Shown here one piece after another: positions 1 to 64,000 of a stretch of 64,000 bases of DNA (its first letter is position 1; each line of letters begins with the position of its first letter). Location: assembly GCF_000166335.1 (NCBI RefSeq), contig NC_014657.1, positions 1,656,501-1,720,500 of the forward strand. The letters run 5' to 3'. The DNA is from Caldicellulosiruptor owensensis OL (GTDB lineage: Bacteria > Bacillota > Thermoanaerobacteria > Caldicellulosiruptorales > Caldicellulosiruptoraceae). Made by a program: the position numbers and the translations under genes. The notes under the pieces are model-generated. The model did not search any database, had not been told where the DNA came from, and saw only the letters and a list, made by a program, of their open reading frames with translations.

Positions 1-3000
1 GGAATTAAATTTAATAAGTTTTGTCAAAATTGTAGTTTCCCTATACCTTCTTTTGCAAATTTTTGTCCTAACTGTGGCAGCTACATAACAAAATCAAGCG
101 AATATTTTAGAATGGAAGAACTCAAGAAAGTAGCTGTGATGTTTGCCGACGTCTCCGGCTTTACAAAATTTTCTGAAAAGTTATCACCTGACGAAGTTAG
201 AAAGGTGATAAATGAATTTTTTGAGTTTATTTTAAGACCCGTTTACAACTTAAACGGAACAGTAGATAAATTTATAGGTGATTGCGCCCTTATTCTTTTT
301 GGACTAAAAAGTACTCAAATGGATGCTCCACTGAGAAGCGTTCAGTGTGCACTGGAAATGCTAAAGCTCTCAAAAGAATTTTCAAAAACAAAGAATGTTG
401 AGTTATCCCTTTCAATTGGAATAAACTATGGACTTGTTGCAGTGGGTAAAATTGGTGGACTTTTTGAAAAAGACTATACTGTTATGGGTGATGTTGTAAA
501 CACCGCTCAGCGTCTTCAAACAGCAGCACCCCCAGATACTATTTATGTTTCCGAAAGCATTTACAGAGAAACCTACGAAAACATAGAGTATATTGGCCCT
601 ATCGAATTGAATATCAAAAACAAATCACAAATGGTGAGGTGTTATATACCCAAAAATATTAACAAACTAATCGATTACAATAAAGTTGTAGAAACATTAA
701 CAGCTAAATATACAACTAATGTTATAAATAGTATAGTTAACAGAAATTCGGATTTTTTAGTAATGGTTTGTCCTGATGGTTGTGGAAAACGATACGTTTT
801 TCAAAACATAATCTCTCAGTTAGAAAGGAGCAATCTGAGATACTATTTTATAAGTTTACTTAATAATAATTTTTCAAGACCGTTTTACCTGTTATCTCTG
901 CTAATCCTAAAAATCTTGAACGTCAATTTTGAAGATTCTGTGATTTTGAAGAAGAACAGACTTGTATCTTTTTTAGAGTACCTTTTCAAAGAAGATCATA
1001 AAATGATCGAAAAATGTTTCAACTATATTTCTCTTGTTCTTCAACTAGATTTGAATGAAGACTTTAAACAGTTTCTCTCTTATATGACCCAAGAAGACAT
1101 AGAATTCGAAATTTATGAGGCTATTTCATCCTTCCTCAAAAAAGTTTTCGAGTTAGAATTTGCAACAGTGATAATTGACAACATAAATTTTGCAGACAAA
1201 GAATCGTTTGATTTTATTCTCGATTTTTTATCAAAACAACTGCAAAATAAGCCGTTTTTTATCTTCTCGTCAAGCTCAGAAATACACAAGGTTCCAAAAG
1301 AGTTACATCTTAAAATACAAAAACTATCAAATGAAGAAATAAAAACTGCTGTGGAAATTCAATTCAACGCAAAAGACGTTGAAGAGGAGTCTTTAAACGT
1401 GTTTATGAACATCTCTGAAGGAAAATTAGACTATTTCATAGAAATGTTAAAATGGATAGATACAAATAAACTTTTTTCACTTTCAAACGGCATTTTTAAA
1501 ATCAATCTTTCTCAGCAAAATATTGAAAGCATTAGAAGAAACATTATACTTGATAAGCTTTCAAACACTGAGGATGATGTATTAGAATTCTTAAAAATTG
1601 CAGCTGTGTATGGCTACAGATTTAGCAGCAAGGTTGTTTTGAATATTCTTCAGCCTACAATTGAACATTCTACTCTGATTAGCCAAGCGCAAAAATTAAA
1701 TTTAATAAGGTTCATTGACACAATCTACAACTCAAATTTCAGCGATAAAATCTATGAATTTTGTGAACCAGAAATTGTAAAAATTCTTCTTGATTTTATC
1801 CCTCAGCAAACCAAAAAAATGCTCCACCAGAAGATTGCTACCACAATTGAAAAAATGATTTCTCAGGAAGATTTGACCATTTACTACGAAACCCTATATT
1901 ATCATTTCAAGGAAGCAGGGAAAGTTATAAAAGCTGCAAATTATCTTTTTGAGCTGGCAATGCAATACAAAAAGATTCAGCTTGGCAAGTTTGCCGTGGA
2001 ATGGCTCTATAAATTGCTTGATGAGATTAAAGCCGAAAATTCCCTTGATAGCTTTTCTATCTTTGTTTCTACTTTAGAGCAATTGGCAGCTTTAGAAAAA
2101 TCTTTTGGTAACTATGAAAAAGCTTTACAACATTATAGTAAACTTCTCCAGTTTGCTAAAACTGATGAAGAAAAGTTTTTACTTGAAACTGAGATATGTG
2201 AGTGTTTCATCCTTCAAAATAACTTCAAAAAAGCTGAAGATATTTTGAATGAACTCCAAAAAAAGTTATTGCCAAATAACTTTGCAAGAACAAAAATCTT
2301 GTATCTGCAATGTCTTTATAAAAGCTATACAGGAAGTTCTGATCTGCCCATGTTGGTAAGTCAGCTTGAGGCTGTACTGAAAGAAAGTAATAACTTTGAA
2401 GATTTAGCCCAAATTCTAAACATAGTTTCTTACTCCCTTTACACCTTTACCTCTGAGACCAAAAAGGTTATTCTCTATCTTAAAAAAGCTTTAAACTATG
2501 CGAATAAGTCTAAAAACTTGATCTTGAAAGCCAAAATTCTGGTAAACCTTGGCATCTTAAATTATGAAAATGGCAATCCTTCAGAGGCATTGAAATTTTT
2601 AACTGGTGCTTTTGAACTTGCCAAAGTTTTGTCCAACCGTCACCTGCAGTTGATTCTGTTGAATAATATTGGAATTATCTATTATGAAAAAGGACTTTTA
2701 AAAAAGGCTTTAGAATATTTTTCTGAAGCTTTTTCGTATGCCCACGAGTGGAAATTAATATACGAAGAATGTATAACGCTCCAAAATATTGCTGAACTAT
2801 ATCTTGAAAAAGGAAATATTATCGAAAGTTATAACTTCTTTTCACAGAGCTTTGATTTGGCAAATAAATTCAATTTCATATCAGAAAAAGCTCTGTCATT
2901 GATAGGAATGGCAAAAGCAATGCTTGAAAAATCTAATCTATCAGGTGCAGAAGAATATCTGAATGAAGCCTTAAACGCCATGTCAGAGAACAAAGAAAAC

Positions 3001-3411
3001 AGGGTTGAAGTGGAATATTTTTTAGCAAAAACTAAACTGCATCTTCTTCAAAATGACATTGAGCAAGCTGAAATGGTTATAGAACAGGCAATGAAAATGA
3101 CTGAACAACTGAAAAACCCTCTAATCCGTATCAAAACATTTAGAATGTATTCACAGGTGCTCAAGCATAAAAAAGAATTTAAAAAGGCATTGGAAACTCT
3201 TAAAAGGTGTGAGCAACTGGCAAGTCAAACAGGTTCATTTTTAGAGCTTGCAAAGACATATTACGAAATAGCAAATATCCATGCACTTTTGGAAAATAAA
3301 AAAGAATTTGAAGAGAGTATAAAATTAGCTTCCCTGTGGACTGAGAAAATAGATGAAGAATGTTCTTTAAAATTTTTGATTATGTCTCTTTTAAATAAAG
3401 TAAGAGGCTAA
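1..3411 (+). CDS. Zinc-ribbon / class III nucleotidyl cyclase / ATPase-like / TPR protein (5' end outside window)
   Basis: The reading frame is open to the left edge: the 37 codons before the ATG at 112 encode a zinc ribbon (FCQNC ... FCPNCG), so the true start lies upstream. From that ATG, residues ~5-180 form a class III adenylate/guanylate cyclase domain. It has both metal Asp (D13 in FADVSGF, D57 in KFIGD), the base-selecting K53 and D127, and the transition-state N130/R134. An AAA/NACHT-like region follows (~215-560). Its P-loop is poor: CPDGCGKR lacks the leading Gly and the trailing Ser/Thr, and the Walker B reads VIIDNINFAD. Residues ~640-1090 are TPR repeats. The family is a one-component signalling scaffold found in many bacteria. 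The cyclase is probably active. ATP hydrolysis by the middle domain is doubtful, and the ligand is unknown. Confidence 0.85.
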   Translation, partial: GIKFNKFCQNCSFPIPSFANFCPNCGSYITKSSEYFRMEELKKVAVMFADVSGFTKFSEKLSPDEVRKVINEFFEFILRPVYNLNGTVDKFIGDCALILFGLKSTQMDAPLRSVQCALEMLKLSKEFSKTKNVELSLSIGINYGLVAVGKIGGLFEKDYTVMGDVVNTAQRLQTAAPPDTIYVSESIYRETYENIEYIGPIELNIKNKSQMVRCYIPKNINKLIDYNKVVETLTAKYTTNVINSIVNRNSDFLVMVCPDGCGKRYVFQNIISQLERSNLRYYFISLLNNNFSRPFYLLSLLILKILNVNFEDSVILKKNRLVSFLEYLFKEDHKMIEKCFNYISLVLQLDLNEDFKQFLSYMTQEDIEFEIYEAISSFLKKVFELEFATVIIDNINFADKESFDFILDFLSKQLQNKPFFIFSSSSEIHKVPKELHLKIQKLSNEEIKTAVEIQFNAKDVEEESLNVFMNISEGKLDYFIEMLKWIDTNKLFSLSNGIFKINLSQQNIESIRRNIILDKLSNTEDDVLEFLKIAAVYGYRFSSKVVLNILQPTIEHSTLISQAQKLNLIRFIDTIYNSNFSDKIYEFCEPEIVKILLDFIPQQTKKMLHQKIATTIEKMISQEDLTIYYETLYYHFKEAGKVIKAANYLFELAMQYKKIQLGKFAVEWLYKLLDEIKAENSLDSFSIFVSTLEQLAALEKSFGNYEKALQHYSKLLQFAKTDEEKFLLETEICECFILQNNFKKAEDILNELQKKLLPNNFARTKILYLQCLYKSYTGSSDLPMLVSQLEAVLKESNNFEDLAQILNIVSYSLYTFTSETKKVILYLKKALNYANKSKNLILKAKILVNLGILNYENGNPSEALKFLTGAFELAKVLSNRHLQLILLNNIGIIYYEKGLLKKALEYFSEAFSYAHEWKLIYEECITLQNIAELYLEKGNIIESYNFFSQSFDLANKFNFISEKALSLIGMAKAMLEKSNLSGAEEYLNEALNAMSENKENRVEVEYFLAKTKLHLLQNDIEQAEMVIEQAMKMTEQLKNPLIRIKTFRMYSQVLKHKKEFKKALETLKRCEQLASQTGSFLELAKTYYEIANIHALLENKKEFEESIKLASLWTEKIDEECSLKFLIMSLLNKVRG

Positions 3412-3440
3412 CTTCACATTTTGAAAAGTTAGCCTCTTTA
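3403..3440. terminator. Bidirectional intrinsic terminator between convergent genes
   Basis: A perfect 10-bp stem (AGAGGCTAAC at 3403-3412 with GTTAGCCTCT at 3428-3437) and a 15-nt loop overlap the stop of the cyclase gene. T-rich sequence follows on the plus strand and a weaker T-rich run on the minus strand. It can end both the cyclase gene and the convergent vWA gene. Confidence 0.8.
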
Positions 3441-3446
3441 TTAGTT

Positions 3447-5450
3447 TTATCTCAATGTAACCTTTTTAACAACCACATCATTAATTTTCTTTTCAAATGC
3501 AGTTGTATATGTTTTACCACCACTTATAATGTCAATGCGTGAGATATTAAAGTTAATTTTTGTTGCTGTTAAATTAGGCTTTAATTTGAATGTTACAGGT
3601 TTTGACAAAACCCTCAAACCATTTGATATTCTTGTTGAGTTATCAACAATAAGCTGCAGTGGAAATGTCACATTTGTATTTAATGTGTCAGTTGGACTCA
3701 TTTCAACATAAATCTTTATTTTTGCAGCAGAATCATAACTGAAAAGACCCATATCATCAATTTTAAGCGACAAATTAGCACTTGAATTATCCGAAATTAT
3801 CTTTTTGGTGATAGAAAAGCTTTTAATCATATTAGTTGCATCAATAACAAAGAAATTAATTGGTGTTAAATTCATTGAATTTGCAGTGCTATTTATGCTA
3901 TATGACAGTACAGGTGTAAATGATATCGTACCTTCACGCAAGAATGTAACCTTGTAATCAATAGTCAAACTTGTCGGTGTTGGGCCTGAATCAACTGCAT
4001 AATTGAACGATGGATTTGTTGTGGTAACTTTTTGTAGAGTAACGTAAGAATTATTAATCGAAAGTGTAAAATTGTTAATAATAGTAGCAACATCAAGCGA
4101 TTTTCCATACGCACTTATCGTAAGCTTTGCATTATAAGGCGTGCTAGGCACAAATATGTTACCACTTCCTATTACTTGGAATGTAGCACTAATTCCAGGC
4201 TGTCTTACAAATTCCACCTGGCCAAGATTAACTTCCAAACTTCCTGTGCTTTCACCATTTACTGTGTCATACCTTCTAAATGTTAATGTAGCCTTCCCAA
4301 GATTATATATTCCTTCTGTGTTTGAAGTTATCTTAAACGAAATCTCCTGGGCAGATGGAGTTCCCCCACCATTCTCAAAGATGACAGGGTTAAATGTTCC
4401 TATTAATTTGCTATTTTCAATTTTCCATCCTGCTGGCATGGAAGTGACTGTTAGCCCTGATGGAATAGGGTATTCAACTGTAAGATTGTCATATGTTACT
4501 GCTAAATTGATTATTTTGAATATATCCTGCAAAATGGAATTCAAAGCATTTGTACTTGAAATATAATATGACTTACCATTTGCAGTGCTTGCCATCAACT
4601 CAATAAAAGTCTTATCTACGTCAGCACCAGTTGTATCAACACCTACAACAAAAAGTTTTGTTCCACTTTGAGAAAGAGATTGCACTGCAGAAAGTGTTTC
4701 TGATTTGGTAGTATTATTCGGCTGCAAACCTGGACCATCTACTAAAGGATATCCATTATGCGTTCCGTTTAAATAAAACGTAGGCATACCGTCAGTAATA
4801 AATATTACATATTTGTCATTACCTGATGGAGAAGCATTAAGTAAATTTTTTGCCTTGTTTAAAGCAGCTTCCATATTTGTTCCGCCAGAAGCATTCATAT
4901 TGTCAATCAAGTTTTTAGCAGAATTTATAGCTGAAGTATTTGTTAAATCTAAAAGGCTGCTTGTGCAAGTATTGGGCAATGAATACGGTCCATATATGGT
5001 TGACGAATTTCCCTTTTGCCAACTTCCGTTTTGCAGATAAAATCCTTTAACGTAAAAATTTGAATTATCATTTACAAAAGTATCAAAATCTACAATGCCA
5101 AGTTTATCACCACTTTTTGCTGAGTTTTTAAAACTGTCAATAAGATTTTTGGCAGCATTCTTTGCAGCAGTCATCTTACTGCTTGCGCTCATAGAACCTG
5201 AAGAGTCAATGACAAGGACAACAGAAACAGGCGACCTTGAAACATTAATTGACCCTGCGGGTGTAAGTTTGAGCTTTACTTCAATGTCGTTTCCAATATA
5301 GCTCTTACTTTTTACAGGTCCTCCACTTAAGCTGATACTTACCGAAGATGTATCTCCAGCTTTTGCCTTTGGTGAAAAGTAAGCCAAGCCCCCTATTACT
5401 GTCATTACAATCAATAAAATACTAAACCACGACAAAAATCTTCTTTTCAC
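3447..5450 (-). CDS. Secreted von Willebrand factor A domain protein, candidate pilus-tip adhesin
   Basis: The start is GTG with a strong AGGAGGG site. An N-terminal signal peptide (hydrophobic ~10-25, AKA-type cleavage near residue 31) is followed by a vWA domain at ~77-315. It carries a complete MIDAS: D82-S84-S86 in IDSSGSM, T191 in GGTN and D220 in FITDG. The remaining ~350 residues look like beta-sandwich repeats. No LPXTG motif or C-terminal anchor is visible. It lies directly downstream of the type IV pilus genes but has its own promoter. In other pilus systems PilY1-like or vWA minor subunits sit at the tip and bind surfaces or metals; that role here is inference from position and MIDAS. 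A free secreted adhesin is the alternative. Confidence 0.8.
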   Translation of the reverse strand: MKRRFLSWFSILLIVMTVIGGLAYFSPKAKAGDTSSVSISLSGGPVKSKSYIGNDIEVKLKLTPAGSINVSRSPVSVVLVIDSSGSMSASSKMTAAKNAAKNLIDSFKNSAKSGDKLGIVDFDTFVNDNSNFYVKGFYLQNGSWQKGNSSTIYGPYSLPNTCTSSLLDLTNTSAINSAKNLIDNMNASGGTNMEAALNKAKNLLNASPSGNDKYVIFITDGMPTFYLNGTHNGYPLVDGPGLQPNNTTKSETLSAVQSLSQSGTKLFVVGVDTTGADVDKTFIELMASTANGKSYYISSTNALNSILQDIFKIINLAVTYDNLTVEYPIPSGLTVTSMPAGWKIENSKLIGTFNPVIFENGGGTPSAQEISFKITSNTEGIYNLGKATLTFRRYDTVNGESTGSLEVNLGQVEFVRQPGISATFQVIGSGNIFVPSTPYNAKLTISAYGKSLDVATIINNFTLSINNSYVTLQKVTTTNPSFNYAVDSGPTPTSLTIDYKVTFLREGTISFTPVLSYSINSTANSMNLTPINFFVIDATNMIKSFSITKKIISDNSSANLSLKIDDMGLFSYDSAAKIKIYVEMSPTDTLNTNVTFPLQLIVDNSTRISNGLRVLSKPVTFKLKPNLTATKINFNISRIDIISGGKTYTTAFEKKINDVVVKKVTLR

Positions 5451-5536
5451 TTTAATCCCTCCTTTTTCTCACAATACAAACACTTAATTTGAACCCATAA
5501 AATCCTATTCTAAATTTCAAATATCCTCTAATTTAA

Positions 5537-5565
5537 ATTATACCACTTTCATCAATCACTAACAA
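5537..5565 (-). promoter_or_regulatory. Sigma-A promoter for the vWA gene
   Basis: On the minus strand TTGTTA (5560-5565), a 17-bp spacer and TATAAT (5537-5542) lie about 90 bp before the GTG start. The -35 box is inside the end of the upstream PilX-like gene, so the vWA gene can be expressed separately from the pilus operon. Confidence 0.65.
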
Positions 5566-8254
5566 CCTGTCTTTTACTTTTTATTTTAATATTTGTTTTT
5601 ACTGTGGTCTCATAAAATGTGGTAACAAACGGTATTTCTATGATGTCATTGGTATCAATCCCTTTTATGAAGAAATTATAAAGCTGTCCTAACCTGTCTG
5701 AGATGCTGCTAAAGTTTGCATAATTAAAATAATACATAAGCTGACTTGATACACCTCGACTATATTCAATTTTCAGATTACCATTTCCAGCTACTACTAT
5801 ATCACCTCCTGCTATTATATTGCCTTTAAGAGTTTTTTCTGTTGTACTACTGTTTTTCAGAACAATGCTGCCTTTCGAAACAATCAAAACATTCTCTATA
5901 TTTCCAAGCGGAACCCCGTTCCAGCTGGGTAGACCAAAGTCAATTTCTTCTACATCACTTTTGCTAATCACTATCAGGTTCTTATCATCATTGATTACAA
6001 GTCTGTCAGATGAAAGCTGGTCAAAATCGACAAAATCTGTCAAATCAAACTTATCTCTGGTTGTATCTAACAATCCCTTGTCAACAAGATTGAGCTCTTT
6101 GAAAAACTGCTCCACAGTTGGGTCAATCACGTTATCAATAACTGCCGCCCTCAAAGATTCAGAAGATGAAATTGTAACACCTAAGTTTACAAATTCACCT
6201 GAACCTCCAGGTACAGTCCCAATGGTAGAATTAATTGTACTTTCGTTCAAAATGTTAAGGACTCTCCTTGCCAAATAAAGCTTTCCATTTGCATTTAGAA
6301 AATAATGAAAGTAACTTGTGTCATAGGGATTGGATGGATTAAAGTTTACGCTTCCTCCACCAACACTTATATTTGACGCTCCCATATTATATGGCGTATC
6401 AAAATCATCAGGGTCTTTTACATGTGCTGTAAGGTAATGCAGAACAAAGTTTATTGCTCTCTCTACATTTGAAATTGTATTAGTCCCCACAGTGTCAACA
6501 TCCATATCATATAGTTTTATATCAACTTCCTCGATTGGACTTACTTTAACTTTAAATGGCTTAAAATAATCCGGTGCAAACAAATCTGCAGTCGTAAAAC
6601 TACCAATACTTCCATTTAATCCAAGTGTATTCAGAAGGTCGGTCAAGTCAGCCGAAGGAAGATTAAAATATTGATAGATAGTAAAATTTGGTACTAAAGA
6701 AGAACTTTCAGGCATTCTAAAAAGCTTATCTTTGCCATGCTCATCAATTCTGTGAATTTCATCTACATATGCAACACCCATAAGTACAATGTTTCTACCT
6801 ATTGATAATTTTGCTGTATCTTCGTTAATAACTATGGAAGAGCTGCTATTATAATTGTATGGAGTATCTCCTGTACCAAGTCCAATCAGCGAACCTGAGA
6901 TATTGATATTGCTGTTCTGTGCGTACATTGATACGTTATCCATTATATATGCATTTTTGTTTATAGTTATCGCTGAACTGTCAGCAGTATTTTCTGTAAC
7001 AATGCTATGGCAATATACCTCATCTGTGACTGTAACTTGGGAATTTGGCGCACATGTTTTTATAAATCCACCGTAAAGTGCATATTTATCTCTCAAACCA
7101 TTTATTGTTGGAGGAAGATTAGGATTAGAATCAGTATAGCCTACAAAAACCGGTGCATTTTCAATTCTTATATTTCCACTTTTTATGCCTGAACTTCCTA
7201 TAATGCTCTCTATTCTACTCTTTACTGCAGAATCAATGGGATTTACCCTTGCACTTGACGCCAAATTATCAAGCTGTGTCTGGGTGATACCAGCTAAAAT
7301 TCCACCAAAGTACTCAGAAGGTTTTGAATACCTTACATCATTTGCTGTTCCCCTTACATATACCTTGCCACCTTTTATACTAAATAAATTCGAATCGTTA
7401 ATAACAATGAGATTTCTTCCAGCAAAAAGAGTATAGTCAAGTATGTGATTAAAACTCCTTTTTATAGTCCTTGTTGTGAAATTTAAATCACTACTTTTGT
7501 AAGGAAAAATGCTAAAATCTACTCTCAAAACTCTTTTGGTCTTTTCTTTTAAAAGATTGACAACGACTTCCATTTTTACATCAATTGGGTTTTCTATCTC
7601 AGAGCTTGACATATGCAGGTTCATATCTACAGCTGGATTAAATTTTATTTCAATGTCGACATCAGGATTGTTAAAATCAACCATTTTCATAAAAGAATAT
7701 AGGTCATTAGAAGTTCCTCTCCAATTGTCAATCGTATAAGTTACACCTGATACAGTAAATTCAATTGCTGGTCTTTCGCTTGGTAAGCCCGATGCTGTAA
7801 AAAAATTGTTCATGTATTCTTTGAACTTTTCTAAGAATTTTTCTTTGACCTTCTTTTGATAATCATGATTGATTGCAGCAACTGCATTGTCATAGTCGGT
7901 TTTTGATATCATTCCATTCATATACTGAACATAATACTGGTTTTCCCTTTCCTGATAGTCTCTTAGAATGTCTGCAATATCAGGATTTTGGGTATTGAGA
8001 ACGCCACTTTCTATAAAAACATAATTGTCAGCCATTTTTCGTGCTTTGTCTGCAACCATATCAAGATAGTAAACCATTCTTTCAAAAGCACTCTCAGCGT
8101 CGTAATATGCTCTGTTCTTTGCATAGTACCCCTTGCTAATTTTGAGTGACGACATCGCAGCTTCAATCAATGCAACCGACATCACAAACATCACTGCTAT
8201 GAAAATTATCGTAAGAACCAGAGTCGAACCTTTATGCTTACTTTTAATTCCCAT
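5552..8254 (-). CDS. Very large PilX-like type IV pilus assembly protein
   Basis: The N-terminus has a short basic leader KSKHKG followed by STLVLTI and a long hydrophobic helix, then AYYDAESAFERM; this is the pattern of PilX-type minor prepilins. Position +5 after the presumed cleavage Gly is Leu, not the usual Glu, as occurs in some PilX/GspK-like proteins. At 900 residues it is several times longer than ordinary PilX. Most of the length is a beta-rich, polar region with recurring segments such as SSSIVINEDTAKLSIGRN, suggesting a beta-helix or adhesin-like ectodomain. It is the last gene of the main operon, 1 nt after the preceding prepilin gene. The role is probably as a pilus-priming or surface-exposed minor subunit; the ectodomain function is unknown. 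Confidence 0.7.
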   Translation of the reverse strand: MGIKSKHKGSTLVLTIIFIAVMFVMSVALIEAAMSSLKISKGYYAKNRAYYDAESAFERMVYYLDMVADKARKMADNYVFIESGVLNTQNPDIADILRDYQERENQYYVQYMNGMISKTDYDNAVAAINHDYQKKVKEKFLEKFKEYMNNFFTASGLPSERPAIEFTVSGVTYTIDNWRGTSNDLYSFMKMVDFNNPDVDIEIKFNPAVDMNLHMSSSEIENPIDVKMEVVVNLLKEKTKRVLRVDFSIFPYKSSDLNFTTRTIKRSFNHILDYTLFAGRNLIVINDSNLFSIKGGKVYVRGTANDVRYSKPSEYFGGILAGITQTQLDNLASSARVNPIDSAVKSRIESIIGSSGIKSGNIRIENAPVFVGYTDSNPNLPPTINGLRDKYALYGGFIKTCAPNSQVTVTDEVYCHSIVTENTADSSAITINKNAYIMDNVSMYAQNSNINISGSLIGLGTGDTPYNYNSSSSIVINEDTAKLSIGRNIVLMGVAYVDEIHRIDEHGKDKLFRMPESSSLVPNFTIYQYFNLPSADLTDLLNTLGLNGSIGSFTTADLFAPDYFKPFKVKVSPIEEVDIKLYDMDVDTVGTNTISNVERAINFVLHYLTAHVKDPDDFDTPYNMGASNISVGGGSVNFNPSNPYDTSYFHYFLNANGKLYLARRVLNILNESTINSTIGTVPGGSGEFVNLGVTISSSESLRAAVIDNVIDPTVEQFFKELNLVDKGLLDTTRDKFDLTDFVDFDQLSSDRLVINDDKNLIVISKSDVEEIDFGLPSWNGVPLGNIENVLIVSKGSIVLKNSSTTEKTLKGNIIAGGDIVVAGNGNLKIEYSRGVSSQLMYYFNYANFSSISDRLGQLYNFFIKGIDTNDIIEIPFVTTFYETTVKTNIKIKSKRQVVSD

Positions 8255-8255
8255 A

Positions 8256-9056
8256 TCATTTCACCCTATATGAATAATAGGTTGTATAATCTTTCACAAA
8301 TTGTCCTTTAGGATCATATATTTTAAGACAAACTCTCCTGACTTTCTCTTCCCCTGTGAGAATAGCTTGCCTTGGAGAATTATCATAAACTATGAATGGG
8401 GTTGTAGCTATAATTTTTATGTTGTTATTGACATTTGTTAGCCACAAATTGAACATGGTAGTCGTAAGTTTGTTTGAAAGATCATAAACACCATCAATTA
8501 TAACATGAAGATAATGTGATGAAGTATGTGAAACAAACTCAGCACCAAGCTTTGCAGGGTTTGCAGCCCCACCACTTATAAAAGTTGCGATTGTTGCATT
8601 GTTTAGGATAAAGGTATAAGTAGCTTTTTTTCCTACTTCGTCATATCTTATTTCGATTTTGAGCTTGTCATATGAACTTGAAGATATATTTCTTTCATAA
8701 GGAGTATGGGTAGTCAGATCTTCTATTGTTAACTTTCCTGCTGAATCAAGGAACATCCTAAAATCAATCTGGCTATTTTCAATATTTTGAATAGTTCCTA
8801 TTTTAAAAGAATCATCTACATCATAGTTTACAGTATATCCATTTATGTTCATACTTCCTGTCCCATAAACATTTTGATACACAAGAGTCTCAACAGCCTG
8901 GTTGATGACCTCAGCAATTTCAAGGTTTGTTTTTGCACTCATGTTCACTTTGAGAGATTGCTGAATAAGTAGCACAATAGGGGTGACAAGCAGAGCAAAT
9001 ATTGCCACTGTCACAATAACCTCAACAAGGGTATACCCTTTAAAAGTTTTTCTCAT
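8256..9056 (-). CDS. Type IV minor prepilin (PilV/PilW-like)
   Basis: The class III signal is MRKTFKG|YTLVEV with Glu at +5 and a hydrophobic helix to ~30. I prefer the ATG at 9056 over the GTG at 9068 because GGGGTGG lies 8 nt upstream of the ATG and the leader then has the standard short length (266 residues). The C-terminal ~220 residues are beta-rich with no recognised domain. The long globular part and the position next to PilO and the PilX-like gene fit a minor pilin of the priming complex. PilD in the same operon would process it. Confidence 0.75.
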   Translation of the reverse strand: MRKTFKGYTLVEVIVTVAIFALLVTPIVLLIQQSLKVNMSAKTNLEIAEVINQAVETLVYQNVYGTGSMNINGYTVNYDVDDSFKIGTIQNIENSQIDFRMFLDSAGKLTIEDLTTHTPYERNISSSSYDKLKIEIRYDEVGKKATYTFILNNATIATFISGGAANPAKLGAEFVSHTSSHYLHVIIDGVYDLSNKLTTTMFNLWLTNVNNNIKIIATTPFIVYDNSPRQAILTGEEKVRRVCLKIYDPKGQFVKDYTTYYSYRVK

Positions 9057-9074
9057 CTTGCTCGCCACCCCACA

Positions 9075-10337
9075 TCATTTTCTTGTTACATTGACTCTTG
9101 AACCGTTTGTTACAATGTTAACTCTTGGTTTTTGCTTATCATCGTTAGATATATAAACCTTAATCGGTTTGTCAGAATTGTTGGTTATCTTAAGTGTCAC
9201 CACGTTATCATCGTCTTTATATTTTCTTGGACTTGAAAAAACAACAATTAAAATCTGACTACTGCTTTGAAAATTTAGCTGGTCAAAACTATTGCCCTGT
9301 GGATAAACACTTGCTTCAGTACCCATTTTGTAGTAATACTTGTCTCCCTTTTTTTCAATAGTTATATATGCATTTTCGTTTTTCTTTTTTGCTCCAAAAA
9401 TTGAACCTTTCCCGCTTTTTTCGATAGTTATATTTGTAGTCGGAGAATACAACGTTGATACTGTAACAACAAAATCAGCCTTTGTATAGTCAACCTTCTC
9501 CTCTGACAATTGAGTTTGTTGCTGCTCTGTCTTATTTGAATTAGGCTTGTTGGAAGAAATATTGGCAGATGTTTGTGGTAAAGTTGTTTGCTGCTCGGAA
9601 TTAGTTACAGATGAATTATCTGTTCTTTCTACTTTTACTGTGGGCTGTGGCGCTGGCTCATTTTTTTTTAAGTCCTCTGGAGTATAACTAAACTCCACCT
9701 TTTGCCCAGCTCCTCCGCTGAACAAGTCACCCTTGCCAGAGGGGATTGAAAAATTTTGCCACAGTCTCATAGGTGCGAGGCTATCTTCGTATCCATAAAA
9801 TCTTATCTCAAAGCTCGCTGTAATCATATTATTGCTTCCACTTGATAAAGAAATCGTATCAAGAGAATACAAAGGCGAAAAATCTTTTTGCAGGAATAAA
9901 AGCTTTTTAAAGTTTGCATATGTCATCTGCCAGTTCTGTTTAGATGAATAAAAATATGCTTTTACAATATTTACATTGTTATAATTCACATTCATATTTT
10001 GTTTTTGTGAAAAGGTAAAATCTGAAGTCTTGCTTCCCACCATTTGAGCAAGTCTTTGAAGGTCAAGCATTGAAAATTTTTCGTCTTGATTTGGAGGGAT
10101 TTTTTGGCTGATTATCGTGTAGTCTTTCTCTATTTCTTCAAGCTTTGCTTTTTGTGCATTGTACAGTGCAATTTTTTGCTCTATTTCACTGAGCCTATTT
10201 TCCAATTGTTGCTTTTCAGAAAGTAAACTGCTCAATTTTTGAGAATATGGACTATAGAAAAAATTGTAAAACAGAAACCCTAAAAGCACCATACCAAGAA
10301 TTAACAAAAGCTTTTTATCTCTCTCTGTAATTTGCAC
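9075..10337 (-). CDS. pilO: PilO-like inner-membrane pilus assembly protein with C-terminal extension
   Basis: It starts at GTG. A single N-terminal membrane segment (~9-27) is followed by a coiled coil (~33-75) and a ferredoxin-like region, the PilO/GspM architecture. It follows pilM and pilN, which gives the standard alignment-complex order. At 420 residues it is about twice the usual PilO. A low-complexity Q/S/N/T linker (~225-285) leads to a second beta domain (~290-420) with ITIEKSGKGSIFG, ITIEKKGDKYYYK and a C-terminal VTRK. In a cell without an outer membrane that extra domain may reach the wall; this is inference. Confidence 0.75.
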   Translation of the reverse strand: MQITERDKKLLLILGMVLLGFLFYNFFYSPYSQKLSSLLSEKQQLENRLSEIEQKIALYNAQKAKLEEIEKDYTIISQKIPPNQDEKFSMLDLQRLAQMVGSKTSDFTFSQKQNMNVNYNNVNIVKAYFYSSKQNWQMTYANFKKLLFLQKDFSPLYSLDTISLSSGSNNMITASFEIRFYGYEDSLAPMRLWQNFSIPSGKGDLFSGGAGQKVEFSYTPEDLKKNEPAPQPTVKVERTDNSSVTNSEQQTTLPQTSANISSNKPNSNKTEQQQTQLSEEKVDYTKADFVVTVSTLYSPTTNITIEKSGKGSIFGAKKKNENAYITIEKKGDKYYYKMGTEASVYPQGNSFDQLNFQSSSQILIVVFSSPRKYKDDDNVVTLKITNNSDKPIKVYISNDDKQKPRVNIVTNGSRVNVTRK

Positions 10338-10343
10338 TTTTGC

Positions 10344-10883
10344 TCACTTCCTTGCTATATCTGCAGATATTGTTGACATTTTCGAATTCTCATCTCCAGT
10401 TACACTGCTAAAACTAACGTTTGTAAAGTAACCACTTGTCTGAAGGTTGTAGACAAACTGTGTAACTGTTTCAAGCTTATCGGCTCTTACGGTACACGTT
10501 ACTTTTTCAGTTGAAAGGTTCAAACTCTCAAATTTTAGATTTGACGGAGTTAAAGATTCAAGCTTGTCTAAAATCTCTAAAAATTTTATATGTCCACTTG
10601 ATATATATTCAAGCAAAGCTTTTTTTTGAGTATACAATATTTTCTTTTCGACAAGCTTCTGTGCTTCATCCATCTGCTGCTGTTTTATTGTTATCTCATT
10701 ATTTAATCTTCTAATATCATTGTTCGTAGTCATTATTCTGGTTAAAAAAATCGACCCAATTAAAGCAAACACACAGATTTCTAATATGAGCAACAAAAAA
10801 TAAATTCTTAATGTTGCATCTTTCTTCTTTATCCCTCTTTCATAAGCCAATAACAGGTTTATATCTTTAAGATTTTTTGCCAT
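10344..10883 (-). CDS. pilN: PilN-like pilus assembly protein
   Basis: It begins MAKNLKDINLLLAYERGIKK, with the INLL segment that PilN uses to contact PilM. One membrane helix (~27-48), a coiled coil (~52-90) and a small C-terminal alpha/beta domain follow. The length of 179 residues is normal. It lies 35 bp after pilM and 6 bp before pilO. PilN anchors the cytoplasmic PilM ring to the membrane PilN/PilO complex. Confidence 0.85.
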   Translation of the reverse strand: MAKNLKDINLLLAYERGIKKKDATLRIYFLLLILEICVFALIGSIFLTRIMTTNNDIRRLNNEITIKQQQMDEAQKLVEKKILYTQKKALLEYISSGHIKFLEILDKLESLTPSNLKFESLNLSTEKVTCTVRADKLETVTQFVYNLQTSGYFTNVSFSSVTGDENSKMSTISADIARK

Positions 10884-10918
10884 TATTACCTCTCCTTAGA
10901 ATTTTAAAAACTAAGAAA

Positions 10919-11884
10919 CTAAATAAGTCCACTTATAGTTGTGGAATAATTACAAACTTCACTCTTTGTGAGTATTATCTTCTTATTGATTGACTGCAGT
11001 TCGGTTAACAAAATTATCTCAGCATTTATCTTTGTTCGCAAAACATCACTTATATCTATATGCTGGCAAACCTCACCCATAAGATATACTTTTGATAGAC
11101 TCTTGCTATCCTGTTCTCTACTTTTATAAAACTCATAGAATTTTGAAATGTTTTCAACAATCTCATTAACAGTATAGGTATAGAAATATTCTATGTAAGC
11201 TTCAGTACCTTCTTCTTCACTAAACATTCTTTCTAAATCATAATTAGGAAACGTTTTGGAAAGAACAATTTCATCTTCGTTGAGTATCACAACAGTTATA
11301 TAAGATCTTACAATGTTTACAATCATTATAAGCTCTTTATCCTCATCTTTTCTGACCCTTCTTTCTAAAGCTACAAGTTTAGATATTGTATTTGGCTCAA
11401 TATCAATTTTCTTAACCTTTAAACCAAGCCTTTTCGTAACTGTTACTATATCTTCGACAAAGCTTTTAGGAAGAGCCACGAGCAAAATTTTTTGTTTTTT
11501 TGTTTTTCCTTCATTAAACACCTTCAGCTGTTTATAATCAATAACATAATTTTCAATGCTTGTCGGAAAGTACTGTTTTGCTTCAAATGTAATAAGATTA
11601 AACGTCTTGTCTTCATTGAGGTACGGCACTACTAATTCTCTGATAATCATGTTAGAAATACCCGACAAAACAAAAGTTATATTATTTTTGGGAAAATTAT
11701 TCTTCAAAAAGATATTGCCCAGTGTTTCATAAAAAAGATTTGGTTCAAGTTTCATGTCATTTATGATGACATTATCTTTTAGCTGCTCTTCAGCAAATTT
11801 ATTTATATGAATACTTCCTGAAAAATTTCCTTCAGCAACCTTTATGTAGTTTTTCCCAAGTTCTATAGCTACTTTTGTGCTCAT
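10919..11884 (-). CDS. pilM: PilM, actin-like pilus assembly ATPase
   Basis: The N-terminus VAIELGKNYIKVAEG is the phosphate-1 type start of the PilM/FtsA actin-like fold. Later segments DYKQLKV and KIDIEPNTISKL fit the family. At 321 residues it is slightly short of typical PilM (~350). It is cytoplasmic with no membrane segment and precedes pilN. It binds PilN's N-terminal INLL motif and links the assembly ATPases to the membrane complex. Confidence 0.85.
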   Translation of the reverse strand: MSTKVAIELGKNYIKVAEGNFSGSIHINKFAEEQLKDNVIINDMKLEPNLFYETLGNIFLKNNFPKNNITFVLSGISNMIIRELVVPYLNEDKTFNLITFEAKQYFPTSIENYVIDYKQLKVFNEGKTKKQKILLVALPKSFVEDIVTVTKRLGLKVKKIDIEPNTISKLVALERRVRKDEDKELIMIVNIVRSYITVVILNEDEIVLSKTFPNYDLERMFSEEEGTEAYIEYFYTYTVNEIVENISKFYEFYKSREQDSKSLSKVYLMGEVCQHIDISDVLRTKINAEIILLTELQSINKKIILTKSEVCNYSTTISGLI

Positions 11885-11914
11885 ATTCTTCTTAAACCCC
11901 TCAAAATAGAATTT

Positions 11915-12415
11915 TTACCAGTCATATCGTCTATTATAAACAACCTTGTAAGTCCTTGTTTGACCACGAACACCTAAGTCTACCGTGTACTGAATGATTA
12001 TTTGAGGCGGATTGTCTGTTACAGTAAAATTAACTACTTTCCCTTTTAAATACCATACAGTTGAGCTATTTGACCCCATCCTTTTTTCTATCGTAATTTT
12101 CTTTTCACTTGATTCGTAACCAATTAAATACTCAACACCATTTGGATAACTTGTTTGGTCCTCATAAACTATCATATAAACTTTCCCTGAAAGAGGATAA
12201 TAAGCAATGCTTTGCTGGTCTGCCATCTGTAGCCACTGCTTTATACTATCTTGAAGCCTCTTTGCCTGGGATTCAATATTTGCAATTTGAGCCTGTTGCT
12301 GTACCACCTTAAAGTTATTCATAAAAAAGCTGTACAGAGCAACAATGATTATTCCAACAATTGCAACAACAGCTATTATCTCAACAAGTGTAAAACCTTT
12401 TAAACTTTTCCTCAT
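11915..12415 (-). CDS. Type IV prepilin-like protein
   Basis: The leader MRKSLKG|FTLVEI has Glu at +5 and a hydrophobic helix to ~32. The remaining ~130 residues are beta-rich and end RRYDW. Its ATG overlaps the stop of the upstream prepilin gene (ATGA), indicating translational coupling. It is probably a minor pilin (GspJ/PilW-like). Confidence 0.8.
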   Translation of the reverse strand: MRKSLKGFTLVEIIAVVAIVGIIIVALYSFFMNNFKVVQQQAQIANIESQAKRLQDSIKQWLQMADQQSIAYYPLSGKVYMIVYEDQTSYPNGVEYLIGYESSEKKITIEKRMGSNSSTVWYLKGKVVNFTVTDNPPQIIIQYTVDLGVRGQTRTYKVVYNRRYDW

Positions 12416-13017
12416 TGCACTTCAACGCTCCCCGGTGGTACGCTGTTAAGTATTATCACCTTTTTGTAGTTAGAACCAGATAGTGGAACTACTTCAATTT
12501 TGTTTTGTGCTGAAAATACGTAAGTGTTACCTCTTGCCAGTACAGAACCTGTAAATCTTAAAATTTCCCCATTTGGTTTAAATGTAATGTACGTTGCAAC
12601 AGCACCTGCACTGTTCATCAATATTGATGAGCTCGCTGCGTTTTGAAGTTTTACTATTTTTGACTTTATCTCTTTTAACACAATTTCGTTTGGAGTAGAA
12701 CTTGCATCGAATTTTATAAGCTGGATTTTTAAAGAGGTTTCACCTGTTACAGGGTCAGGAATGTAGTAGTTGTCAATTCTTATGTAATACTTTGAAATAT
12801 GCCCACCTGTTGATGAAGTTGAGGTATCATATTCCATTTCAGAATCAATCTTTTCATAAAGTTCTCTTATCATTGCAGCAAACTGGGTTGCCACGCTGTT
12901 TACATCAGCTCTTTTCTTCATTGCTATATAATTGGGAACAGCGATTGCCAAAAGAATTGCCAAAATCGCCAAAACAATTGCTATTTCTTGCAGGGTAAAG
13001 CCTTTAAACCTTTTCAT
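12412..13017 (-). CDS. Type IV prepilin-like protein
   Basis: The leader MKRFKG|FTLQEI has Glu at +5. The helix ILAILLAIAVPNYIAMKKRA continues with the AVPNY pattern usual in type IV pilins and pseudopilins. A 150-residue beta-rich head follows. It overlaps the next prepilin gene by 4 bp. It is probably a minor pilin (GspH/FimT-like). Confidence 0.8.
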   Translation of the reverse strand: MKRFKGFTLQEIAIVLAILAILLAIAVPNYIAMKKRADVNSVATQFAAMIRELYEKIDSEMEYDTSTSSTGGHISKYYIRIDNYYIPDPVTGETSLKIQLIKFDASSTPNEIVLKEIKSKIVKLQNAASSSILMNSAGAVATYITFKPNGEILRFTGSVLARGNTYVFSAQNKIEVVPLSGSNYKKVIILNSVPPGSVEVQ

Positions 13018-13044
13018 CTTATCCCTCTTCTATTCCTAAAAGCT

Positions 13045-13317
13045 TTAATCATGTTTTGGATTGTTTTTTACAATGAAAGCAGCTGCTGCAATTGCAGCTA
13101 TGATATCAACATAAAACTGATCCTGAAGTTCACTCATTTTTTCGAAAAGTTCTCCTTCTTTTGTTACAAAATACCTCGGGGGTAATCTGTTAAGAGCAAG
13201 TGCCAGAATATCAAGCTTGCATTTTGGACATTTGCAAACATCAATGTTTTCAAGAACTTTATCAATCATGTTCCCTACTGCTTCTTCCATATAGTTTCTT
13301 ATTGTGTACACCATCAT
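13045..13317 (-). CDS. comFB: ComFB family protein (candidate cyclic-dinucleotide receptor)
   Basis: The 90-residue protein has the ComFB signature: an N-terminal helix NYMEEAV, Cys28-X-Cys30-X2-Cys33, and the ALNRLPPRY segment. It is cytoplasmic. In Bacillus subtilis comFB lies in the late competence comF operon. In cyanobacteria ComFB-type proteins have been reported to bind c-di-AMP/c-di-GMP and to affect pili and competence. Here it sits inside the pilus operon between pilD and the minor prepilins, so a role in regulating the pilus by a second messenger is plausible. Binding in this protein is inference. Confidence 0.8.
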   Translation of the reverse strand: MMVYTIRNYMEEAVGNMIDKVLENIDVCKCPKCKLDILALALNRLPPRYFVTKEGELFEKMSELQDQFYVDIIAAIAAAAFIVKNNPKHD

Positions 13318-13346
13318 TTCCCCCTTTGGTTTTGTTACAGCTATTT

Positions 13347-14105
13347 TTAACTTCTTAAATAATTAAAATACAATTGCAAAATTCCGTCTCCATAAATCAT
13401 AGTAATGAAAAGTGCTACTGCTATGTATGGTCCAAATGGAACTTCACTTTTCATATTCTTGTTTTTCAATATCATCATCAACACTGCAAAAACTGCACCA
13501 AAAATAAAAGCAAGAAAATTTGCCAAAATAGCTTGAGCTGCTGTAAATCCCGCGCCACCTGCTGCAATTAAAAGCACATCTCCAAACCCCATTGCTCTGC
13601 CTTTAGATAGAATATAAATTATCAAAATTAAGAGCATTGAAAAAAACATTCCCAAAAAAATACTTAGTACAGTGTTAAATGTTGCTCCCTTTTCCAAAAA
13701 TATCTGAGCGCATCTTGCTATAAAAAGTAACAAAATACTTGCTGTTGAAATCTCCATTGTATCAATGTCTACCATTGAAATATAAAGTAATATACAAAAG
13801 ATAGCAAATGAAATAAACATCTGTGCTGAAATACCATATCTTAAATAACACAAAAACCCACCTGATGCTGTTAAAGTCTCAACAATAGGATACCTTATAG
13901 AAATTTTATGTCCACAGTACCTGCACTTTCCTTTCAAAAAGATATAACTTAAAACAGGTATCAAATCACACCATTTTAATTTTTTATTACAATTAGGGCA
14001 GTGGCTCGGGGGGAACACAATCGACTCCCCCCGAGGAATTCTATAAATACATACATTCAGGAAGCTGCCAAGGGTGAAAAATAGAACAATTAATACTGCT
14101 AACAT
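13347..14105 (-). CDS. pilD: Prepilin peptidase / N-methyltransferase PilD
   Basis: It is an integral membrane aspartic protease of family A24. The N-terminal methyltransferase half has FLNVCIYRIPRGESI and a CPNC ... CRYC zinc site. About six to eight hydrophobic helices follow. The two catalytic Asp are in MVDIDTMEIST and GFGDVLL; the second motif has VLL where VKL is usual. Length 252 is normal. It cleaves the Gly before FTLxE in the six class III leaders encoded around it and methylates the new N-terminus. Confidence 0.9.
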   Translation of the reverse strand: MLAVLIVLFFTLGSFLNVCIYRIPRGESIVFPPSHCPNCNKKLKWCDLIPVLSYIFLKGKCRYCGHKISIRYPIVETLTASGGFLCYLRYGISAQMFISFAIFCILLYISMVDIDTMEISTASILLLFIARCAQIFLEKGATFNTVLSIFLGMFFSMLLILIIYILSKGRAMGFGDVLLIAAGGAGFTAAQAILANFLAFIFGAVFAVLMMILKNKNMKSEVPFGPYIAVALFITMIYGDGILQLYFNYLRS

Positions 14106-14140
14106 ACTACCCTATTATTTTTTAAATTAAAACCTAAATA

Positions 14141-14599
14141 TTATTTATACTTCCAGTATGGATTAGAATCTTGTTGAGGACTAACTTCTGGAAACAACCA
14201 CCATGTAGTCGCATTATTCGCTCCCGTATTTACACCAACATACACTTCTTCAGAAGTTGTATTAGCTGTAACACGCCACTCCCAATTACTATTAAATCTA
14301 ATCTTTGGAATTCCTCCATTTATTCGCTGCTCAACATAGCTTTTAAGATTATTATCGCTAGATATTGAAGCATCATTTAAATTCACATTGCCTCCGTCTG
14401 CCATATATTGCTGGATTTGTGTTGCAATTGCTTTTGCTGAACTTAAATCCGCTGTAACTTTTGATTTATTTATCAACCTCAATACCTGCGGAACTGCTAT
14501 CGCTATCAAAACTGCGATTATTGCCATTACAACTACCATCTCAATCAATGTAAAACCTTTATTCTTCTTGTTTACCTGCGTTACAAGCCATTTCATCAT
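14141..14599 (-). CDS. pilA: Type IV pilin, candidate major subunit
   Basis: A longer basic leader ends NKKNKG|FTLIEM (Glu at +5), and the helix ends AVPQVLRLINKSK. A small head (~110 residues) with ATTWWLFPEV near the C-terminus follows. An AGGAGG site precedes the double ATG by 11 nt. It is paired with a second short pilin whose helix ends ATPQVLRVVQNAQ. Their small size and location just after pilC make these two the best candidates for the major pilin; which of the two is major cannot be told from sequence. Confidence 0.8.
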   Translation of the reverse strand: MMKWLVTQVNKKNKGFTLIEMVVVMAIIAVLIAIAVPQVLRLINKSKVTADLSSAKAIATQIQQYMADGGNVNLNDASISSDNNLKSYVEQRINGGIPKIRFNSNWEWRVTANTTSEEVYVGVNTGANNATTWWLFPEVSPQQDSNPYWKYK

Positions 14600-14621
14600 C
14601 TCAAAACCAACCTCCTATTTT

Positions 14622-15044
14622 TTATTTATAATTTTGATCAAACTCAGGGAAAAGTTCCCACTGATTTGAGTCATCCCCCGCATAAATTTTAAGAACGGAT
14701 GACTCATACTTGTAATAAAAGTAATAGCTTTTATTCAACCTTGGCCTTGGCAGGCTTCCTGTTAAGTACTTGCTCAATTTAAAACCCAATAGCCCTCCAA
14801 TCTGGTCTGAGTCAATCTTATGCAGGTTAGAATCAGGTATAATCTCGTCCAAACTTTTTCCGCTCTCTTCCTGCCATATCAAAAACGCATACGCAATGTG
14901 TCGTGCTGTATTTGAATCTGCTTTTTTTTGAGCATTTTGAACTACTCTTAAAACTTGCGGTGTTGCAATTGCTACTACTACTCCGATTATAGCAATCACA
15001 ACAATAAGCTCAATTAATGTGAAACCATAAATCTTTTTTTTCAT
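14622..15044 (-). CDS. Type IV pilin, second short pilin
   Basis: MKKKIYG|FTLIEL is a classic class III leader with Glu at +5, followed by VVIAIIGVVVAIATPQ. The head is ~105 residues and ends WELFPEFDQNYK, resembling the end of the neighbouring pilin (WWLFPEV ... YWKYK). The two genes therefore look like an old tandem duplication. It is located 15 bp after pilC. Confidence 0.8.
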   Translation of the reverse strand: MKKKIYGFTLIELIVVIAIIGVVVAIATPQVLRVVQNAQKKADSNTARHIAYAFLIWQEESGKSLDEIIPDSNLHKIDSDQIGGLLGFKLSKYLTGSLPRPRLNKSYYFYYKYESSVLKIYAGDDSNQWELFPEFDQNYK

Positions 15045-15059
15045 AAGCCACCGCCCTTT

Positions 15060-16271
15060 TTATGTGCCGATGCTGCCATAGAGTTTGAACATCGGCATAA
15101 TAATTGACGCAAGCAAAAATCCAACCATTAAAGCCAATAGCACAATCATAACAGGCTCAAACAGTGATGTAAGCCTTGTAACCTGATTCTCAACCTCATT
15201 TTCGTAATAATCTGCAGCCTTTTCAAGCATGTACTCAAGCTGTCCTGTCTCTTCACCTGTCTTTAACATTATGTTCATCAGTCTCGGAAAAATCCCCATA
15301 TCCTCAATCGGATAACTTAACCCCTCACCACCTTTCACTCTTTCTATCACCCTGTCAAACTCCTTTTCTATATAGGCATTCGACAGGATATTTTTAGTTG
15401 TATCCAAAGCCGTTATCAAGGAAACACCAGCATTCAAAAGGGTTGCCAGCGTCCTTGTAAAACGGCTGGTTACCTGACCTAATGCAAGTTTGCCTATCAC
15501 CGGAATTTTGATTTTTATTTTTCCTACCAAAATTCCACCAGTCGGAGTTGATTTAAATATTTTATACCCGAAAATAAGAGCAATTATACCAAACAAAAGG
15601 TAAATGCCATTGTACTGCATAAATTTGCTTGAATTTATCACAAACCTTGTTGTTGCAGGAAGTTCAACCTGTAATTCTTCAAACAACCCTACAAAAGTTG
15701 GAATAACATATGTCAGAAGAATTATTAAAACAATCACAGCAACACCTATGACAATTGCAGGATACATAAGAGCATTTACTATCTTTTGCCTGAGTTTTAA
15801 CTCTTTTTCAAAATGGACTGCCATTTTATCCATTGATTTATCAATAGAACCTGCAACCTCTCCAGCCTCAATCATATTTACAAGAATTGGCGGGAAAAAC
15901 CTTGGATGTTCTCTCATAGCTGCCGATAAAAGAGTTCCTCTTTCTACTTTTTCGTAAAGGTCATCTATAACCTTTCCAAATGATCTCCCTTTATACTGCT
16001 GTTTTAAAACATCTAAACAACTTAAAATTGAAATACCAGCAGAAAGCATTGTTGCAAACTGTCTGCAAAAAATTGAAAGGTCTTTTACTGTTGCTTTATT
16101 GCCAAAAGGTAGTTTTATTTCTTTGTGAAGTGCTTTTTTTTCTTTTATCTCAATAACAAACACATTCCTGGCCTTCAAAATCTCAATTGCTGTCTTTTCA
16201 TCTTCAGCTATAATGGTACCATTAACTTTCTTGCCTGAAGAATCCATTGCACTGTATACATACTCTGCCAT
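15060..16271 (-). CDS. pilC: PilC/GspF inner-membrane platform protein
   Basis: 403 residues with two GspF domains (~70-195 and ~270-395) and three membrane helices (~170-195, ~220-240, ~375-395). Family motifs are visible: FCRQFATMLSAGIS, the PPILVNMIEAGE repeat and its partner FPRLMNIMLKTGEETG. It is the membrane platform that couples PilB and PilT to pilin addition and removal. It lies 18 bp after pilT in the pilB-pilT-pilC order. Confidence 0.93.
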   Translation of the reverse strand: MAEYVYSAMDSSGKKVNGTIIAEDEKTAIEILKARNVFVIEIKEKKALHKEIKLPFGNKATVKDLSIFCRQFATMLSAGISILSCLDVLKQQYKGRSFGKVIDDLYEKVERGTLLSAAMREHPRFFPPILVNMIEAGEVAGSIDKSMDKMAVHFEKELKLRQKIVNALMYPAIVIGVAVIVLIILLTYVIPTFVGLFEELQVELPATTRFVINSSKFMQYNGIYLLFGIIALIFGYKIFKSTPTGGILVGKIKIKIPVIGKLALGQVTSRFTRTLATLLNAGVSLITALDTTKNILSNAYIEKEFDRVIERVKGGEGLSYPIEDMGIFPRLMNIMLKTGEETGQLEYMLEKAADYYENEVENQVTRLTSLFEPVMIVLLALMVGFLLASIIMPMFKLYGSIGT

Positions 16272-16289
16272 CTCAGCAATTCAACCCCT

Positions 16290-17345
16290 TTAAAATATCA
16301 AAAGCTTGTTTATAAGTTCCTGGTCAGATGCGTACATTATTGCATCTTCTCTTGTTATAAGTCCTCTTTTATACAAATCAACAAGTGATTGTTCCATTGT
16401 TATCATTCCCATTTTAGTATTTGTTTGAATCACTGATTGAATCTGATATGTCTTAGCCTCTCTTATAAGATTTCTTATAGCTGAATTTGCTATCATAATT
16501 TCAACAGCAGCAACTCTGCCTCTCCCGTCTCTCCTTGTCAAAAGCTGTTGCGATACAACTGCTTGAAGAACTGTTGAAAGCTGAACGCGTATTTGCTGTT
16601 GTTGATAGGGTGGGAAAACGTCAATGATTCTGTCAATGGTCTTTGCTGCACCAACAGTGTGAAGTGTTGAAAAAACCAAGTGCCCGGTCTCTGCAGCGGT
16701 AAGTGCTATGGAAATTGTCTCTAAGTCTCTCATCTCGCCAACCAGAATTACATCAGGGTCCTCACGCAAAGCTGCCCTCAGCGCCGTTGCAAAACTCTGC
16801 GTGTCGTTCCCTACTTCCCTTTGATTAACAATACTCTTTTTGTGCCTATGAAGATACTCAATAGGATCTTCCAATGTAATAATATGTAAGTTTCTCTCAG
16901 TGTTTATTATATCTATAAGCGATGCTAATGTGGTCGATTTTCCTGAACCTGTGGGACCAGTAACAAGCACAAGCCCTTTGTTGAGCTTTGTAAAATCCTT
17001 CAAAACTGGAGGAAGCCCCAACGTCTCAAACTTTGGTATATCCTGAGATATGACTCTGAATGCAATAGCAACAGAACCACGCTGTTTATATGCATTTACC
17101 CTAAACCTGCTCAAACCTCTTATGCTGTAAGAAAAGTCAACCTCACCAGCTTCTTGCAAACGTTTGTACTGGTATTCGTTTGTAATCTCTTTTACAAACC
17201 TTTCAGTTATCTCTGGTGTGAGGCTCAAATCGCTCATGCGCGTAAGAACACCGTGCACCCTCATGATAGGGGGCGAACCTGCTGTGATATGTATATCAGA
17301 TGCGCCTTTCAAAAATGCCTCTTTCAAAATCTCGTTGATATCCAT
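16290..17345 (-). CDS. pilT: PilT retraction ATPase
   Basis: 351 residues. Walker A is GPTGSGKST (130-138), followed by an Asp box with EDPIEYLH, Walker B VILVGEMRD and the His box TGHLVFSTLHT. The AIRNLIREAKTYQI segment is diagnostic of PilT rather than PilB. It is a cytoplasmic hexameric motor that powers pilus retraction, so twitching or DNA uptake is possible. Confidence 0.95.
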   Translation of the reverse strand: MDINEILKEAFLKGASDIHITAGSPPIMRVHGVLTRMSDLSLTPEITERFVKEITNEYQYKRLQEAGEVDFSYSIRGLSRFRVNAYKQRGSVAIAFRVISQDIPKFETLGLPPVLKDFTKLNKGLVLVTGPTGSGKSTTLASLIDIINTERNLHIITLEDPIEYLHRHKKSIVNQREVGNDTQSFATALRAALREDPDVILVGEMRDLETISIALTAAETGHLVFSTLHTVGAAKTIDRIIDVFPPYQQQQIRVQLSTVLQAVVSQQLLTRRDGRGRVAAVEIMIANSAIRNLIREAKTYQIQSVIQTNTKMGMITMEQSLVDLYKRGLITREDAIMYASDQELINKLLIF

Positions 17346-17410
17346 TTAGGCTTTTCCTCCTTCCTCTATCCTCTACTTTTTGTCATCTCCAACCCCTCGA
17401 ACACTTAAGC

Positions 17411-19108
17411 TCATTCAAGTGAAAATGTAACTCGTAAAAACTCCTCCACTGTTGTTGTCCCGTTCAAAACTCGTTCTTTGCAAGCTTCTCTCAACGTCTT
17501 CATTCCCTCTTTTATCGCAAGCTGTTTTATTTCATCGCTGCTTACATCTTTTTTCACAATTAACCTTTTTAGCTGGTTTGTAACAATCATTATTTCATAT
17601 ATTCCAGACCTGCCGTAATATCCTTTATTGTTGCAAAGTGCACAACCTCTTCCTCTGTATAATTTTACATGGTAATTTTCTTCTATGTCAAGAGCTCTCA
17701 GTTCTGTTTCCGTGGGAGTGTACTCTTCCTTGCAGTATGGACAAATCTTGCGAATAAGTCTTTGAGATATAACACCGACAAGTGATGAGCTTATCAAAAA
17801 GTTTTCAATACCCATATCAACAAGTCTTGTCACAGCACTTGGTGCATCGTTTGTGTGAATTGTAGAAAGCACAAGATGCCCTGTTATAGCAGCTCGAACT
17901 GCCATGTCAGCCGTCTCTTTGTCTCGAATCTCGCCTACCATTATGATGTCAGGGTCCTGTCTCAAGATAGAACGCAGTGCTGCTGCAAATGTGAGCCCTG
18001 CTTTCGGATTTACCTCAACCTGATTTATACCATATATGGTACTCTCAACAGGATCTTCTACTGTTATGATGTTCTTGGCACCTGTGTTAAGCTCATTAAG
18101 TATAGTATATAAGGTGGTAGTTTTTCCGCTTCCAGTTGGACCGCACACAAGAATTATCCCGTGTGGCGCTGATATAATTCTATTATACTTTTCCAAATCA
18201 TCTTCTGTAAAACCAAGTTCTGTTTTGGATTTAATAAATGCTCCCTTATCTGCAATTCTTATAACTATCTTCTCACCGTAAACTGTTGGAAGGGAAGAAA
18301 TTCTCATGTCATATACCTTGTCAGCAAACAAAAAAGTGGTTCTGCCATCCTGCGGCACTCTTTTTTCGGCAATGTCCATATTGCCTATAACTTTTATCCT
18401 TGCAACAAGAGATGGTAACATCTCAATTTCAAGCTGAAGAATGTCATAAAGTATACCATCTATTCTAAACCTCACTCTTATTTCATTTTCAAACGGTTCA
18501 ATGTGAATGTCGCTTGCTCGCGATGTTATCGCCTGTTCAAATATGGAGTTTACAAGCTTGACAACAGGACCTTCTGTGTCATCTTCAGAACTTATCTGCA
18601 TTCTCGTCGTCTGAACCCTTTTTTGCGCACCACCCTCTTTTTTGAGCTCTTCAATTGCCTTTAGAGCTTCTTGTTTTCCGTAAAACTTTTCTATCTGTCT
18701 TTTTATCTCAGAAGCTTTGGCAATAACAGGCTGAACATTTTTGCCAGAAAAAATTGCAACATCTTCTATTGCAAAAATGTTCAGCGGGTCTGCCATTGCA
18801 ACAACAAGCTTGTCATCTTTTAATTGAATAGGAATGAGAGTATGTCTTCTTGCTATGCTTTCAGAAACTAAATTTATAACATCCGGATCAATTACATACT
18901 GGTCAAGTTTAACATGAGGAATTCCCAGCTGGAACTCCAACACCTCTAAAATTTCATCTTCTGTGACATAGCCTTTTTCAACAAGGATCTCCCCTATTTT
19001 TTTGCCTGTTTTTTTTTGAATTTGAAGTGCCTCTTCTAACTGCTGTCTTGTGATGATTCCTGCCTCTAATAAAAGCTCACCTATTTTTCTCTTTTCATTT
19101 ACCGGCAA
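17411..19108 (-). CDS. pilB: PilB extension ATPase
   Basis: The start is TTG with GAGGGTGA 6 nt upstream. Residues ~1-150 are the MshEN/GSPII_E N-terminal domain (GELLLEAGIITRQQLEEAL), which in some PilB proteins binds c-di-GMP. The ATPase core has CGPTGSGKTTT, Walker B IIMVGEIRD, the His box TGHLVLSTIHT and a tetracysteine zinc site (CPYC ... CALC). Length 565 is normal. It powers pilin polymerisation. Whether the MshEN domain binds nucleotide here is untested. Confidence 0.95.
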   Translation of the reverse strand: MPVNEKRKIGELLLEAGIITRQQLEEALQIQKKTGKKIGEILVEKGYVTEDEILEVLEFQLGIPHVKLDQYVIDPDVINLVSESIARRHTLIPIQLKDDKLVVAMADPLNIFAIEDVAIFSGKNVQPVIAKASEIKRQIEKFYGKQEALKAIEELKKEGGAQKRVQTTRMQISSEDDTEGPVVKLVNSIFEQAITSRASDIHIEPFENEIRVRFRIDGILYDILQLEIEMLPSLVARIKVIGNMDIAEKRVPQDGRTTFLFADKVYDMRISSLPTVYGEKIVIRIADKGAFIKSKTELGFTEDDLEKYNRIISAPHGIILVCGPTGSGKTTTLYTILNELNTGAKNIITVEDPVESTIYGINQVEVNPKAGLTFAAALRSILRQDPDIIMVGEIRDKETADMAVRAAITGHLVLSTIHTNDAPSAVTRLVDMGIENFLISSSLVGVISQRLIRKICPYCKEEYTPTETELRALDIEENYHVKLYRGRGCALCNNKGYYGRSGIYEIMIVTNQLKRLIVKKDVSSDEIKQLAIKEGMKTLREACKERVLNGTTTVEEFLRVTFSLE

Positions 19109-19158
19109 CTGAATTCACCCTCTTTTAGTCTTTACCATTTTTTAACCTTCTTTAAAAC

Positions 19159-22100
19159 TTAGCCTGCAACCTCGCCAAGCATCTCTTTCTCCTCAAAAAA
19201 TTCTATCTTCATTTCCTCTTGTTTCCTCTCCAATTGGTATTTAATACCAGTCATAGTAATCAAATATATTCTCCACCCAGATTCTATCTTTTCTATGCTG
19301 ATGAATTTTACAGTCTTTTCACTTTTTATAGCAGGAATAGTATTAGAAAAATCACCTGCATAAGAAGGTACATCTAATATTATTATACCATTTTCCTCAA
19401 AAATCCTGTAGGAAATATCATCTGCATCTATATACTTTATAAAAACACCACTATCATCCACTTCAATTTTTGAAGTTGTCTTTTTAAATTTTAAAAGAAG
19501 TTGTGATAAGTTGGACTCAATTTCCCACTGTGCGCGGTTAAAGCTTACTCTTATGCTCAGATTTTCCTCAGCAGGTATAAACTCTATGAGCTTTACTATT
19601 CCGTTCTCGTAATACTGAGAAGTCAACCCAATCTGGTCATATACAATTTTTGACAGCTTTACTTCTAATACACCTTTTCCAATTTGCTCAATCTCAGGCT
19701 CTTTAAACAGCTCGTCGTCAATGCCAAGTTTTAAATACGCTTCCGTTTCGCTGTTTACAACAACTTCACACGTTGTTAGTTCAGGCAGTTTTTTCATTAT
19801 AATTTTAACGGTTCTTTCTTCATCAGAACTTACAATAGCAATTGCCTTTTTATTGGTTTTTATCACAATTCCATAACTTCCATTAGACTTATAAACCTGA
19901 TAGCTTTTGATAAGGCTATCTTCAACTTTGAACAATCCAGTGGGAATAAAAATACCTTTTTTCTTAATCTCTAATTCAAATTGATTGTTCTCTCTGACCT
20001 CCTTGAAACTAAAATCATTTTTATTAAGTCCATTGAGCCGGATAAAATTTTCAGAAACCAGAATTTCTATTGCATCCAGAACAAACTCTAAATCAAAGCC
20101 GTTCGCATGATCGTTCACAATAAAATCATCCGTATACGAATAGATCTCTATTACTACTTTATCATTTTCCATTTCTTTGAAAATAATTTTTTCTATACAA
20201 CAACTCTCAAACTCAACAGGTAAGGTGGATATGTTTTCTAATTGAGCATCAAAAATTTCTATCCTAATAACTCCATCTTCTTTTCTAATTTCTTTTTCTA
20301 ACTTTCCTTCTCCTCTTATATGCAAGATAGCTTTATTATCTCTCTCTTCATATTCATAAAAGTTAATTTTATTTTGAGCTTTCAAAGGTGTCAGGTAAAC
20401 ATCTGTAGATACCTTATCTTTAGCCAAAAGAGAATAAAAACTACATTTTTTCTTAAGATAAATTAACCCTTCATACCCATTTTTAACTTTTTCAACTTCT
20501 ACCTTTTCAATAAACTGATTGTCTTCTACCATAGAATCCTTTATTAGATTTACAAATCTATTGAGTATACTGAATCTTAATTTTTTGTCTTCAACAAGTT
20601 CAAGTTCCACTTCAGATGGTTTTATATTCTGAAAAATCAATCTTGTCTGTAAATTATCGTAAAGCAAAAACGCTCTTTGTGCTCTGCATAAAATAAGGAT
20701 TCTGCCATCTTCTTTTGATACACTCACTTTATTTACTGGAGTAGATATAATCATGTAGCTCTTTGCTTTGGCATAATCTTTTTTAAACTCTATCCATTCA
20801 ATAAAGCCATCTTCATATTCATATCGCTGGTTCAGAAGTTCATCTGGCACCTCTAAATCCATAAAATATACATATACCTTATCATTTTCTTTATCGTGTT
20901 CCATTAGAAGCTGTGCATCCCCAGACGACGAAATTATTTCGACTACTGACATATCCTCCTTAGTAAATACATTCCATCTTTTAATTACATTTGCTTCTTT
21001 TAATCTGATTCCAAACGAACTTCTTCCTTCAATCTTTTCGTATTCTAAGAATTTTGAGCTCTTAACCAGCACTACATAACCTTTAAAAGTCTTAAGTACT
21101 TCAATAGTTTCAACCAAACCATCATTTATTTCCATTATTTCCTCTTTTATCACTACGTCTTTGTTCTGGATATTTATTTTTAAGTTGTTTTCAGCTCTTT
21201 CTACCTCTATGGCTCTTGAAGATATTCCTTCTATCAGCAAAAGTTTTGTCAAAGGGTTGTAGGATAGATGAGCAGTTTCTTTTTGCAATAATATCTCAAT
21301 TATCCTGTCATTTTCTTGTATGTTGAACTTTCTTATATCAGTTTTAATTGCAATGTAAACATTGCCTGAAATCTCTTCTACTTTTATCTCTCTTAAACCC
21401 TCGTCAGAAACCTTTATGGTCTCTTTAACATTCGGTTCAACTTTACAATCTTCCACGTTGAGTATAAAACCATTGCCAATCTTCATCTTACCAAAATTGT
21501 ATGTCACAGGTTCATTGAAATAAAGGGACAAAACATATCCTTCGTCTTTTTCGAATACCCTTATATCTTCAAGTCTCGCTTTTCTATTTTCTTCCTGTAA
21601 ATCTGACTTAAAATCAATATGTATCTCTTCGTTTTCAATTTTTCTATTTTCTTCCACATTTATGTTCTCATAAAATGACTCATTTTTCGTGTTTTTTTCT
21701 ACTGATTCTTCTGCTGGTAATTTCTCTTCTAAATTACTTATTTCAAAGTCAGGTGTTATAGTTCCTTCTAAATCTGGTTCTTCTGAAGGTTCTTCAGAGT
21801 TAACTATTTGAAGTCCTATAACCTCTTTTTCTTTCTTTTCACTCTTGTTTTCTTCATCTCTCTTAGGTTCTATGCTTTCACAAACACTTTTTAATACACT
21901 CTCTATTTTCTCTTTTGAGAACGGTTTTGTGATATAATTTACTGCACCTTCTCTAAGAGCCTGCATTACAGCTTCCTGCCCTGAAAGTGCAGAGACCATT
22001 ATTATTTGAACAGTTGGATTTACTTTCTTTATCTCTCTTAAAACATCAATGCCACTCATGTCTGGAAGGGTTATATCGAGTGTGATTATATCCGGCTTTA

Positions 22101-22230
22101 CCTTTGCAGATTGTTCTATTGCCTCTTTGCCTGTTGAGGCTTCTGCTACAACTTTGTATCCAAGCTCAGTTAAAATCCCTTTTAACACCTTTCTTATAAA
22201 GACAGCATCGTCAACTATCATAATTTTCAT
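19159..22230 (-). CDS. Response-regulator receiver fused to a long AMIN-like beta-repeat region
   Basis: Residues 1-120 are a complete CheY-type receiver: D7/D8, phospho-acceptor D52 (ITLDITLPD), S80 and K102. An acidic, low-complexity linker (~125-200) follows. The remaining ~820 residues are repeating beta units of ~100-120 residues with patterns like GYVLSLYFNEPVTYNFGKM, VYIAIKTDIRKFNIQENDR and GYVVLVKSSKFLEYEKI. These resemble AMIN domains, which are normally exported and found in PilQ secretins and amidases. No signal peptide or membrane helix is visible, so the protein should be cytoplasmic. It is the first gene of the pilus operon, 50 bp before pilB. It may be a phosphorylation-controlled scaffold for the pilus machine. 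The AMIN comparison is by eye and needs profile confirmation. Confidence 0.75.
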   Translation of the reverse strand: MKIMIVDDAVFIRKVLKGILTELGYKVVAEASTGKEAIEQSAKVKPDIITLDITLPDMSGIDVLREIKKVNPTVQIIMVSALSGQEAVMQALREGAVNYITKPFSKEKIESVLKSVCESIEPKRDEENKSEKKEKEVIGLQIVNSEEPSEEPDLEGTITPDFEISNLEEKLPAEESVEKNTKNESFYENINVEENRKIENEEIHIDFKSDLQEENRKARLEDIRVFEKDEGYVLSLYFNEPVTYNFGKMKIGNGFILNVEDCKVEPNVKETIKVSDEGLREIKVEEISGNVYIAIKTDIRKFNIQENDRIIEILLQKETAHLSYNPLTKLLLIEGISSRAIEVERAENNLKINIQNKDVVIKEEIMEINDGLVETIEVLKTFKGYVVLVKSSKFLEYEKIEGRSSFGIRLKEANVIKRWNVFTKEDMSVVEIISSSGDAQLLMEHDKENDKVYVYFMDLEVPDELLNQRYEYEDGFIEWIEFKKDYAKAKSYMIISTPVNKVSVSKEDGRILILCRAQRAFLLYDNLQTRLIFQNIKPSEVELELVEDKKLRFSILNRFVNLIKDSMVEDNQFIEKVEVEKVKNGYEGLIYLKKKCSFYSLLAKDKVSTDVYLTPLKAQNKINFYEYEERDNKAILHIRGEGKLEKEIRKEDGVIRIEIFDAQLENISTLPVEFESCCIEKIIFKEMENDKVVIEIYSYTDDFIVNDHANGFDLEFVLDAIEILVSENFIRLNGLNKNDFSFKEVRENNQFELEIKKKGIFIPTGLFKVEDSLIKSYQVYKSNGSYGIVIKTNKKAIAIVSSDEERTVKIIMKKLPELTTCEVVVNSETEAYLKLGIDDELFKEPEIEQIGKGVLEVKLSKIVYDQIGLTSQYYENGIVKLIEFIPAEENLSIRVSFNRAQWEIESNLSQLLLKFKKTTSKIEVDDSGVFIKYIDADDISYRIFEENGIIILDVPSYAGDFSNTIPAIKSEKTVKFISIEKIESGWRIYLITMTGIKYQLERKQEEMKIEFFEEKEMLGEVAG

Positions 22231-22265
22231 TTTTGATACACCCCTCGATCTATGCCTTTATATAA

Positions 22266-22293
22266 ATTATACCACGAAATAACATGTCGTAAA
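22266..22293 (-). promoter_or_regulatory. Promoter of the type IV pilus operon
   Basis: Minus-strand TTTACG (22288-22293), 16-bp spacer and TATAAT (22266-22271) lie ~36 bp before the response-regulator start. No intrinsic terminator is visible between the pilus genes down to 5552, so this is the main promoter candidate for the whole cluster. Confidence 0.6.
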
Positions 22294-22323
22294 AAAAATT
22301 TTCTGGGAAAATTGCAAAAATAC

Positions 22324-23175
22324 CTATTCAACTTTTGCTACTTTCCTCTCACACTCATTCAGTATTTCAGCAATCAAATTTGAGGTAATATCAATGCCAC
22401 CAAACCAAATCTTTTCAGCTTCAACTGCCTGGTACACAAGCATCTTAAGTCCGTTTCCAGTCTTTATTCCTCTTATTTCAGCCTCTTTCAAAAAGGTGGT
22501 TTTAAGAGGATTGTATATTATATCATATACAAAAACTGGTATGCCAGCCACATAGTTTTCAAAGTCAAAAGGACTGTTTTCAATATTCGGAAACATTCCC
22601 ACAGATGTTGTGTTAATAATTATATCGTATTTAAAATCATACTTTTTTAACCACTCCACTGGAATTATTTTTAAAATGTCTTCAAAAAGACTTTTTATAC
22701 TCTCTGTCTTCTCATATGTCCTGTTTGTAACAAATACCTCTTTTACACCCATCCTGTAAAGTCCATAGATGCAAGCTTTTGCTGCACCACCGCTACCGAG
22801 CACCAATATTTTTTTGTCTTTTACGTCAACCCCTATATCCTCCAAGCTTCTTTTAAACCCTATCCAGTCTGTATTGTAAGCCAAAAGCTTCCCATTTTTT
22901 TTCTTCACAGTGTTTGCAGCTTTTATTATTCTGACATCTTCTGAAACTTCATCACAAAACTCCAAAATATCTTCCTTATAAGGAATTGTTATATTAAACC
23001 CAACAACATCCTTATCTTTTCTCACCATCTCTACAAATTCTTTTAGCTTTACAAAATCAGAGAGTTCGACATTTGAATAAACCGCGTCAATGCCCAATTC
23101 AGACAGAATTCTGTTATGAATAAAAGGTGAAATTGAGTGTTTTAAGCTTTTGCCAATCAAAAAAAGTTTTTTCAT
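22324..23175 (-). CDS. aroE: Shikimate dehydrogenase AroE
   Basis: 283 residues. The shikimate-binding segment is GKSLKHSISPFIHN, then NITIPYKEDI with the catalytic Lys, and a Rossmann NADP loop GSGGAAKACIYGL (GSGG instead of the common GAGG). NRTYEK follows. It reduces 3-dehydroshikimate in the pathway to chorismate. It overlaps the upstream yqeG gene by 4 bp. In Bacillus the order is yqeG-yqeH-aroE; yqeH is absent here. Confidence 0.93.
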   Translation of the reverse strand: MKKLFLIGKSLKHSISPFIHNRILSELGIDAVYSNVELSDFVKLKEFVEMVRKDKDVVGFNITIPYKEDILEFCDEVSEDVRIIKAANTVKKKNGKLLAYNTDWIGFKRSLEDIGVDVKDKKILVLGSGGAAKACIYGLYRMGVKEVFVTNRTYEKTESIKSLFEDILKIIPVEWLKKYDFKYDIIINTTSVGMFPNIENSPFDFENYVAGIPVFVYDIIYNPLKTTFLKEAEIRGIKTGNGLKMLVYQAVEAEKIWFGGIDITSNLIAEILNECERKVAKVE

Positions 23176-23681
23176 TCCTTCTCATCCTTTTCGTAGTACT
23201 TTAATATTTTCTTTTCAAAAATCCTGTTTATCCTTGTTACAAAAAACTCCTTTTCTTTTAATGGTCGGACCAATACCACAAAGAGGTTTAACCTTTTTGC
23301 GCCTATGACATCTGTGAAGAACTGATCACCTATCACAGCTGTTTGATGATTTTTCTTGCCCTGATGAAGCAACTGCGATGCTTTCAAAAATCCAGACTTC
23401 AAAGGCTTTTTAGCATTATAGATGGCAGGAATTCCAAGCATATTTTCTATCTTCTCTACCCTATATTTCTGGTTATTTGAAACAAGGCAAATCTTAAAAC
23501 CCATCTTCTGTATCTTTTCAAGCCAATTAATAATCTCGTCTTTTACCTCAAACTCTCTCCACGCCACTAAGGTATTGTCTATATCGATAATAAGATACCT
23601 TATTCCTCTTTTTGCAAGAGTTTCAAGGTTAATGTCTAATACGCTTTTACATATCATGTCAGGTTTGAACTTCTTTAGCAT
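23172..23681 (-). CDS. yqeG: YqeG family HAD-IIIA phosphatase
   Basis: The HAD motif I is DIDNTLVAW, motif II is the Ser in CLVSNN, a Lys follows in KKPLKSGF, and motif III is VIGDQFFTD. Length 169 is normal for YqeG. It is a cytoplasmic phosphatase, and family members are mostly of unknown substrate. It is translationally coupled to aroE, as in many Firmicutes. Confidence 0.88.
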   Translation of the reverse strand: MLKKFKPDMICKSVLDINLETLAKRGIRYLIIDIDNTLVAWREFEVKDEIINWLEKIQKMGFKICLVSNNQKYRVEKIENMLGIPAIYNAKKPLKSGFLKASQLLHQGKKNHQTAVIGDQFFTDVIGAKRLNLFVVLVRPLKEKEFFVTRINRIFEKKILKYYEKDEKE

Positions 23682-23722
23682 CTTTTAATCCTTTCTCTCC
23701 TCTTACTTTTAGGTGTTTAAAA

Positions 23723-23750
23723 ATTATCAAACAAAAATGAATCTACACAA
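23723..23750 (-). promoter_or_regulatory. Candidate promoter for yqeG-aroE
   Basis: Minus-strand TTGTGT (23745-23750), 16-bp spacer and GATAAT (23723-23728) lie ~42 bp before the yqeG start. The boxes are imperfect. Confidence 0.4.
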
Positions 23751-23767
23751 CTTTTTTACTTTTTGAT

Positions 23768-23797
23768 TTGTGAAAATACAACCTGATAAGGTATAAT
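23768..23797 (+). promoter_or_regulatory. Sigma-A promoter for the mutarotase-fold-like gene
   Basis: TTGTGA (23768-23773), 18-bp spacer and a perfect TATAAT (23792-23797) lie about 60 bp before the ATG. It is divergent from the yqeG promoter. Confidence 0.6.
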
Positions 23798-23860
23798 TTA
23801 ATTATATTCTAAGCCTTTATATTTTTCAAAATAAATTGAGAAGGGGGAAAGAGATTAAAA

Positions 23861-24760
23861 ATGGTTGAGGTAAAGAAAGTTGAGTATATGGGCTGGGAAA
23901 ACTGCTACAAAATTTCTAATGGAAAAATCGAAGCAATTGTCACCACAGACGTGGGACCAAGAATAATTCATTTTGCATTTGAAGGTGGCAAGAACGTATT
24001 CTGCGTGGTGGAAGACCAGGCAGGAAAAGTTGGCGGTGATGAGTGGAGAATATACGGCGGGACAAGACTGTGGCACAGTCCCGAAGCTATGCCACGCTCT
24101 TATTTCCCTGACAACCAAAAAATAGACTTTGAAATTGTGGAAAATGGCATTGTACTGAAACAGCCCACCGAAACCACAACTTTTTTGCAAAAGACAATTG
24201 AACTGAAATTTCATCCAACAGAAGCAGAGGCTTATGTAACATACAAAATCAAGAACAATGGTCTTTTTGAAGTTAAATTTGCAGTCTGGGCGCTTTCTGT
24301 AATGGCACCGGGTGGAGTTGAGGTTATGCCAATTCCAAAGATTGATACAGGACTTTTACCAAGCTATCCTTTGGTCATGTGGCCATATACAAAACTTAAT
24401 GATCATAGAGTTTTGTGGGGCGAAGATTTCATCATTCTAAAACAGGATAAAAACTGTAAACCACCTTTTAAGATTGGATATCCAAATTTAGACGGCTGGG
24501 CTTGCTATTTAAACGATGGAGACTTGTTTATAAAACAATATAAACATATAGATGGTGCAGAGTACCCTGACTTTGGATGTTCTTACGAAACATATACAAC
24601 CGATTTCATGCTTGAGATGGAAACTCTGAGCCCGCTTTATACAGTGGCTCCATGTGAAGAAATTTCACATCTTGAGGTATGGCAGCTCAAAAAACTCGAT
24701 GCTACAATAGAAAGTGAAAAAGATGTTAAAAATCTAATTTTACCTTTGATAAAAAAATAA
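23861..24760 (+). CDS. Galactose-mutarotase-fold-like protein of unknown function (DUF4380-like)
   Basis: 299 residues, no signal peptide. The N-terminal pattern of beta strands with VTTDVGPRIIHFAFEG, the RIYGGTRLWHSPEAMPRSY segment and the later NDHRVLWGEDFIIL look like the beta-supersandwich of aldose-1-epimerase relatives (DUF4380 family). It would bind a sugar; the reaction is unknown. It is monocistronic, with its own promoter, a GGGGGAAAG ribosome site and a strong terminator. Confidence 0.55.
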   Translation: MVEVKKVEYMGWENCYKISNGKIEAIVTTDVGPRIIHFAFEGGKNVFCVVEDQAGKVGGDEWRIYGGTRLWHSPEAMPRSYFPDNQKIDFEIVENGIVLKQPTETTTFLQKTIELKFHPTEAEAYVTYKIKNNGLFEVKFAVWALSVMAPGGVEVMPIPKIDTGLLPSYPLVMWPYTKLNDHRVLWGEDFIILKQDKNCKPPFKIGYPNLDGWACYLNDGDLFIKQYKHIDGAEYPDFGCSYETYTTDFMLEMETLSPLYTVAPCEEISHLEVWQLKKLDATIESEKDVKNLILPLIKK

Positions 24761-24776
24761 AGAAAACTCTTATATT

Positions 24777-24829
24777 AAAAGGGGCTTTTTTCCTTTGTTT
24801 TCAGGAAAAAGCCCCTTTTATTTTTATTT
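24777..24829. terminator. Bidirectional intrinsic terminator
   Basis: A long stem (AAAAGGGGCTTTTTTCCT at 24777-24794 with AGGAAAAAGCCCCTTTT at 24803-24819, one bulged T) with an 8-nt loop lies between convergent genes. T-rich tracts follow on both strands. Confidence 0.9.
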
Positions 24830-25783
24830 AATAACTCTCTTTGCCATCATATAAAATCTTCCATAAAAAGAATTTAAATCTGTTATTATAACTCTTCTTT
24901 TTGCACTTGATGCATGTATAAACTTACCATCTCCCAAATATATTCCAACATGATTTATATAATTTTTCCCACCGTTTGTATCAAAAAAGAGTAAATCTCC
25001 AGGTCTTATTTCATTATAAGAAACCCTTATCCCATTTGCCATTGCCATACCAGCTGCAGTTCTTTCTAAATGTATCCCAAAGTTCTTAAACACAAACTGA
25101 ACAAACCCTGAACAGTCAAAACCAGTTGATGGCGATGTTCCACCGTATGAGTACCTTACACCATAAAATCTTTGAGCAAACTCCAAAATTCTATGTGCCA
25201 GGCTAAGATTTTCAAAAGTTTCTGCATTAATTCTTTCAAAACCACCACGTGACACTGTTTTTGATGCAAGCTCAAATGGCATCTTCAGAAGATAATAAGC
25301 CATATATCCTACTGTGCCATCAAGCGTCTTTACCTTAACCCAGCCATTTTGTTCTCTTGATAAAACATAGACTTTGCTGCCACTTTTAAATGTTTTTAAT
25401 ATCTTTGATGAGGTTGACATATCACTTCTCAAACGCGCATTATCTTTTAAAACTGTAGCTTGCGCAGCTTTAGCAGTCGTTTTTGCTGTACTTGCCCTTG
25501 AAGTATTTGAAACTGTGCTCCTTTTTTCATTTGTAATAGTTATGTAATCAGACTTTACATACCCAACAATTCCATCATACGAAATCTTTACCCATCCGCC
25601 TGCATTTGACAAAACTTGAGCTTTAAACCCTTTGGGGAAAACTCCCAAAATCTTACTACTTGTCGAAGGCGCACTTCTTATATTTATTGTGGATTTTGCC
25701 TGGGCTGACTGGGCAAAGGCATTTGCAGAAAAAAACATCAGTAAAATTCCCAGAATTATAGCTATTAAACATCTAAAATTCAT
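24824..25783 (-). CDS. Secreted SH3b-SH3b-NlpC/P60 cell-wall endopeptidase
   Basis: A signal peptide (~1-27, cleavage after FAQ or AFA) is followed by two bacterial SH3 domains (~28-85 and ~108-165) with INIRSAP and ARLRSDM starts, then NlpC/P60 at ~195-318. The catalytic triad is visible: Cys in FDCSGFVQF, His in NHVGIYLG and His in FIHASS. It cleaves peptide stems of peptidoglycan. Its messenger carries a c-di-AMP riboswitch, which commonly controls such hydrolases and links them to osmotic and wall homeostasis. Confidence 0.93.
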   Translation of the reverse strand: MNFRCLIAIILGILLMFFSANAFAQSAQAKSTINIRSAPSTSSKILGVFPKGFKAQVLSNAGGWVKISYDGIVGYVKSDYITITNEKRSTVSNTSRASTAKTTAKAAQATVLKDNARLRSDMSTSSKILKTFKSGSKVYVLSREQNGWVKVKTLDGTVGYMAYYLLKMPFELASKTVSRGGFERINAETFENLSLAHRILEFAQRFYGVRYSYGGTSPSTGFDCSGFVQFVFKNFGIHLERTAAGMAMANGIRVSYNEIRPGDLLFFDTNGGKNYINHVGIYLGDGKFIHASSAKRRVIITDLNSFYGRFYMMAKRVIK

Positions 25784-25799
25784 ACAAAAACTCCCTTCT

Positions 25800-25945
25800 T
25801 GAGGCTTACGGGATTAGCTGACGGGTTCGGGACAAGAAGGCTATCCCTACGGCAAGTTCTTTCTTGCCGATTCACCCCTATGGCTACAGTGGGTCTCCCG
25901 TTGCCTGAGCAATTTTTACAATTTGCTCAGACATTCAGCCTTTGT
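25800..25945 (-). promoter_or_regulatory. c-di-AMP riboswitch (ydaO-yuaA type) in the NlpC/P60 leader
   Basis: On the minus strand the leader contains the conserved blocks CGGGAGACCCA, GGGGTGAATC, TAGGGAT and CCCGAACCCGTCAGCTAA, ending CCCGTAAGCC. The ends pair (AAAGGCT with AGCCT) as P1. Order and sequence match the ydaO class, Rfam RF00379 by memory. It ends 17 bp before the start codon, next to AAGAAGGGAG. The family usually switches genes off when c-di-AMP is high. No clear separate terminator is seen, so control may act on ribosome access. Confidence 0.9.
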
Positions 25946-25967
25946 GATTTATTATTTTGATGTTATT

Positions 25968-25997
25968 ATTTTATTACAAGTCGTTTTATTCTGTCAA
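25968..25997 (-). promoter_or_regulatory. Promoter driving the riboswitch/NlpC-P60 transcript
   Basis: Minus-strand perfect TTGACA (25992-25997), 18-bp spacer and TAAAAT (25968-25973). Transcription would begin ~15-20 nt before the riboswitch P1 stem. Confidence 0.7.
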
Positions 25998-26050
25998 CCT
26001 TTTTTTACAGAATTGTTACGTAAATATTTCTAAAATATTACATCACTTTT

Positions 26051-26692
26051 TTAAAAACCCATGTCTTCTTTGACCAGTACAACCTTAATCCTTCCCTTCG
26101 CTGGAGACCTTCTTGTTACAACAATATGGCTGCAGATACTATCGCCACTTAAACAATCATGGCATTTTCCGTCATGGGTGCAGGGTGTATTTCGAGAAAG
26201 TCTTTTTGAGTTCATGGGAGATGCAATATTTCTTACCCTCAACAAACCTTGCTCCTCGTTTAAAACAAGTTTGTTCTTGCCAGCAATCACTATTACATTT
26301 TTAGGACCAAAAAGAAGCGCTGCAAGCCTGTTGCCGTTTCCATCTATGTTTATAAGCTTTCCGTCAAGTGTTATTGCGTTTGTTGACATAAGATAGTAGT
26401 CAGCCCAGAAAGATTTTCTGTAAATCTCACCAAGCTCCTCAGGTGTTATTCCTTCTTTGTATCTGTCCAAAAAGCTGTAATTGCCATTTCTCAGAAAATC
26501 TATCACACCACACTCAAAAAGTGTCATTGACCCACCGCACGATACTACACTGCCTTTTGAAATGAGCTTTTCTAAAAGAGGCACAACATCTTCTTTTTTC
26601 TCGACAACAAAACATTCAAAGTTTCTTGCTTCCAAGTTTTTCTTTACAGTTTCAAAGTTTGTATCTATCCACCATGCTTTGTTTGGATTCAT
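26051..26692 (-). CDS. LUD-domain (LutC/YkgG-like) protein
   Basis: 213 residues with the LUD pattern: SCGGSMTLFECGVIDFL, the TNAITLDGKLINIDGNGNR segment and GPKNVIVIAGKNKLV. A Cys-rich tail (CTHDGKCHDCLSGDSICSH) is also typical of the short members. LUD proteins include LutC of lactate oxidation, but the short stand-alone clade is uncharacterised. It lies 21 bp after the ABC ATPase gene and is likely cotranscribed with the importer. Confidence 0.8.
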   Translation of the reverse strand: MNPNKAWWIDTNFETVKKNLEARNFECFVVEKKEDVVPLLEKLISKGSVVSCGGSMTLFECGVIDFLRNGNYSFLDRYKEGITPEELGEIYRKSFWADYYLMSTNAITLDGKLINIDGNGNRLAALLFGPKNVIVIAGKNKLVLNEEQGLLRVRNIASPMNSKRLSRNTPCTHDGKCHDCLSGDSICSHIVVTRRSPAKGRIKVVLVKEDMGF

Positions 26693-26713
26693 TTTAAATC
26701 ACCTCTTGGTATT

Positions 26714-27940
26714 TTATATTTCTTTTTCTTTTAAGACATAATCTTTCAAACGCTCAACGCTTGATACAACTAATGCTCTTTTCTTTAACTCATTGTAAAG
26801 ATTTGTTGCCAAACCGCCTGTAAAATCGCGCTTTGAAATATCCTCCTCTTCAATTATGCAAAGCTTATTAGCATATCTCAGCGCCTCTAAGTTTTTCAGG
26901 TTCTGAACACCAAACGGGATGTTGCACAGCACGCACAGGTCTGCTTTTTTTATAAGCTGGACATTTTCAATGTACTCTTTTTCTCCAATTGGCATAAAAG
27001 GTTTTGTAAAAACTGTATAAATAGAAAAAAGCTGAGCTGTTTCAAAGTCTGTGTCGTTTGTAGAAAGAACGCCTGTTGTCACCTTGCATCCCATTTCAAC
27101 CAGCATCCTGTAAAGAAGTTGTGCGCTCCCACCTCCTGCAACAACATGAACGTGCACAGCTTTTGGGTCTTCTCTCTGGATAAGTTCTATATCAAATATC
27201 CCAAAGGGATTTTTGTAAACAACTGCGTCAACGTCGTACACCTTTTTGATGTTCTGCTGGTTTAGAACTTCATCTGGTCTTCCAATATCTACTATCTTGC
27301 CGTGTTTCATTATAACAATACTATCGCACACTTTAGCCGCAATTTTTAGATTGTGAATTGCCATTATGACAATCTTGCCATTTAGTGCTTCTTGTTTTGC
27401 AATTCTCAAAATCTTTTCCTGGTGAGAGATGTCAAGATTTGAATTTGGCTCATCCAAAAGCAAAACTTTGCTACTTTGAGCAAGCACACGTGCAAAGGAA
27501 GTCCTTTGCCTCTCACCACCTGAAATCTTCAATATACTCGAAAGTTTTTTACTGGAAAGTTCAACCTGCTCTATTTTCTCCTCTGCAATTTTTTTGCTCT
27601 CGTAGGTAGCAAAGAACCTGCTCTTTTCATAGGGAAATCTTCCCATCATCACAACATCAAGAACTGTAAACGGAAAGCTTGAAAAGATGTGCTGTGGCAT
27701 GTATGAAATAAGTTTTGCTCTTTCTATGTCAGAAAGCTTGTTTATCTGCACATCACCAAAACAAATCCTGCCTTCAAAAATTTTGACAAGCCCTGCTAAA
27801 GCCTTTATCAGTGTACTTTTACCACTTCCGTTTGGTCCTACAAATCCATAGACTTTTCCTTCTTCGAACTTAAGCTTTCCATCTATCTCAACAATAGGAT
27901 AAGAGTAACCGCATTTAAGGTTCTCAACAAAAAGAGGCAT
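26714..27940 (-). CDS. Metal-chelate/cobamide ABC transporter ATPase with C-terminal extension
   Basis: ATPase domain (~1-250): Walker A GPNGSGKST, signature ISGGERQRTSFARVLAQ, Walker B VLLLDEPNSNLD and the switch His in MAIHNLK. A further ~160 residues (VHVHVVAGGGSAQLLYRML ... GVLSTNDTDFE ... LCNIPFG) form a second alpha/beta domain not present in FecE/BtuD. I prefer the ATG at 27940 over the GTG at 27952; the latter overlaps the permease stop and is too close to GAGGTGA. It energises the permease encoded just upstream. The substrate (iron siderophore, haem or cobamide) cannot be told. Confidence 0.88.
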   Translation of the reverse strand: MPLFVENLKCGYSYPIVEIDGKLKFEEGKVYGFVGPNGSGKSTLIKALAGLVKIFEGRICFGDVQINKLSDIERAKLISYMPQHIFSSFPFTVLDVVMMGRFPYEKSRFFATYESKKIAEEKIEQVELSSKKLSSILKISGGERQRTSFARVLAQSSKVLLLDEPNSNLDISHQEKILRIAKQEALNGKIVIMAIHNLKIAAKVCDSIVIMKHGKIVDIGRPDEVLNQQNIKKVYDVDAVVYKNPFGIFDIELIQREDPKAVHVHVVAGGGSAQLLYRMLVEMGCKVTTGVLSTNDTDFETAQLFSIYTVFTKPFMPIGEKEYIENVQLIKKADLCVLCNIPFGVQNLKNLEALRYANKLCIIEEEDISKRDFTGGLATNLYNELKKRALVVSSVERLKDYVLKEKEI

Positions 27941-27944
27941 TATT

Positions 27945-28967
27945 CTATACACTCACCTCATTTTCACGCTTTTTCAGAAGGTACAAAAAGTATGGTACCC
28001 CTACTAAAGAGGTTATTATGCCCACCTTTACTTCAACCGGTGAAAACAATGCTCTTGCAATTGTATCACACACAATCAAAAATATCCCGCCACTTAAGAT
28101 TGAAGCAGGTATCAACCTTCTATAATCGCTCCCAACAATGAATCTTATCATGTGGGGGACAATTAACCCAACAAAACTAATCGGTCCTGAGACCGAAACC
28201 GCTATCCCTGTTATAAGCGAAACAAGAAGAAGCAAGCTTTTTTTTAGCTGTTCTGGATTTACTCCAATTGTAAAGCTTTCTTCTTCTCCAAGTATTAAAA
28301 TGTTTATTCTCTTTGCAAAAAGCAAAGAATACAGTATCAATATACAAAGAGGAATAAAACTAATCTTTACATGCACCCAGCTTCGTCCGTCTAAACTCCC
28401 GAGCATCCAAAATATATATTCACTTACCTGATACTGATTTATGTTAGAAAGAATCAAAGAGTTTATGGAAGACACAAAAGTTGAAACTGCAATACCAATT
28501 AAAATGAGGTTTGTAATGGGCGTTTTGTTGTTCTTGGTTGAAAGCTTGTACACTAAAAACGAAATAAAAAGTGCACCTGCAAAAGCAAACAATGGTAAAT
28601 AAAATATGTTTATGGTGTTGAGCGAAAAGGCTATACATACTATGGCACCAAAACTTGCACCGCTTGAGGTTCCAATAATTCCTGGGTCTGCCATAGGATT
28701 TCTGTAAAGTCCTTGAACAAGCGCACCTGCTAAGGCCAAGCTCATCCCAACAATCATAGCAATTATTATTCTTGGAAGTCTTATTTGCCCGACAATTGTC
28801 AAATCCGTATCATTCACCCGACCTAAATTGATGCCTATGAGCGATAAAAGTGCTTTTAAAACACGAAGGGGAGGGATAAAAACACTTCCCACCCCTATGG
28901 ATATTATAAACACTGCTAAAAGCAGAAAGAATAAAATAATCAAAACCTTTTTCAACTGCACCACCAC
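27945..28967 (-). CDS. FecCD-family ABC transporter permease
   Basis: 340 residues with ~9-10 membrane helices. Family motifs: RLPRIIIAMIVGMSLALAGA, NPMADPGIIGTSSGASFGA and GPISFVGLIVPHMIRFIVG. It forms a homodimeric channel for a siderophore, haem or cobalamin importer. It lies between the binding protein gene (12 bp before) and the ATPase gene. Confidence 0.93.
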   Translation of the reverse strand: MVVQLKKVLIILFFLLLAVFIISIGVGSVFIPPLRVLKALLSLIGINLGRVNDTDLTIVGQIRLPRIIIAMIVGMSLALAGALVQGLYRNPMADPGIIGTSSGASFGAIVCIAFSLNTINIFYLPLFAFAGALFISFLVYKLSTKNNKTPITNLILIGIAVSTFVSSINSLILSNINQYQVSEYIFWMLGSLDGRSWVHVKISFIPLCILILYSLLFAKRINILILGEEESFTIGVNPEQLKKSLLLLVSLITGIAVSVSGPISFVGLIVPHMIRFIVGSDYRRLIPASILSGGIFLIVCDTIARALFSPVEVKVGIITSLVGVPYFLYLLKKRENEVSV

Positions 28968-28978
28968 TTATAAAAGCC

Positions 28979-29929
28979 TTATTTGAAAAGATACGGATAC
29001 GCAGCTTTTGCCAAGTCATAAATACCTTCAACAATATAGTGCGAAACTGTTTGAACGTGCCTATCATCAAGAATAATTACACTGTTGTTCTTTACAGCTT
29101 TCAGGTTTTTGAAAGCAGGGTCTTTTTTGAACTCCTCTACGTACTGCTGAGAAGTCTTTTTTGGATTGTACGACGCAGATGGAATAACAATGATGTCAGG
29201 GTCCCACTCCAAAATTTGTTCTTTTGAAATAGTTGGCCAGCCTTTTAATCCCGCAACAGCTGCTATATTTATAACTCCTGCATACTTTGCTATCTCATGC
29301 TGGGTTGTATTTTTGCCATATGTTGAGTTGAAATAGTATGTGTAAAAGAGCACATACTTCTTTTTTTTCAAGTATTTTACCTTTTTTTGCACAAAGTTAA
29401 TTTTATCGTCCATGTACTTTATAAGAACCTGGCCTTTCTGGATTTCACCAGTTAGCTTTGAAAGATTTATAATTTCTTGTTTGATATTTGCAATCGAATT
29501 TGGATTTAAGCTGACATATATAGGACATTTAAGACCTTTCTTCAAAAGGTCGTACTTTGACTTGTCAATGTAATAAGGCACTATCACAAGGTCAGGATTT
29601 GCCGCAATTATCTTTTCAATGTCGTTGCTCGAATATCTGCCTTTTACATTCTTAGCAAGATTTACGACATTCGAATTGTTCTTGTCATCAGCAAATATAG
29701 AAAGCCCAACAATTCTGTTAGCAGACACCATATTGAGCAAAATCTCATCTGTCTGAAGCGCAAGCGACAAAATCCTTTGAGGTTTCTGTTTTACAGTTAT
29801 GCTATACCCCTTTCCATCCTTGACTGTGACAGGAAAGTCAGCAGCATGAGAATAAAATGGAATTAAAGCTACCGCAAATGCAATTAAAACAACTATTGCA
29901 ACTAACTTTTTAGAAAACTTCATCAGCAT
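28979..29929 (-). CDS. TroA/BtuF-like substrate-binding protein
   Basis: A signal segment (hydrophobic ~8-26) ends HA|AD; there is no lipobox Cys, so attachment to the membrane is unclear. The FecB/BtuF fold follows: RILSLALQTDEILLNM, IVGLSIFADD, the ANPDLVIVPYY strand and EQILEWDPDIIVIPS. The ATG at 29929 has AAAGGGG 6 nt upstream and is preferred to the TTG two codons before. It captures the ligand for the adjacent permease/ATPase. No cobalamin riboswitch precedes it, so iron or haem is as likely as cobamide. Confidence 0.88.
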   Translation of the reverse strand: MLMKFSKKLVAIVVLIAFAVALIPFYSHAADFPVTVKDGKGYSITVKQKPQRILSLALQTDEILLNMVSANRIVGLSIFADDKNNSNVVNLAKNVKGRYSSNDIEKIIAANPDLVIVPYYIDKSKYDLLKKGLKCPIYVSLNPNSIANIKQEIINLSKLTGEIQKGQVLIKYMDDKINFVQKKVKYLKKKKYVLFYTYYFNSTYGKNTTQHEIAKYAGVINIAAVAGLKGWPTISKEQILEWDPDIIVIPSASYNPKKTSQQYVEEFKKDPAFKNLKAVKNNSVIILDDRHVQTVSHYIVEGIYDLAKAAYPYLFK

Positions 29930-29965
29930 ATTCAACCCCTTTGTATGTAATAATTTGCTTGCATT

Positions 29966-29994
29966 ATTATATCACACAAGTTGCTGGATGTCTA
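29966..29994 (-). promoter_or_regulatory. Promoter of the FecBCD-type importer operon
   Basis: Minus-strand TAGACA (29989-29994), 17-bp spacer and a perfect TATAAT (29966-29971). The -35 box lies inside the 3' end of the GcvH-like gene, so the importer can be expressed apart from the redox genes upstream. Confidence 0.65.
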
Positions 29995-30292
29995 TACTAA
30001 TTATTTCTGTTTCTTCTGGTAATAAATTTAATAAAGTAGGATCAAAAGGAAGCTCACGGTTTACCCACCTTATATAACCACTCACTGGGGATTTCAAGGT
30101 GTACGTCTTGTAGATTGACTCAATTCTTGCAAACTCCTCTCCTTGTTGAATATACCCTGATGTCTTGAAGAACTCAAACATCACAATGTCACCAAGTTCC
30201 ATCTCCAAATTTTTAGTTATACCTACCGAAGCAATCGAGCCATTAACTTCAACCCACATATCCCCAAAAAGAAGCCTCTCACCATACAGCAT
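29972..30292 (-). CDS. GcvH-like (lipoyl-domain fold) protein lacking the lipoyl lysine
   Basis: The hammerhead-fold segments of glycine cleavage H protein are present: GDMWVEVNGSIASVGIT (~10-26), LGDIVMFEF, ARIESI and SPVSGYIRWVN. In an ungapped alignment to GcvH (ESVKAASDIYAPVSG), the lipoylated Lys position is Tyr61, with Lys62 next to it. I choose the ATG at 30292, not 30355: GGGAAGG precedes it and it clears the resA stop. No gcvP/gcvT genes are nearby; the neighbours are resA and ccdA. A role in thiol/lipoyl redox chemistry is possible but unproven. Confidence 0.7.
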   Translation of the reverse strand: MLYGERLLFGDMWVEVNGSIASVGITKNLEMELGDIVMFEFFKTSGYIQQGEEFARIESIYKTYTLKSPVSGYIRWVNRELPFDPTLLNLLPEETEIISIDIQQLV

Positions 30293-30323
30293 CCTTTTTT
30301 CCTTCCCTTTTTTCGAAGTATTT

Positions 30324-30824
30324 TCACTTTCCAGCAAATTTTTTAAGCTGCTCATAAGTCATCATACCAACGTTTTTTGCAACTATCTTGCCATTTTCGT
30401 CAATCAAAAATGTTGTGGGTATTCCTTCAATCCCAAACTGTGCAGAAACCTTCCCATCCCTGTCAAGAAGTACTGGGTACGTAACTCCCATTAAACTTAA
30501 GAATTCCTCAACTGTTGCTTTATCCTCTTGAATGTTAATGCCAATCAAAACAACATCTTTGTTTTCGCGATGGAATCTTTCAAAATCGGGTATCTCAGCC
30601 CTGCAGGGTGGACACCATGTTGCAAAAAAGTTGAGCAAAACCTTTTTTCCTCTAAAATCTGATAATGAAAACTCTTTGCCATCTACTGATACAAGCTTGA
30701 AATTAACTATACCATCGGCAGCTGCATTCTCTCTTGAGTGCGACATAATCTGGTATACTAAAAGCCCAATCAAAATGGCGCTTGTCAATATAAAGATAAC
30801 ACTTTTGCTTCTATTATTCAACAT
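30324..30824 (-). CDS. resA: ResA/TlpA-type membrane-anchored thioredoxin
   Basis: A single N-terminal membrane anchor (~8-26) is followed by a TlpA thioredoxin fold with active site ATWCPPCRAEIP and the cis-Pro segment GIEGIPTTFLID. Length 166 is normal. It reduces disulfides of exported proteins using electrons from CcdA, encoded immediately upstream. A GAGGTGA site lies 7 nt before the ATG. Confidence 0.9.
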   Translation of the reverse strand: MLNNRSKSVIFILTSAILIGLLVYQIMSHSRENAAADGIVNFKLVSVDGKEFSLSDFRGKKVLLNFFATWCPPCRAEIPDFERFHRENKDVVLIGINIQEDKATVEEFLSLMGVTYPVLLDRDGKVSAQFGIEGIPTTFLIDENGKIVAKNVGMMTYEQLKKFAGK

Positions 30825-30858
30825 AAAATATTCACCTCTTCTTGAATTTTTTTATCTT

Positions 30859-31506
30859 TCATCTGAAGAAATTTATCTTGTCAAAAAACGCAAGCATGCC
30901 AAATGCAATCAAAAGGGCTCCTGTAAAATACTCTACTGCCCTGCTATACCTATTCAACATACCAAAAAAAGCTTTTAGCCTGTCTATTAAAAAGCTTGAG
31001 ATCAAAAACGGCACGGCAAAACCCATCGAATAGATAAAAAGCAGCATCGCTCCTTTTAAAAACGTCTCAGATAGTGCCGCCATGCTCAAAATAGACGTCA
31101 AAACTGGTCCTACACAGGGTGTCCAGCTTATGCTCAAAACCATTCCTAAAATCAGCGGTGAAGCATTAATATCCAAATTACCTTTACCCTGTATAGGTAT
31201 AAAAATCTTTTTTAAAAAATTTGGTGACAAGTCAAGCATCACCAGACCCATTAAAACAATAACTATTGCTGCTATCTTCTTCAATAGAAAACTGTACCCA
31301 GAAAATACACTACCTACCGCAGCCGCAACAACTCCAAGTACAACAAAGACAATTGAAAATCCCAAAACAAACAAAAGGCTATTTTTTAACCTGCTACCCT
31401 TTTGAGAAAAAAGATATAGGACATACACAGGTATAAGCGGCAAAATACAGGGTGAGAAAAAAGACATAAAACCGGCTGTCGCCGCCACTAAAATATCTAT
31501 TTTCAT
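30859..31506 (-). CDS. ccdA: CcdA-type thiol-disulfide transporter
   Basis: About six membrane helices with the two redox Cys: FFSPCILPLIPVY and SWTPCVGPVLT. I choose the ATG at 31506 (215 residues, MKIDILV) because AAAGGGG precedes it and homologues start near there; the longer frame from 31560 runs into the upstream gene. It passes electrons from cytoplasmic thioredoxin across the membrane to ResA. Confidence 0.9.
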   Translation of the reverse strand: MKIDILVAATAGFMSFFSPCILPLIPVYVLYLFSQKGSRLKNSLLFVLGFSIVFVVLGVVAAAVGSVFSGYSFLLKKIAAIVIVLMGLVMLDLSPNFLKKIFIPIQGKGNLDINASPLILGMVLSISWTPCVGPVLTSILSMAALSETFLKGAMLLFIYSMGFAVPFLISSFLIDRLKAFFGMLNRYSRAVEYFTGALLIAFGMLAFFDKINFFR

Positions 31507-31523
31507 TATTTTCTGCCCCTTTG

Positions 31524-32171
31524 CTATTTGATTTTGTACCCTCCATTCACAATTACCCACACGTCATCAACTGCTTTAAATCCTCTGCCATCGCTTCTTG
31601 CCACTAAATAAAAATGGTTAAATAAAAGTTGCTGGTTTGCCCCCACATCTTTTGCGCTTGTCAAATCAATAATTGTTGCCCCTTTTGGTACAACAGAAAT
31701 AGCTTTTCCAACCCGCACAACAAACTCTGTTGACGCATCAAACAAAATGATCTTGCTTTTGGGAACTTTAATAACCTCATAACCTTTGGTGTATATAAAA
31801 TCACCTTTTCTTACTCCTGAAGAACTTGAGATATCTTTTAATTTGGCATCAAGCTGTGCAGTTTGCAATTTTAACTTTTCAATCTCAGAAGACAAATTTG
31901 CAACTTGGCTCTGCAGCTTTGAAATATCCTGTGCTTGCCTTGAAGAAATATTTGCATCATTCATTTTCTTATCCAGCTCATTTATTTTATTATCTATGTA
32001 AGACTTTAACTGGTCAACCTGCTTTTTTAAAAAACCGTATGTGACAAGGGCGCTACTGTCAATCGATGTAGAAGAGGCAAATATAACTCCCATGCCCAGT
32101 ACTCCTGCGACCAGAACAAGTATCAAAAAATTTACGCCTTTTTTAAACCTGCGCCTTCTTTCTTTTTCCAA
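31524..32171 (-). CDS. Membrane-anchored coiled-coil protein, unknown function
   Basis: I do not recognise a family. A basic N-terminus ([10 protein letters not shown]), one membrane helix (~13-32), a coiled coil (~45-112, [20 protein letters not shown]) and a compact C-terminal beta domain (~118-215) containing [12 protein letters not shown] and [18 protein letters not shown]. The last part resembles a small SLH-free sensor or wall-binding head. The start is TTG with GGAGGG 7 nt upstream, inside the end of mazF, so translation is coupled to the toxin gene. It lies 17 bp before ccdA. Confidence 0.65.
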
Positions 32172-32575
32172 TCATATCCCTCCGCTGTCCATTCTATTAG
32201 CCCAAGGCTTATCAGAATTGCCTGGTTTACTTTTTCCATGACCTCATCAGAAAGCTTGCCAACCTTATTTTTGAGCCGCACTTTGTCAATTGTTCTGATC
32301 TGCTCAAGTAAAATGACAGAGTCACGGCTGAGGCCAAACTCACCCGCACGAATCTCAACATGCGTTGGAAATTTAGCTTTGCCAATCTGTGAAGTTATCG
32401 CAGCCACAATCACAGTTGGGCTGTATTTGTTCCCTATATCATTTTGAATTACCAGAACTGGTCTTATGCCGCCCTGCTCAGAACCAACATGTGGAGCAAG
32501 GTCAGCATAAAATATGTCTCCCCTTTTGATTTCAAGTGGTGGTTGATTTTGATTTTGCTGTATCACTTTCTCCAC
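32132..32575 (-). CDS. mazF: MazF/EndoA-type mRNA endoribonuclease toxin
   Basis: PemK/MazF fold: [29 protein letters not shown] with the catalytic Arg, and AAITSQ with the catalytic Thr. At 147 residues it is ~30 longer than Bacillus EndoA (116), having an N-terminal IQQNQNQPP stretch and a basic C-terminal tail. The start is a GTG at 32575 or the in-frame GTG three codons later. It overlaps the antitoxin-like gene by 44 bp. The gene order acpS-ydcC-alr-antitoxin-toxin is that of the Bacillus ndoA locus. Confidence 0.92.
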
Positions 32576-32846
32576 TCTCCGCTACCCTACTTTCTTCTAT
32601 TCTATAAAAATCATACCCAAAATCATCGTAAATTATATTCTCATATTTTAAAAGTCCTTCAAAGTCAAGTGCAAGCCATTCGTTTGCAATGTTTCTATTT
32701 AGCTCTGCATACTTTTTATAACAACTTTCGAGCTCTCTTTCAATCTTTTTCAGCCTTCTTTTTTCAATAGCTGTCCTCATAAAACCGTCATCATAAGAAT
32801 TACTTTTATACTGCAAAAGGAATTTCACAAATCGTATCTGCGGCAT
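32532..32846 (-). CDS. Divergent MazE/EndoAI-type antitoxin
   Basis: 104 residues. The segment [20 protein letters not shown] fits the toxin-binding GYxEMAxINLxIAxE helix of EndoAI-type antitoxins, and the overlap and synteny with mazF support this. The N-terminal ~40 residues do not show a clear ribbon-helix-helix pattern, so DNA binding is uncertain. The start at 32846 (ATG, AGGGGG upstream) is preferred over a TTG at 32864. The C-terminus is Ser/Thr/Lys-rich. Confidence 0.65.
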
Positions 32847-32888
32847 CTCATTTCCCCCTTGCAAAACAAAATATAAAAAACATGTAGG

Positions 32889-32908
32889 AATAAGCGGATG
32901 AGCTTATT
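32889..32908. repeat. Inverted repeat at the mazEF transcription start (operator candidate)
   Basis: Perfect 7-bp arms AATAAGC / GCTTATT around a 6-nt centre, placed where transcription from the adjacent promoter should begin. Toxin-antitoxin operons are usually self-repressed at such palindromes; a short 5' mRNA hairpin is the alternative. Confidence 0.5.
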
Positions 32909-32912
32909 ATCA

Positions 32913-32942
32913 ATTATACGGTTTTTGAAAAGGATAAATCAA
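32913..32942 (-). promoter_or_regulatory. Promoter of the mazEF operon
   Basis: Minus-strand TTGATT (32937-32942), 18-bp spacer and perfect TATAAT (32913-32918), starting 10 bp before the alr stop codon would be reached on this strand. No terminator separates alr from it, so read-through from alr is also likely. Confidence 0.6.
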
Positions 32943-32952
32943 TGTAAATTTT

Positions 32953-34125
32953 TCATAAGATATAGTTTAATATTTTGACAACTCGCCCATCCTTGATATA
33001 AACCCGTGGAATTCGCTTGCTAAACGAACACACAACCTCATAGTTTATAGTGCCAATCTGCTCAGCTAAATGATCAGCCAAAATCTCATTTTTCCCTTGT
33101 TTTCCTATAATGACAACCTCATCACCAATCTTCACATCCTCGATATCGGTCACATCTACCATGCACTGGTCCATACATATACTGCCAACAACTTTGGCAA
33201 ACTCACCTTTTATGAGAACATGCCTTTGACTACTTCCAACACGCGTAAAACCATCTGCATAACCGATAGGTATTGTAGCAATTTTACTTTTGCGTGTGGT
33301 TATATATCTTCTGTTGTAACTTATTGGGAAGCCTTCTGGCACCTCCTTTACATTGATAACTCTTGCCTTGATAGACATTACAGGTTTTAAGTTTATATGT
33401 TCTTTCAAGCTGCTGTTTGGATAAAGCCCGTATAGAATAAGACCAAGTCTTACAACATCAAGTTGATACTGGGGGAAACGGATTGCCGCACTGCTATTTG
33501 CAATGTGCTTATATTTAAAGTATACCCCATTTTTATTGAGTTCTTTCACAAAGTTTTCAAATTTCATAAACTGCTCATGCGTAAAATCATCCGAATCTGG
33601 GTCGTCTGCAGATGAAAAATGAGAGAATATTCCTTCAAGTTCGATGTTCGGCAGCTTAGCAATATTTAATATGGTGTTTACGCTCTGTTCACAGCATAAA
33701 AATCCAATTCTTCCCATTCCAGTATCAACTTTGATATGTATCTTGGCTTTTTTTCCTATCTTTTGTGCTGCCTTGCTAAGATAATATGCCTGCTCATACG
33801 TGTAAACTGTTTGGCTTATCTCGTTTTCAACAACCTGCTCGGACAGTTCAAAAGGAGTAAAACCCAAAATTAAAATTGGAACATCAAAATTGAAATGTCT
33901 CAGCTGCAATGCCTCGTCAATTATTGCCACAGCGAGCATACTAACACCATTTTTTACAAGTACTCTTGAAATTTCAACCGCTCCGTGTCCATATGCATCA
34001 GCCTTCACAACGGCCATTATTTTTGTTTGTGGTAAAATCTTTTTCTTGATGTTTTCAAGATTGTATACCAAATTGTCAAGGTCAATCTCCGCCCATACCC
34101 TGTTGTAGAGCGACAATTTGTTCAT
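32953..34125 (-). CDS. alr: Alanine racemase
   Basis: 390 residues. The PLP lysine is K41 in AVVKADAYGHG, the second catalytic Tyr is in ISYNRRY, and SICMDQCMVDVT is the family's conserved substrate-side motif. It makes D-alanine for peptidoglycan in the cytoplasm. Its ATG overlaps the stop of the ydcC-like lipoprotein gene by 4 bp. Confidence 0.95.
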   Translation of the reverse strand: MNKLSLYNRVWAEIDLDNLVYNLENIKKKILPQTKIMAVVKADAYGHGAVEISRVLVKNGVSMLAVAIIDEALQLRHFNFDVPILILGFTPFELSEQVVENEISQTVYTYEQAYYLSKAAQKIGKKAKIHIKVDTGMGRIGFLCCEQSVNTILNIAKLPNIELEGIFSHFSSADDPDSDDFTHEQFMKFENFVKELNKNGVYFKYKHIANSSAAIRFPQYQLDVVRLGLILYGLYPNSSLKEHINLKPVMSIKARVINVKEVPEGFPISYNRRYITTRKSKIATIPIGYADGFTRVGSSQRHVLIKGEFAKVVGSICMDQCMVDVTDIEDVKIGDEVVIIGKQGKNEILADHLAEQIGTINYEVVCSFSKRIPRVYIKDGRVVKILNYIL

Positions 34126-34643
34126 CCCTTTCTATACTTTTTATATTCCGTCAAATAAATGGTTTTCATAAATCTTTTATCCTGGTATATTACTCCTATC
34201 TTTTTCAGCTCTCCGTTTGCAAAGTAGAAGTGAAGGTACCTTATATCACCTTTCAGCTCCAATGTGACAATTGTTTGATTCTGCTTAGCTACAATTGAGT
34301 ACTTTTCGGCATTTATCAGCTTATCTATATAGTAGTTCAAAAATATGTCCTGGGCAATACTTTTTATGTTTTTGCCATCCATCAAAACATTTCCGTCCTC
34401 TTTTGTCAATTTTATTTTTCTTGTGCCTTTTACAAACTCCGCCTCAACCCTCCCATTAATTCTCTTTTCTAAAAATGAGTACTTTGAAACACCATCTTTT
34501 GAAGAGATTTCTACATAGCCTTTTGCAATATAGTTGGGAAAAACCTTCAAAGAAGGACTTTGGACTGTCTTTTTACAACCAGAAAGTTCAAAAAGCAGCA
34601 TAACTACTATACACAGCCAGAGTTTTTTGGACAAAAACCTCAT
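34122..34643 (-). CDS. YdcC/LolA-like lipoprotein
   Basis: Lipoprotein signal: hydrophobic ~8-19 and lipobox LSGC (Cys23). The rest is a beta-rich single domain with GYVEISSKDGVSKYSFLEK and LKGDIRYLHFYFANGELKK, compatible with an outer-membrane-lipoprotein-sorting (LolA-like) fold. At 173 residues it is shorter than Bacillus YdcC. Position between nnrD/acpS and alr matches ydcC synteny. Function in monoderms is unclear. Confidence 0.65.
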   Translation of the reverse strand: MRFLSKKLWLCIVVMLLFELSGCKKTVQSPSLKVFPNYIAKGYVEISSKDGVSKYSFLEKRINGRVEAEFVKGTRKIKLTKEDGNVLMDGKNIKSIAQDIFLNYYIDKLINAEKYSIVAKQNQTIVTLELKGDIRYLHFYFANGELKKIGVIYQDKRFMKTIYLTEYKKYRKG

Positions 34644-34652
34644 TCTTTATAT

Positions 34653-36188
34653 TTAACCTTCAATTAGTCTCCTAATAGCACTGTCCAGCCCCTCTATAAT
34701 ATCTGAGGGCAAAATTGTCTGCATTGTCTTTTTTTCAAGCAAGATATCTGCTGAAAGAGAATGAAGATATACCGAAATTTTTGCCGCCTCAAAAGCAGAA
34801 TACCCTTGAGCAATCATAGACAAAATAATACCTGTGAGAACATCTCCGCTTCCGCCTTTTGCCATGCCAGGATTGCCAAAAACATTTATAAAAACCTCAT
34901 CTCCGTCTGTTATTATTGTTCTTGAACCTTTTAGTACGCATATAGTTTCAAATTCCCTTGCAATCTTTGTGGCAGCATCAATTGGATTTTTAGCTACATC
35001 TTTTACATCAACGCCAAGAAGCCTTGCAGCTTCCATATAATGCGGAGTCAGAACTTTTTGAGATTTATAGCTTGCCAAGAGATTTTTTGCTTTTTGGCTT
35101 GATGCCAAAACATTTAGCCCATCTGCATCTATTACAATAGGTATTTGGAAATTCTCCAAAATATGAATCAATATCTTTTCAACCTCACTATCTCTTGTAA
35201 GCCCACAGCCAAATCCCAAAACATCAAGCTTGGCAAAGTATTCTTTAAATTTTACAAAACCATCAAAAGATATGACACCTTCTTTACTTTCTACTGGCAG
35301 AACTATTATCTCCGGTTTTCTTAAACTCTGAAAATAAAGTGTTTCTTGGGGAGTTATCAAATAGCAAAGTCCACAGCCACTTTGCAGCGCAGCATTGCTG
35401 CACAGAACCGCCGCACCAGGATAATACTTTGACCCGGCAACTATTCCCACCTTGCCATAATCGCCCTTGTGAGAGTCAGGATATCTGTAAAATTTGGATA
35501 CATCTAAATCCTCAGCCGTTAAAATCTTTACCTTGATATCTTTGATAATCTTCTCAGGAATACCTATGTCTTTCACAATGACTTTACCACAATAATAGCT
35601 ACCAGGATACAAGATATGACCTACTTTGGGGTAAACAAAGGTTACTGTCTTGGAAGCACGTACAGCACAACCTTTAACTTGAGCCGAATCAGAGCAAACT
35701 CCACTTGGAATGTCAATCGAATATACATAAGCGTCGCTACTATTTATATACTCAATTGCCTTTTTGTAAAGTCCGTCAATGTCTTTTGAAAGACCTATCC
35801 CAAAGATTGCGTCAACTATTATGTCAAATCTCTGGGTTTTGAGGGATAATAATAGTTCTTCTGACAAAATGCTAACATCGACTTCCAGCCTTTTCAATAT
35901 ATCAAGGAAAACTTTGGATGTCAAAGTCACATTCTCATCGAATAAAAATACCTTTACATTTGGACAAACCTGGGCAAGATACCTTGCAACAACAAATCCA
36001 TCGCCGCCATTGTTGCCTTTTCCACAAAAAACTGCAATGTTTTTGTCTCTAAGCACCCCAAAATCCTTCTTTATCTCTTCAAAAACACAAAAACCAGCAT
36101 TCTCCATCAACACAACTTCAGGTATCCCTATTTCCTGCGAAGCTTTCCTGTCAATTTCCCTCATCTGGGATGAAGTCAAAACAAACAT
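34653..36188 (-). CDS. nnr: Bifunctional NAD(P)H-hydrate epimerase / ADP-dependent dehydratase
   Basis: 511 residues with both repair domains. The N-terminal YjeF epimerase (~1-215) has FCGKGNNGGDGFVVARYL and VDAIFGIGL. The C-terminal ribokinase-like dehydratase (~225-505) has GDYGKVGIVAGSKYYPGAA, VIDADGLN, LTPHYMEAARLL and NPGMAKGGSGDVLTG. It restores hydrated NAD(P)H. It follows acpS by 19 bp. Confidence 0.93.
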   Translation of the reverse strand: MFVLTSSQMREIDRKASQEIGIPEVVLMENAGFCVFEEIKKDFGVLRDKNIAVFCGKGNNGGDGFVVARYLAQVCPNVKVFLFDENVTLTSKVFLDILKRLEVDVSILSEELLLSLKTQRFDIIVDAIFGIGLSKDIDGLYKKAIEYINSSDAYVYSIDIPSGVCSDSAQVKGCAVRASKTVTFVYPKVGHILYPGSYYCGKVIVKDIGIPEKIIKDIKVKILTAEDLDVSKFYRYPDSHKGDYGKVGIVAGSKYYPGAAVLCSNAALQSGCGLCYLITPQETLYFQSLRKPEIIVLPVESKEGVISFDGFVKFKEYFAKLDVLGFGCGLTRDSEVEKILIHILENFQIPIVIDADGLNVLASSQKAKNLLASYKSQKVLTPHYMEAARLLGVDVKDVAKNPIDAATKIAREFETICVLKGSRTIITDGDEVFINVFGNPGMAKGGSGDVLTGIILSMIAQGYSAFEAAKISVYLHSLSADILLEKKTMQTILPSDIIEGLDSAIRRLIEG

Positions 36189-36207
36189 TTATCATCCCTT
36201 CTTTTTT

Positions 36208-36573
36208 TTATTTTTCAGCAATGGCAACTGCAACTGCAACCGATTTTTGGTGAGATATACTCACCACAATATTTTTAATTCCAAGCTCAAAACAAAGAGC
36301 CTCTGCCCTGTTATAAAGCTTTACCATTGGACAGCCAGTTTTCCCTTTTTGTATTTCTATGTCTTTGAAGCAAAAAACAATTCCTGTTGAAAGTGCTTTG
36401 GCAACTGCTTCTTTTGCAGCAAAATACCCTGCTATTGTCTCTGGGTTATATCGCCTTTCTTTTATATATTCAAGCTCACCGAAAGTAAATATCCTTTTTA
36501 AAAATTGGTCAAATCTTTTCATATTTTTGAACCTATCAACTTCAACAATATCAATTCCAATATTAAATATCAT
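36208..36573 (-). CDS. acpS: Holo-[acyl-carrier-protein] synthase
   Basis: 121 residues, normal AcpS length. Motifs: GIDIVEVDRF with the magnesium Asp8 and FAAKEAVAKALSTG with the catalytic Glu/Lys. It transfers phosphopantetheine from CoA to ACP. It is first in the acpS-nnr-ydcC-alr run. Confidence 0.95.
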   Translation of the reverse strand: MIFNIGIDIVEVDRFKNMKRFDQFLKRIFTFGELEYIKERRYNPETIAGYFAAKEAVAKALSTGIVFCFKDIEIQKGKTGCPMVKLYNRAEALCFELGIKNIVVSISHQKSVAVAVAIAEK

Positions 36574-36658
36574 AAACTATTTTCCCCTTCTGAGCTAAAT
36601 ATTACATAATTTTTGCTTGAAAAACAGCAAAAAATATAAATGAAAGGAGGGACTAAAC

Positions 36659-36823
36659 ATGAGTTTTATAAGCTGCTGGTATCCCTGCAAATATCAAAAA
36701 GATGGATACTGCTTAAAAACCCACGTTTGTCCACCCTCAAAATACTGTACTGAATTTTGCCTATTCTTTGAACCGGGAGAAAATGTCAAGGGAAAAAAAG
36801 AGAAAGAAAAAGAAAACCTTTAG
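36659..36823 (+). CDS. Small Cys-rich protein (54 residues), unknown function
   Basis: This short gene has a very strong AAAGGAGG site 8 nt before its ATG. The product has six Cys (6, 10, 18, 24, 30, 34) spaced CWYPC, GYCLK, HVCPP, KYC and EFCLFFEPG, then a Lys/Glu-rich tail. The spacing suggests a metal-binding or disulfide-knotted miniprotein. It has no signal peptide. It ends 2 bp from the convergent pdxT stop with no terminator between. Small proteins of this look occur in clostridia but I know no function. Confidence 0.65.
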   Translation: MSFISCWYPCKYQKDGYCLKTHVCPPSKYCTEFCLFFEPGENVKGKKEKEKENL

Positions 36824-36825
36824 AA

Positions 36826-37392
36826 TTATTTTACCACATTCTCCACAAAGAAAGAATGCCAATAATTTTGAGATGTAAGCTCTGGATGAAATGTTGTAGC
36901 TAAGATATTTTTTTGCAAAACTGCAATTGGAGTTTCAAGCTCTGCTAAAACCTCAACATCTTCTGCTACCTCAACAATCCTCGGCGCTCTTATAAAAACG
37001 CACTCTGTACCTATGTTGAATTTTGGAACAAAAACTTCTTTTTTGAAACTGTCAAGCTGGCTTCCATAGGCGTTTCTTTCTATCACTATGCTAAGTAGAG
37101 GAAGCACACCACTTCCCTGGTTTTTGATATTTTTAGAAAGCAAAATTGCACCGGCACATGTTCCCCAAACTGGCATACCTTCATATATCAATTTTAAAAT
37201 ATGGTCTTTTAAGCCTGTTTCAATCAAAAATTTTCCAATTGTGGTGCTTTCTCCACCGGGCAGAATCAGACCATCAAGTCCTTTCAAGTCCTCTTCTTTT
37301 TTGACAAGCTGAGGCTTTGCCCCAAGCTCTTCTATCTTTTTCACGTGTTCTATAACTCCGCCTTGAAACGCCAAAACTCCTATTGTCTTCAA
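36826..37392 (-). CDS. pdxT: Pyridoxal 5'-phosphate synthase glutaminase subunit PdxT
   Basis: 188 residues. Class I glutaminase: nucleophile Cys in WGTCAGAILL, His/Glu in TTFHPELT, and the oxyanion loop LPGGESTTIGK. It releases ammonia from glutamine and channels it to PdxS. The gene follows pdxS by 3 bp. Confidence 0.96.
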   Translation of the reverse strand: MKTIGVLAFQGGVIEHVKKIEELGAKPQLVKKEEDLKGLDGLILPGGESTTIGKFLIETGLKDHILKLIYEGMPVWGTCAGAILLSKNIKNQGSGVLPLLSIVIERNAYGSQLDSFKKEVFVPKFNIGTECVFIRAPRIVEVAEDVEVLAELETPIAVLQKNILATTFHPELTSQNYWHSFFVENVVK

Positions 37393-37395
37393 TTT

Positions 37396-38286
37396 TTAAT
37401 TCCCCCTAAGACTCAGAAATTCATGCTCAGAAAGATTTCTCAAGTCTATACCTTCCATTTCTTCACCAAGATCGTATGAGATTTCTGCCAGAATTTTAGG
37501 GTCATTGTAATATGCTGTTGCCATAACAATTGCCCTTGCTCTTTTTTCAGGATTTTTACTCTTGAAAATACCAGAACCGACAAACACACCATCTGCTCCA
37601 AGCTGCATCATTAATGCTGCATCGGCTGGTGTGGCAATTCCACCTGCTGCAAAGTTGACAACAGGAAGACGTTTGAGATCAGCTGTTTTTTTCAAAAGTT
37701 CATATGATACTCCAAGTTCCTTTGCATATGCATAAAGCTCATCGTCACTTAAGGATGCAGCATAGCTAATTTGCTTGTTTATTCTGCGAAGGTGTCTTAC
37801 CGCTTCAACAACATTTCCTGTCCCAGCCTCACCTTTTGTTCTTATCATGGAAGCACCTTCTTGAATTCTTCTCAAAGCTTCACCCAAATCTCTTGCGCCA
37901 CACACGAACGCAGCTTTGAACTTCCACTTATCAATGTGATGCTCCTCATCAGCAGGCGTCAAGACCTCGCTCTCATCAATATAGTCTATGCCAAGTGCTT
38001 CTAAAATTTGAGCTTCAACAAAATGTCCGATTCTTACCTTTGCCATAACAGGTATTGAAACAGCACTTTTAATTTCCAATATTATTTTCGGGTCAGCCAT
38101 TCTTGCAACTTTACCTTCTTTTCTAAGGTCTGCCGGAACTTTTTGAAGAGCCATAACAGCAACAGCACCTGCTTTTTCAGCAATCTCAGCCTCTTTTGGA
38201 GATGTTACATCCATGATGACACCGCCTTTTAACATCTGTGCAAGGTTTTTATTGAGCTCATATCTTTCATTTACAATCTCGCTCAT
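37396..38286 (-). CDS. pdxS: Pyridoxal 5'-phosphate synthase subunit PdxS
   Basis: 296 residues. [17 protein letters not shown], the catalytic K83 in MAKVRIGHF, the second Lys in [12 protein letters not shown] and the [20 protein letters not shown] phosphate site are all present. It builds PLP from ribose 5-phosphate, glyceraldehyde 3-phosphate and PdxT-derived ammonia. A GGAGGTG site precedes the ATG. Its promoter overlaps that of the divergent MocR gene. Confidence 0.97.
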
Positions 38287-38316
38287 AATTTAGCACCTCC
38301 GTATCGATATAATTTG

Positions 38317-38345
38317 TTGAACTCTTTTGTCCACTTTATTATAAT
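38317..38345 (+). promoter_or_regulatory. Promoter of the MocR/M20 operon
   Basis: TTGAAC (38317-38322), 17-bp spacer and perfect TATAAT (38340-38345), giving a leader of ~25 nt. Its -10 box shares four bases with the pdxS -10 box on the other strand. Confidence 0.7.
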
Positions 38346-38365
38346 TAAAATAAACTGTGTGTAAA
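38338..38365 (-). promoter_or_regulatory. Promoter of pdxST
   Basis: Minus-strand TTTACA (38360-38365), 16-bp spacer and TATAAT (38338-38343). It overlaps the divergent promoter so that polymerase can occupy only one side at a time. Confidence 0.7.
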
Positions 38366-38375
38366 GACGGGATGA

Positions 38376-39767
38376 ATGATGAGTGTATCGATACAGATTG
38401 ACAAGAATTCAAAAAAGCCTCTTTACCTTCAGCTTTATGAAGACATAAAGCAAAAGATTTTGTCAGGTGAGATTAATTATATGCAGAGGCTTCCGTCTGT
38501 GAGAAATCTTTGCAAGACGTTAAATGTGAATCTTTCCACTGTGACAAAGGCTCTGAGCAAGCTTGAAAATGAAGGCTATATCAAAGCAACCCCTGGAAGC
38601 GGTTATTACGTTGTATACAGTGAGTATCAGGATAAAATAATTTTTGAGGAAGAAAACCTTATAGATGCTGAGGGGTACATTAATTTGGCTTCATCAAAGC
38701 TTCCATATAGCCTATACCCCATCGAATGGTTCAAAGATTCTTTAATCTGTGCAATTGAAGAGTATTCACCGCAGATTTTCGATTATATCGAACATTTTAA
38801 AAATCCTCTAAAGGAGTATTTGGTAGAGACATATCTTAAAAAGCTTGAGATTGTTACAAGCCCTCAAGAGCTCACAGTTGTATCAGGTGCTCAGCAGGGA
38901 ATTGAAATTACAACAAAAAGTTTTTTAAAGCCTGGCGATACAATATTTTTAGAAAATCCTTCGTACCTTGGTGCATATCATATCTTTAGCAATATGCACT
39001 TGAACATTGTCGGAATTGATATTGACCAGATGCAAAACATAGAAGATTACATTAAAAAGTTTTCACCAAAGGCCATATACATTATTCCTTTTTCGCAAAA
39101 TCCAACCGGGGTTTCGTACAGCAAAGAGTACAAGGAGTATCTGTGTGAGATTTCACAAAAATATGATTTTTACATCATTGAAGATGATTTTTTAAGTGAT
39201 ATAGGTGTGGATGAAGGAATTTTACCAATCAAGGCATATGACAAATACGACAGGGTGTTTTACATAAAGAGCTTTTCAACCGTTACAATGCCTGCACTGA
39301 GAATTGGATTTGTTGTCGCACCAAGGCATCTTTCCGAAGAGGTTGCATACTACAAGTCAATGGCAGATATCTCAACATCGCTTTTGATACAGGTATCTTT
39401 TTATTATTTTTTGAAAAACTTCTTTGACAAGCACATAGAAAACTTGAAAACATACATAAACCAAAGACAAAAGCTATTTTTAAGATTGGCAAAAGACCTA
39501 CAAATAGACAACAGGCTGTTTACTCAAAATGTTCAGGGAATATTTGTTTCTTTCTACCTTCCACCAACGATATCATCTGCTACTATTTATAACAAACTCA
39601 AAACACAAAGGGTTTTAGTGCAGCCCCATACATGTTTTTATCACAAACCTGCCTCTACAAACTTTTTCAGAATAAGTTTTTTAGACTGCAGAGAAGATGA
39701 GCTTCAAATAGCCATGCAGAAAATTCGAAAGGTTTTGAATTCAGCTTACCAAAAAGAGGAGGTATAA
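38376..39767 (+). CDS. MocR-family GntR/aminotransferase regulator with substituted PLP site (PdxR-like)
   Basis: A GntR winged helix (~8-80, with LPSVRNLCKTLNVNLSTV) is fused to a fold-type I aminotransferase domain (~100-460). It keeps QNPTG (241-245), IIEDD (267-271) and the carboxylate-binding Arg in FFRISF. The Schiff-base Lys after SFS is Thr302 (KSFSTVTMPALRIG; codon ACC), and the usual Tyr of EDDY is Phe272. Covalent PLP binding is therefore unlikely unless a nearby Lys such as K298 substitutes. Its divergence from pdxST suggests PdxR; its cotranscription with an M20 gene (3-bp gap) suggests it may control that instead or as well. Confidence 0.85.
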   Translation: MMSVSIQIDKNSKKPLYLQLYEDIKQKILSGEINYMQRLPSVRNLCKTLNVNLSTVTKALSKLENEGYIKATPGSGYYVVYSEYQDKIIFEEENLIDAEGYINLASSKLPYSLYPIEWFKDSLICAIEEYSPQIFDYIEHFKNPLKEYLVETYLKKLEIVTSPQELTVVSGAQQGIEITTKSFLKPGDTIFLENPSYLGAYHIFSNMHLNIVGIDIDQMQNIEDYIKKFSPKAIYIIPFSQNPTGVSYSKEYKEYLCEISQKYDFYIIEDDFLSDIGVDEGILPIKAYDKYDRVFYIKSFSTVTMPALRIGFVVAPRHLSEEVAYYKSMADISTSLLIQVSFYYFLKNFFDKHIENLKTYINQRQKLFLRLAKDLQIDNRLFTQNVQGIFVSFYLPPTISSATIYNKLKTQRVLVQPHTCFYHKPASTNFFRISFLDCREDELQIAMQKIRKVLNSAYQKEEV

Positions 39768-39770
39768 AAA

Positions 39771-40907
39771 GTGGAGTTTTGTGCTGAAAAACTTAAAGAT
39801 ACTATCAGAAAAAATATGGAGCTTTTCATTAGCATCAGAAGAGATTTAAATAGACTCGCCGAACTTTCGTATGAAGAGTATAAGACACAAAAATATATCA
39901 CAGAAAGACTTTCAGAGTGGGGCATTGAAAACTTTCCAATAGCAAAAACAGGTGTGATTGGAATTATAAATAGGTCTGAGGAATGTATTGGAATAAGAAG
40001 CGACATGGACGCAATTTTAGTTGAAGGTCAACCAAGACACTGCTGTGGTCACGACTTTCATATGGCAGTGGTACTGGGGACAGCAAAGGTTCTTGTTGAC
40101 ATGGGCTTTGAAGGATGTGTCAAGTTTATATTTCAGCCTGCTGAGGAAGGTCCGGGAGGTGCAAAAAGAGTAATCGAAGAAAGCGGACTTGAAAATCCAA
40201 AAGTGACAAAGCTTTTGGGATTTCACGTGTGGCCAGGTGTTGATGTTGGAACAATTGAAGTTTCAAGTGGTGCTATCATGGCAAGTGTAGACGACTTTGA
40301 AATTGAGTTTATTGGAAAAGGTGGACATGCTGCAATGCCAGAAGCAACCAAAAATCCAATTTATCCTGCCACCGATTTTATTCAGAGCGCAAACAACTTT
40401 TTTTGCGCGTTCTCAAATAAATTATTGCCTTTTCATGTCTCTTTCTCATCCATCAGCAGTGGACAGACCTTCAATGTAATTTCAGAGAGGTGCAAAATAA
40501 GAGGAACTGTAAGAGCGTTTGATAGTAGTCTTCAAGAATTTATTTATAATAATATAAAAAAACTTGCAAAACTTTCTGCACAAAAATATGATTGCCATGT
40601 AAATATAAATTATTATTTTCAATATCCACCTTTGATAAATAGTCATCAAGCTACCGAAGAGTTTCTTGATGTAGCAAAAAAACTTCTTGGTCCTGAAAAT
40701 GTAAAAAAGGCTATCCCAAGCTTTACAGCAGAAGACTTTGCATTTTACTGCCAAAAGGTTCCCTCAGTATATTTTAGACTTGGTATAAAAGAAAAAGGCA
40801 AAGGAGAAAATCCTTTGCACTCATCATATTTTGATGCATCAGAAAACAGTATCTTTTACGGTATATTTCTTTTAGCAGGGTATTTACTTGCTACTCAAAA
40901 GAGCTAA
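39771..40907 (+). CDS. M20D-type amidohydrolase (N-acyl amino acid / hippurate hydrolase-like)
   Basis: GTG start with AGAGGAGG. 378 residues with the M20 metal motifs GIRSDMDAI, HCCGHDFHMA, QPAEEGPGGA, a dimerisation domain after GKGGHAAMPE and the last metal ligand in PLHSSYFD. It hydrolyses N-acyl amino acids or related amides in the cytoplasm. It is translated right after the MocR regulator and its 3' end overlaps a convergent gene by 24 bp. Confidence 0.88.
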   Translation: MEFCAEKLKDTIRKNMELFISIRRDLNRLAELSYEEYKTQKYITERLSEWGIENFPIAKTGVIGIINRSEECIGIRSDMDAILVEGQPRHCCGHDFHMAVVLGTAKVLVDMGFEGCVKFIFQPAEEGPGGAKRVIEESGLENPKVTKLLGFHVWPGVDVGTIEVSSGAIMASVDDFEIEFIGKGGHAAMPEATKNPIYPATDFIQSANNFFCAFSNKLLPFHVSFSSISSGQTFNVISERCKIRGTVRAFDSSLQEFIYNNIKKLAKLSAQKYDCHVNINYYFQYPPLINSHQATEEFLDVAKKLLGPENVKKAIPSFTAEDFAFYCQKVPSVYFRLGIKEKGKGENPLHSSYFDASENSIFYGIFLLAGYLLATQKS

Positions 40908-41477
40908 CAGTACTTTTTGTGCACGTGAGAACTTGTTGCTTCTGACATAAATGGCTATATACTTATTCTTGGTTTCAAACCCGTATTTTTTGAGCAATGA
41001 GATATCTTCTGCTTTAAGACCATATAAATCTTTTGTTGATTTGTCTTTCTCTTTAACATAACATGTATCATCTACAAATTTATCCAGTTTATTTTTGCTC
41101 ACAAAAGACTTTAGAGAATAAAACGCTCCATTTTGGGCATAGTTTGTAAATAATTTTTTGTCAAGTATATAAATATCTCCTTCTCCTGCTGCAAGCATTA
41201 CCATAAGTTTTTGCATAAATGCAAATTCTTGTTCGGATTTTGGTTTATCGCCCGTGTAAAGTATCTGGTCAACGTAAATTTGGTCACCTGATTTTTTTTC
41301 AAGTTCTGAAATCAATTTTTGAGCATTTTCATCACCAATAAAATTGCCAACAAGCACAATCCTTACTTTTTTATTTATATCATCCTGACTGCTTGAACAC
41401 CCTGTCAAAATAAACAATAAAAAACTCGCAAGGCTAAGTACTATTAAAACTTTTTTAAATCTCAATGCAAATTGCAT
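40884..41477 (-). CDS. Small lipoprotein resembling part of a solute-binding protein
   Basis: Lipoprotein signal with lipobox LTGC (Cys27) and SSSQDD following. The mature ~170 residues have one alpha/beta lobe, VRIVLVGNF ... GDIYILDKKLFTNYAQNGAFYSL, like half of an extracellular binding protein but without the second lobe. GGTGAG lies 7 nt before the ATG. It lies downstream of the oppA terminator and may be transcribed only by read-through. I do not recognise a family. Confidence 0.6.
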   Translation of the reverse strand: MQFALRFKKVLIVLSLASFLLFILTGCSSSQDDINKKVRIVLVGNFIGDENAQKLISELEKKSGDQIYVDQILYTGDKPKSEQEFAFMQKLMVMLAAGEGDIYILDKKLFTNYAQNGAFYSLKSFVSKNKLDKFVDDTCYVKEKDKSTKDLYGLKAEDISLLKKYGFETKNKYIAIYVRSNKFSRAQKVLLALLSSK

Positions 41478-41521
41478 TGTTCATCTCACCTGCCCAAAAG
41501 TAAGATTTTTTCGATTTTAAA

Positions 41522-41565
41522 GCAAAAAAGGAAGAGCAAAAAAATTCTTTCTTTGCCCTTCCCTT
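41522..41565 (-). terminator. Intrinsic terminator after oppA
   Basis: On the minus strand GGAAGGGCAAA (41552-41562) pairs with TTTGCTCTTCC (41530-41540) with one G-U pair, followed by TTTTTT. It ends the opp transcript 20-60 bp after the oppA stop. Confidence 0.8.
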
Positions 41566-41586
41566 ATTATTTTACTTCGCTTTAGT

Positions 41587-43197
41587 TTACTTTTCAATCT
41601 TAGCATACATGAAGTAGTTAAATCCAAGCGGCGAAATGTAATAGTTCTTTACATAGTCTCTGAGTACATGACCTTTTACATAGAAGTAAATCGGAATAAT
41701 TGCATAGTCTTGCATCAAAATCTTCTCTGCCTGCATCATATACTGCATTCTCTGCTTTCTATCTGAGGTCTTCTTTGCCTTTATTACAAGCTCATCATAT
41801 TTTGGATTGCTCCAGTTAGTGTTGTTGTTATCGCTGTATGATGTGAACAAGTCCAAGAATGTCATTGGATCAACATAGTCACCAAGCCAGCCATCTCTTG
41901 CAACCATGTAATCCTTTTTATGTCTTCTTTCAAGCAGAACCTTCCAATCCATGTTAGAAAGTTTTACCTTTATCCCAAGTTGTTGCCACATGTTTTGAAT
42001 AGCTTCTGCAATCTTCTTATGTCCTTCACTTGTGTTATATATAATCTCTATTTCTGGGAAGCCCTTTCCGTTCGGATATCCAGCTTCTGCTAAAAGTTTC
42101 TTTGCTTTTGCTAAATCAGCTTTTACTGGTAAAAAGTGTCCTGATTCATCTCTGAAATCTTTAGAAATACCTTTTATACCATATGGCACAAAGCCTGTTG
42201 CTGGCTTTTGTCCAAGCTTACCAATATTTTCTACGATGTATGTTCTGTCAATTGCAAGCGAAAGAGCTTGTCTTACTCTCTTGTCATTAAATGGTTTTAC
42301 CTTGCAGTTTACATCATAGTAGTATGTGCCAAGAAGTGGCCATATCTTCAATTTCTTTTCTTTGATTAATCTTGGAATCTCGTCAGTTGGCACAGACTCT
42401 GCACCGTCAACCTGACCTGCTTCGTATGCAAGAAGGTTTGCTTTGTCATCCTCTGAAAGTTTGTATACAATCTTTTCAAGTGTTATAGATTTTGCATCCC
42501 AATATTTTGGATTCTTCTTAAACTCAATATATGAGTTGTGTACCCATTTTGTCATGATAAATGGACCATTACCAATATATGTCTTCGGATCTGTTGCCCA
42601 TTTGTCACCATACTTTTCTACTATATCTTTTCTTACTGGAAAGTATGTTGGGAAGTTTGTAAGCTCTAAGAAGTATGGTGTGGGTGCTTCTAATGTAACC
42701 TGTAAAGTTGTAGCATTTAATGCCTTCACACCAACGTCAGATGCTTTTGCTTTGCCTTCATTGAATTTCTGAGCATTTTTGATGTAGTAAAGCTGGTATG
42801 CATACTCAGACGCTGTTTTTGGGTCCAAAGCTCTCTTCCATGCATACTCAAAATCGTATGCTGTAACAGGTATTCCGTCCGACCACTTTGCATTCTTTCT
42901 TATATAGAATGTGTAAGTAAGCCCGTCCTTAGAAACTGTCCATTTTTCAGCCATGCCAGGAACAGTTTCGCCTTTTACATTTACTCTTGTCAAACCTTCA
43001 AAAACGTTGATTATAATGTTTGCAGCATCAGCAGCAGTGTTGAGTGCTGGGTCAAGGTATCTTGGTTCAGCACCATTGATGTAGGTGAAAACCTGTTTTG
43101 ATGAAGCAGCTACTGCTCCCTTGTAATTTGAGCTTAAAAATAAACCTGTCACAATGAACACGACCAAAATAAAGGCAGCAATAATACGTTTCTTCAT
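41587..43197 (-). CDS. oppA: Oligopeptide ABC transporter substrate-binding protein
   Basis: 536 residues, SBP family 5: AEPRYLDPALNTAADAANII, GMAEKWTVSKDGLTYTFYIR and RRALDPKTASEYAYQL-type segments. A signal sequence is present (hydrophobic ~5-22) but no lipobox Cys, unlike most Firmicutes OppA. It may stay attached by an uncleaved helix or be released. It is the last gene of oppBCDFA and sits behind a GGAGGAG site. Confidence 0.92.
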   Translation of the reverse strand: MKKRIIAAFILVVFIVTGLFLSSNYKGAVAASSKQVFTYINGAEPRYLDPALNTAADAANIIINVFEGLTRVNVKGETVPGMAEKWTVSKDGLTYTFYIRKNAKWSDGIPVTAYDFEYAWKRALDPKTASEYAYQLYYIKNAQKFNEGKAKASDVGVKALNATTLQVTLEAPTPYFLELTNFPTYFPVRKDIVEKYGDKWATDPKTYIGNGPFIMTKWVHNSYIEFKKNPKYWDAKSITLEKIVYKLSEDDKANLLAYEAGQVDGAESVPTDEIPRLIKEKKLKIWPLLGTYYYDVNCKVKPFNDKRVRQALSLAIDRTYIVENIGKLGQKPATGFVPYGIKGISKDFRDESGHFLPVKADLAKAKKLLAEAGYPNGKGFPEIEIIYNTSEGHKKIAEAIQNMWQQLGIKVKLSNMDWKVLLERRHKKDYMVARDGWLGDYVDPMTFLDLFTSYSDNNNTNWSNPKYDELVIKAKKTSDRKQRMQYMMQAEKILMQDYAIIPIYFYVKGHVLRDYVKNYYISPLGFNYFMYAKIEK

Positions 43198-43250
43198 ACA
43201 CTCTCCTCCTCACATCAAAATTTTTATTTTTTATCTTCACGCAGCCTACT

Positions 43251-44225
43251 TTATTTTCTGTCCATCAAATGGCAGGCTACGTAATGACCAGAACCTACAT
43301 CCTTAAGTACTGGTTCTTCCTCTTTGCACCTGTCAAACGCATACTTGCATCTTGTTCTAAACCTGCAACCGATCGGCGGATTTAAAGGACTTGGAACATC
43401 TCCTTCCAATATAATCCTTGTCCTTTCTTTAGAGATTTTCGGGTCAGGTATTGGTATTGCAGAAAGCAGTGCCTGTGTGTACGGATGCAAAGGATTACTG
43501 TAAAGCTCGTTACTTTCTGCAAGTTCCACAAGCTTTCCTAAATACATTACACCTACCCTGCTGCTTATATGCTTTACCATTGACAGGTCATGAGCAATAA
43601 AAAGGTAGGTAAGGGAAAACTTTTGCTGCAAATCTTCCAGCATATTCACAATCTGAGCCTGGATTGACACATCAAGCGCTGATATTGGCTCATCGCAGAT
43701 GATAAATTCAGGCTCAACTGCCAAAGCCCTTGCAATACCAATTCGCTGTCTCTGACCACCAGAAAACTCGTGCGGGTACCTGTTTGCATGCTCGCTGCTG
43801 AGTCCCACAAGTCTTAAAAGTTCTTGAACTCTTTCTTTTTTTTCATTGCCCTTTGCAATGTTGTGTATCTCAAGCGGCTCACCTATAATATCACCAACTG
43901 TCATCCTGGGATTGAGTGAAGCATACGGGTCCTGGAAAATCATCTGCATAAATTTTCTATAAGGAAGCATGTCCTTTTTTGTTATATCTTCTCCTTTAAA
44001 AATAATTTGCCCGCTTGTTGGCTCATAAAGCCTTATGATAGTTCTTCCCGTTGTAGATTTTCCACAGCCGCTTTCACCAACAAGTCCCAATGTTTCTCCC
44101 TTTTTTATGAAAAAGCTCACATCATCCACTGCTTTTATATATGCTTTTTTCCCCAGTCCCATCTTTACTGAAAAATACTTTTTTAGATTTTTTACTTCAA
44201 TCAAAACCTCATTCAACTTCTCCAC
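43251..44225 (-). CDS. oppF: Oligopeptide ABC transporter ATPase OppF
   Basis: GTG start. Walker [12 protein letters not shown], signature [16 protein letters not shown], Walker [13 protein letters not shown] and the C-terminal oligopeptide domain with a Cys cluster ([19 protein letters not shown]) that in relatives holds an iron-sulfur centre. 324 residues. It partners with OppD. Confidence 0.95.
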
Positions 44226-44246
44226 CTGCCTCTGTTTACTACTTAC

Positions 44247-45263
44247 TTATTCGTTTGCAGCTTTTACCTTTTCCAATAACTCCTGTGGAGCATACTGGTG
44301 ATTCAGCCAGCACCTTGACCTGTGCCCGTCCCCAACTTCGAAAAGTGGTGGTCTTGCTTCCAAGCATACTCTCATTGCATATTCGCACCTTGGCGCAAAC
44401 GGACACCCTTTTGGCGGCTTTAGAAGATCTGGCGGCTGGCCTTCTATTGGCACAAGCCTTTTCTTAAGACCTAAATGCATCTTCGGCACAGACCTCAAAA
44501 GCCCCCATGTATACGGATGCTTGGGGTTGTAAAATATATCATCAACAGTGCCTTCCTCTACGATAATCCCACCATACATTACAATTACTTTTTGACATAT
44601 ATCTGCCACAACACCAAGGTCATGAGTAATAAGTATAATTGACATCTTAAGCTGCTGTTGAAGTTTTTTCAAAAGGTCTAATATCTGAGCCTGGATGGTA
44701 ACGTCAAGTGCAGTTGTTGGCTCATCTGCAATTAAAAGCTTGGGGTTGCACGAAAGAGCCATAGCTATCATAACTCTCTGACGCATACCACCCGAAAACT
44801 CGTGAGGGTACTGCGAAAGTCTTCGCTCAGGGCTTGGAATACCAACTAACTTTAACATCTCAACTGCTCTTTTTTTAGCTTGAGCTTTTGAAACTTTATT
44901 ATGAATCTTTATTGCCTCAATCAATTGATTTCCGATTGTAAAAACAGGGTTTAAAGAGGTCATCGGGTCCTGAAATATCATACTGATTTTGTTCCCTCTA
45001 ATATCTCTCATTTCTTTCTCAGAAAGCTTTAGTATATCCTTACCTTCAAATATAATCTGACCGTCAACTATTTTTCCAGGCGGTGCAATAAGTCTCATGA
45101 TGGACATTGAAGTCACACTTTTACCGCTTCCAGATTCACCTACAATACCTACAGTCTGTCCCTCATATACATCAAACGAAACATCGTTTACTGCCTTTAC
45201 TTCTCCAACATGTGTAAAAAATGATGTCTTCAGGTTCTTTACTTCTAACAATTTTTCAGCCAA
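44247..45263 (-). CDS. oppD: Oligopeptide ABC transporter ATPase OppD
   Basis: TTG start with GAGGTGA. Walker A GESGSGKSVTS, signature FSGGMRQRVMIAMALS, Walker B LLIADEPTTALD and the C-terminal Cys motif CPFAPRCEYAMRVC. 338 residues. It lies 43 bp after oppC. Confidence 0.95.
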   Translation of the reverse strand: MAEKLLEVKNLKTSFFTHVGEVKAVNDVSFDVYEGQTVGIVGESGSGKSVTSMSIMRLIAPPGKIVDGQIIFEGKDILKLSEKEMRDIRGNKISMIFQDPMTSLNPVFTIGNQLIEAIKIHNKVSKAQAKKRAVEMLKLVGIPSPERRLSQYPHEFSGGMRQRVMIAMALSCNPKLLIADEPTTALDVTIQAQILDLLKKLQQQLKMSIILITHDLGVVADICQKVIVMYGGIIVEEGTVDDIFYNPKHPYTWGLLRSVPKMHLGLKKRLVPIEGQPPDLLKPPKGCPFAPRCEYAMRVCLEARPPLFEVGDGHRSRCWLNHQYAPQELLEKVKAANE

Positions 45264-45306
45264 TTCTTTTCACCTCAAATTCTGGAAAAATTATGTTTGA
45301 AAAAAG

Positions 45307-46284
45307 TTACTTTCTCATTCTTGGATCAAGTGCATCTCTAAGCCCATCCCCAAACAAGTTGAATGCAAGTATTATCAAACACAACAAAAGTGACGGAAAA
45401 AATAACCTATAAGGGTATGATATAAAACCGTTAACACCGTCTGATGCTAAAGAACCAAGCGATGGAACAGGTGCGTCAACACCAAGGCCAATAAAGCTCA
45501 AGAAAGACTCAGTAAAAATAGCGCTTGGAATCTGCAGTGTAGCAGTGACTATAATTGACCCCATACTGTTTGGAATCAGGTGCCTGAGCAAAATTCTAAA
45601 GCCACTTGCACCAATTGTCTTTGCCGCTGTGACATACTCTTGCTGTTTTAAGCTCAATATCTCGCCACGTACAATCCTCGCCATCGAAATCCAGTATGTC
45701 AATCCCAGTGCAATATATATACAAACAAGTGGTGCACCCACTGTCTGAAGTCCGCTCAAAAACGAATACTTATCAAACAACTTCTCCAAAGCAGGTTTCA
45801 GCGATACTGAAAGAAGAATAACGTAAATCATTAAAGGTATACTGTACAGGATATCAACTATTCTCATCATTATATTGTCAACTTTGCCACCTATATATCC
45901 TGAGATGCCCCCATATAAAACACCAATCACAATATTTATAATTGTTGCAACAATTCCTATGGAAAGAGAAATTCTCATACCATACAAGCATCTTACAAAC
46001 AAATCTCTACCAAGCTCATCGGTTCCAAATAAGTGAGTAAGCGATGGTGGCAATGCTTCATGTCCTCTTATCTGCTGGTCATACCTGTATGGCATAACAA
46101 TCGGACCAATTATGGCAAGCAATACAAAAAACACTATCGTCCATAAAGAAACCATTGCTACTTTATTAGCTTTAAGTCTTCTCCATGCATCCTGCCAGTA
46201 GCTCATGCTTGGCCTGACAATTGTCTCTTGTTGCCTTTCTTCTTTTGGAACTGGTACAAAAAGTTCTTTTGATATATTCTCCAT
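45307..46284 (-). CDS. oppC: Oligopeptide ABC transporter permease OppC
   Basis: Six membrane helices with the N-terminal OppC domain and the EAA-type loop AAKTIGASGFRILLRHLIPNS. I use the ATG at 46284 (325 residues; AAGGGGG upstream) instead of a TTG at 46317 that would overlap oppB. Confidence 0.93.
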   Translation of the reverse strand: MENISKELFVPVPKEERQQETIVRPSMSYWQDAWRRLKANKVAMVSLWTIVFFVLLAIIGPIVMPYRYDQQIRGHEALPPSLTHLFGTDELGRDLFVRCLYGMRISLSIGIVATIINIVIGVLYGGISGYIGGKVDNIMMRIVDILYSIPLMIYVILLSVSLKPALEKLFDKYSFLSGLQTVGAPLVCIYIALGLTYWISMARIVRGEILSLKQQEYVTAAKTIGASGFRILLRHLIPNSMGSIIVTATLQIPSAIFTESFLSFIGLGVDAPVPSLGSLASDGVNGFISYPYRLFFPSLLLCLIILAFNLFGDGLRDALDPRMRK

Positions 46285-46306
46285 TATCTTCTTTTCCCCC
46301 TTAAAA

Positions 46307-47227
46307 TCAGTCCTCAAGTTTTATACGCGGGTCTATAAATACATAGATAATGTCTACAATAAGATTCATAAGTATCAAAAATGCTGCATAAAATATTGTG
46401 GTTCCCATTACAAGCGAATAGTCTCTGTTTGATATACTATCAACATAGAACCTTCCCATTCCTGGGATTGAGAAAATCTTTTCAACAACAAAACTACCAG
46501 TGAGTATTCCTGCAATTAAAGGACCTAAGTATGTTACAACAGGAATCAAAGAGTTTTTCAGCGCATGTTTGTATATGACTATGAAATCTGAAAGTCCTTT
46601 CGCCCGTGCAGTTCTTATATAGTCCTGTGATAAACTTTCAAGCATACTGCTTCGAATAAGCCTTGCAATAAAGGATATTGGATAAGCTGCCAACGTCACA
46701 ACCGGGAGAATATAACTTCTTGGCTCATCTAACCCCATAATAGGAACAAGCTGAAGCTTTACACCAAAGATATACATCAAAATTACCGCAAGCACAAATC
46801 CAGGTATTGTAATGAAAATTGTAGCTATCACCATCGACAAATTGTCTTGCCACTTTCCTTGATGTACAGCTGACCAAATACCAAGAGGTATTCCTATCAA
46901 AAGGCTTAGGATTATAGCTAAAATACCTACCTTGGCAGAAACAGGAAATGTCTCTGCGATAATTTCATTGACAGTTCTGCCCTGATTTCTCATTGAAATT
47001 CCCAAATCGCCGTGCAAAAGGCTATTTAAATACTTAAAGTACTGGATTGCAAGCGGTTTATTTAGACCATATTTTTCGTTCAGGTTTTGTAAAATCTGCT
47101 CAGGCAAAGTCTTTTCACCCGTGAACGGACCACCTGGTATCATTCTCATGAGAAAAAATGTAACAGTAATTATCACGAATAATGATACAATGGACCACAC
47201 TACCCTTTTGAGTATGTATCTTGCCAC
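46307..47227 (-). CDS. oppB: Oligopeptide ABC transporter permease OppB
   Basis: GTG start with AGGAGAG. 306 residues, six helices, typical start RYILKRVVWSIVSLFVI and loop ARAKGLSDFIVIYKHALKNS. First gene of the opp operon with its own promoter ~100 bp upstream. Confidence 0.94.
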   Translation of the reverse strand: MARYILKRVVWSIVSLFVIITVTFFLMRMIPGGPFTGEKTLPEQILQNLNEKYGLNKPLAIQYFKYLNSLLHGDLGISMRNQGRTVNEIIAETFPVSAKVGILAIILSLLIGIPLGIWSAVHQGKWQDNLSMVIATIFITIPGFVLAVILMYIFGVKLQLVPIMGLDEPRSYILPVVTLAAYPISFIARLIRSSMLESLSQDYIRTARAKGLSDFIVIYKHALKNSLIPVVTYLGPLIAGILTGSFVVEKIFSIPGMGRFYVDSISNRDYSLVMGTTIFYAAFLILMNLIVDIIYVFIDPRIKLED

Positions 47228-47639
47228 GTGTAATCTCTCCTTTGGTAATTAATTTGTTAGACATCCAGTTCACATTTATGCAATTGTTTGAATATTTATA
47301 AAATTATTTATTTCAAAAATTCTCGTTGATAATTATAGCACTATATGCTTGCATAATCAATACATATATGTGCGTTTAATTTTCTGAAAATATCAATTTT
47401 TTGTCAATCGTTTGAATTGTATGCATGTATTTATTTATACTTATTAAAGTTTTTCTCAAATTTCTGGCTGGTGCATTGCTCAAAATGAAGGTTAATATCT
47501 TAAAGTTTTCACTTTAGTATTTTTTGGTTCATTAATATTTATACTCTTAAACGGCATAAAAATTTTTGTGTGTTTTGAACTATCCTTTTGAGGGTAAAAT
47601 TATATATAGAAAACAAATGGGCTTGGGAGGAAAAATTTT
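47228..47639. other. Divergent intergenic region between oppB and ldh (412 bp)
   Basis: No gene or known RNA family is seen. It holds the oppB promoter on the minus strand. On the plus side, TTGAAC at 47575-47580 and an AT-rich -10 zone (TAAAATTATATATA, 47595-47608) are the likely ldh promoter, but no spacing fits well. I looked for a Rex-type TTGTTAA palindrome and did not find a convincing one. The middle (~47370-47560) is AT-rich with no structure I recognise. Confidence 0.6.
47332..47360 (-). promoter_or_regulatory. Promoter of the oppBCDFA operon
   Basis: Minus-strand TTGATT (47355-47360), 17-bp spacer and TATAAT (47332-47337). The leader before oppB would be ~98 nt. Confidence 0.65.
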
Positions 47640-48584
47640 ATGAGAAAACCGGGTAAAATTGTAATAATTGGAACAGGATTTGTGGGCGCATCCACTGCTT
47701 TTGCTCTTGTAGATGCCGGGCTTGCAACAGAACTTGTTCTGATCGATGTCAACCGAGGAAAAGCTGAAGGTGAAGCAATGGATTTAAATCACGGAATATC
47801 TTTTGTAAAACCCGTCAAGATATGGGCAGGTGATTATGAGGATTGCAAAGATGCTGATATAATAATAATCACTGCTGGAGCTAATCAAAAGCCTGGTGAA
47901 ACAAGGCTTGATCTTACTCATAAAAATGCGCAGATTACAAAGTCGATAGTGGAAAATATTATCAAATACACGCAGGATGCAATACTTTTAATGGTGACAA
48001 ATCCTGTTGATGTTCTCACTTACGTAATGTATAAAGTTTCAGGTCTGCCAAAAAATCAGATTATAGGATCTGGAACAGTCTTAGACTCATCACGATTCAG
48101 ATACCTCTTGGCACAGCACTGCCAGGTCGACGTGAGAAATGTCCATGCATATATCTTGGGCGAACATGGAGACAGTGAGATTGCTGCATGGTCGCTTACA
48201 AACATAGGTGGCGTGAATTTTTTGCAAGAGTGTCTTTTGTGCGGGAAAAACTGCTCACCTGAAGTAAAAGAGGAAATATTCAACAAAGTAAAAAACGCTG
48301 CATACGAAATAATTGAAAGAAAAGGAGCAACATATTACGCCATTGCATTGGCTGTTAGAAGAATTGTTGAAGCTATAATCAGAGATGAAAATTCTATACT
48401 TCCTGTCTCATCAATAGTTGATGACGTATATGGTGTAAAAGATGTTGCAATTTCCCTTCCTGCAATTGTCAACAAAAGCGGAGTTGTAAAGGTATTTGAT
48501 ATACCGCTGACAGATGAGGAAAAAGAAAAGCTCAAAAACTCTGCTCAGGTAATAAAAAGTGTGATAGAGTCTTTAAAATTGTAA
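47640..48584 (+). CDS. ldh: L-lactate dehydrogenase
   Basis: 314 residues. NAD loop [13 protein letters not shown], substrate-binding [12 protein letters not shown] and SSRFRYLL Arg, and catalytic His in LGEHGDSE. The first active-site Arg loop reads [11 protein letters not shown], as in LDH and not malate dehydrogenase (Gln at the specificity site). It reduces pyruvate to lactate and reoxidises NADH in fermentation. A GGGAGG site lies 10 nt before the ATG. Confidence 0.95.
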
Positions 48585-48587
48585 TAA

Positions 48588-48625
48588 GGCAAGGTAAAAA
48601 CCTTACCTTTTGCTTTATTTTATTT
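48588..48625 (+). terminator. Terminator after ldh
   Basis: GGCAAGGTA ... TACCTTTTGC forms a bulged hairpin followed by TTTATTTTATTT directly after the ldh stop. Confidence 0.6.
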
Positions 48626-48639
48626 GCCACTTTGAGCTG

Positions 48640-48668
48640 TTGCAATTTTGCTTTTGTCGTGATAAAAT
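48640..48668 (+). promoter_or_regulatory. Promoter of rpsT
   Basis: TTGCAA (48640-48645), 17-bp spacer and TAAAAT (48663-48668), ~39 bp before the rpsT start. Confidence 0.6.
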
Positions 48669-48706
48669 AGCAATTAGTCTTAAATTTTGAGTGGAGGTGA
48701 AAGGTT

Positions 48707-49006
48707 TTGGCAAATACCAAGTCTGCTAAAAAGAAGATAAAAGTTATAAGACGTAGAACTATTGAAAATAAGATTCAAAAATTTAAAATGAAAAAAGCCA
48801 TAAAAGAGGTCAAAAAAGCACTACTTAGCGGTGACATCGAAAAGGCAAAAGAACTTTACTCAAAAGCTGCAAAGCTCATTGACCAGACAGCTGCAAAAGG
48901 TGTTATACACAAGAACAATGCTTCAAGAAAGAAATCAAGGCTTATGAAGCTCATCAACAAGTACGCTGCTCTGTCTTCGCCACAGCCAGAATCAAAAGCT
49001 CAATAA
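48707..49006 (+). CDS. rpsT: Ribosomal protein S20
   Basis: 99 residues, very basic, with the S20 pattern ANTKSAKKKIKVIRRR and GVIHKNNASRKKSRLMK. The start is TTG with GGAGGTGAAAGG upstream. S20 binds 16S rRNA in the small subunit. It is convergent with holA, the arrangement found in Bacillus. Confidence 0.95.
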   Translation: MANTKSAKKKIKVIRRRTIENKIQKFKMKKAIKEVKKALLSGDIEKAKELYSKAAKLIDQTAAKGVIHKNNASRKKSRLMKLINKYAALSSPQPESKAQ

Positions 49007-49008
49007 TA

Positions 49009-49054
49009 AAAAAGGGCTGTCCAGTCTCTTTTCAATGGATAGCCTTTTTGTATT
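49009..49054. terminator. Bidirectional terminator between rpsT and holA
   Basis: AAAAAGGGCTGTCCA pairs with TGGATAGCCTTTTT (one bulge, one G-U), followed by T-rich sequence on the plus strand and T-tract on the minus strand. Confidence 0.8.
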
Positions 49055-50062
49055 TTATTTTACAATCTGGTACAAAAGCATTTCAAGTGCTGTCTCATCA
49101 TCAATTTGCCCTTTTTTTATCATGTACTCATATTCTATGGTTTTTTGGATTATAGATTTTATCTTGTCAAGGGTAAAGCTTTCTGCTTGTTTTTTGTACT
49201 TGTCAACAAAGAACTCAAGAATACCAAGCTGTTTTGCAATCTGTTTCTTATTTGTTTCCTGCATCTCTTTTAACATTCCAAGTATCTTAAAATGACGCAA
49301 AATCAAAGCCAAAATCTTGCTGACACTTGTCCTGAGCTGATACAGCTCTCTCAGATACTTATAACCACCTTCTGTGTCCTTTGTGGCAAAAGCATCAAGC
49401 ATCTGAAATATATGGTCTTGTGGATTGTCGGTTAAGGTTTTTAATATATCCTCATGTGTAACTTTGCTCCTTTTGCCAAGATATGAAATGAGAACTTGTA
49501 GATAGTTGTAGATAAGCATCATATCCTTGTTGTAATGAAGAATAATCTCTTGTGCCATATTTTCAGAGATTGCTTTCCCTTCTTTTGACATTACATTTTG
49601 AACCCACCTTACTAAATCTGACATGGAAGGCTGCACAAACTCTGCAGAATAAGCTATCTGTTTGAGGGCAGAAAACAACTTGTTTTCTTTTGCTTCGTAT
49701 TCTTTAAAGATTATATAAGTACTGTCACTTTTAAAATTCTTGAGATTATCTATGATAGCAGAAAGATTTAAGTTGGAGTTTGTAGATGCGTACTTGAAAA
49801 AGTTTTTGAAAATTAGCACTCTTGGCTCTAAATCAAAAGATATTGAAAACATTTCGTTTATTATATCATTATAATTTGCAGTCTCACCGTCAAACTTTAC
49901 TATGTTGTTCAAATTCCCACCAACGATGGCATGGCTAAAGCGCCTCGTATATTCGTCAATCAAAAATATTTCTTGTCCATAAAAAAGGTAAATCTTCTTG
50001 AAATCCTTTTTCAAGAGCTGCGAATTTAATTCTTTTATAATCTCTTTTGATTTTTCAGCCAA
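49055..50062 (-). CDS. holA: DNA polymerase III subunit delta
   Basis: 335 residues, TTG start with GAGGTGA 8 nt upstream. IYLFYGQEIFLIDEYTRRF, NYNDIINEMFSISFDLEPR and the C-terminal LYQLRTSVSKILALILRHFK fit the delta clamp-loader subunit. It opens the sliding clamp. It follows comEC, as in Bacillus. Confidence 0.92.
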   Translation of the reverse strand: MAEKSKEIIKELNSQLLKKDFKKIYLFYGQEIFLIDEYTRRFSHAIVGGNLNNIVKFDGETANYNDIINEMFSISFDLEPRVLIFKNFFKYASTNSNLNLSAIIDNLKNFKSDSTYIIFKEYEAKENKLFSALKQIAYSAEFVQPSMSDLVRWVQNVMSKEGKAISENMAQEIILHYNKDMMLIYNYLQVLISYLGKRSKVTHEDILKTLTDNPQDHIFQMLDAFATKDTEGGYKYLRELYQLRTSVSKILALILRHFKILGMLKEMQETNKKQIAKQLGILEFFVDKYKKQAESFTLDKIKSIIQKTIEYEYMIKKGQIDDETALEMLLYQIVK

Positions 50063-50069
50063 CTCATAT

Positions 50070-52328
50070 TCACCTCACAATATAGGGGTTTATTATCACT
50101 TTATTTCTGTCAACCAATATATCTACGGTTCCATTTGAATCTGTCCTGTAAACCTTTATATTTTTGCTCTTGAGCCTTTGCAAGACCTCATTTGAAGGAT
50201 GTCCAAATATGTTGCCTTTTCCTACTGAAATCACAGCAACCTTCGGCTTCACACTTTCTAAAAATTCTTCAGATGTTGCGGTGCTGCTTCCATGGTGCCC
50301 CACTTTTAAAATGGTCGCATGTAAATTAAACCTTTTCATGTATTCTATCTCAGACTCATATGAAGCATCACCTGTAAAAAGCATGCTAAAATTGCCAAAG
50401 GTCAGCTTCACAACAACAGAACTATTTTCATCTTGTTCTACCGGTGGGATAAAATAGGCTTTTAAATCCTTGTAGCGATAAACTTTTAAGTCATCTACTA
50501 ACACAACCTCCTGCCCTTTGAGCTTATGAGCATTTTCAAGATAGACCTCTTTTGATGTTACAATCCTGTCAACTTCCATCTCATCAAGCAAATAATCAAA
50601 ATCTCCAATGTGGTCATTGTGTTTGTGCGTCAAAACTAAAATATCAAGTTTTGCTACTCCTCTTTTGAGTATATACGGAAGAACAACTCTTTTCAAGCTG
50701 CTGAAATCTTCATACTCAGGTCCTGTATCAATCAGCATTGAAAATCCTTTGTATGTAATAAGGCTACTGTCTCCCTGTCCTACATCTATTACGTTTATGA
50801 TGAGCCTGTTGTAATTTACGAGCATCTGGAAAATGAATGCCACAAGTAGCCCACCAATGCTCAAATAAACCACATATTTTAGGTGCCTGCTCATAAAGCT
50901 TTTAAAAATCAAATAAGCTACAACAAGATAGTAACAAAAAAATAGCTTCTCATTCCATAAAATGACTTTCACATGGGAAAACCCTACATGAGATAGTCTT
51001 GAAAGGTATATTAGCACGTTCACACAGACTTCTAAAAACCATTTAAATGGCAATATATCTATATTGAAGATCAAAAATATAAAATACATCAGCCCACTTG
51101 GTACAACAGCACTTGCAACTGGCACAGCAACTATGTTTGTCAGGAAAGAAATAACTGAGACCTCAGAAAAATAATAAGCCATCAACGGCAATATTAAAAT
51201 TTGAGCAGAAATTGAAACTGCAATAAGTGAAGATACACCTCTTGGTATCTTTAACTTTGCAAAATACTCATATATCCCTTTATAAAACAGAATTATTGAA
51301 AGAACACTCAAAAAAGACAGCTGAAACCCAACGTCAAAAAGAAAAAGTGGATTTACAAGCAGCATCAAAACGCTTGATACTGCCAAGCTGTTGAGCGTAT
51401 CAGGATTTCTGTAAATAATTCTTCCAGCATAGAAGATTGCCGCCATAATTGAGGCTCTAACAACAGATGCCGACATACCTGTGACAATAGCAAAAACAAT
51501 TATAACACCTATTATTAAAGAGTTTACTCCCTTACCATAAACCTTTAATATTCTTCTGAACAAAATCTCAACAAAAGCGCATAGCACACCTACATTTCCA
51601 CCAGAGACCGCAAGAAGGTGAGCAAGCCCGCTTCGCTGAAAGTCTTTGTACATATCATCTGGAATTGTGGATTTGTTGCCAAGAATTAGACCTTTCAAAA
51701 GTGAAGATATATCATTTTTAAAAGACCTATCTATGAGATTATTTAGCATTGTAGAAAATCTATTGAGAAGACTGAGAACATTTTTGCCTTGAGAGATAAC
51801 CTCTATGTCTTTTGAGAAAAGTGTATAAATAGCACCTTTGCCTTTCAAATATTCCCTGTAGTCAAATCCAAATCTATTTGTCTTTCCTTTTGGAATTTTA
51901 AGTTTTCCAGAAACTTTCACAGTATCTCCATAAAAAATACTTTTTTTAGACTCTGTTGTAACTCTAAGAGTAACAGCCTTTGCGTTTAGATTTGTTTTCA
52001 GATAAAAGGAAGTCTTTTTTTCACTTGTCTCGGGAAATGAGCACACACTACCAACAATAGAAACATGTCTCCCATCCAGATTTTTTTGTGGTTCGTGGAC
52101 ATAGAAAATGTAGTGTGTCCTGAAAAGCTGCAGTGTAAGAAAAAGAAAACATAAAATAAACAAAAACTTTTCCTTTTTAAAGTACTGAGGAAAAAAATAG
52201 TAGGCAGCACACAGCGCTCCTAAAATTAGCAAAAGGCAAAATACAAGTGCCTCAATTTCTTTTATATTTCTGCCCAGAACAATTCCTATCATCATAAAAC
52301 CGGCAACAAATAACGCCTTTCTTGTCAT
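50070..52328 (-). CDS. comEC: ComEC/Rec2 DNA-uptake channel
   Basis: 752 residues. N-terminal DUF4131/OB region (~60-190), a Competence membrane domain (~205-480) with GLAHLLAVSGGNVGVL, and a C-terminal metallo-beta-lactamase domain (~505-750) with the metal motif LTHKHNDHIGDF, LFTGDAS and KVGHHGSSTATS. It moves single-stranded DNA across the membrane. With the pilus cluster, pilT and comFB it points to natural competence. It overlaps the PHP gene by 4 bp. Confidence 0.95.
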   Translation of the reverse strand: MTRKALFVAGFMMIGIVLGRNIKEIEALVFCLLLILGALCAAYYFFPQYFKKEKFLFILCFLFLTLQLFRTHYIFYVHEPQKNLDGRHVSIVGSVCSFPETSEKKTSFYLKTNLNAKAVTLRVTTESKKSIFYGDTVKVSGKLKIPKGKTNRFGFDYREYLKGKGAIYTLFSKDIEVISQGKNVLSLLNRFSTMLNNLIDRSFKNDISSLLKGLILGNKSTIPDDMYKDFQRSGLAHLLAVSGGNVGVLCAFVEILFRRILKVYGKGVNSLIIGVIIVFAIVTGMSASVVRASIMAAIFYAGRIIYRNPDTLNSLAVSSVLMLLVNPLFLFDVGFQLSFLSVLSIILFYKGIYEYFAKLKIPRGVSSLIAVSISAQILILPLMAYYFSEVSVISFLTNIVAVPVASAVVPSGLMYFIFLIFNIDILPFKWFLEVCVNVLIYLSRLSHVGFSHVKVILWNEKLFFCYYLVVAYLIFKSFMSRHLKYVVYLSIGGLLVAFIFQMLVNYNRLIINVIDVGQGDSSLITYKGFSMLIDTGPEYEDFSSLKRVVLPYILKRGVAKLDILVLTHKHNDHIGDFDYLLDEMEVDRIVTSKEVYLENAHKLKGQEVVLVDDLKVYRYKDLKAYFIPPVEQDENSSVVVKLTFGNFSMLFTGDASYESEIEYMKRFNLHATILKVGHHGSSTATSEEFLESVKPKVAVISVGKGNIFGHPSNEVLQRLKSKNIKVYRTDSNGTVDILVDRNKVIINPYIVR

Positions 52329-53164
52329 CGTTTTAGTACCCTGCTTTCTAACAAGTAGAAAATTTCATCATCTATCTTTAAATTTCCCTTTCCAACTCCT
52401 ATACAAATCTCTGGTTTGTTTTCCCCGTGAAAGTCGCTTCCGCCACTGATAGCAAGGTCAAGTTTTTTAGCAATCTCAAGTAGCATATTTGTCTCTTTTT
52501 GGCTGTGGTCTGAGTGGAAAACCTCAAGCCCGTCAAGCCCATATTCTTTTAGTTCCAAAAATACGTTTTCGCTTCCCTCTTCCAGATATAAATACTTGTG
52601 AGGATGTGCCAAAATAGCAAGCCCGCCTGCCTTTTTTATTGCCTCAATAGCATCTTGAGGTTTTAACTTATCCTTTTTTACATAAGCAGGTTTTCCAAAA
52701 CCTAAAAGTTTTTCAAACACCTCTTTTGTGCTCGAAAAATATCCTTTCTTGACAAGTACCTGGGCAATATGAGGTCTTCCTATCATTTCACCTGATGCAA
52801 TTTCTTTTACCTCATCCATTGAAATGTCATATCCCAATTGCCTGAGTTTTTCAACCATCTTGGGATTTCTTTCCTTTCTGAACTTTTCCAGTATTTTTAG
52901 TTTACTCTGTAAAAATTCATTGTCAATATCTATAAAAAGCCCCAAAATGTGCATCTCTATCTCAAAATCAGCACTTATCTCAACACCGCTGACTACCTTA
53001 AGTCCAAGTCTTTCTCCCTCTTCAATAGCAGCTTTAACTCCATCTGTTGTATCATGGTCGGTTATTGCAATAGCAATAAGTCCCTTTTCTTTAGCAAGCT
53101 TTACAACCTCTTGAGGAGTAAGCGTTCCATCCGAAAATGTTGTGTGAACATGAAGGTCAATCAT
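52325..53164 (-). CDS. PHP-domain phosphoesterase (RNase AM/YciV-like)
   Basis: 279 residues from the ATG at 53164, chosen because homologues start MIDLHVHTTFSDG and because the likely -10 box lies between it and the longer start at 53215. Metal motifs: HVHTTFSDG, ITDHDTTDG, LAHPHKYL and GSDFHGEN. Family members are 5'-3' exoribonucleases or nucleoside-bisphosphate phosphatases; which applies is unknown. It overlaps comEC by 4 bp. Confidence 0.85.
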   Translation of the reverse strand: MIDLHVHTTFSDGTLTPQEVVKLAKEKGLIAIAITDHDTTDGVKAAIEEGERLGLKVVSGVEISADFEIEMHILGLFIDIDNEFLQSKLKILEKFRKERNPKMVEKLRQLGYDISMDEVKEIASGEMIGRPHIAQVLVKKGYFSSTKEVFEKLLGFGKPAYVKKDKLKPQDAIEAIKKAGGLAILAHPHKYLYLEEGSENVFLELKEYGLDGLEVFHSDHSQKETNMLLEIAKKLDLAISGGSDFHGENKPEICIGVGKGNLKIDDEIFYLLESRVLKR

Positions 53165-53194
53165 TCTTAAAAAGCACTTCCTTTCTTTAAATTT

Positions 53195-53223
53195 ATTATA
53201 TCTTAAACTTAGCAAAACAAAAA
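53195..53223 (-). promoter_or_regulatory. Candidate promoter for PHP-comEC-holA
   Basis: Minus-strand perfect TATAAT (53195-53200) about 30 bp before the chosen start; the -35 position reads TTTTTG and is poor. Confidence 0.4.
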
Positions 53224-53257
53224 GGTGGCCTTTTCTCTCTTTTTAAAGACCACCTCA
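53212..53257 (-). terminator. Terminator after the COG2509 gene
   Basis: Minus strand: AGGTGGTCTTT pairs with AAAGGCCACCT (one mismatch) around AAAAGAGAGA, followed by TTTTTGTTTTG. It lies 20-60 bp after the stop. Confidence 0.75.
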
Positions 53258-53276
53258 AAAGCTTAAACGAATGAAC

Positions 53277-54665
53277 TTATAATTTATTTGCAATCTCGCG
53301 GGCAATCAAAACCCCATTCACACTCGCCTGCATAAGTCCTCTTGTAATTCCCGCTCCATCGCCACCAAAATAGAGGTTTTGTATTGTCAAACACTCAAAA
53401 TTATTCTTGACTTTTACCTCGTTTGAATAAAACTTAACCTCAACACCATAAAGCAGTGTGTCAAACGATGCAACCCCCTGCACAACATAATCCAAGGCTT
53501 CAATCATCTCTTTTATATCAAGCATAATCCTGTATGGCAAAACAAGGCTCAAATCCCCTGCTACTGCATCTTGCAATGTAGGAACGACAGAGTTTCTCCT
53601 TATTCTCTCCTCGTTAGACCTTCTTCCTCTAATAAAGTCCCCATAACGTTGCACAAGTACCTTCCCACCCGATAGCATATTGGCAAGTTCTGCAATGTAC
53701 TTTCCATATTTTATACTGTCTTTGAACGGATCAGTAAAATGTTTTGAGACAAGCAGCGCAAAGTTTGTGTTATCACTTTTGATATTTTTATAACTGTGTC
53801 CATTTACAACTGCCAAATTGTCATAGTGTTCAACCGCAACATATCCGCCAGGGTTCATGCAAAATGTTCTTACTTTGTCATCAAAGGTTTTAGTATAGTA
53901 TATAAACTTACTCTCATATAGATGTTCGGTAATGCCTTTCCATATATGATTTGGTGTTTCTACCCTAACTCCTATGTCAACCCTGTTATTCTCACATGGG
54001 ATATTATACTTTTCTATTATCTTCGAAAGCCAGGTTGCTCCCTCACGTCCAACACATATCACAACATTTTTTGCATGATACACATTACCATCCTCAGCAA
54101 CAACACCTGCCACTTTCCCATCTTCCACAACCAAATCTTTTACAGATGTCCTGAATCTTATTTCAACGTTATTTGCCAGAAGAAAATCCTGAAGTCTTTT
54201 ATATATCTTTTTTGCCTCTTCGGTGCCAAGATGTCTTATTGGACTTTCAACAAGCATTAGATTTGCAACAGTTGCTTTCCTTTTTATTTCCTCAATCACT
54301 TGACTATTTGTACCGTATACTTTACTATCTGCTCCATTTTCAAGGTATATGCTGTCTACGTATTTTATTAGTTCCATTGCTTTGTGTTGCCCAACAAATT
54401 CTTGAATTCTGCCACCAACATTTGGTGATAAAGATAATTTCCCATCAGAAAACGCTCCTGCACCTGAAAATCCAGTTGTTATATTACAAGGTTTGCAAGA
54501 TATACAGACATTTGTAACTCTTTTGGGACATTCTCTTGATTCAATATCTCTTCCCTTTTCAAAAATTATAACCTTTGCAAACGAATTACTTTTTATAAGT
54601 TCATATGCTGTAAATATTCCACATGGTCCTGCTCCTACAATTATAACATCATACACTTTACTCAT
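53277..54665 (-). CDS. COG2509-type FAD-dependent oxidoreductase
   Basis: 462 residues. N-terminal FAD loop GAGPCGIFTAYEL, a Cys-rich CISCKPCNITTGFSGAGAFSDGK segment, GREGATWLSK, and the C-terminal YFGGDGAGITRGLMQA FAD motif. This uncharacterised flavoprotein family is widespread; substrate unknown. It is monocistronic with a terminator. Confidence 0.88.
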   Translation of the reverse strand: MSKVYDVIIVGAGPCGIFTAYELIKSNSFAKVIIFEKGRDIESRECPKRVTNVCISCKPCNITTGFSGAGAFSDGKLSLSPNVGGRIQEFVGQHKAMELIKYVDSIYLENGADSKVYGTNSQVIEEIKRKATVANLMLVESPIRHLGTEEAKKIYKRLQDFLLANNVEIRFRTSVKDLVVEDGKVAGVVAEDGNVYHAKNVVICVGREGATWLSKIIEKYNIPCENNRVDIGVRVETPNHIWKGITEHLYESKFIYYTKTFDDKVRTFCMNPGGYVAVEHYDNLAVVNGHSYKNIKSDNTNFALLVSKHFTDPFKDSIKYGKYIAELANMLSGGKVLVQRYGDFIRGRRSNEERIRRNSVVPTLQDAVAGDLSLVLPYRIMLDIKEMIEALDYVVQGVASFDTLLYGVEVKFYSNEVKVKNNFECLTIQNLYFGGDGAGITRGLMQASVNGVLIAREIANKL

Positions 54666-54763
54666 ATATCTTTCATCACCCTTCTGACTTTTTACAGAAT
54701 AAAATCCATTTGAAATATTACAACAAACAATTAAATTTGTCTATCAAAAATTTACACACTTTT

Positions 54764-54791
54764 TTAACAATTGAGAAATGAAAAATATAAA
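54764..54791 (+). promoter_or_regulatory. Candidate promoter for the secreted coiled-coil gene
   Basis: TTAACA (54764-54769), 16-bp spacer and TATAAA (54786-54791), ~55 bp before the start codon. Confidence 0.45.
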
Positions 54792-54846
54792 TATAAGAGG
54801 TATTATTAAAATAGAAGAAAAATTTTACAAGGAGGCAAGATTAAAT

Positions 54847-55896
54847 ATGATGAAAAGAAAATTGATAAGCTTGATTTTAGTTTTTATCTTTACATTAGCC
54901 ATATTACTACCAGCATACGCTGACCAGGATGTATCAGGAACCTCATCTTCACAAACAGTGACAAACACTACTTATGACACCACATATGCCCAAACTTATC
55001 AAACACCACAAGTTGACGTTTCTACGCAAACATACAATACTCAAAACTCAACTACCACAAATACAACCTACTCTATAACTTACAGTACCAATTCAACAAA
55101 TGAGGTTATTCCACCAATCGCAAATGATAACGCAAATATTAAAGAGCCTCAAAACATTACAAAAGAGCAGAGAAAAATTGTTAATAGTCTTATTTTGCAA
55201 ATAAACCAGCTAAAAGCTAAGTTTAACAAAATCAATGCTGAAGTTAATTATCTGAGGGCAAAAATAAATTCATATATTCTCGCTGCTAAAAGATTTGATA
55301 AGAACTTTTTTACTCAGGAAATGAATGTAAAAATAAATGAAGTAAAAAAAGCAATATCTGAACTTCAAAAAGAGCTTAGTAAAAAGAACATTTCTTCTTC
55401 AAAACTTAATGAACTGAAGGCAAAACTTGATCAAAAACTTAATGAACTTAATGTGTATCAAGAAGTATATCAGAAACAACAACAGGAAGCTGTAAATCAA
55501 GCAGTTTATCAGATAAACCAGCTTGTAAACCAGATTCAGCCAACAGTAAATCAAAAAGTATATCAAATAAATATTATTGAAAAACAAATAAAGGTAAAAC
55601 TTTCTGAATATCATCAACTTCAAAAAAACAAAGATTTTAATAAAATGATTGCTACATTAAATGAACTTAAAAACTTATATCAGCAAAAAGTTAATTTGAT
55701 TACTGAAATTAAAAATATTTATGCGGACATTCTTTCTAAATTAGATAATATCGTAAAAAATGCATTGAATACGCCCAAAAAATATGAAAAGCCTGCTCCT
55801 GCTCCAGAGAAAAAAATAACTGTCCCCGGAAAAGGAAATACTAAGATAGAAATAAGAATTGTTCCTCAAAAGCCGCAAAAAGACAAGAAAAAATAA
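54847..55896 (+). CDS. Secreted coiled-coil protein with Thr/Tyr/Gln-rich N-terminus
   Basis: I choose the tandem ATGs at 54847/54850 because AAGGAGG lies 11 nt upstream; the longer frame from 54778 contains the promoter. A signal peptide ends near PAYA. A low-complexity stretch rich in Thr, Tyr, Gln and Asn (~28-95) follows, then a long coiled coil (~110-310) with heptads such as ILQINQLKAKFNKINAEVNY and an internal repeat QAVYQINQLVNQIQP / QKVYQINIIEKQIKV, then a Pro/Lys-rich tail. No family recognised; probably wall- or surface-associated. Confidence 0.7.
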   Translation: MMKRKLISLILVFIFTLAILLPAYADQDVSGTSSSQTVTNTTYDTTYAQTYQTPQVDVSTQTYNTQNSTTTNTTYSITYSTNSTNEVIPPIANDNANIKEPQNITKEQRKIVNSLILQINQLKAKFNKINAEVNYLRAKINSYILAAKRFDKNFFTQEMNVKINEVKKAISELQKELSKKNISSSKLNELKAKLDQKLNELNVYQEVYQKQQQEAVNQAVYQINQLVNQIQPTVNQKVYQINIIEKQIKVKLSEYHQLQKNKDFNKMIATLNELKNLYQQKVNLITEIKNIYADILSKLDNIVKNALNTPKKYEKPAPAPEKKITVPGKGNTKIEIRIVPQKPQKDKKK

Positions 55897-55918
55897 ACTC
55901 TGATTTAGCCACAAAAAA

Positions 55919-55960
55919 AGGTGTACATCCGAAAAAGAAAGATGTACACCTAATTTTTTT
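55919..55960. terminator. Bidirectional terminator between convergent genes
   Basis: A perfect 11-bp stem AGGTGTACATC (55919-55929) / GATGTACACCT (55941-55951) is flanked by AAAAAAA on the left and TTTTTTT on the right, so it works on both strands. Confidence 0.9.
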
Positions 55961-56693
55961 CTACAAGATACTTCCAGTATTTTTTAGGCATGTTTTGTTG
56001 CTGAAGTTTCAAATTCTTCCGTTCTTCAATTGCCATTGATTTGAAATACTTTTTCCAAAGCATTTGAACCATCTCATCCTCTTTGATTACTTCAAATTTC
56101 AGGTTATTATTATTGAGGAATTGGAGCTTTTTTCTATCATAAAGAGCAACTTTGTTCCGTCTAACATCATGAATGACCCAGTTAAATTCATTCAACCTGC
56201 CTTTGAAAAAGAATGCAACTGGTTTTATTATGTCATTTTCTGGCTCAAACTTAGCATAAAGAAACCCTTTATCTGTCTCATAAAACCTCATAAGCCCCAT
56301 GTACTTTCCTATTTCCCTGCTAACCTTTTTTGCCATCTTTTCAACTGCATTTACTAAATCATCACTGTAAAGATACTTTATCTTTTTGCCATGCTCAAAT
56401 ACAAAAAATAGATATCTCAAAATATAACCCTCTTTGTCCTTAGTATCTGATAAAAATGCATAATAAATCTTTTTGAAAACACTGTTATCAGCTTTTTCAA
56501 TTATGCCCTTTCTCATTTCCAAAAACGTTTTTAAATCATTTTGAACCTCTCTTACACTATCTATAAACATCGGCTGGTACTCATTTTTTGAAACAATTAT
56601 AGCCCTATCTTTACCTATACCTTCAGAAATTATGTGAAATGCCACACACATAAAACCTTCGAATGTTCCGTCATACAAAAATATTTTGTACAT
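55950..56693 (-). CDS. DUF4130 / TIGR03915-type partner of the radical-SAM protein
   Basis: 247 residues beginning MYKIFLYDGTFEGFMCVAFH, the family's hallmark start. Middle RYLFFVFEHGKKI and C-terminal AFFFKGRLNEFNWVIHD, ... KKYFKSMAIEERKNLKLQQQ also fit. It is encoded 3 bp after the radical-SAM gene. The pair is proposed in the literature to act on nucleic acid (DNA modification or repair), but the reaction is unknown. Confidence 0.8.
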   Translation of the reverse strand: MYKIFLYDGTFEGFMCVAFHIISEGIGKDRAIIVSKNEYQPMFIDSVREVQNDLKTFLEMRKGIIEKADNSVFKKIYYAFLSDTKDKEGYILRYLFFVFEHGKKIKYLYSDDLVNAVEKMAKKVSREIGKYMGLMRFYETDKGFLYAKFEPENDIIKPVAFFFKGRLNEFNWVIHDVRRNKVALYDRKKLQFLNNNNLKFEVIKEDEMVQMLWKKYFKSMAIEERKNLKLQQQNMPKKYWKYLVEKN

Positions 56694-56696
56694 CTT

Positions 56697-57944
56697 TTAA
56701 ATCTCCCCTGTTATCACAGATGTAAATACTTCCCTATCAAAAAAGGAAAGCTGCCGAGGTCTTTGCAAAGAATTTTTATCTATGAGTTTTTGCTTTATTT
56801 TCTCAGGTGGCAAATCAATCAAAAACCTTTCAAATGTCTTGCCGTTGCATGTTAAAAAATATTTTGCTCTTTTTAGAACAACACCCATCTTTTTTAAATC
56901 CTCAAAATCCAGAGAATGAAATACCCTATTTTTTATTATCCTCCTTGCACTTTTTATGCCAACTCCCGGCACTCTTATGAGTTCTTCATAGCTTGCTCTG
57001 TTCACCTCTACAGGAAACCTATCAAGATTTCTGAGCGCCCACATCACTTTCGGGTCAACTTCAAGGTCCAGGTTTTCATCCTTGCTTTTAAAAAGCTCAT
57101 CAGCAGAAAAGTTATAAACCCTTATCAGCCAGTCTGCCTGATAGAGTCTGTGTTCACGCAAAAGTGGTGGACTCTCCACTTTCAATATTCTTGGGTCGTG
57201 ATTTACAGGCGTGTATGCAGAATAGTATACCCTTTTGAGCTTAAACTTCTTGTAAAGGTGCTGGCTTAAGTTGATTATTTTATAATCACTGTCATCTGTT
57301 GCACCAATGATCATTTGAGTGCTCTGACCGGCCGATACAAAATTTTTCTCTTCTTCAGCTACTTTTGTTATAAACTCCATGGGCTTTAATATACTCTCTT
57401 TTGTTTTATTGGGACAGAGAAGCCTTAAGCTCTTTTCAGACGGAAGTTCAATATTGACGCTCATTCTATCAGCCAGAAATCCAGTTTTCTTTATCAAATC
57501 AAGTGATGCATAGGGAATAGCTTTAACATGTATATATCCATTAAACTGGTACTTGAATCTCAACAACCAAACTGTTCGAAAGAGCATCTCCATCGTCCAG
57601 TCAGGAGAATTTTTGATGGCAGAGCTCAAAAAAAGACCCTCTATATAGTTTCTCTTGTAAAAGTTTATGGTCAGCTCAGCAACTTCTTGAGGCGTAAATG
57701 TTGCCCTTTTTATATCATTGCTCTTTCTATTTATACAATAAGCGCAGTCAAAAATACATTCATTGGTAAAAAGAACTTTAAGAAGGGATATACAACGTCC
57801 ATCATCTGTCCAGCTATGGCAAATACCTGCAGAAAATGTTGAACCAATACCAAAATGTTTTTCCCTTTTGCTCCCACTTGATGCACATGAAACATCATAT
57901 TTTGCAGCAGCACCAAGCACCTCAAGTTTTTCAAGTATATCCAT
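56697..57944 (-). CDS. Radical-SAM protein with helix-hairpin-helix domain (TIGR03916-type, putative DNA modification/repair)
   Basis: 415 residues from the ATG at 57944 (GAAGTGA upstream; GTG at 57953 is the alternative). The cluster motif is CIFDCAYC (CX3CX2C) at ~50, followed by ATFTPQEVAELTINFYKRN. A C-terminal helix-hairpin-helix, LIRVPGVGIKSARRIIKNR, suggests binding to DNA. It lies 3 bp before its DUF4130 partner. Confidence 0.88.
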   Translation of the reverse strand: MDILEKLEVLGAAAKYDVSCASSGSKREKHFGIGSTFSAGICHSWTDDGRCISLLKVLFTNECIFDCAYCINRKSNDIKRATFTPQEVAELTINFYKRNYIEGLFLSSAIKNSPDWTMEMLFRTVWLLRFKYQFNGYIHVKAIPYASLDLIKKTGFLADRMSVNIELPSEKSLRLLCPNKTKESILKPMEFITKVAEEEKNFVSAGQSTQMIIGATDDSDYKIINLSQHLYKKFKLKRVYYSAYTPVNHDPRILKVESPPLLREHRLYQADWLIRVYNFSADELFKSKDENLDLEVDPKVMWALRNLDRFPVEVNRASYEELIRVPGVGIKSARRIIKNRVFHSLDFEDLKKMGVVLKRAKYFLTCNGKTFERFLIDLPPEKIKQKLIDKNSLQRPRQLSFFDREVFTSVITGEI

Positions 57945-57995
57945 ATAAATCACTTCTTTTTTTTTAAAGACTATGTGTAGTTAATTTATACCTAT

Positions 57996-58024
57996 ATAAT
58001 AACCGAATATATATTCTATTTCAA
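57996..58024 (-). promoter_or_regulatory. Promoter of the radical-SAM/DUF4130 pair
   Basis: Minus-strand TTGAAA (58019-58024), 17-bp spacer and TATTAT (57996-58001), ~50 bp before the start. Confidence 0.6.
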
Positions 58025-58030
58025 GAGAAA

Positions 58031-58072
58031 ATTAAGAGACCCCTTTCTACAGGTATGAAGAGAAAAGGGCCT
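58031..58072 (-). terminator. Terminator downstream of the GH42 operon
   Basis: Minus strand: AAGAGGCCCTTTT pairs imperfectly with AAAGGGGTCTCTT around CTCTTCATACCTGTAG, followed by an AT-rich run (AATTTTC). It is ~100 bp after the GH42 stop. Confidence 0.6.
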
Positions 58073-58092
58073 CTTACTATTCTTTTGTGGCT

Positions 58093-58167
58093 TCAACACC
58101 AGAATCCTTTAGCGACATTCTGTACTGCCACCTCTATTGTAGTTATCAGGGGGTAGTATCTGCGGTT
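58093..58167 (-). other. Possible coding remnant downstream of GH42
   Basis: A 24-codon open frame immediately after the GH42 stop, in another frame, reads NRRYYPLITTIEVAVQNVAK (then GFWC and a stop). It reads like the end of a real protein but has no start and no match I can name. It may be a decayed gene or chance. Confidence 0.2.
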
Positions 58168-58169
58168 TT

Positions 58170-60209
58170 TTAACCTTTTAATCTTCTTAGTATCATAACC
58201 TCTTTGGATGCAAGAGTAGCTTTTCCGCCCAAAACCTTCTGTGTTATCAACTCATAATACTCATCTTTAAGCTCAATATTTACATCATAACCATTGAAAT
58301 TCAAAAGAAACACATATTCATTCCCATTCTTTTCTCTTTTTGTTACTTCAACACCTTCTGGCACAGGTAATATTGGTTGTACACCAGCCTTTTCAGCGTA
58401 GAACTTAACAAGCCCCTCTATAAATCTCTGTTCTGGTCTTGTTCCAATATAAATTGCCTTTCCATTTCCATAATCGTTTTCAACAACTGCTGGCATTTTG
58501 CTGTAATAATCCTGTTCATAGTAAGCAAGCGCCTTTGCACCTTCAAGGTGAATAACGTCGCAGATAAAATCACATTCGTATTTTCCGTCAAGCATACCTA
58601 TAGGTTTTTCAAGTATAATAGCATTTTTCATATCAGGGAAAAGTGCATCAATCTCCTCAACCCAGATACCACAGAGTTTCCTAAACCAACCCGGATAGCC
58701 GCCAAGAATTACTCTGTCATTTTCATCAACAAGTCCTGATAGATATGTTGTAATAAATATTCCACCGTTTTTTACATAGTTTTCTATGTTCTTTGCACTT
58801 TCTTTGTCAAGAAGATACAAAAGTGGTGCAACAACAAGCTTGTACCTTGTTAAATCCTCTTTCGGGTCAACAACATCCACATTTGTTTTCAACTTATATA
58901 GAGCTCTGTAGTACGCATCTACATGTTCAAGGTAAGATATATCATTTCTAAATCCCATACTCTCTTCAAGAGCCCACCAGTTTTCCCAGTCAAACAAAAG
59001 TGCAACCTCACTCTTGATTGTTGATTCCAATATCTCATCTAAATATAAAAGTTCGTCGCCAATCTTTTTAAGCTCCTTGCTCACCCTTGTCTCAAGGTGT
59101 CCAACATGCGGAACCATTGCAGAGTGAAACTTTTCACACGAAGCAACCGACTGTCTCCACTGGAAATACAGTACAGAATCAGCTCCGTGTGCAATTGCAT
59201 GATAGCTCAAAAGCCTTATCATACCAGGTCTTTTTGCAGAGTTGTACCACTGCCAGTTTGTCTGACTTGGTGTTTGTTCCATTAATATGAAAGACTGGTC
59301 TCTTTTGAGCCCCCTCATAAGGTCATGTTTGAATGCAACAGAGCTTGGTACATCTTTTATCGAAGGGTAATTGTCCCATGATACAATGTCCATATGTTTT
59401 GCCCATTTGTGATAGTCAAGAGGTTTGAACGGTCCCATCAAGTTTGTTGTAACAGGGACGTCTGGCATGTATTTTTTGATAATCTCAACTTCCATTTTAT
59501 AAAGATTTAGAAGGCTGTCTGACATAAACCTCTTGTAATCAAGCGAAAGTCCCTGGAATGAGCTTTTCTGCCTTCCAGGCAAATATTCATATTCCTCGTT
59601 CAGATACGATGGAACTTCTATCTCATCCCAATCATAAAATGTATGTCCCCAGAAAGCTGTGTTCCACCTCTTGTTAAGCTCATCCAATGTTTTATATCTA
59701 TCTTTTAGCCACTGTCTAAAGGCTTTCGCACAGTTTTCACAGTAGCAGTAAGGACCATATTCGTTACTGATGTGCCACATTATAACTGCAGGATGGTCTT
59801 TATACCTTTTTACCATCTCTTCAACAATTCTTCTTGCTGCATTTTTGAAGTTTGGACTGTTGGGACAGTAATTTTGTCTTGCTCCATGTTTTCTCTTTCT
59901 TCCATGAATATCAACAGGAAGCACGTCAAAATACTTTTTAGAAAGCCATGCTGGCTGAGAAGCTGTAGGTGTTGCCAAGATGACATGTATACCATTTGAA
60001 TAGAGCTTATTGATTATTTTATCAAGCCATTCAAATGTAAATTCATCTTCATTTGGCTGAAGCTGTGCCCATGAAAATATTGGCATAGAAACTGCATTTA
60101 CATTATAGTATTTCATAAATTCAATGTCCTTTTCCCACACATCCTCTGTCCACTGGTCAGGATTGTAGTCTCCACCGTACAAAAATTTTTTCAGCTTGAT
60201 TTTGCCCAT
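58170..60209 (-). CDS. GH42 beta-galactosidase
   Basis: 679 residues, no signal peptide. GH42 start YGGDYNPDQW; acid/base E150 in WHISNEYGPY; nucleophile E311 in FILMEQTPSQ; Cys-type zinc cluster (C115 and C155/C157/C160 in CYCENC). Length and the trimerisation/beta domains are normal. It hydrolyses beta-galactosides (or alpha-L-arabinopyranosides in some members) taken into the cell. Last gene of a three-gene operon with an ASRT-like gene and an esterase. Confidence 0.95.
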   Translation of the reverse strand: MGKIKLKKFLYGGDYNPDQWTEDVWEKDIEFMKYYNVNAVSMPIFSWAQLQPNEDEFTFEWLDKIINKLYSNGIHVILATPTASQPAWLSKKYFDVLPVDIHGRKRKHGARQNYCPNSPNFKNAARRIVEEMVKRYKDHPAVIMWHISNEYGPYCYCENCAKAFRQWLKDRYKTLDELNKRWNTAFWGHTFYDWDEIEVPSYLNEEYEYLPGRQKSSFQGLSLDYKRFMSDSLLNLYKMEVEIIKKYMPDVPVTTNLMGPFKPLDYHKWAKHMDIVSWDNYPSIKDVPSSVAFKHDLMRGLKRDQSFILMEQTPSQTNWQWYNSAKRPGMIRLLSYHAIAHGADSVLYFQWRQSVASCEKFHSAMVPHVGHLETRVSKELKKIGDELLYLDEILESTIKSEVALLFDWENWWALEESMGFRNDISYLEHVDAYYRALYKLKTNVDVVDPKEDLTRYKLVVAPLLYLLDKESAKNIENYVKNGGIFITTYLSGLVDENDRVILGGYPGWFRKLCGIWVEEIDALFPDMKNAIILEKPIGMLDGKYECDFICDVIHLEGAKALAYYEQDYYSKMPAVVENDYGNGKAIYIGTRPEQRFIEGLVKFYAEKAGVQPILPVPEGVEVTKREKNGNEYVFLLNFNGYDVNIELKDEYYELITQKVLGGKATLASKEVMILRRLKG

Positions 60210-60248
60210 TATAAAAGCCTCCTTTTAAAATATAATGTCTGCTTACCC

Positions 60249-60620
60249 TTACTCAATCGGAAAACCAATAACGCTCAAAAGCGCCATATTGCCAAGTCTC
60301 GTGTCAAGACGTGACATTTGAACAACAATCTCTTTGTCACTCTCAACAACAAGAGAATATGGAACTTCTTTTGGAATAATTAGGCCTCCTATCAGCTCTG
60401 GCTTATTTAACCAGGTATGAATTGTTCTTCTTGCCTTGACAATAAAATAGTCACTTTCGACTGGTTCTCTGTCTTCAAAAAACACAGTAAGCTTTACTTT
60501 TGCGTCGCTATCCCCTGTGTTTACTATACACAAACACTCATGACCAGGAATTGACATTGAACCTTCTGATGGAATGTAACCATCTGGTATCACCCAAACT
60601 TTTTTCCCCAGATGTTTCAA
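60249..60620 (-). CDS. ASRT-family (Anabaena sensory rhodopsin transducer-like, TM1070-type) protein
   Basis: TTG start with a strong AGGAGGT site. 123 residues: GKKVWVIPDGYIPSEGS, GHECLCIVNTGDSDAKVKL and FFEDREP are the family's signature segments. It forms a small beta-sandwich tetramer in known structures. No rhodopsin is encoded nearby; in thermophiles these proteins sit in sugar-utilisation operons and may bind carbohydrate. It is sandwiched between the esterase and GH42 genes. Confidence 0.82.
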   Translation of the reverse strand: MKHLGKKVWVIPDGYIPSEGSMSIPGHECLCIVNTGDSDAKVKLTVFFEDREPVESDYFIVKARRTIHTWLNKPELIGGLIIPKEVPYSLVVESDKEIVVQMSRLDTRLGNMALLSVIGFPIE

Positions 60621-60648
60621 ATTAATTACCTCCTCTCATTTGAAGATT

Positions 60649-61773
60649 TTACAAATTTTTTGCTATGTACTCCAAAGTATCTTTTTGCATATTTAAATTA
60701 AATTCATGCCCATTTGGATAAAATTTGTATTCAAATTGGTTACCACAATCAAAATTTACAAAGTAACTTTTTATCCTCTCTACAGCAGACTGCATTGCAT
60801 CTTTTGGAAAGAGACTATCATACTCACACTGCATAATAAAAAGTTTTCTTGGAGCAATCAAAGCTGCAACATCAGGCAGATCAAGAACCCTCGCAAAACC
60901 TGGAATATGAACCATAAAAGTATGTCTTGCAGTTTTGCCAAGCATTTTTTTGAATTCAGACATAAAAGCAATAATGATACTACATTTTATTTCATTTCTA
61001 AGGCTGCTCAAAAAAAGTGTCCTAAACCCCCCTAAGGAAAACCCCATACAAGCAATGCTGTTTTTGTCTATATCATCTCTTTGCAGAAGATAGTTAAACC
61101 ACGCCAAATCTTCATTTAACAAAATACTTGACCAGTTTGTCCCATAAAGATTGATGTTCTTGAATATAATAGGTTCAAGCTGTGAGGATATTTTATTGAA
61201 AATCCGTATGTATTCATATGAACCTTCCTCATAATTCAAAAGCTCATCTATTGAGTTGTCATCCGCCAAAAGCTCAATCAACTCAGTAGAAAGCCTTCTT
61301 TTCCCAAAATAAAATGCATCGTGTGAAAATACAGCAAACCCGTTTTTTACAAACTCTAACGCCCACGGCAATGATGAGTAAAATTTTTTCTGGTATTCAT
61401 TGACAAAAGTCTGGGTATTGTCTTGCCTGTATATTCTTTCTTTACCATAGTAGTAAAATCCACCATGGTCATGCAAAACAACCACCACAGGATAAGGTGG
61501 ATCCAAATCTCTTGGTTTTAAAAGCACAGCTTCTGAGTGAATATCATTTAAATTTCCAGCTATAATCTCTTCTTTAAATTCACCATGGTCAATCTCAAAT
61601 TTTTTATCTTCCCTGAATATCAGGCTTAAATTCAGGTAAAGAAGCGACGCCAATTTATCTACAATCTTTCTTTGCTCTTCAAAAATTTTCTGATTTGAAA
61701 CTTCTTCTCCCCACTTGGTGCTTTCAGAAAAACTGTTGTGTTTTCCAAAGTATTTCTCAAAAATTTCTGACAT
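60649..61773 (-). CDS. Alpha/beta-hydrolase, acetyl-xylan-esterase-like
   Basis: 374 residues from the ATG at 61773 (GAGGGG 6 nt upstream; a TTG at 61818 would be too far 5'). Catalytic triad: Ser246 in GFSLGG, Asp319 in CEYDSLF and His356 in NGHEF. HDHGGFYYYG forms the oxyanion region. No signal peptide, so it acts in the cytoplasm, perhaps deacetylating imported oligosaccharides before GH42 acts. Confidence 0.8.
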   Translation of the reverse strand: MSEIFEKYFGKHNSFSESTKWGEEVSNQKIFEEQRKIVDKLASLLYLNLSLIFREDKKFEIDHGEFKEEIIAGNLNDIHSEAVLLKPRDLDPPYPVVVVLHDHGGFYYYGKERIYRQDNTQTFVNEYQKKFYSSLPWALEFVKNGFAVFSHDAFYFGKRRLSTELIELLADDNSIDELLNYEEGSYEYIRIFNKISSQLEPIIFKNINLYGTNWSSILLNEDLAWFNYLLQRDDIDKNSIACMGFSLGGFRTLFLSSLRNEIKCSIIIAFMSEFKKMLGKTARHTFMVHIPGFARVLDLPDVAALIAPRKLFIMQCEYDSLFPKDAMQSAVERIKSYFVNFDCGNQFEYKFYPNGHEFNLNMQKDTLEYIAKNL

Positions 61774-61835
61774 CATTATCCCCTCAGATATCATTTTTTT
61801 ATGCCTTGTTAATTGCAAATGTTGGATTTGTTCTT

Positions 61836-61864
61836 ATTATACTACAACTTTTCTTTGGATTGAA
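61836..61864 (-). promoter_or_regulatory. Promoter of the esterase-ASRT-GH42 operon
   Basis: Minus-strand perfect TATAAT (61836-61841) ~60 bp before the esterase start; the -35 position TTCAAT (61859-61864) is weak at 17-bp spacing, so an activator may be needed. Confidence 0.45.
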
Positions 61865-61922
61865 TGATTTTGGTGTTTTGCAAATTAAGATTAATATCAA
61901 TATTTTAAGATATTTAAAAAGG

Positions 61923-61951
61923 TTGCAAATTCATTGATTTGATTTTATAAT
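61923..61951 (+). promoter_or_regulatory. Promoter of tRNA-Arg
   Basis: TTGCAA (61923-61928), 17-bp spacer and perfect TATAAT (61946-61951), ~25 bp before the tRNA 5' end. Confidence 0.7.
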
Positions 61952-61975
61952 TTAAATTGGTGTTATAAAATACAT

Positions 61976-62051
61976 GCGCCCGTAGCTCAGAGGATAGAGC
62001 GTAGGACTTCGAATCCTGTGGTCGGGGGTTCGACTCCCCCCGGGCGTGCCA
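61976..62051 (+). tRNA. tRNA-Arg (anticodon TCG)
   Basis: A full cloverleaf of 76 nt: acceptor GCGCCCG/CGGGCGT (one G-U), D arm GCTC/GAGC, anticodon stem TAGGA/TCCTG with loop CTTCGAA, T arm GGGGG/CCCCC with TTCGACT, and an encoded CCA end (62049-62051). The TCG anticodon reads CGA-type Arg codons. The tRNA gene is directly followed by a tyrosine recombinase gene and is the probable integration site. Confidence 0.96.
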
Positions 62052-62161
62052 AGTAGGATGTATCAAGGATTGAAGATGGTAGTAAAAGTTGGAAATTGGG
62101 ATTAAAAAGCAGCAAGTCCTGTGGGGAATGTATACCACAGGATTTTCACACTACCACAGGA
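62014..62161. repeat. Cluster of TCCTGTGG motifs between tRNA-Arg and the integrase
   Basis: TCCTGTGG occurs inside the tRNA (62014-62021) and at 62117-62124; its complement CCACAGGA occurs at 62135-62142 and 62154-62161. An 11-base match (AATCCTGTGGT) joins the tRNA copy and the inverted copy at 62134-62144. Copies two and three form a hairpin. These could be recombinase core and arm sites. The outer attachment copy is not in this window. Confidence 0.6.
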
Positions 62162-62222
62162 CTACCATACAGCAAGCCATGACCACCAATCGCAATAAAA
62201 AATGCGAGAGGTGGTTTTTATT

Positions 62223-63155
62223 ATGCCCAAAAGAAGCATTGTTAAGCTGGATTGGCAAGAAGCGTTGCAACAATTCTTATTTTTTAAGCGTGCCGTGGGA
62301 AGAAGTGAATTAACGCTTAGGGACTATGAGTATCACATAACGCACTTCTTTAAGCTTTATCCTAACTGCTTCCATGATGAACAGCAACTTAAAAAGTGTT
62401 TGTTAGAGTATCTTTCCCAACCTGTCAAACCTGCAACCTACAATTTAAGGTTGACCTACCTTAAAGCCTTTTTCAAATGGTGTGTTGAGGAGAACATTCT
62501 CAAATCCAATCCTTTAGAAGGACTTCCTAAGAAGAAAGCTGAAGGGCGAATTGTCAACATTGACACAGAGATTTTGGAAAAACTTTTGAAGTTACCAGAT
62601 AAAAACACATTTTGCGGTTTGCGTGATTATGCTTTGATTTTGCTAACGTTGGACACAGGGATAAGACCAAAGGAAGCCTTCTCCCTCTTAATTGAACATT
62701 TTGACTTTAAGACGTTACAAGTTTTTATTCCCAGCGACGCAGCAAAAACAAGAGTGTCAAGGGTGCTGCCCATCCTACCAGTTACCGCAAACGCAGTAAA
62801 GAAGCTGATAGCAGTAAGACATCCTGAATGGGACGATAAAGTACCTGTCTTTTGCACAGTAACAGGTAGACCACTCACACGTGACATATGGCACGATAGA
62901 ATGGAAATGTACAGTAAAAAGTTGGGAGTCAAGATAAGACCGTATGATTTGCGACATACTTTCGCATTATTGTATCTCAAAAACGGTGGTTATGAATTAA
63001 GCCTTCAAAAAACACTGGGACATACCACGTTGGAGATGACCAAGCGGTATGTGCATTTTACACAAAATGACCTGCGAGAAATTAACAATTCAGCTTCCCC
63101 GCTAAACATGTTATTGCAGCAAACAAAGAGAGTCAAGAACAAGTTGACAAAATAA
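62223..63155 (+). CDS. int: Tyrosine recombinase (phage/element integrase)
   Basis: 310 residues from the ATG at 62223 (GAGAGGTGG upstream; an ATG at 62202 is the alternative). N-terminal SAM-like core-binding domain (~10-100) and a catalytic domain with Arg in DTGIRPKEA, the His-x-x-Arg LRHTFALLYLK, and the Tyr loop LGHTTLEMTKRYVH. Placement directly after a tRNA gene suggests it integrates an element there. It is not a chromosomal XerC/D by context. Confidence 0.9.
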   Translation: MPKRSIVKLDWQEALQQFLFFKRAVGRSELTLRDYEYHITHFFKLYPNCFHDEQQLKKCLLEYLSQPVKPATYNLRLTYLKAFFKWCVEENILKSNPLEGLPKKKAEGRIVNIDTEILEKLLKLPDKNTFCGLRDYALILLTLDTGIRPKEAFSLLIEHFDFKTLQVFIPSDAAKTRVSRVLPILPVTANAVKKLIAVRHPEWDDKVPVFCTVTGRPLTRDIWHDRMEMYSKKLGVKIRPYDLRHTFALLYLKNGGYELSLQKTLGHTTLEMTKRYVHFTQNDLREINNSASPLNMLLQQTKRVKNKLTK

Positions 63156-63192
63156 GCCTTGCCCTAACAGTTAAGGGCAAGGCTTTTGTTTT
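63154..63192 (+). terminator. Terminator after the integrase
   Basis: AAGCCTTGCCCT (63154-63165) and AGGGCAAGGCTT (63174-63185) form a perfect 12-bp stem with an 8-nt loop followed by TTGTTTTG. Confidence 0.9.
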
Positions 63193-63230
63193 GTGGGAAT
63201 TGAATTTAGGTCATATGATGGGGTTAACAT

Positions 63231-64000
63231 TTATTTTACCGCACGTTTTTGGGCATAAACCCTTTGTTTTGCGTTTTTACTTCTACACGTTGGACAATAA
63301 TTTTTCCTTCCTTTCTGCGGTTTTCGGTCTTTACGTATATATGGCTGATGGCATAAATCACAAACACATAGTTGTTTTGCATTGCTTAAACATTGGGCAA
63401 GTTCGACCCAAATTTTTGAAAAACATCCCCAGCCAGTGTCAATATAGAGAGTGGGATAGCTTTCTTTTCCCCATTCTAACCATAAAGTTGTACCTGTCGC
63501 TTCTAACCAGCCATTAACTGTAGAGATTAAAAAGAAACGTTGTATTGAAATATCCCATTCACTCTCTTTTTCACACCAACCTATTGCTTTCCAAAGAGAT
63601 GGAGGAACGGGCTTCCCTTCAACAAGCAAAGCGGCAGCGTCTAATATTGCTTTTACTTGTTTTGCGTAAAAGCGGTAGAACGAAAGCGGTTCAGCAGGAA
63701 ACCATAAGCAATAGTCTATACATCCGTCGTACCCAACTTTTATTGACGATGGCAAAGGTGCCCAAATGCATTCTCTATGCTTAACACATAGCCACAATGG
63801 TCCCCATTTGGCAACAAATTCTAATATTTCATCATCGTTTGCGTCGGCTAACTTCACAAAGTCGTCTAACACACCTTCAACATTTTCTTTTTTCTGCCAG
63901 CCTATATCAGCTAACAAATTTTCTCCATTTTCAGAAGCCAAAATAAAAGGGTCATTTTTAACAGGCAATAATTTTTGCCATTCTTCGGGTATTGGGAACA
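63231..64000 (-). CDS. Zinc-finger (CGNR-like) protein, 5' end outside window
   Basis: The frame stays open to the right edge: upstream of a TTG at 63968 it continues FPIPEEWQKLLPV, so the start is probably outside. The ~200-residue N-terminal part has no family I recognise (WLCVKHRECIWAPLP, Trp-rich). The C-terminal ~45 residues are a basic Cys4 zinc finger: CDLCHQPYIRKDRK then NYCPTCRSK, like the CGNR/ABATE-type fingers. It probably binds nucleic acid. Convergent with the integrase; likely cargo of the element. Confidence 0.65.
   Translation of the reverse strand, partial: FPIPEEWQKLLPVKNDPFILASENGENLLADIGWQKKENVEGVLDDFVKLADANDDEILEFVAKWGPLWLCVKHRECIWAPLPSSIKVGYDGCIDYCLWFPAEPLSFYRFYAKQVKAILDAAALLVEGKPVPPSLWKAIGWCEKESEWDISIQRFFLISTVNGWLEATGTTLWLEWGKESYPTLYIDTGWGCFSKIWVELAQCLSNAKQLCVCDLCHQPYIRKDRKPQKGRKNYCPTCRSKNAKQRVYAQKRAVK

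Follow-up and report, generated by a model that had tools for sequence, protein, structure and literature searches.

Within the window, the whole 64,000-nucleotide stretch of Caldicellulosiruptor owensensis DNA that was analysed, the ORF at positions 3447–5450 (minus strand) encodes a secreted vWA protein of 667 aa, as read from the ORF list, Pfam and a predicted model. The start codon is GTG, a strong ribosome-binding site (AGGAGGG) lies at 5457–5463 (−), and the gene is single copy in the 2,428,903-bp genome. Residues 1–31 (5358–5450, −) form a Sec-type signal peptide, MKRRFLSWFSILLIVMTVIGGLAYFSPKAKA|GDTSS, which was judged by eye; an A-x-A or V-x-A cleavage site was found in the same way in all four vWA orthologues. 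The vWA domain (residues 75–315; 4506–5228, −) was assigned by Pfam (VWA_2, 8.2e-15; VWA, 8.8e-14) and by the predicted model. Its MIDAS is made up of the DxSxS motif at residues 82–86 (D82-x-S84-x-S86; 5193–5207, −), Thr191 (4878–4880, −) and Asp220 (4791–4793, −), and these five residues are complete in 12 of 12 aligned vWA units of the family, this protein included. Behind it follow a beta domain common to other pilus-operon proteins (residues 318–411; 4218–4499, −; profile searches) and a beta-rich C-terminal region (residues 420–667; 3450–4193, −; low-confidence model and alignment), which by alignment is related to the C-terminus of the Caloramator protein. The protein ends in VKKVTLR (3450–3470, −), a KKxxLR tail recognised by a motif count over ORF ends. 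The signal peptide and complete MIDAS of the original prediction were thereby confirmed, as was the lack of a sortase or membrane anchor, since no lipobox, LPxTG or C-terminal hydrophobic stretch was seen by eye. The long beta tail that it described is indeed beta-rich, with confident modelling confined to residues 36–420 (good apart from some loops) and no confident model for 440–667.

The vWA gene lies just behind the PilX-like gene, as had been noted: a PilX_N gene (5552–8254, −) precedes it across a 101-bp gap and is the last gene of a type IV pilus (T4P) operon that also contains PilM, PilN and PilO-like genes (Pfam). The rest of this operon (8256–19108, −) encodes pilins and PilO-like, PilN, PilM, PilD, PilC, PilT and PilB proteins. 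Several of these names were given by eye; Pfam was used for the five genes scanned up to PilM, and covered two N_methyl pilins and the pilin at 14141.

The 900-aa PilX-like protein, with its PilX_N N-terminus and beta-helix, is a tapirin relative. The NCBIfam tapirin model matched residues 3–301 (E 1.1e-16), at a score below the cut-off of that model (60.3 versus 600 bits; 779.5 bits for the control tapirin L042), and profile–profile comparison with tapirin gave an alignment over the 87 N-terminal columns (E 1.8e-19). The protein was modelled poorly as a whole (mean pLDDT 48.4), its beta-helix core being confident. By using this model, tapirin 4wa0 was obtained as the sole Foldseek match at E 0.001 or less, and VIA-align gave Z 17.5, 17.0 and 16.9 for three solved tapirins, followed by the Thermus competence pilin ComZ at Z 8.3; the tapirin beta-helix fold is thus present in the 900-aa pilin, on a model of low mean confidence. 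The pilin and the tapirins of Caldicellulosiruptor are alike in operon place, PilX-type N-terminus and beta-helix (Z ∼17); they differ in size (900 aa versus about 640–710 aa) and in that the former is one gene and the latter usually a gene pair. ComZ, a tip pilin with a beta-solenoid according to excerpts of PMC8179133, resembles the 900-aa pilin in carrying a beta-helical insert in a minor pilin, but matches it much more weakly than the tapirins do. Glu at mature position 5 is absent in 23 of 23 PilX/tapirin proteins inspected, the 900-aa pilin among them, and present in all five other window pilins checked; excerpts of PMC9934059 give its absence as a mark of the tip-capping K subunit. Given this kinship with tapirins, attachment to plant matter would fall more directly to the 900-aa pilin, and the suggestion that the vWA protein might mediate attachment to the substrate was changed to that extent.

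Whole-model Foldseek matches of the vWA protein were headed by SpaC, together with a Catenulispora vWA protein, Mfa5 and PitA; RrgA, inter-alpha-inhibitor and integrin beta stood further down the list. With VIA-align the Catenulispora protein came first (Z 25.2), SpaC scored Z 22.8 and Streptococcus sanguinis PilB Z 21.6 over residues 70–397. The model thus has a fold seen in pilus tip adhesins, in line with the role proposed originally; vWA folds are widespread, so the matches show type only and not function. No tip-pilin family beyond those named came up in VIA-align for the models, which is no evidence of absence.

Three known types of adhesin were considered. The sortase-pilus tip proteins SpaC, RrgA, PitA and GBS104 and the type V tip protein Mfa5 carry a vWA domain in a beta-sandwich, as the 667-aa protein does, and SpaC was matched by sequence as well (E 2.7e-6). 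Unlike SpaC and RrgA, the 667-aa protein has no LPxTG and no sortase pilus and is encoded in a type IV pilus operon; an adhesin of their type was rejected on the C-terminus (...KKVTLR), in which no LPxTG-type sorting signal was seen by eye. S. sanguinis PilB is similar in belonging to a monoderm type IV pilus and in its vWA domain with MIDAS, and according to excerpts of PMC8179133 it demonstrates that vWA modules of T4P can act as adhesins. PilB is, however, a pilin and bears a class III leader; the 667-aa protein carries a Sec-type signal peptide and lacks a pilin module, and a modular pilin of PilB type was rejected on this N-terminus and the lack of an N_methyl match. PilC/PilY1 proteins (T4P_PilY1, PF05567) are Sec-secreted non-pilins encoded with minor pilins of PilX type, some with a vWA domain, as described in part in excerpts of PMC8179133. 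The 667-aa protein is likewise a secreted non-pilin encoded with minor pilins (signal peptide by eye, gene order). All PilC/PilY1 proteins carry a C-terminal propeller according to the same excerpts (PMC8179133), and in place of the PF05567 propeller the 667-aa protein has the beta domain and the C-terminal tail. Membership was therefore rejected (no Pfam match to the propeller at E 0.1 or better), and the label PilY1-like in the original prediction was dropped. A PF05567 search of 149 genomes detected 0 of 14 controls, so it shows no absence.

A promoter-like site, TTGTTA-17-TATAAT, is found at 5537–5565 (−), with TTGTTA at 5565–5560, a 17-bp spacer and TATAAT at 5542–5537; the extended −10, GTGGTATAA, occupies 5538–5546, and the −35 falls inside the 3′ end of the PilX coding sequence. 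Such sites numbered 93 in 16 kb and 64 in shuffled sequence, and a match by itself therefore carries little weight. Within the 101-bp gap no run invariant across four species is longer than GTGGTATAA (9 columns), a length reached in 27 of 20,000 column shuffles; this conservation of the extended −10 supports a promoter of its own for the vWA gene. Of the four species, the most distantly related one carries TATAAA in place of TATAAT. Outside the genus the vWA gene lies 11–15 bp behind the preceding pilus gene in Caloramator, Clostridium homopropionicum and C. punense and, as called, overlaps it in Tepidibacter, so the promoter is a local trait. The site that had been predicted is thus present, with its extended −10 conserved in four species, and separate promotion as a general trait was not supported.

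Twelve Caldicellulosiruptor genomes were surveyed. The vWA gene was found in four of them (the own genome and G001, G005 and G003, at 88, 80 and 69% identity), as was the full-length 900-aa gene. In the remaining eight the same slot holds one or two proteins of about 640–710 aa, the second of the two being broken in G009; partial matches to the 900-aa gene, nearly all N-terminal, were obtained in seven of these genomes and none in G006. Two slot proteins were tested for tapirin identity by sequence: that of G002 matched tapirins 6n2b and 4wa0, and that of G006, by its sequence C. hydrothermalis or very near to it, matched tapirin 6n2c over 602 residues. When the four vWA genomes were searched with a tapirin profile, no other tapirin was found; the matches were all to parts of the 900-aa protein, almost without exception at its N-terminus.

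Trees of ten flanking genes and of seven pilus genes were compared; G008, the flanks of which did not match, was excluded from both. The four vWA-type genomes form one clade in the pilus-gene tree (100/100) and are scattered in the flank tree, where the own genome pairs with tapirin-type G010 (94/100) and G003 with tapirin-type G011 (100/99); a single clade of vWA-type genomes on the flanks was rejected (AU p 0.0021). As indicated by these trees, the whole pilus operon is moved between species as a block. The exchanged block (5552–22230 in the window; L030–L043, L243–L253) includes the receiver-domain gene upstream of PilB, ahead of the operon (19159–22230, −), and the exchange site is one chromosomal position adjoining aroE. 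Co-occurrence with the 900-aa gene, which had been proposed as a check, was found within the genus (vWA gene in 4/4 genomes with it and 0/8 without); since the operon is exchanged as one unit, this amounts to one event, so that it gives no independent evidence and, taken alone, can prove little.

The pilus operon is present without the vWA gene in 8 of the 12 genomes, so the vWA protein is not needed for the pilus as such. The same count bears on an alternative in which the protein is an assembly or control factor (priming of assembly, control of retraction, sensing of surface contact) and an adhesin only secondarily or not at all. A vWA domain with MIDAS encoded in a pilus operon would suit such a factor, and Pseudomonas PilY1 combines such roles, in part priming pilus assembly, governing retraction or sensing surface contact; eight genomes without the gene argue that the protein is no general assembly factor, and we consider this explanation improbable.

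Outside the genus, genome contigs were scanned with a vWA alignment; at least 93 relatives were found and 80 loci kept. In at least five of these, found by vWA sequence alone and including the two best matches by E-value, the vWA gene comes after the PilX-like gene within a T4P operon: immediately in Caloramator quimbayensis, with one extra pilin-like gene between the two in Clostridium homopropionicum, C. punense and Tepidibacter mesophilus, and with two other genes between them in Clostridiales DTU069. A sixth genome outside the genus, G042, came from a genome search and has the order PilX, pilin, vWA. Locus L174, in which the PilX gene is about 7.5 kb away, was not counted. The vWA units of the six genomes are just 22–40% identical. 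Exchange of the block as a unit, and hence a single event behind the co-occurrence in the genus, would fit an unrelated secreted vWA gene that came by chance to the edge of the block; recurrence of the same order in six genomes with units so far diverged makes such a hitchhiker very improbable. Judged by gene order, the pilus link of the vWA protein, as claimed in the original prediction, is real. The arrangement is uncommon, since a vWA neighbour was found in none of 52 PilX stretches taken from 51 other genomes in a sample of 398 from the phylum, several of these stretches ending at contig ends; G042 was obtained separately and lies outside the 52.

Other secreted proteins are found in the same slot. 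A strict pairing of the vWA protein with the 900-aa pilin was rejected on a sister-genus genome, G012, in which a secreted DUF5057/Big protein occupies the vWA slot behind a homologue of the pilin (42% over its length, BLAST). Slot proteins of further pilus operons include two large secreted proteins in G383 and one with DUF5057 in G419. Large secreted DUF5057 proteins lie near or directly behind PilX-like genes in the T4P operons of three genomes (L239:6633–12461, −; L241:7946–11299, −; L077:12897–17762, +); no function is given for DUF5057 in Pfam. A T4P operon of G166, a genome from the same phylum, encodes a pilin whose C-terminal domain is a vWA (L242:7781–9148, +); this is the architecture of S. 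sanguinis PilB in another clostridial lineage, and by its predicted domains a head of this kind is also delivered as a modular pilin.

Behind each vWA domain of the pilus-linked group lies the beta domain of ∼99 aa. In nine leave-one-out tests the left-out members were recovered with E-values of at most 3.2e-10, and non-members reached 0.0015 at best. The domain is present in 12 proteins of the examined loci: ten T4P-linked vWA proteins, a Petrocella vWA protein and a G383 protein of 1942 aa with PA14 and DUF5057 and no vWA, encoded in a pilus operon behind PilX. With the beta-domain profile 7 of 398 genomes were positive; six matches were strong and all in pilus operons, and the seventh (G321) was weak (2.6e-4) and away from pilus genes. 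Of the six strong matches, four had contributed to the profile and the other two are near-copies; the search therefore adds that nothing else in the sample matches well. A longer vWA-unit profile gave a vWA match in 63 of the 398 genomes and the full unit in only five, which are seed members or a near-copy. The vWA protein might instead be a surface adhesin, free or associated with the wall, or a biofilm protein, co-expressed with the pilus and no part of it; this would agree with the conserved promoter, with a Sec signal in place of a pilin leader and with the Petrocella relative, which adjoins an SLH-like gene (SLH by eye) and has no pilus gene in its 20-kb locus. We regard it as unlikely, because in the 398 genomes the beta domain occurs almost exclusively in pilus operons, the vWA gene is so closely spaced to pilus genes in Caloramator, C. 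homopropionicum and C. punense, and no wall anchor was seen.

KKxxLR stands at the extreme C-terminus of 5 of 1865 distinct ORF ends, all of them slot proteins: three distinct Caldicellulosiruptor vWA proteins, that of Caloramator and the DUF5057 protein of G012, which has no detected domain in common with the others. LPxLD-like ends were found on six distinct proteins, five of which are slot proteins; both patterns were defined after inspection and then counted. That the KKxxLR tail is common to slot proteins with unrelated domains hints at docking. One C-terminal domain for all slot proteins was not supported: the two groups do not align, and leave-one-out tests recovered one of five well (G383, 5e-7) and a second at E 3.3, with three not recovered; only the short tail is in common. 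The type of PilX C-terminus (RQ[VLI]... versus W[EK]...; L040, L043 and L132 versus L075, L145, L150 and L152) parallels the type of slot-protein tail (KKxxLR versus LPxLD-like), a parallel that may be phylogeny alone.

Taken on sequence, the secreted vWA family is real, recurrent and pilus-linked, and its members are most likely non-pilin tip adhesins. For the protein studied here the explanation that we favour, and hold to be somewhat better than evenly likely, is a non-pilin, Sec-secreted adhesin subunit at the T4P tip, docked on the tapirin-like tip pilin. The secretion signal, the vWA domain with MIDAS, the fold class, the place behind a PilX/tapirin-type pilin and the tapirin kinship of that pilin were computed. 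The protein would be exported by its Sec signal peptide as a vWA head with intact metal site in a beta-sandwich, followed by a beta-rich stalk. We infer that it is then added to the pilus tip, where its C-terminal end would probably dock on a complex of minor pilins with the tapirin-like 900-aa pilin, the product of the preceding gene, as cap; adhesion, with a substrate or a partner as the putative ligand, would be the function of the vWA protein. A tip adhesin is favoured by a partner pilin that is a tapirin relative without Glu5, like tip-capping K subunits, and by the recurrent gene order, the beta domain, the tip-adhesin folds, the KKxxLR tail and the fused vWA of G166. Evidence on the other side comprises the 0 of 52 PilX stretches, the Petrocella locus without a pilus gene, the distance of two genes in DTU069, the widespread fold, the unmodelled residues 440–667, the post hoc tail pattern and the lack of support for a common C-terminal domain.

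By analogy of role, the vWA protein would correspond in monoderms to PilC/PilY1, with a different carrier region. Excerpts of a 2023 paper on the best-studied monoderm T4P (PMC9934059) state that monoderms lack the non-pilin adhesin PilC/PilY1, and according to excerpts of PMC6916266 they also lack late-stage diderm components; this gap would be filled, on another carrier, by a Sec-secreted vWA protein that recurs as a partner in the pilus operons of clostridia. No literature report of a pilus-linked secreted vWA family was found by title and abstract, with mention in subscription papers possible. More tentatively, and with rather less than an even chance, clostridial T4P may generally carry non-pilin tip subunits that are PilC/PilY1 in role and of separate origin, with exchangeable heads and a common docking end. 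The heads would be vWA, PA14, DUF5057 and NPCBM, and the docking end a short C-terminal strand, read by the tapirin/ComZ-type tip pilin of the adjoining gene, of KKxxLR type in Caldicellulosiruptor, the sister genus and Caloramator and of LPxLD-like type in the Clostridium group; the tip module would move between species with the whole operon. Close relatives in Caldicellulosiruptor carry two natural candidate tip modules at one chromosomal site, a tapirin pair or a tapirin-like pilin plus vWA protein, which makes tip-module function directly testable. C. owensensis is described as a biofilm former, yet pure culture without carrier was washed out (PMC9933333); the passages on this link no gene to either behaviour.

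Two further genes were noted beside these loci. A Guanylate_cyc-TPR protein of 1099 aa (112–3411, +; Pfam) is encoded convergently with the vWA gene; its gene is present in G000, G001 and G005, and not in G003 or the tapirin-type loci searched. In G008 a secreted GH10-CBM3-GH5 enzyme of 1737 aa is encoded directly behind the tapirin-like gene (L039:1989–7202, −).

Follow-up and report, generated by a model that had tools for sequence, protein, structure and literature searches.

A response regulator with an AMIN-fold tail that heads a type IV pilus operon of Caldicellulosiruptor, and its possible role as a pilus scaffold

What could a receiver domain do when it is joined to about 800 residues of repeats and placed ahead of the genes for a type IV pilus? 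The question is raised by a gene of the thermophile Caldicellulosiruptor owensensis OL, found in a stretch of 64,000 nucleotides (hereafter the window, which means the whole stretch). The original prediction, made from the sequence, described it as a complete CheY receiver with no export signal, fused to AMIN-like repeats and heading a pilus operon in a region that has no secretin gene. The gene and its immediate surroundings are:

19159-22230, minus strand: the whole REC-AMIN-fold gene, an open reading frame of 1023 codons (1023 amino acids) with its ATG at 22230, heading the pil operon
22266-22293, minus strand: promoter-like site with an extended -10 (TTTACG ... TGGTATAAT), directly 5' of the REC-AMIN-fold gene
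17411-19108, minus strand: pilB (MshEN and T2SSE domains), adjoining the REC-AMIN-fold gene on its 3' side across a 50-bp gap

The gene does stand first, followed by pilB-pilT-pilC-pilins-pilD-comFB-pilM-pilN-pilO, and the plus strand across 19159-22230 has stops all along. The promoter-like site at 22293-22266 has 10 of 12 matches and a TG preceding the -10, in a region whose total of promoter-like sites is not above chance; its extended -10 is conserved upstream of the gene in four congeneric genomes. A genome-wide search found no secretin gene, in agreement with the original prediction. By the end of the operon, the window also encodes a TPR-containing class III nucleotide cyclase of 1099 amino acids (112-3411, plus strand) and an exported von Willebrand A protein (3447-5450, minus strand), a possible variable adhesin that occurs in genome G005 and is missing from the remaining pil regions that were compared.

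The N-terminal part of the protein comprises two segments:

21892-22224, minus strand: CheY-type receiver, residues 3-113, with D7, D8, D52, S80 and K102
21580-21876, minus strand: acidic disordered linker, residues 119-217

The receiver matches PF00072 at 4e-29 in a Pfam scan (101 bits against a curated cut-off of 30.2) and has the active-site residues D7/D8, D52, S80 and K102, so that the domain is complete as claimed. D7, D8, D52 and K102 are invariant across 12 orthologues, as are 45 of the 118 receiver columns. Judged by its sequence, the protein is a genuine response regulator. In the structure model, linker residues 122-215 have a pLDDT below 50; Asp and Glu make up 31% of the linker, the length of which varies from 86 to 133 amino acids within the genus and is 5 amino acids in the sister genus.

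Self-comparison of the family profile revealed a period of about 200 amino acids in the tail of about 800, in four copies, with HH probabilities up to 97.6%. The pairings were 271-360 with 469-561, 222-316 with 624-717, 323-400 with 722-801, and 826-916 with 629-717 (94-98%). Each repeat consists of an A module followed by a B module, both roughly 100 residues long, giving eight modules:

21280-21573, minus strand: AMIN-fold module A1, residues 220-317; hhalign 94.4%, structure Z 13.1 to the AmiC AMIN domain
20983-21279, minus strand: AMIN-like module B1, residues 318-416; from repeat self-comparison, 23% to AMIN when taken singly
20680-20982, minus strand: module A2, residues 417-517; A1 homologue (418-516 against 222-316, 96.4%), 2.1% to AMIN when taken singly
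20368-20679, minus strand: module B2, residues 518-621; conservation peak of the tail
20074-20367, minus strand: module A3, residues 622-719; hhalign to AMIN 93.3%, best shuffle 0.8%
19759-20073, minus strand: module B3, residues 720-824; B1 homologue (323-400 against 722-801, 97.3%)
19477-19758, minus strand: module A4, residues 825-918; A3 homologue (826-916 against 629-717, 94.2%)
19183-19476, minus strand: module B4, residues 919-1016; matching strand pattern in the model, weakest by sequence

Taken singly, modules A2, A4, B2 and B4 have no significant AMIN match by hhalign, and they were assigned through homology to A1/A3 and B1/B3 together with the strand pattern. Because conservation peaks in B2 (16 invariant columns and a mean identity of 41%, versus 20-34% in other parts of the tail), this module is a candidate contact site.

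Whether the tail is AMIN was a guess from sequence in the original prediction. The Pfam AMIN family (PF11741) has no match above cut-off in the window protein itself and matches 4 of the 12 family members at E up to 1, with the sister-genus orthologue reaching 23.2 bits in two stretches (cut-off 20.5; 7e-5). At 1e-7, a profile of the tail matches exported AMIN proteins (AMIN amidases) from further families of the same phylum. Compared by hhalign with 30 independently assembled AMIN domains of exported proteins, with 15 column-shuffled controls, A1 reached 94.4% (best shuffle 3.2%) and the pooled A modules 94.8%. AlphaFold2 modelled the A1B1 unit with a pLDDT of 92.6, and module A of this model matches the AMIN domains of AmiC (Z 13.1, 2.2 Å over 99 residues) and PilQ (Z 12.4 and 11.6), with the first unrelated fold at Z 7.3; this structural match covers module A, and module B is assigned from the pooled profile only (76.6%). 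The structure models show an all-beta tail. For the full-length model Foldseek listed receivers only, and the two-module model was used for the tail search; a full-protein search of genome contigs likewise returned receiver matches only and was uninformative for the tail. Small heat-shock proteins, which have a similar beta sandwich, were rejected as the fold of the tail at Z 7.3, far below AMIN. Pfam matches to p29 (0.067), SapB_1 and cREC_REC were disregarded as below cut-off, and no PATAN domain was matched in Pfam scans of the window protein and family members. On the basis of the profile matches, the A1B1 model, the matches to exported AMIN proteins and the sister-genus orthologue, the tail is of the AMIN fold and AMIN by descent. 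Profile search and structure thus both bear out the guessed similarity, and the repeats are real; the arrangement has to be redrawn, with the modules in four A/B pairs and not in a simple row of AMIN domains.

The fold has been kept, but the residues that mark it in exported proteins have not. Positions P37, R39, V41, D43, R68 and R78 of the AMIN alignment are 97-100% conserved in the 30 exported domains, and none of the A modules (four in each of eight orthologues) retains as a whole the signature that these positions form (P-x-R-x-V-x-D ... R ... R-x-V). No signal peptide or transmembrane segment is apparent from the sequence, as the original prediction had held: the maximum Kyte-Doolittle value over 19 residues is 1.28, versus 2.2-3.1 in exported controls. 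The composition is cytoplasmic-like as well, with E+K at 0.23 and charged minus polar at +0.14, whereas charged minus polar runs from -0.18 to +0.04 in exported proteins encoded in this window and genome. We infer that the protein is cytoplasmic. Because the signature is lost, the tail looks like a repurposed fold and not a wall-binding domain; with the fold kept and its conserved surface gone, the simplest interpretation is that it binds protein in the cytoplasm, and its ligand is probably protein rather than peptidoglycan. It differs from functional AMIN domains in two respects, the signature residues and the location, and is better kept apart from ordinary AMIN proteins.

The pilus linkage first seen in one genome recurs across the genus. 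Of 12 congeneric genomes, 11 (the present one included) have an orthologue, as does one sister-genus genome, and in all 11 congeneric carriers the gene lies directly upstream of pilB, the spacing ranging from about 50 bp to an overlap of 4 bp (in genome G007). In the congeneric genome without the gene (G006), aroE is joined straight to pilB. Because this pilB groups with sister-genus pilB (tree support 100/99) while the aroE side is still congeneric, the simplest history would be a replacement of the pil operon by one of sister-genus type, with the regulator lost alongside. The sister-genus-type operon sits between conserved congeneric neighbours (L122 7500-10065; G006:C1:932391-934058).

The linkage does not extend to the sister genus: there the gene is missing from the pil operon, and the orthologue lies between galE and rho (L093 1180-4611; L124 6869-10300). 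This orthologue of 1143 amino acids consists of receiver, AMIN and a C-terminal Amidase_3 domain (2.9e-35); none of the 11 congeneric copies has that last domain. In this one sequence, the presumed zinc ligands are kept and the presumed catalytic Glu is replaced by Gln (LLLQIGHGTN), a lead that the domain may bind rather than catalyse. A leaderless 186-amino-acid Amidase_3 protein (1e-63) is encoded nearby, directly after rho (L124 12218-12778). Between the clades, the receiver is about 60% identical, the tail about 30% and PilB 74%; the divergence of PilN and PilO comes close to that of the tail. A search of the class and 398 genomes of the phylum for REC-AMIN fusions elsewhere gave three matches outside the genus, all of them short hits to AMIN-type exported proteins and none a REC fusion, and the spread so far is one family.

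We hypothesize, and give the idea an even chance of being right, that the protein serves at the base of the type IV pilus as a cytoplasmic scaffold under phosphorylation control, binding a pilus component through its AMIN-fold arm. D52 of the receiver would be phosphorylated by a CheA-type (or other) histidine kinase; phosphorylation would alter how the eight-module arm, descended from the fold that PilQ and exported amidases have in their AMIN domains, engages PilB, PilC or PilM; and this engagement at the cytoplasmic face of the pilus would adjust pilus assembly or placement. We infer the cytoplasmic location, the phosphorylation, the kinase, the partner and the effect on the pilus; in favour of the scaffold stand the conserved receiver site, the adjacency to pilB, the leading position in the operon behind a promoter-like site, the loss together with the replaced operon, the AMIN fold, the lost signature, the cytoplasmic-like composition, the presence of possible CheA-type kinases and the PixG precedent described below. 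Against it, the sister-genus copy outside the pil operon means that the pilus linkage is not universal, and the tail diverges fast, although PilN and PilO do so almost equally. No partner kinase gene is adjacent to the REC-AMIN-fold gene; four Hpt-bearing (CheA-type) loci in the genome are candidates, but each cluster inspected has its own receiver proteins. One CheA-like locus is split (L197 2641-13143), with separate Hpt (10700-11686) and HATPase (6284-7924) proteins. Two HATPase_c matches with an in-frame TAA (G000:C1:232002-232322 and G000:C1:2356233-2356487) are possible histidine kinase pseudogenes.

There is a precedent for such a switch. The Synechocystis response regulator PixG, like others of the PATAN type, combines a CheY-type receiver with a non-DNA-binding domain, PATAN; once phosphorylated, it binds PilC and PilB1 and controls the activity of the pilus (PMC12288463). 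A phospho-switchable hub, as the original prediction suggested, is consistent with this precedent and with the operon linkage, and by analogy the REC-AMIN-fold protein would most likely work like PixG at the pilus machine. PATAN is a different domain, whereas here eight AMIN-fold modules lie C-terminal to the receiver, and it is by analogy that they would bind pilus proteins. PilG and PilH of the Pseudomonas Pil-Chp system are also CheY-like switches that act on type IV pilus motors; they are small receivers without an AMIN-fold arm. The pil operon also encodes a 90-amino-acid ComFB protein (PF10719, 2e-25; 13045-13317, minus strand), of a family reported as receptors of cyclic dinucleotides (c-di-AMP and c-di-GMP) that control pili in cyanobacteria (PMC12313861). 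With this protein and an MshEN-bearing PilB in the same operon, several signals probably meet there.

Other roles have to be weighed against a pilus scaffold. The protein could be an operon neighbour only, a buffer of phosphorylated CheY or a signalling hub for other chemosensory arrays that has no action on the pilus and is in the pil operon for historical reasons. The four CheA-type loci, the sister-genus copy away from pil genes and the kinship of the receiver (among the own-genome receivers compared, the nearest is a flagellar-type CheY, at 46%) all suit this role; the tight linkage to pilB in all 11 congeneric carriers, with an overlap in one, and the loss along with the replaced operon make it unlikely, and a pure buffer would not need an 800-residue tail with a strongly conserved B2. 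We regard as quite unlikely a cytoplasmic cell-wall sensor, in which the AMIN arm would bind peptidoglycan precursors or recycled muropeptides and couple the state of the wall to the receiver or the pilus, the Amidase_3-like sister-genus form being ancestral. The AMIN domains of PilQ and AmiC do bind peptidoglycan (PMC10653833, PMC12403147), and the altered sister-genus Amidase_3 would fit a binding-only domain; yet the near-invariant AMIN residues are not kept as a set in the A modules, and no congeneric copy has the amidase domain.

Most response regulators act on transcription, and this gene heads the pil operon, as a transcriptional or RNA-level regulator of that operon with an unrecognised output domain might. 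We consider this very unlikely for an all-beta AMIN-fold tail rich in Glu and Lys behind an acidic linker, in which no DNA- or RNA-binding family exceeds its cut-off, the match to p29 falling far below. Scarcely credible is export by a non-classical route to a function in the wall: elsewhere, AMIN domains are reported to lie outside the cytoplasm (PMC12403147), but the N-terminal receiver, the missing signal or membrane segment, the cytoplasmic-like composition and the lost signature all oppose it.

The relation of the putative scaffold to known AMIN proteins is one of shared fold and altered setting. Module A has the fold of the PilQ and AmiC domains of PF11741 (Z 11.6-13.1), with detectable profile homology; those domains are exported, bind peptidoglycan and have the signature, whereas the tail is cytoplasmic-like and has lost it. 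An exported AMIN-Amidase_3 protein of the same genome (L001, 709 amino acids) has AMIN modules too, and shares Amidase_3 with the sister-genus orthologue, but it has a signal peptide-like start, an intact catalytic Glu and no receiver. No receiver-AMIN (or CheY-AMIN) fusion was described in the open literature searched, which does not prove absence. It is possible, at slightly short of an even chance, that a wall-binding fold has moved into the cytoplasm in eight copies, been stripped of its conserved surface residues and come under phospho-control to regulate the type IV pilus from inside; such an output would form a class not yet described among response regulators, and the system would be the first to have the AMIN fold in the cytoplasm.

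An AMIN domain is taken as a sign that a protein is extracytoplasmic and linked to peptidoglycan. Here the same fold is apparently intracellular and forms the arm through which a CheY-type switch gives its output, a warning that an AMIN match by itself is no proof of export. The finding points to a way in which a bacterium that lacks a secretin could control its pilus machine from within the cytoplasm, and offers a testable candidate for a regulator of surface attachment in Caldicellulosiruptor.
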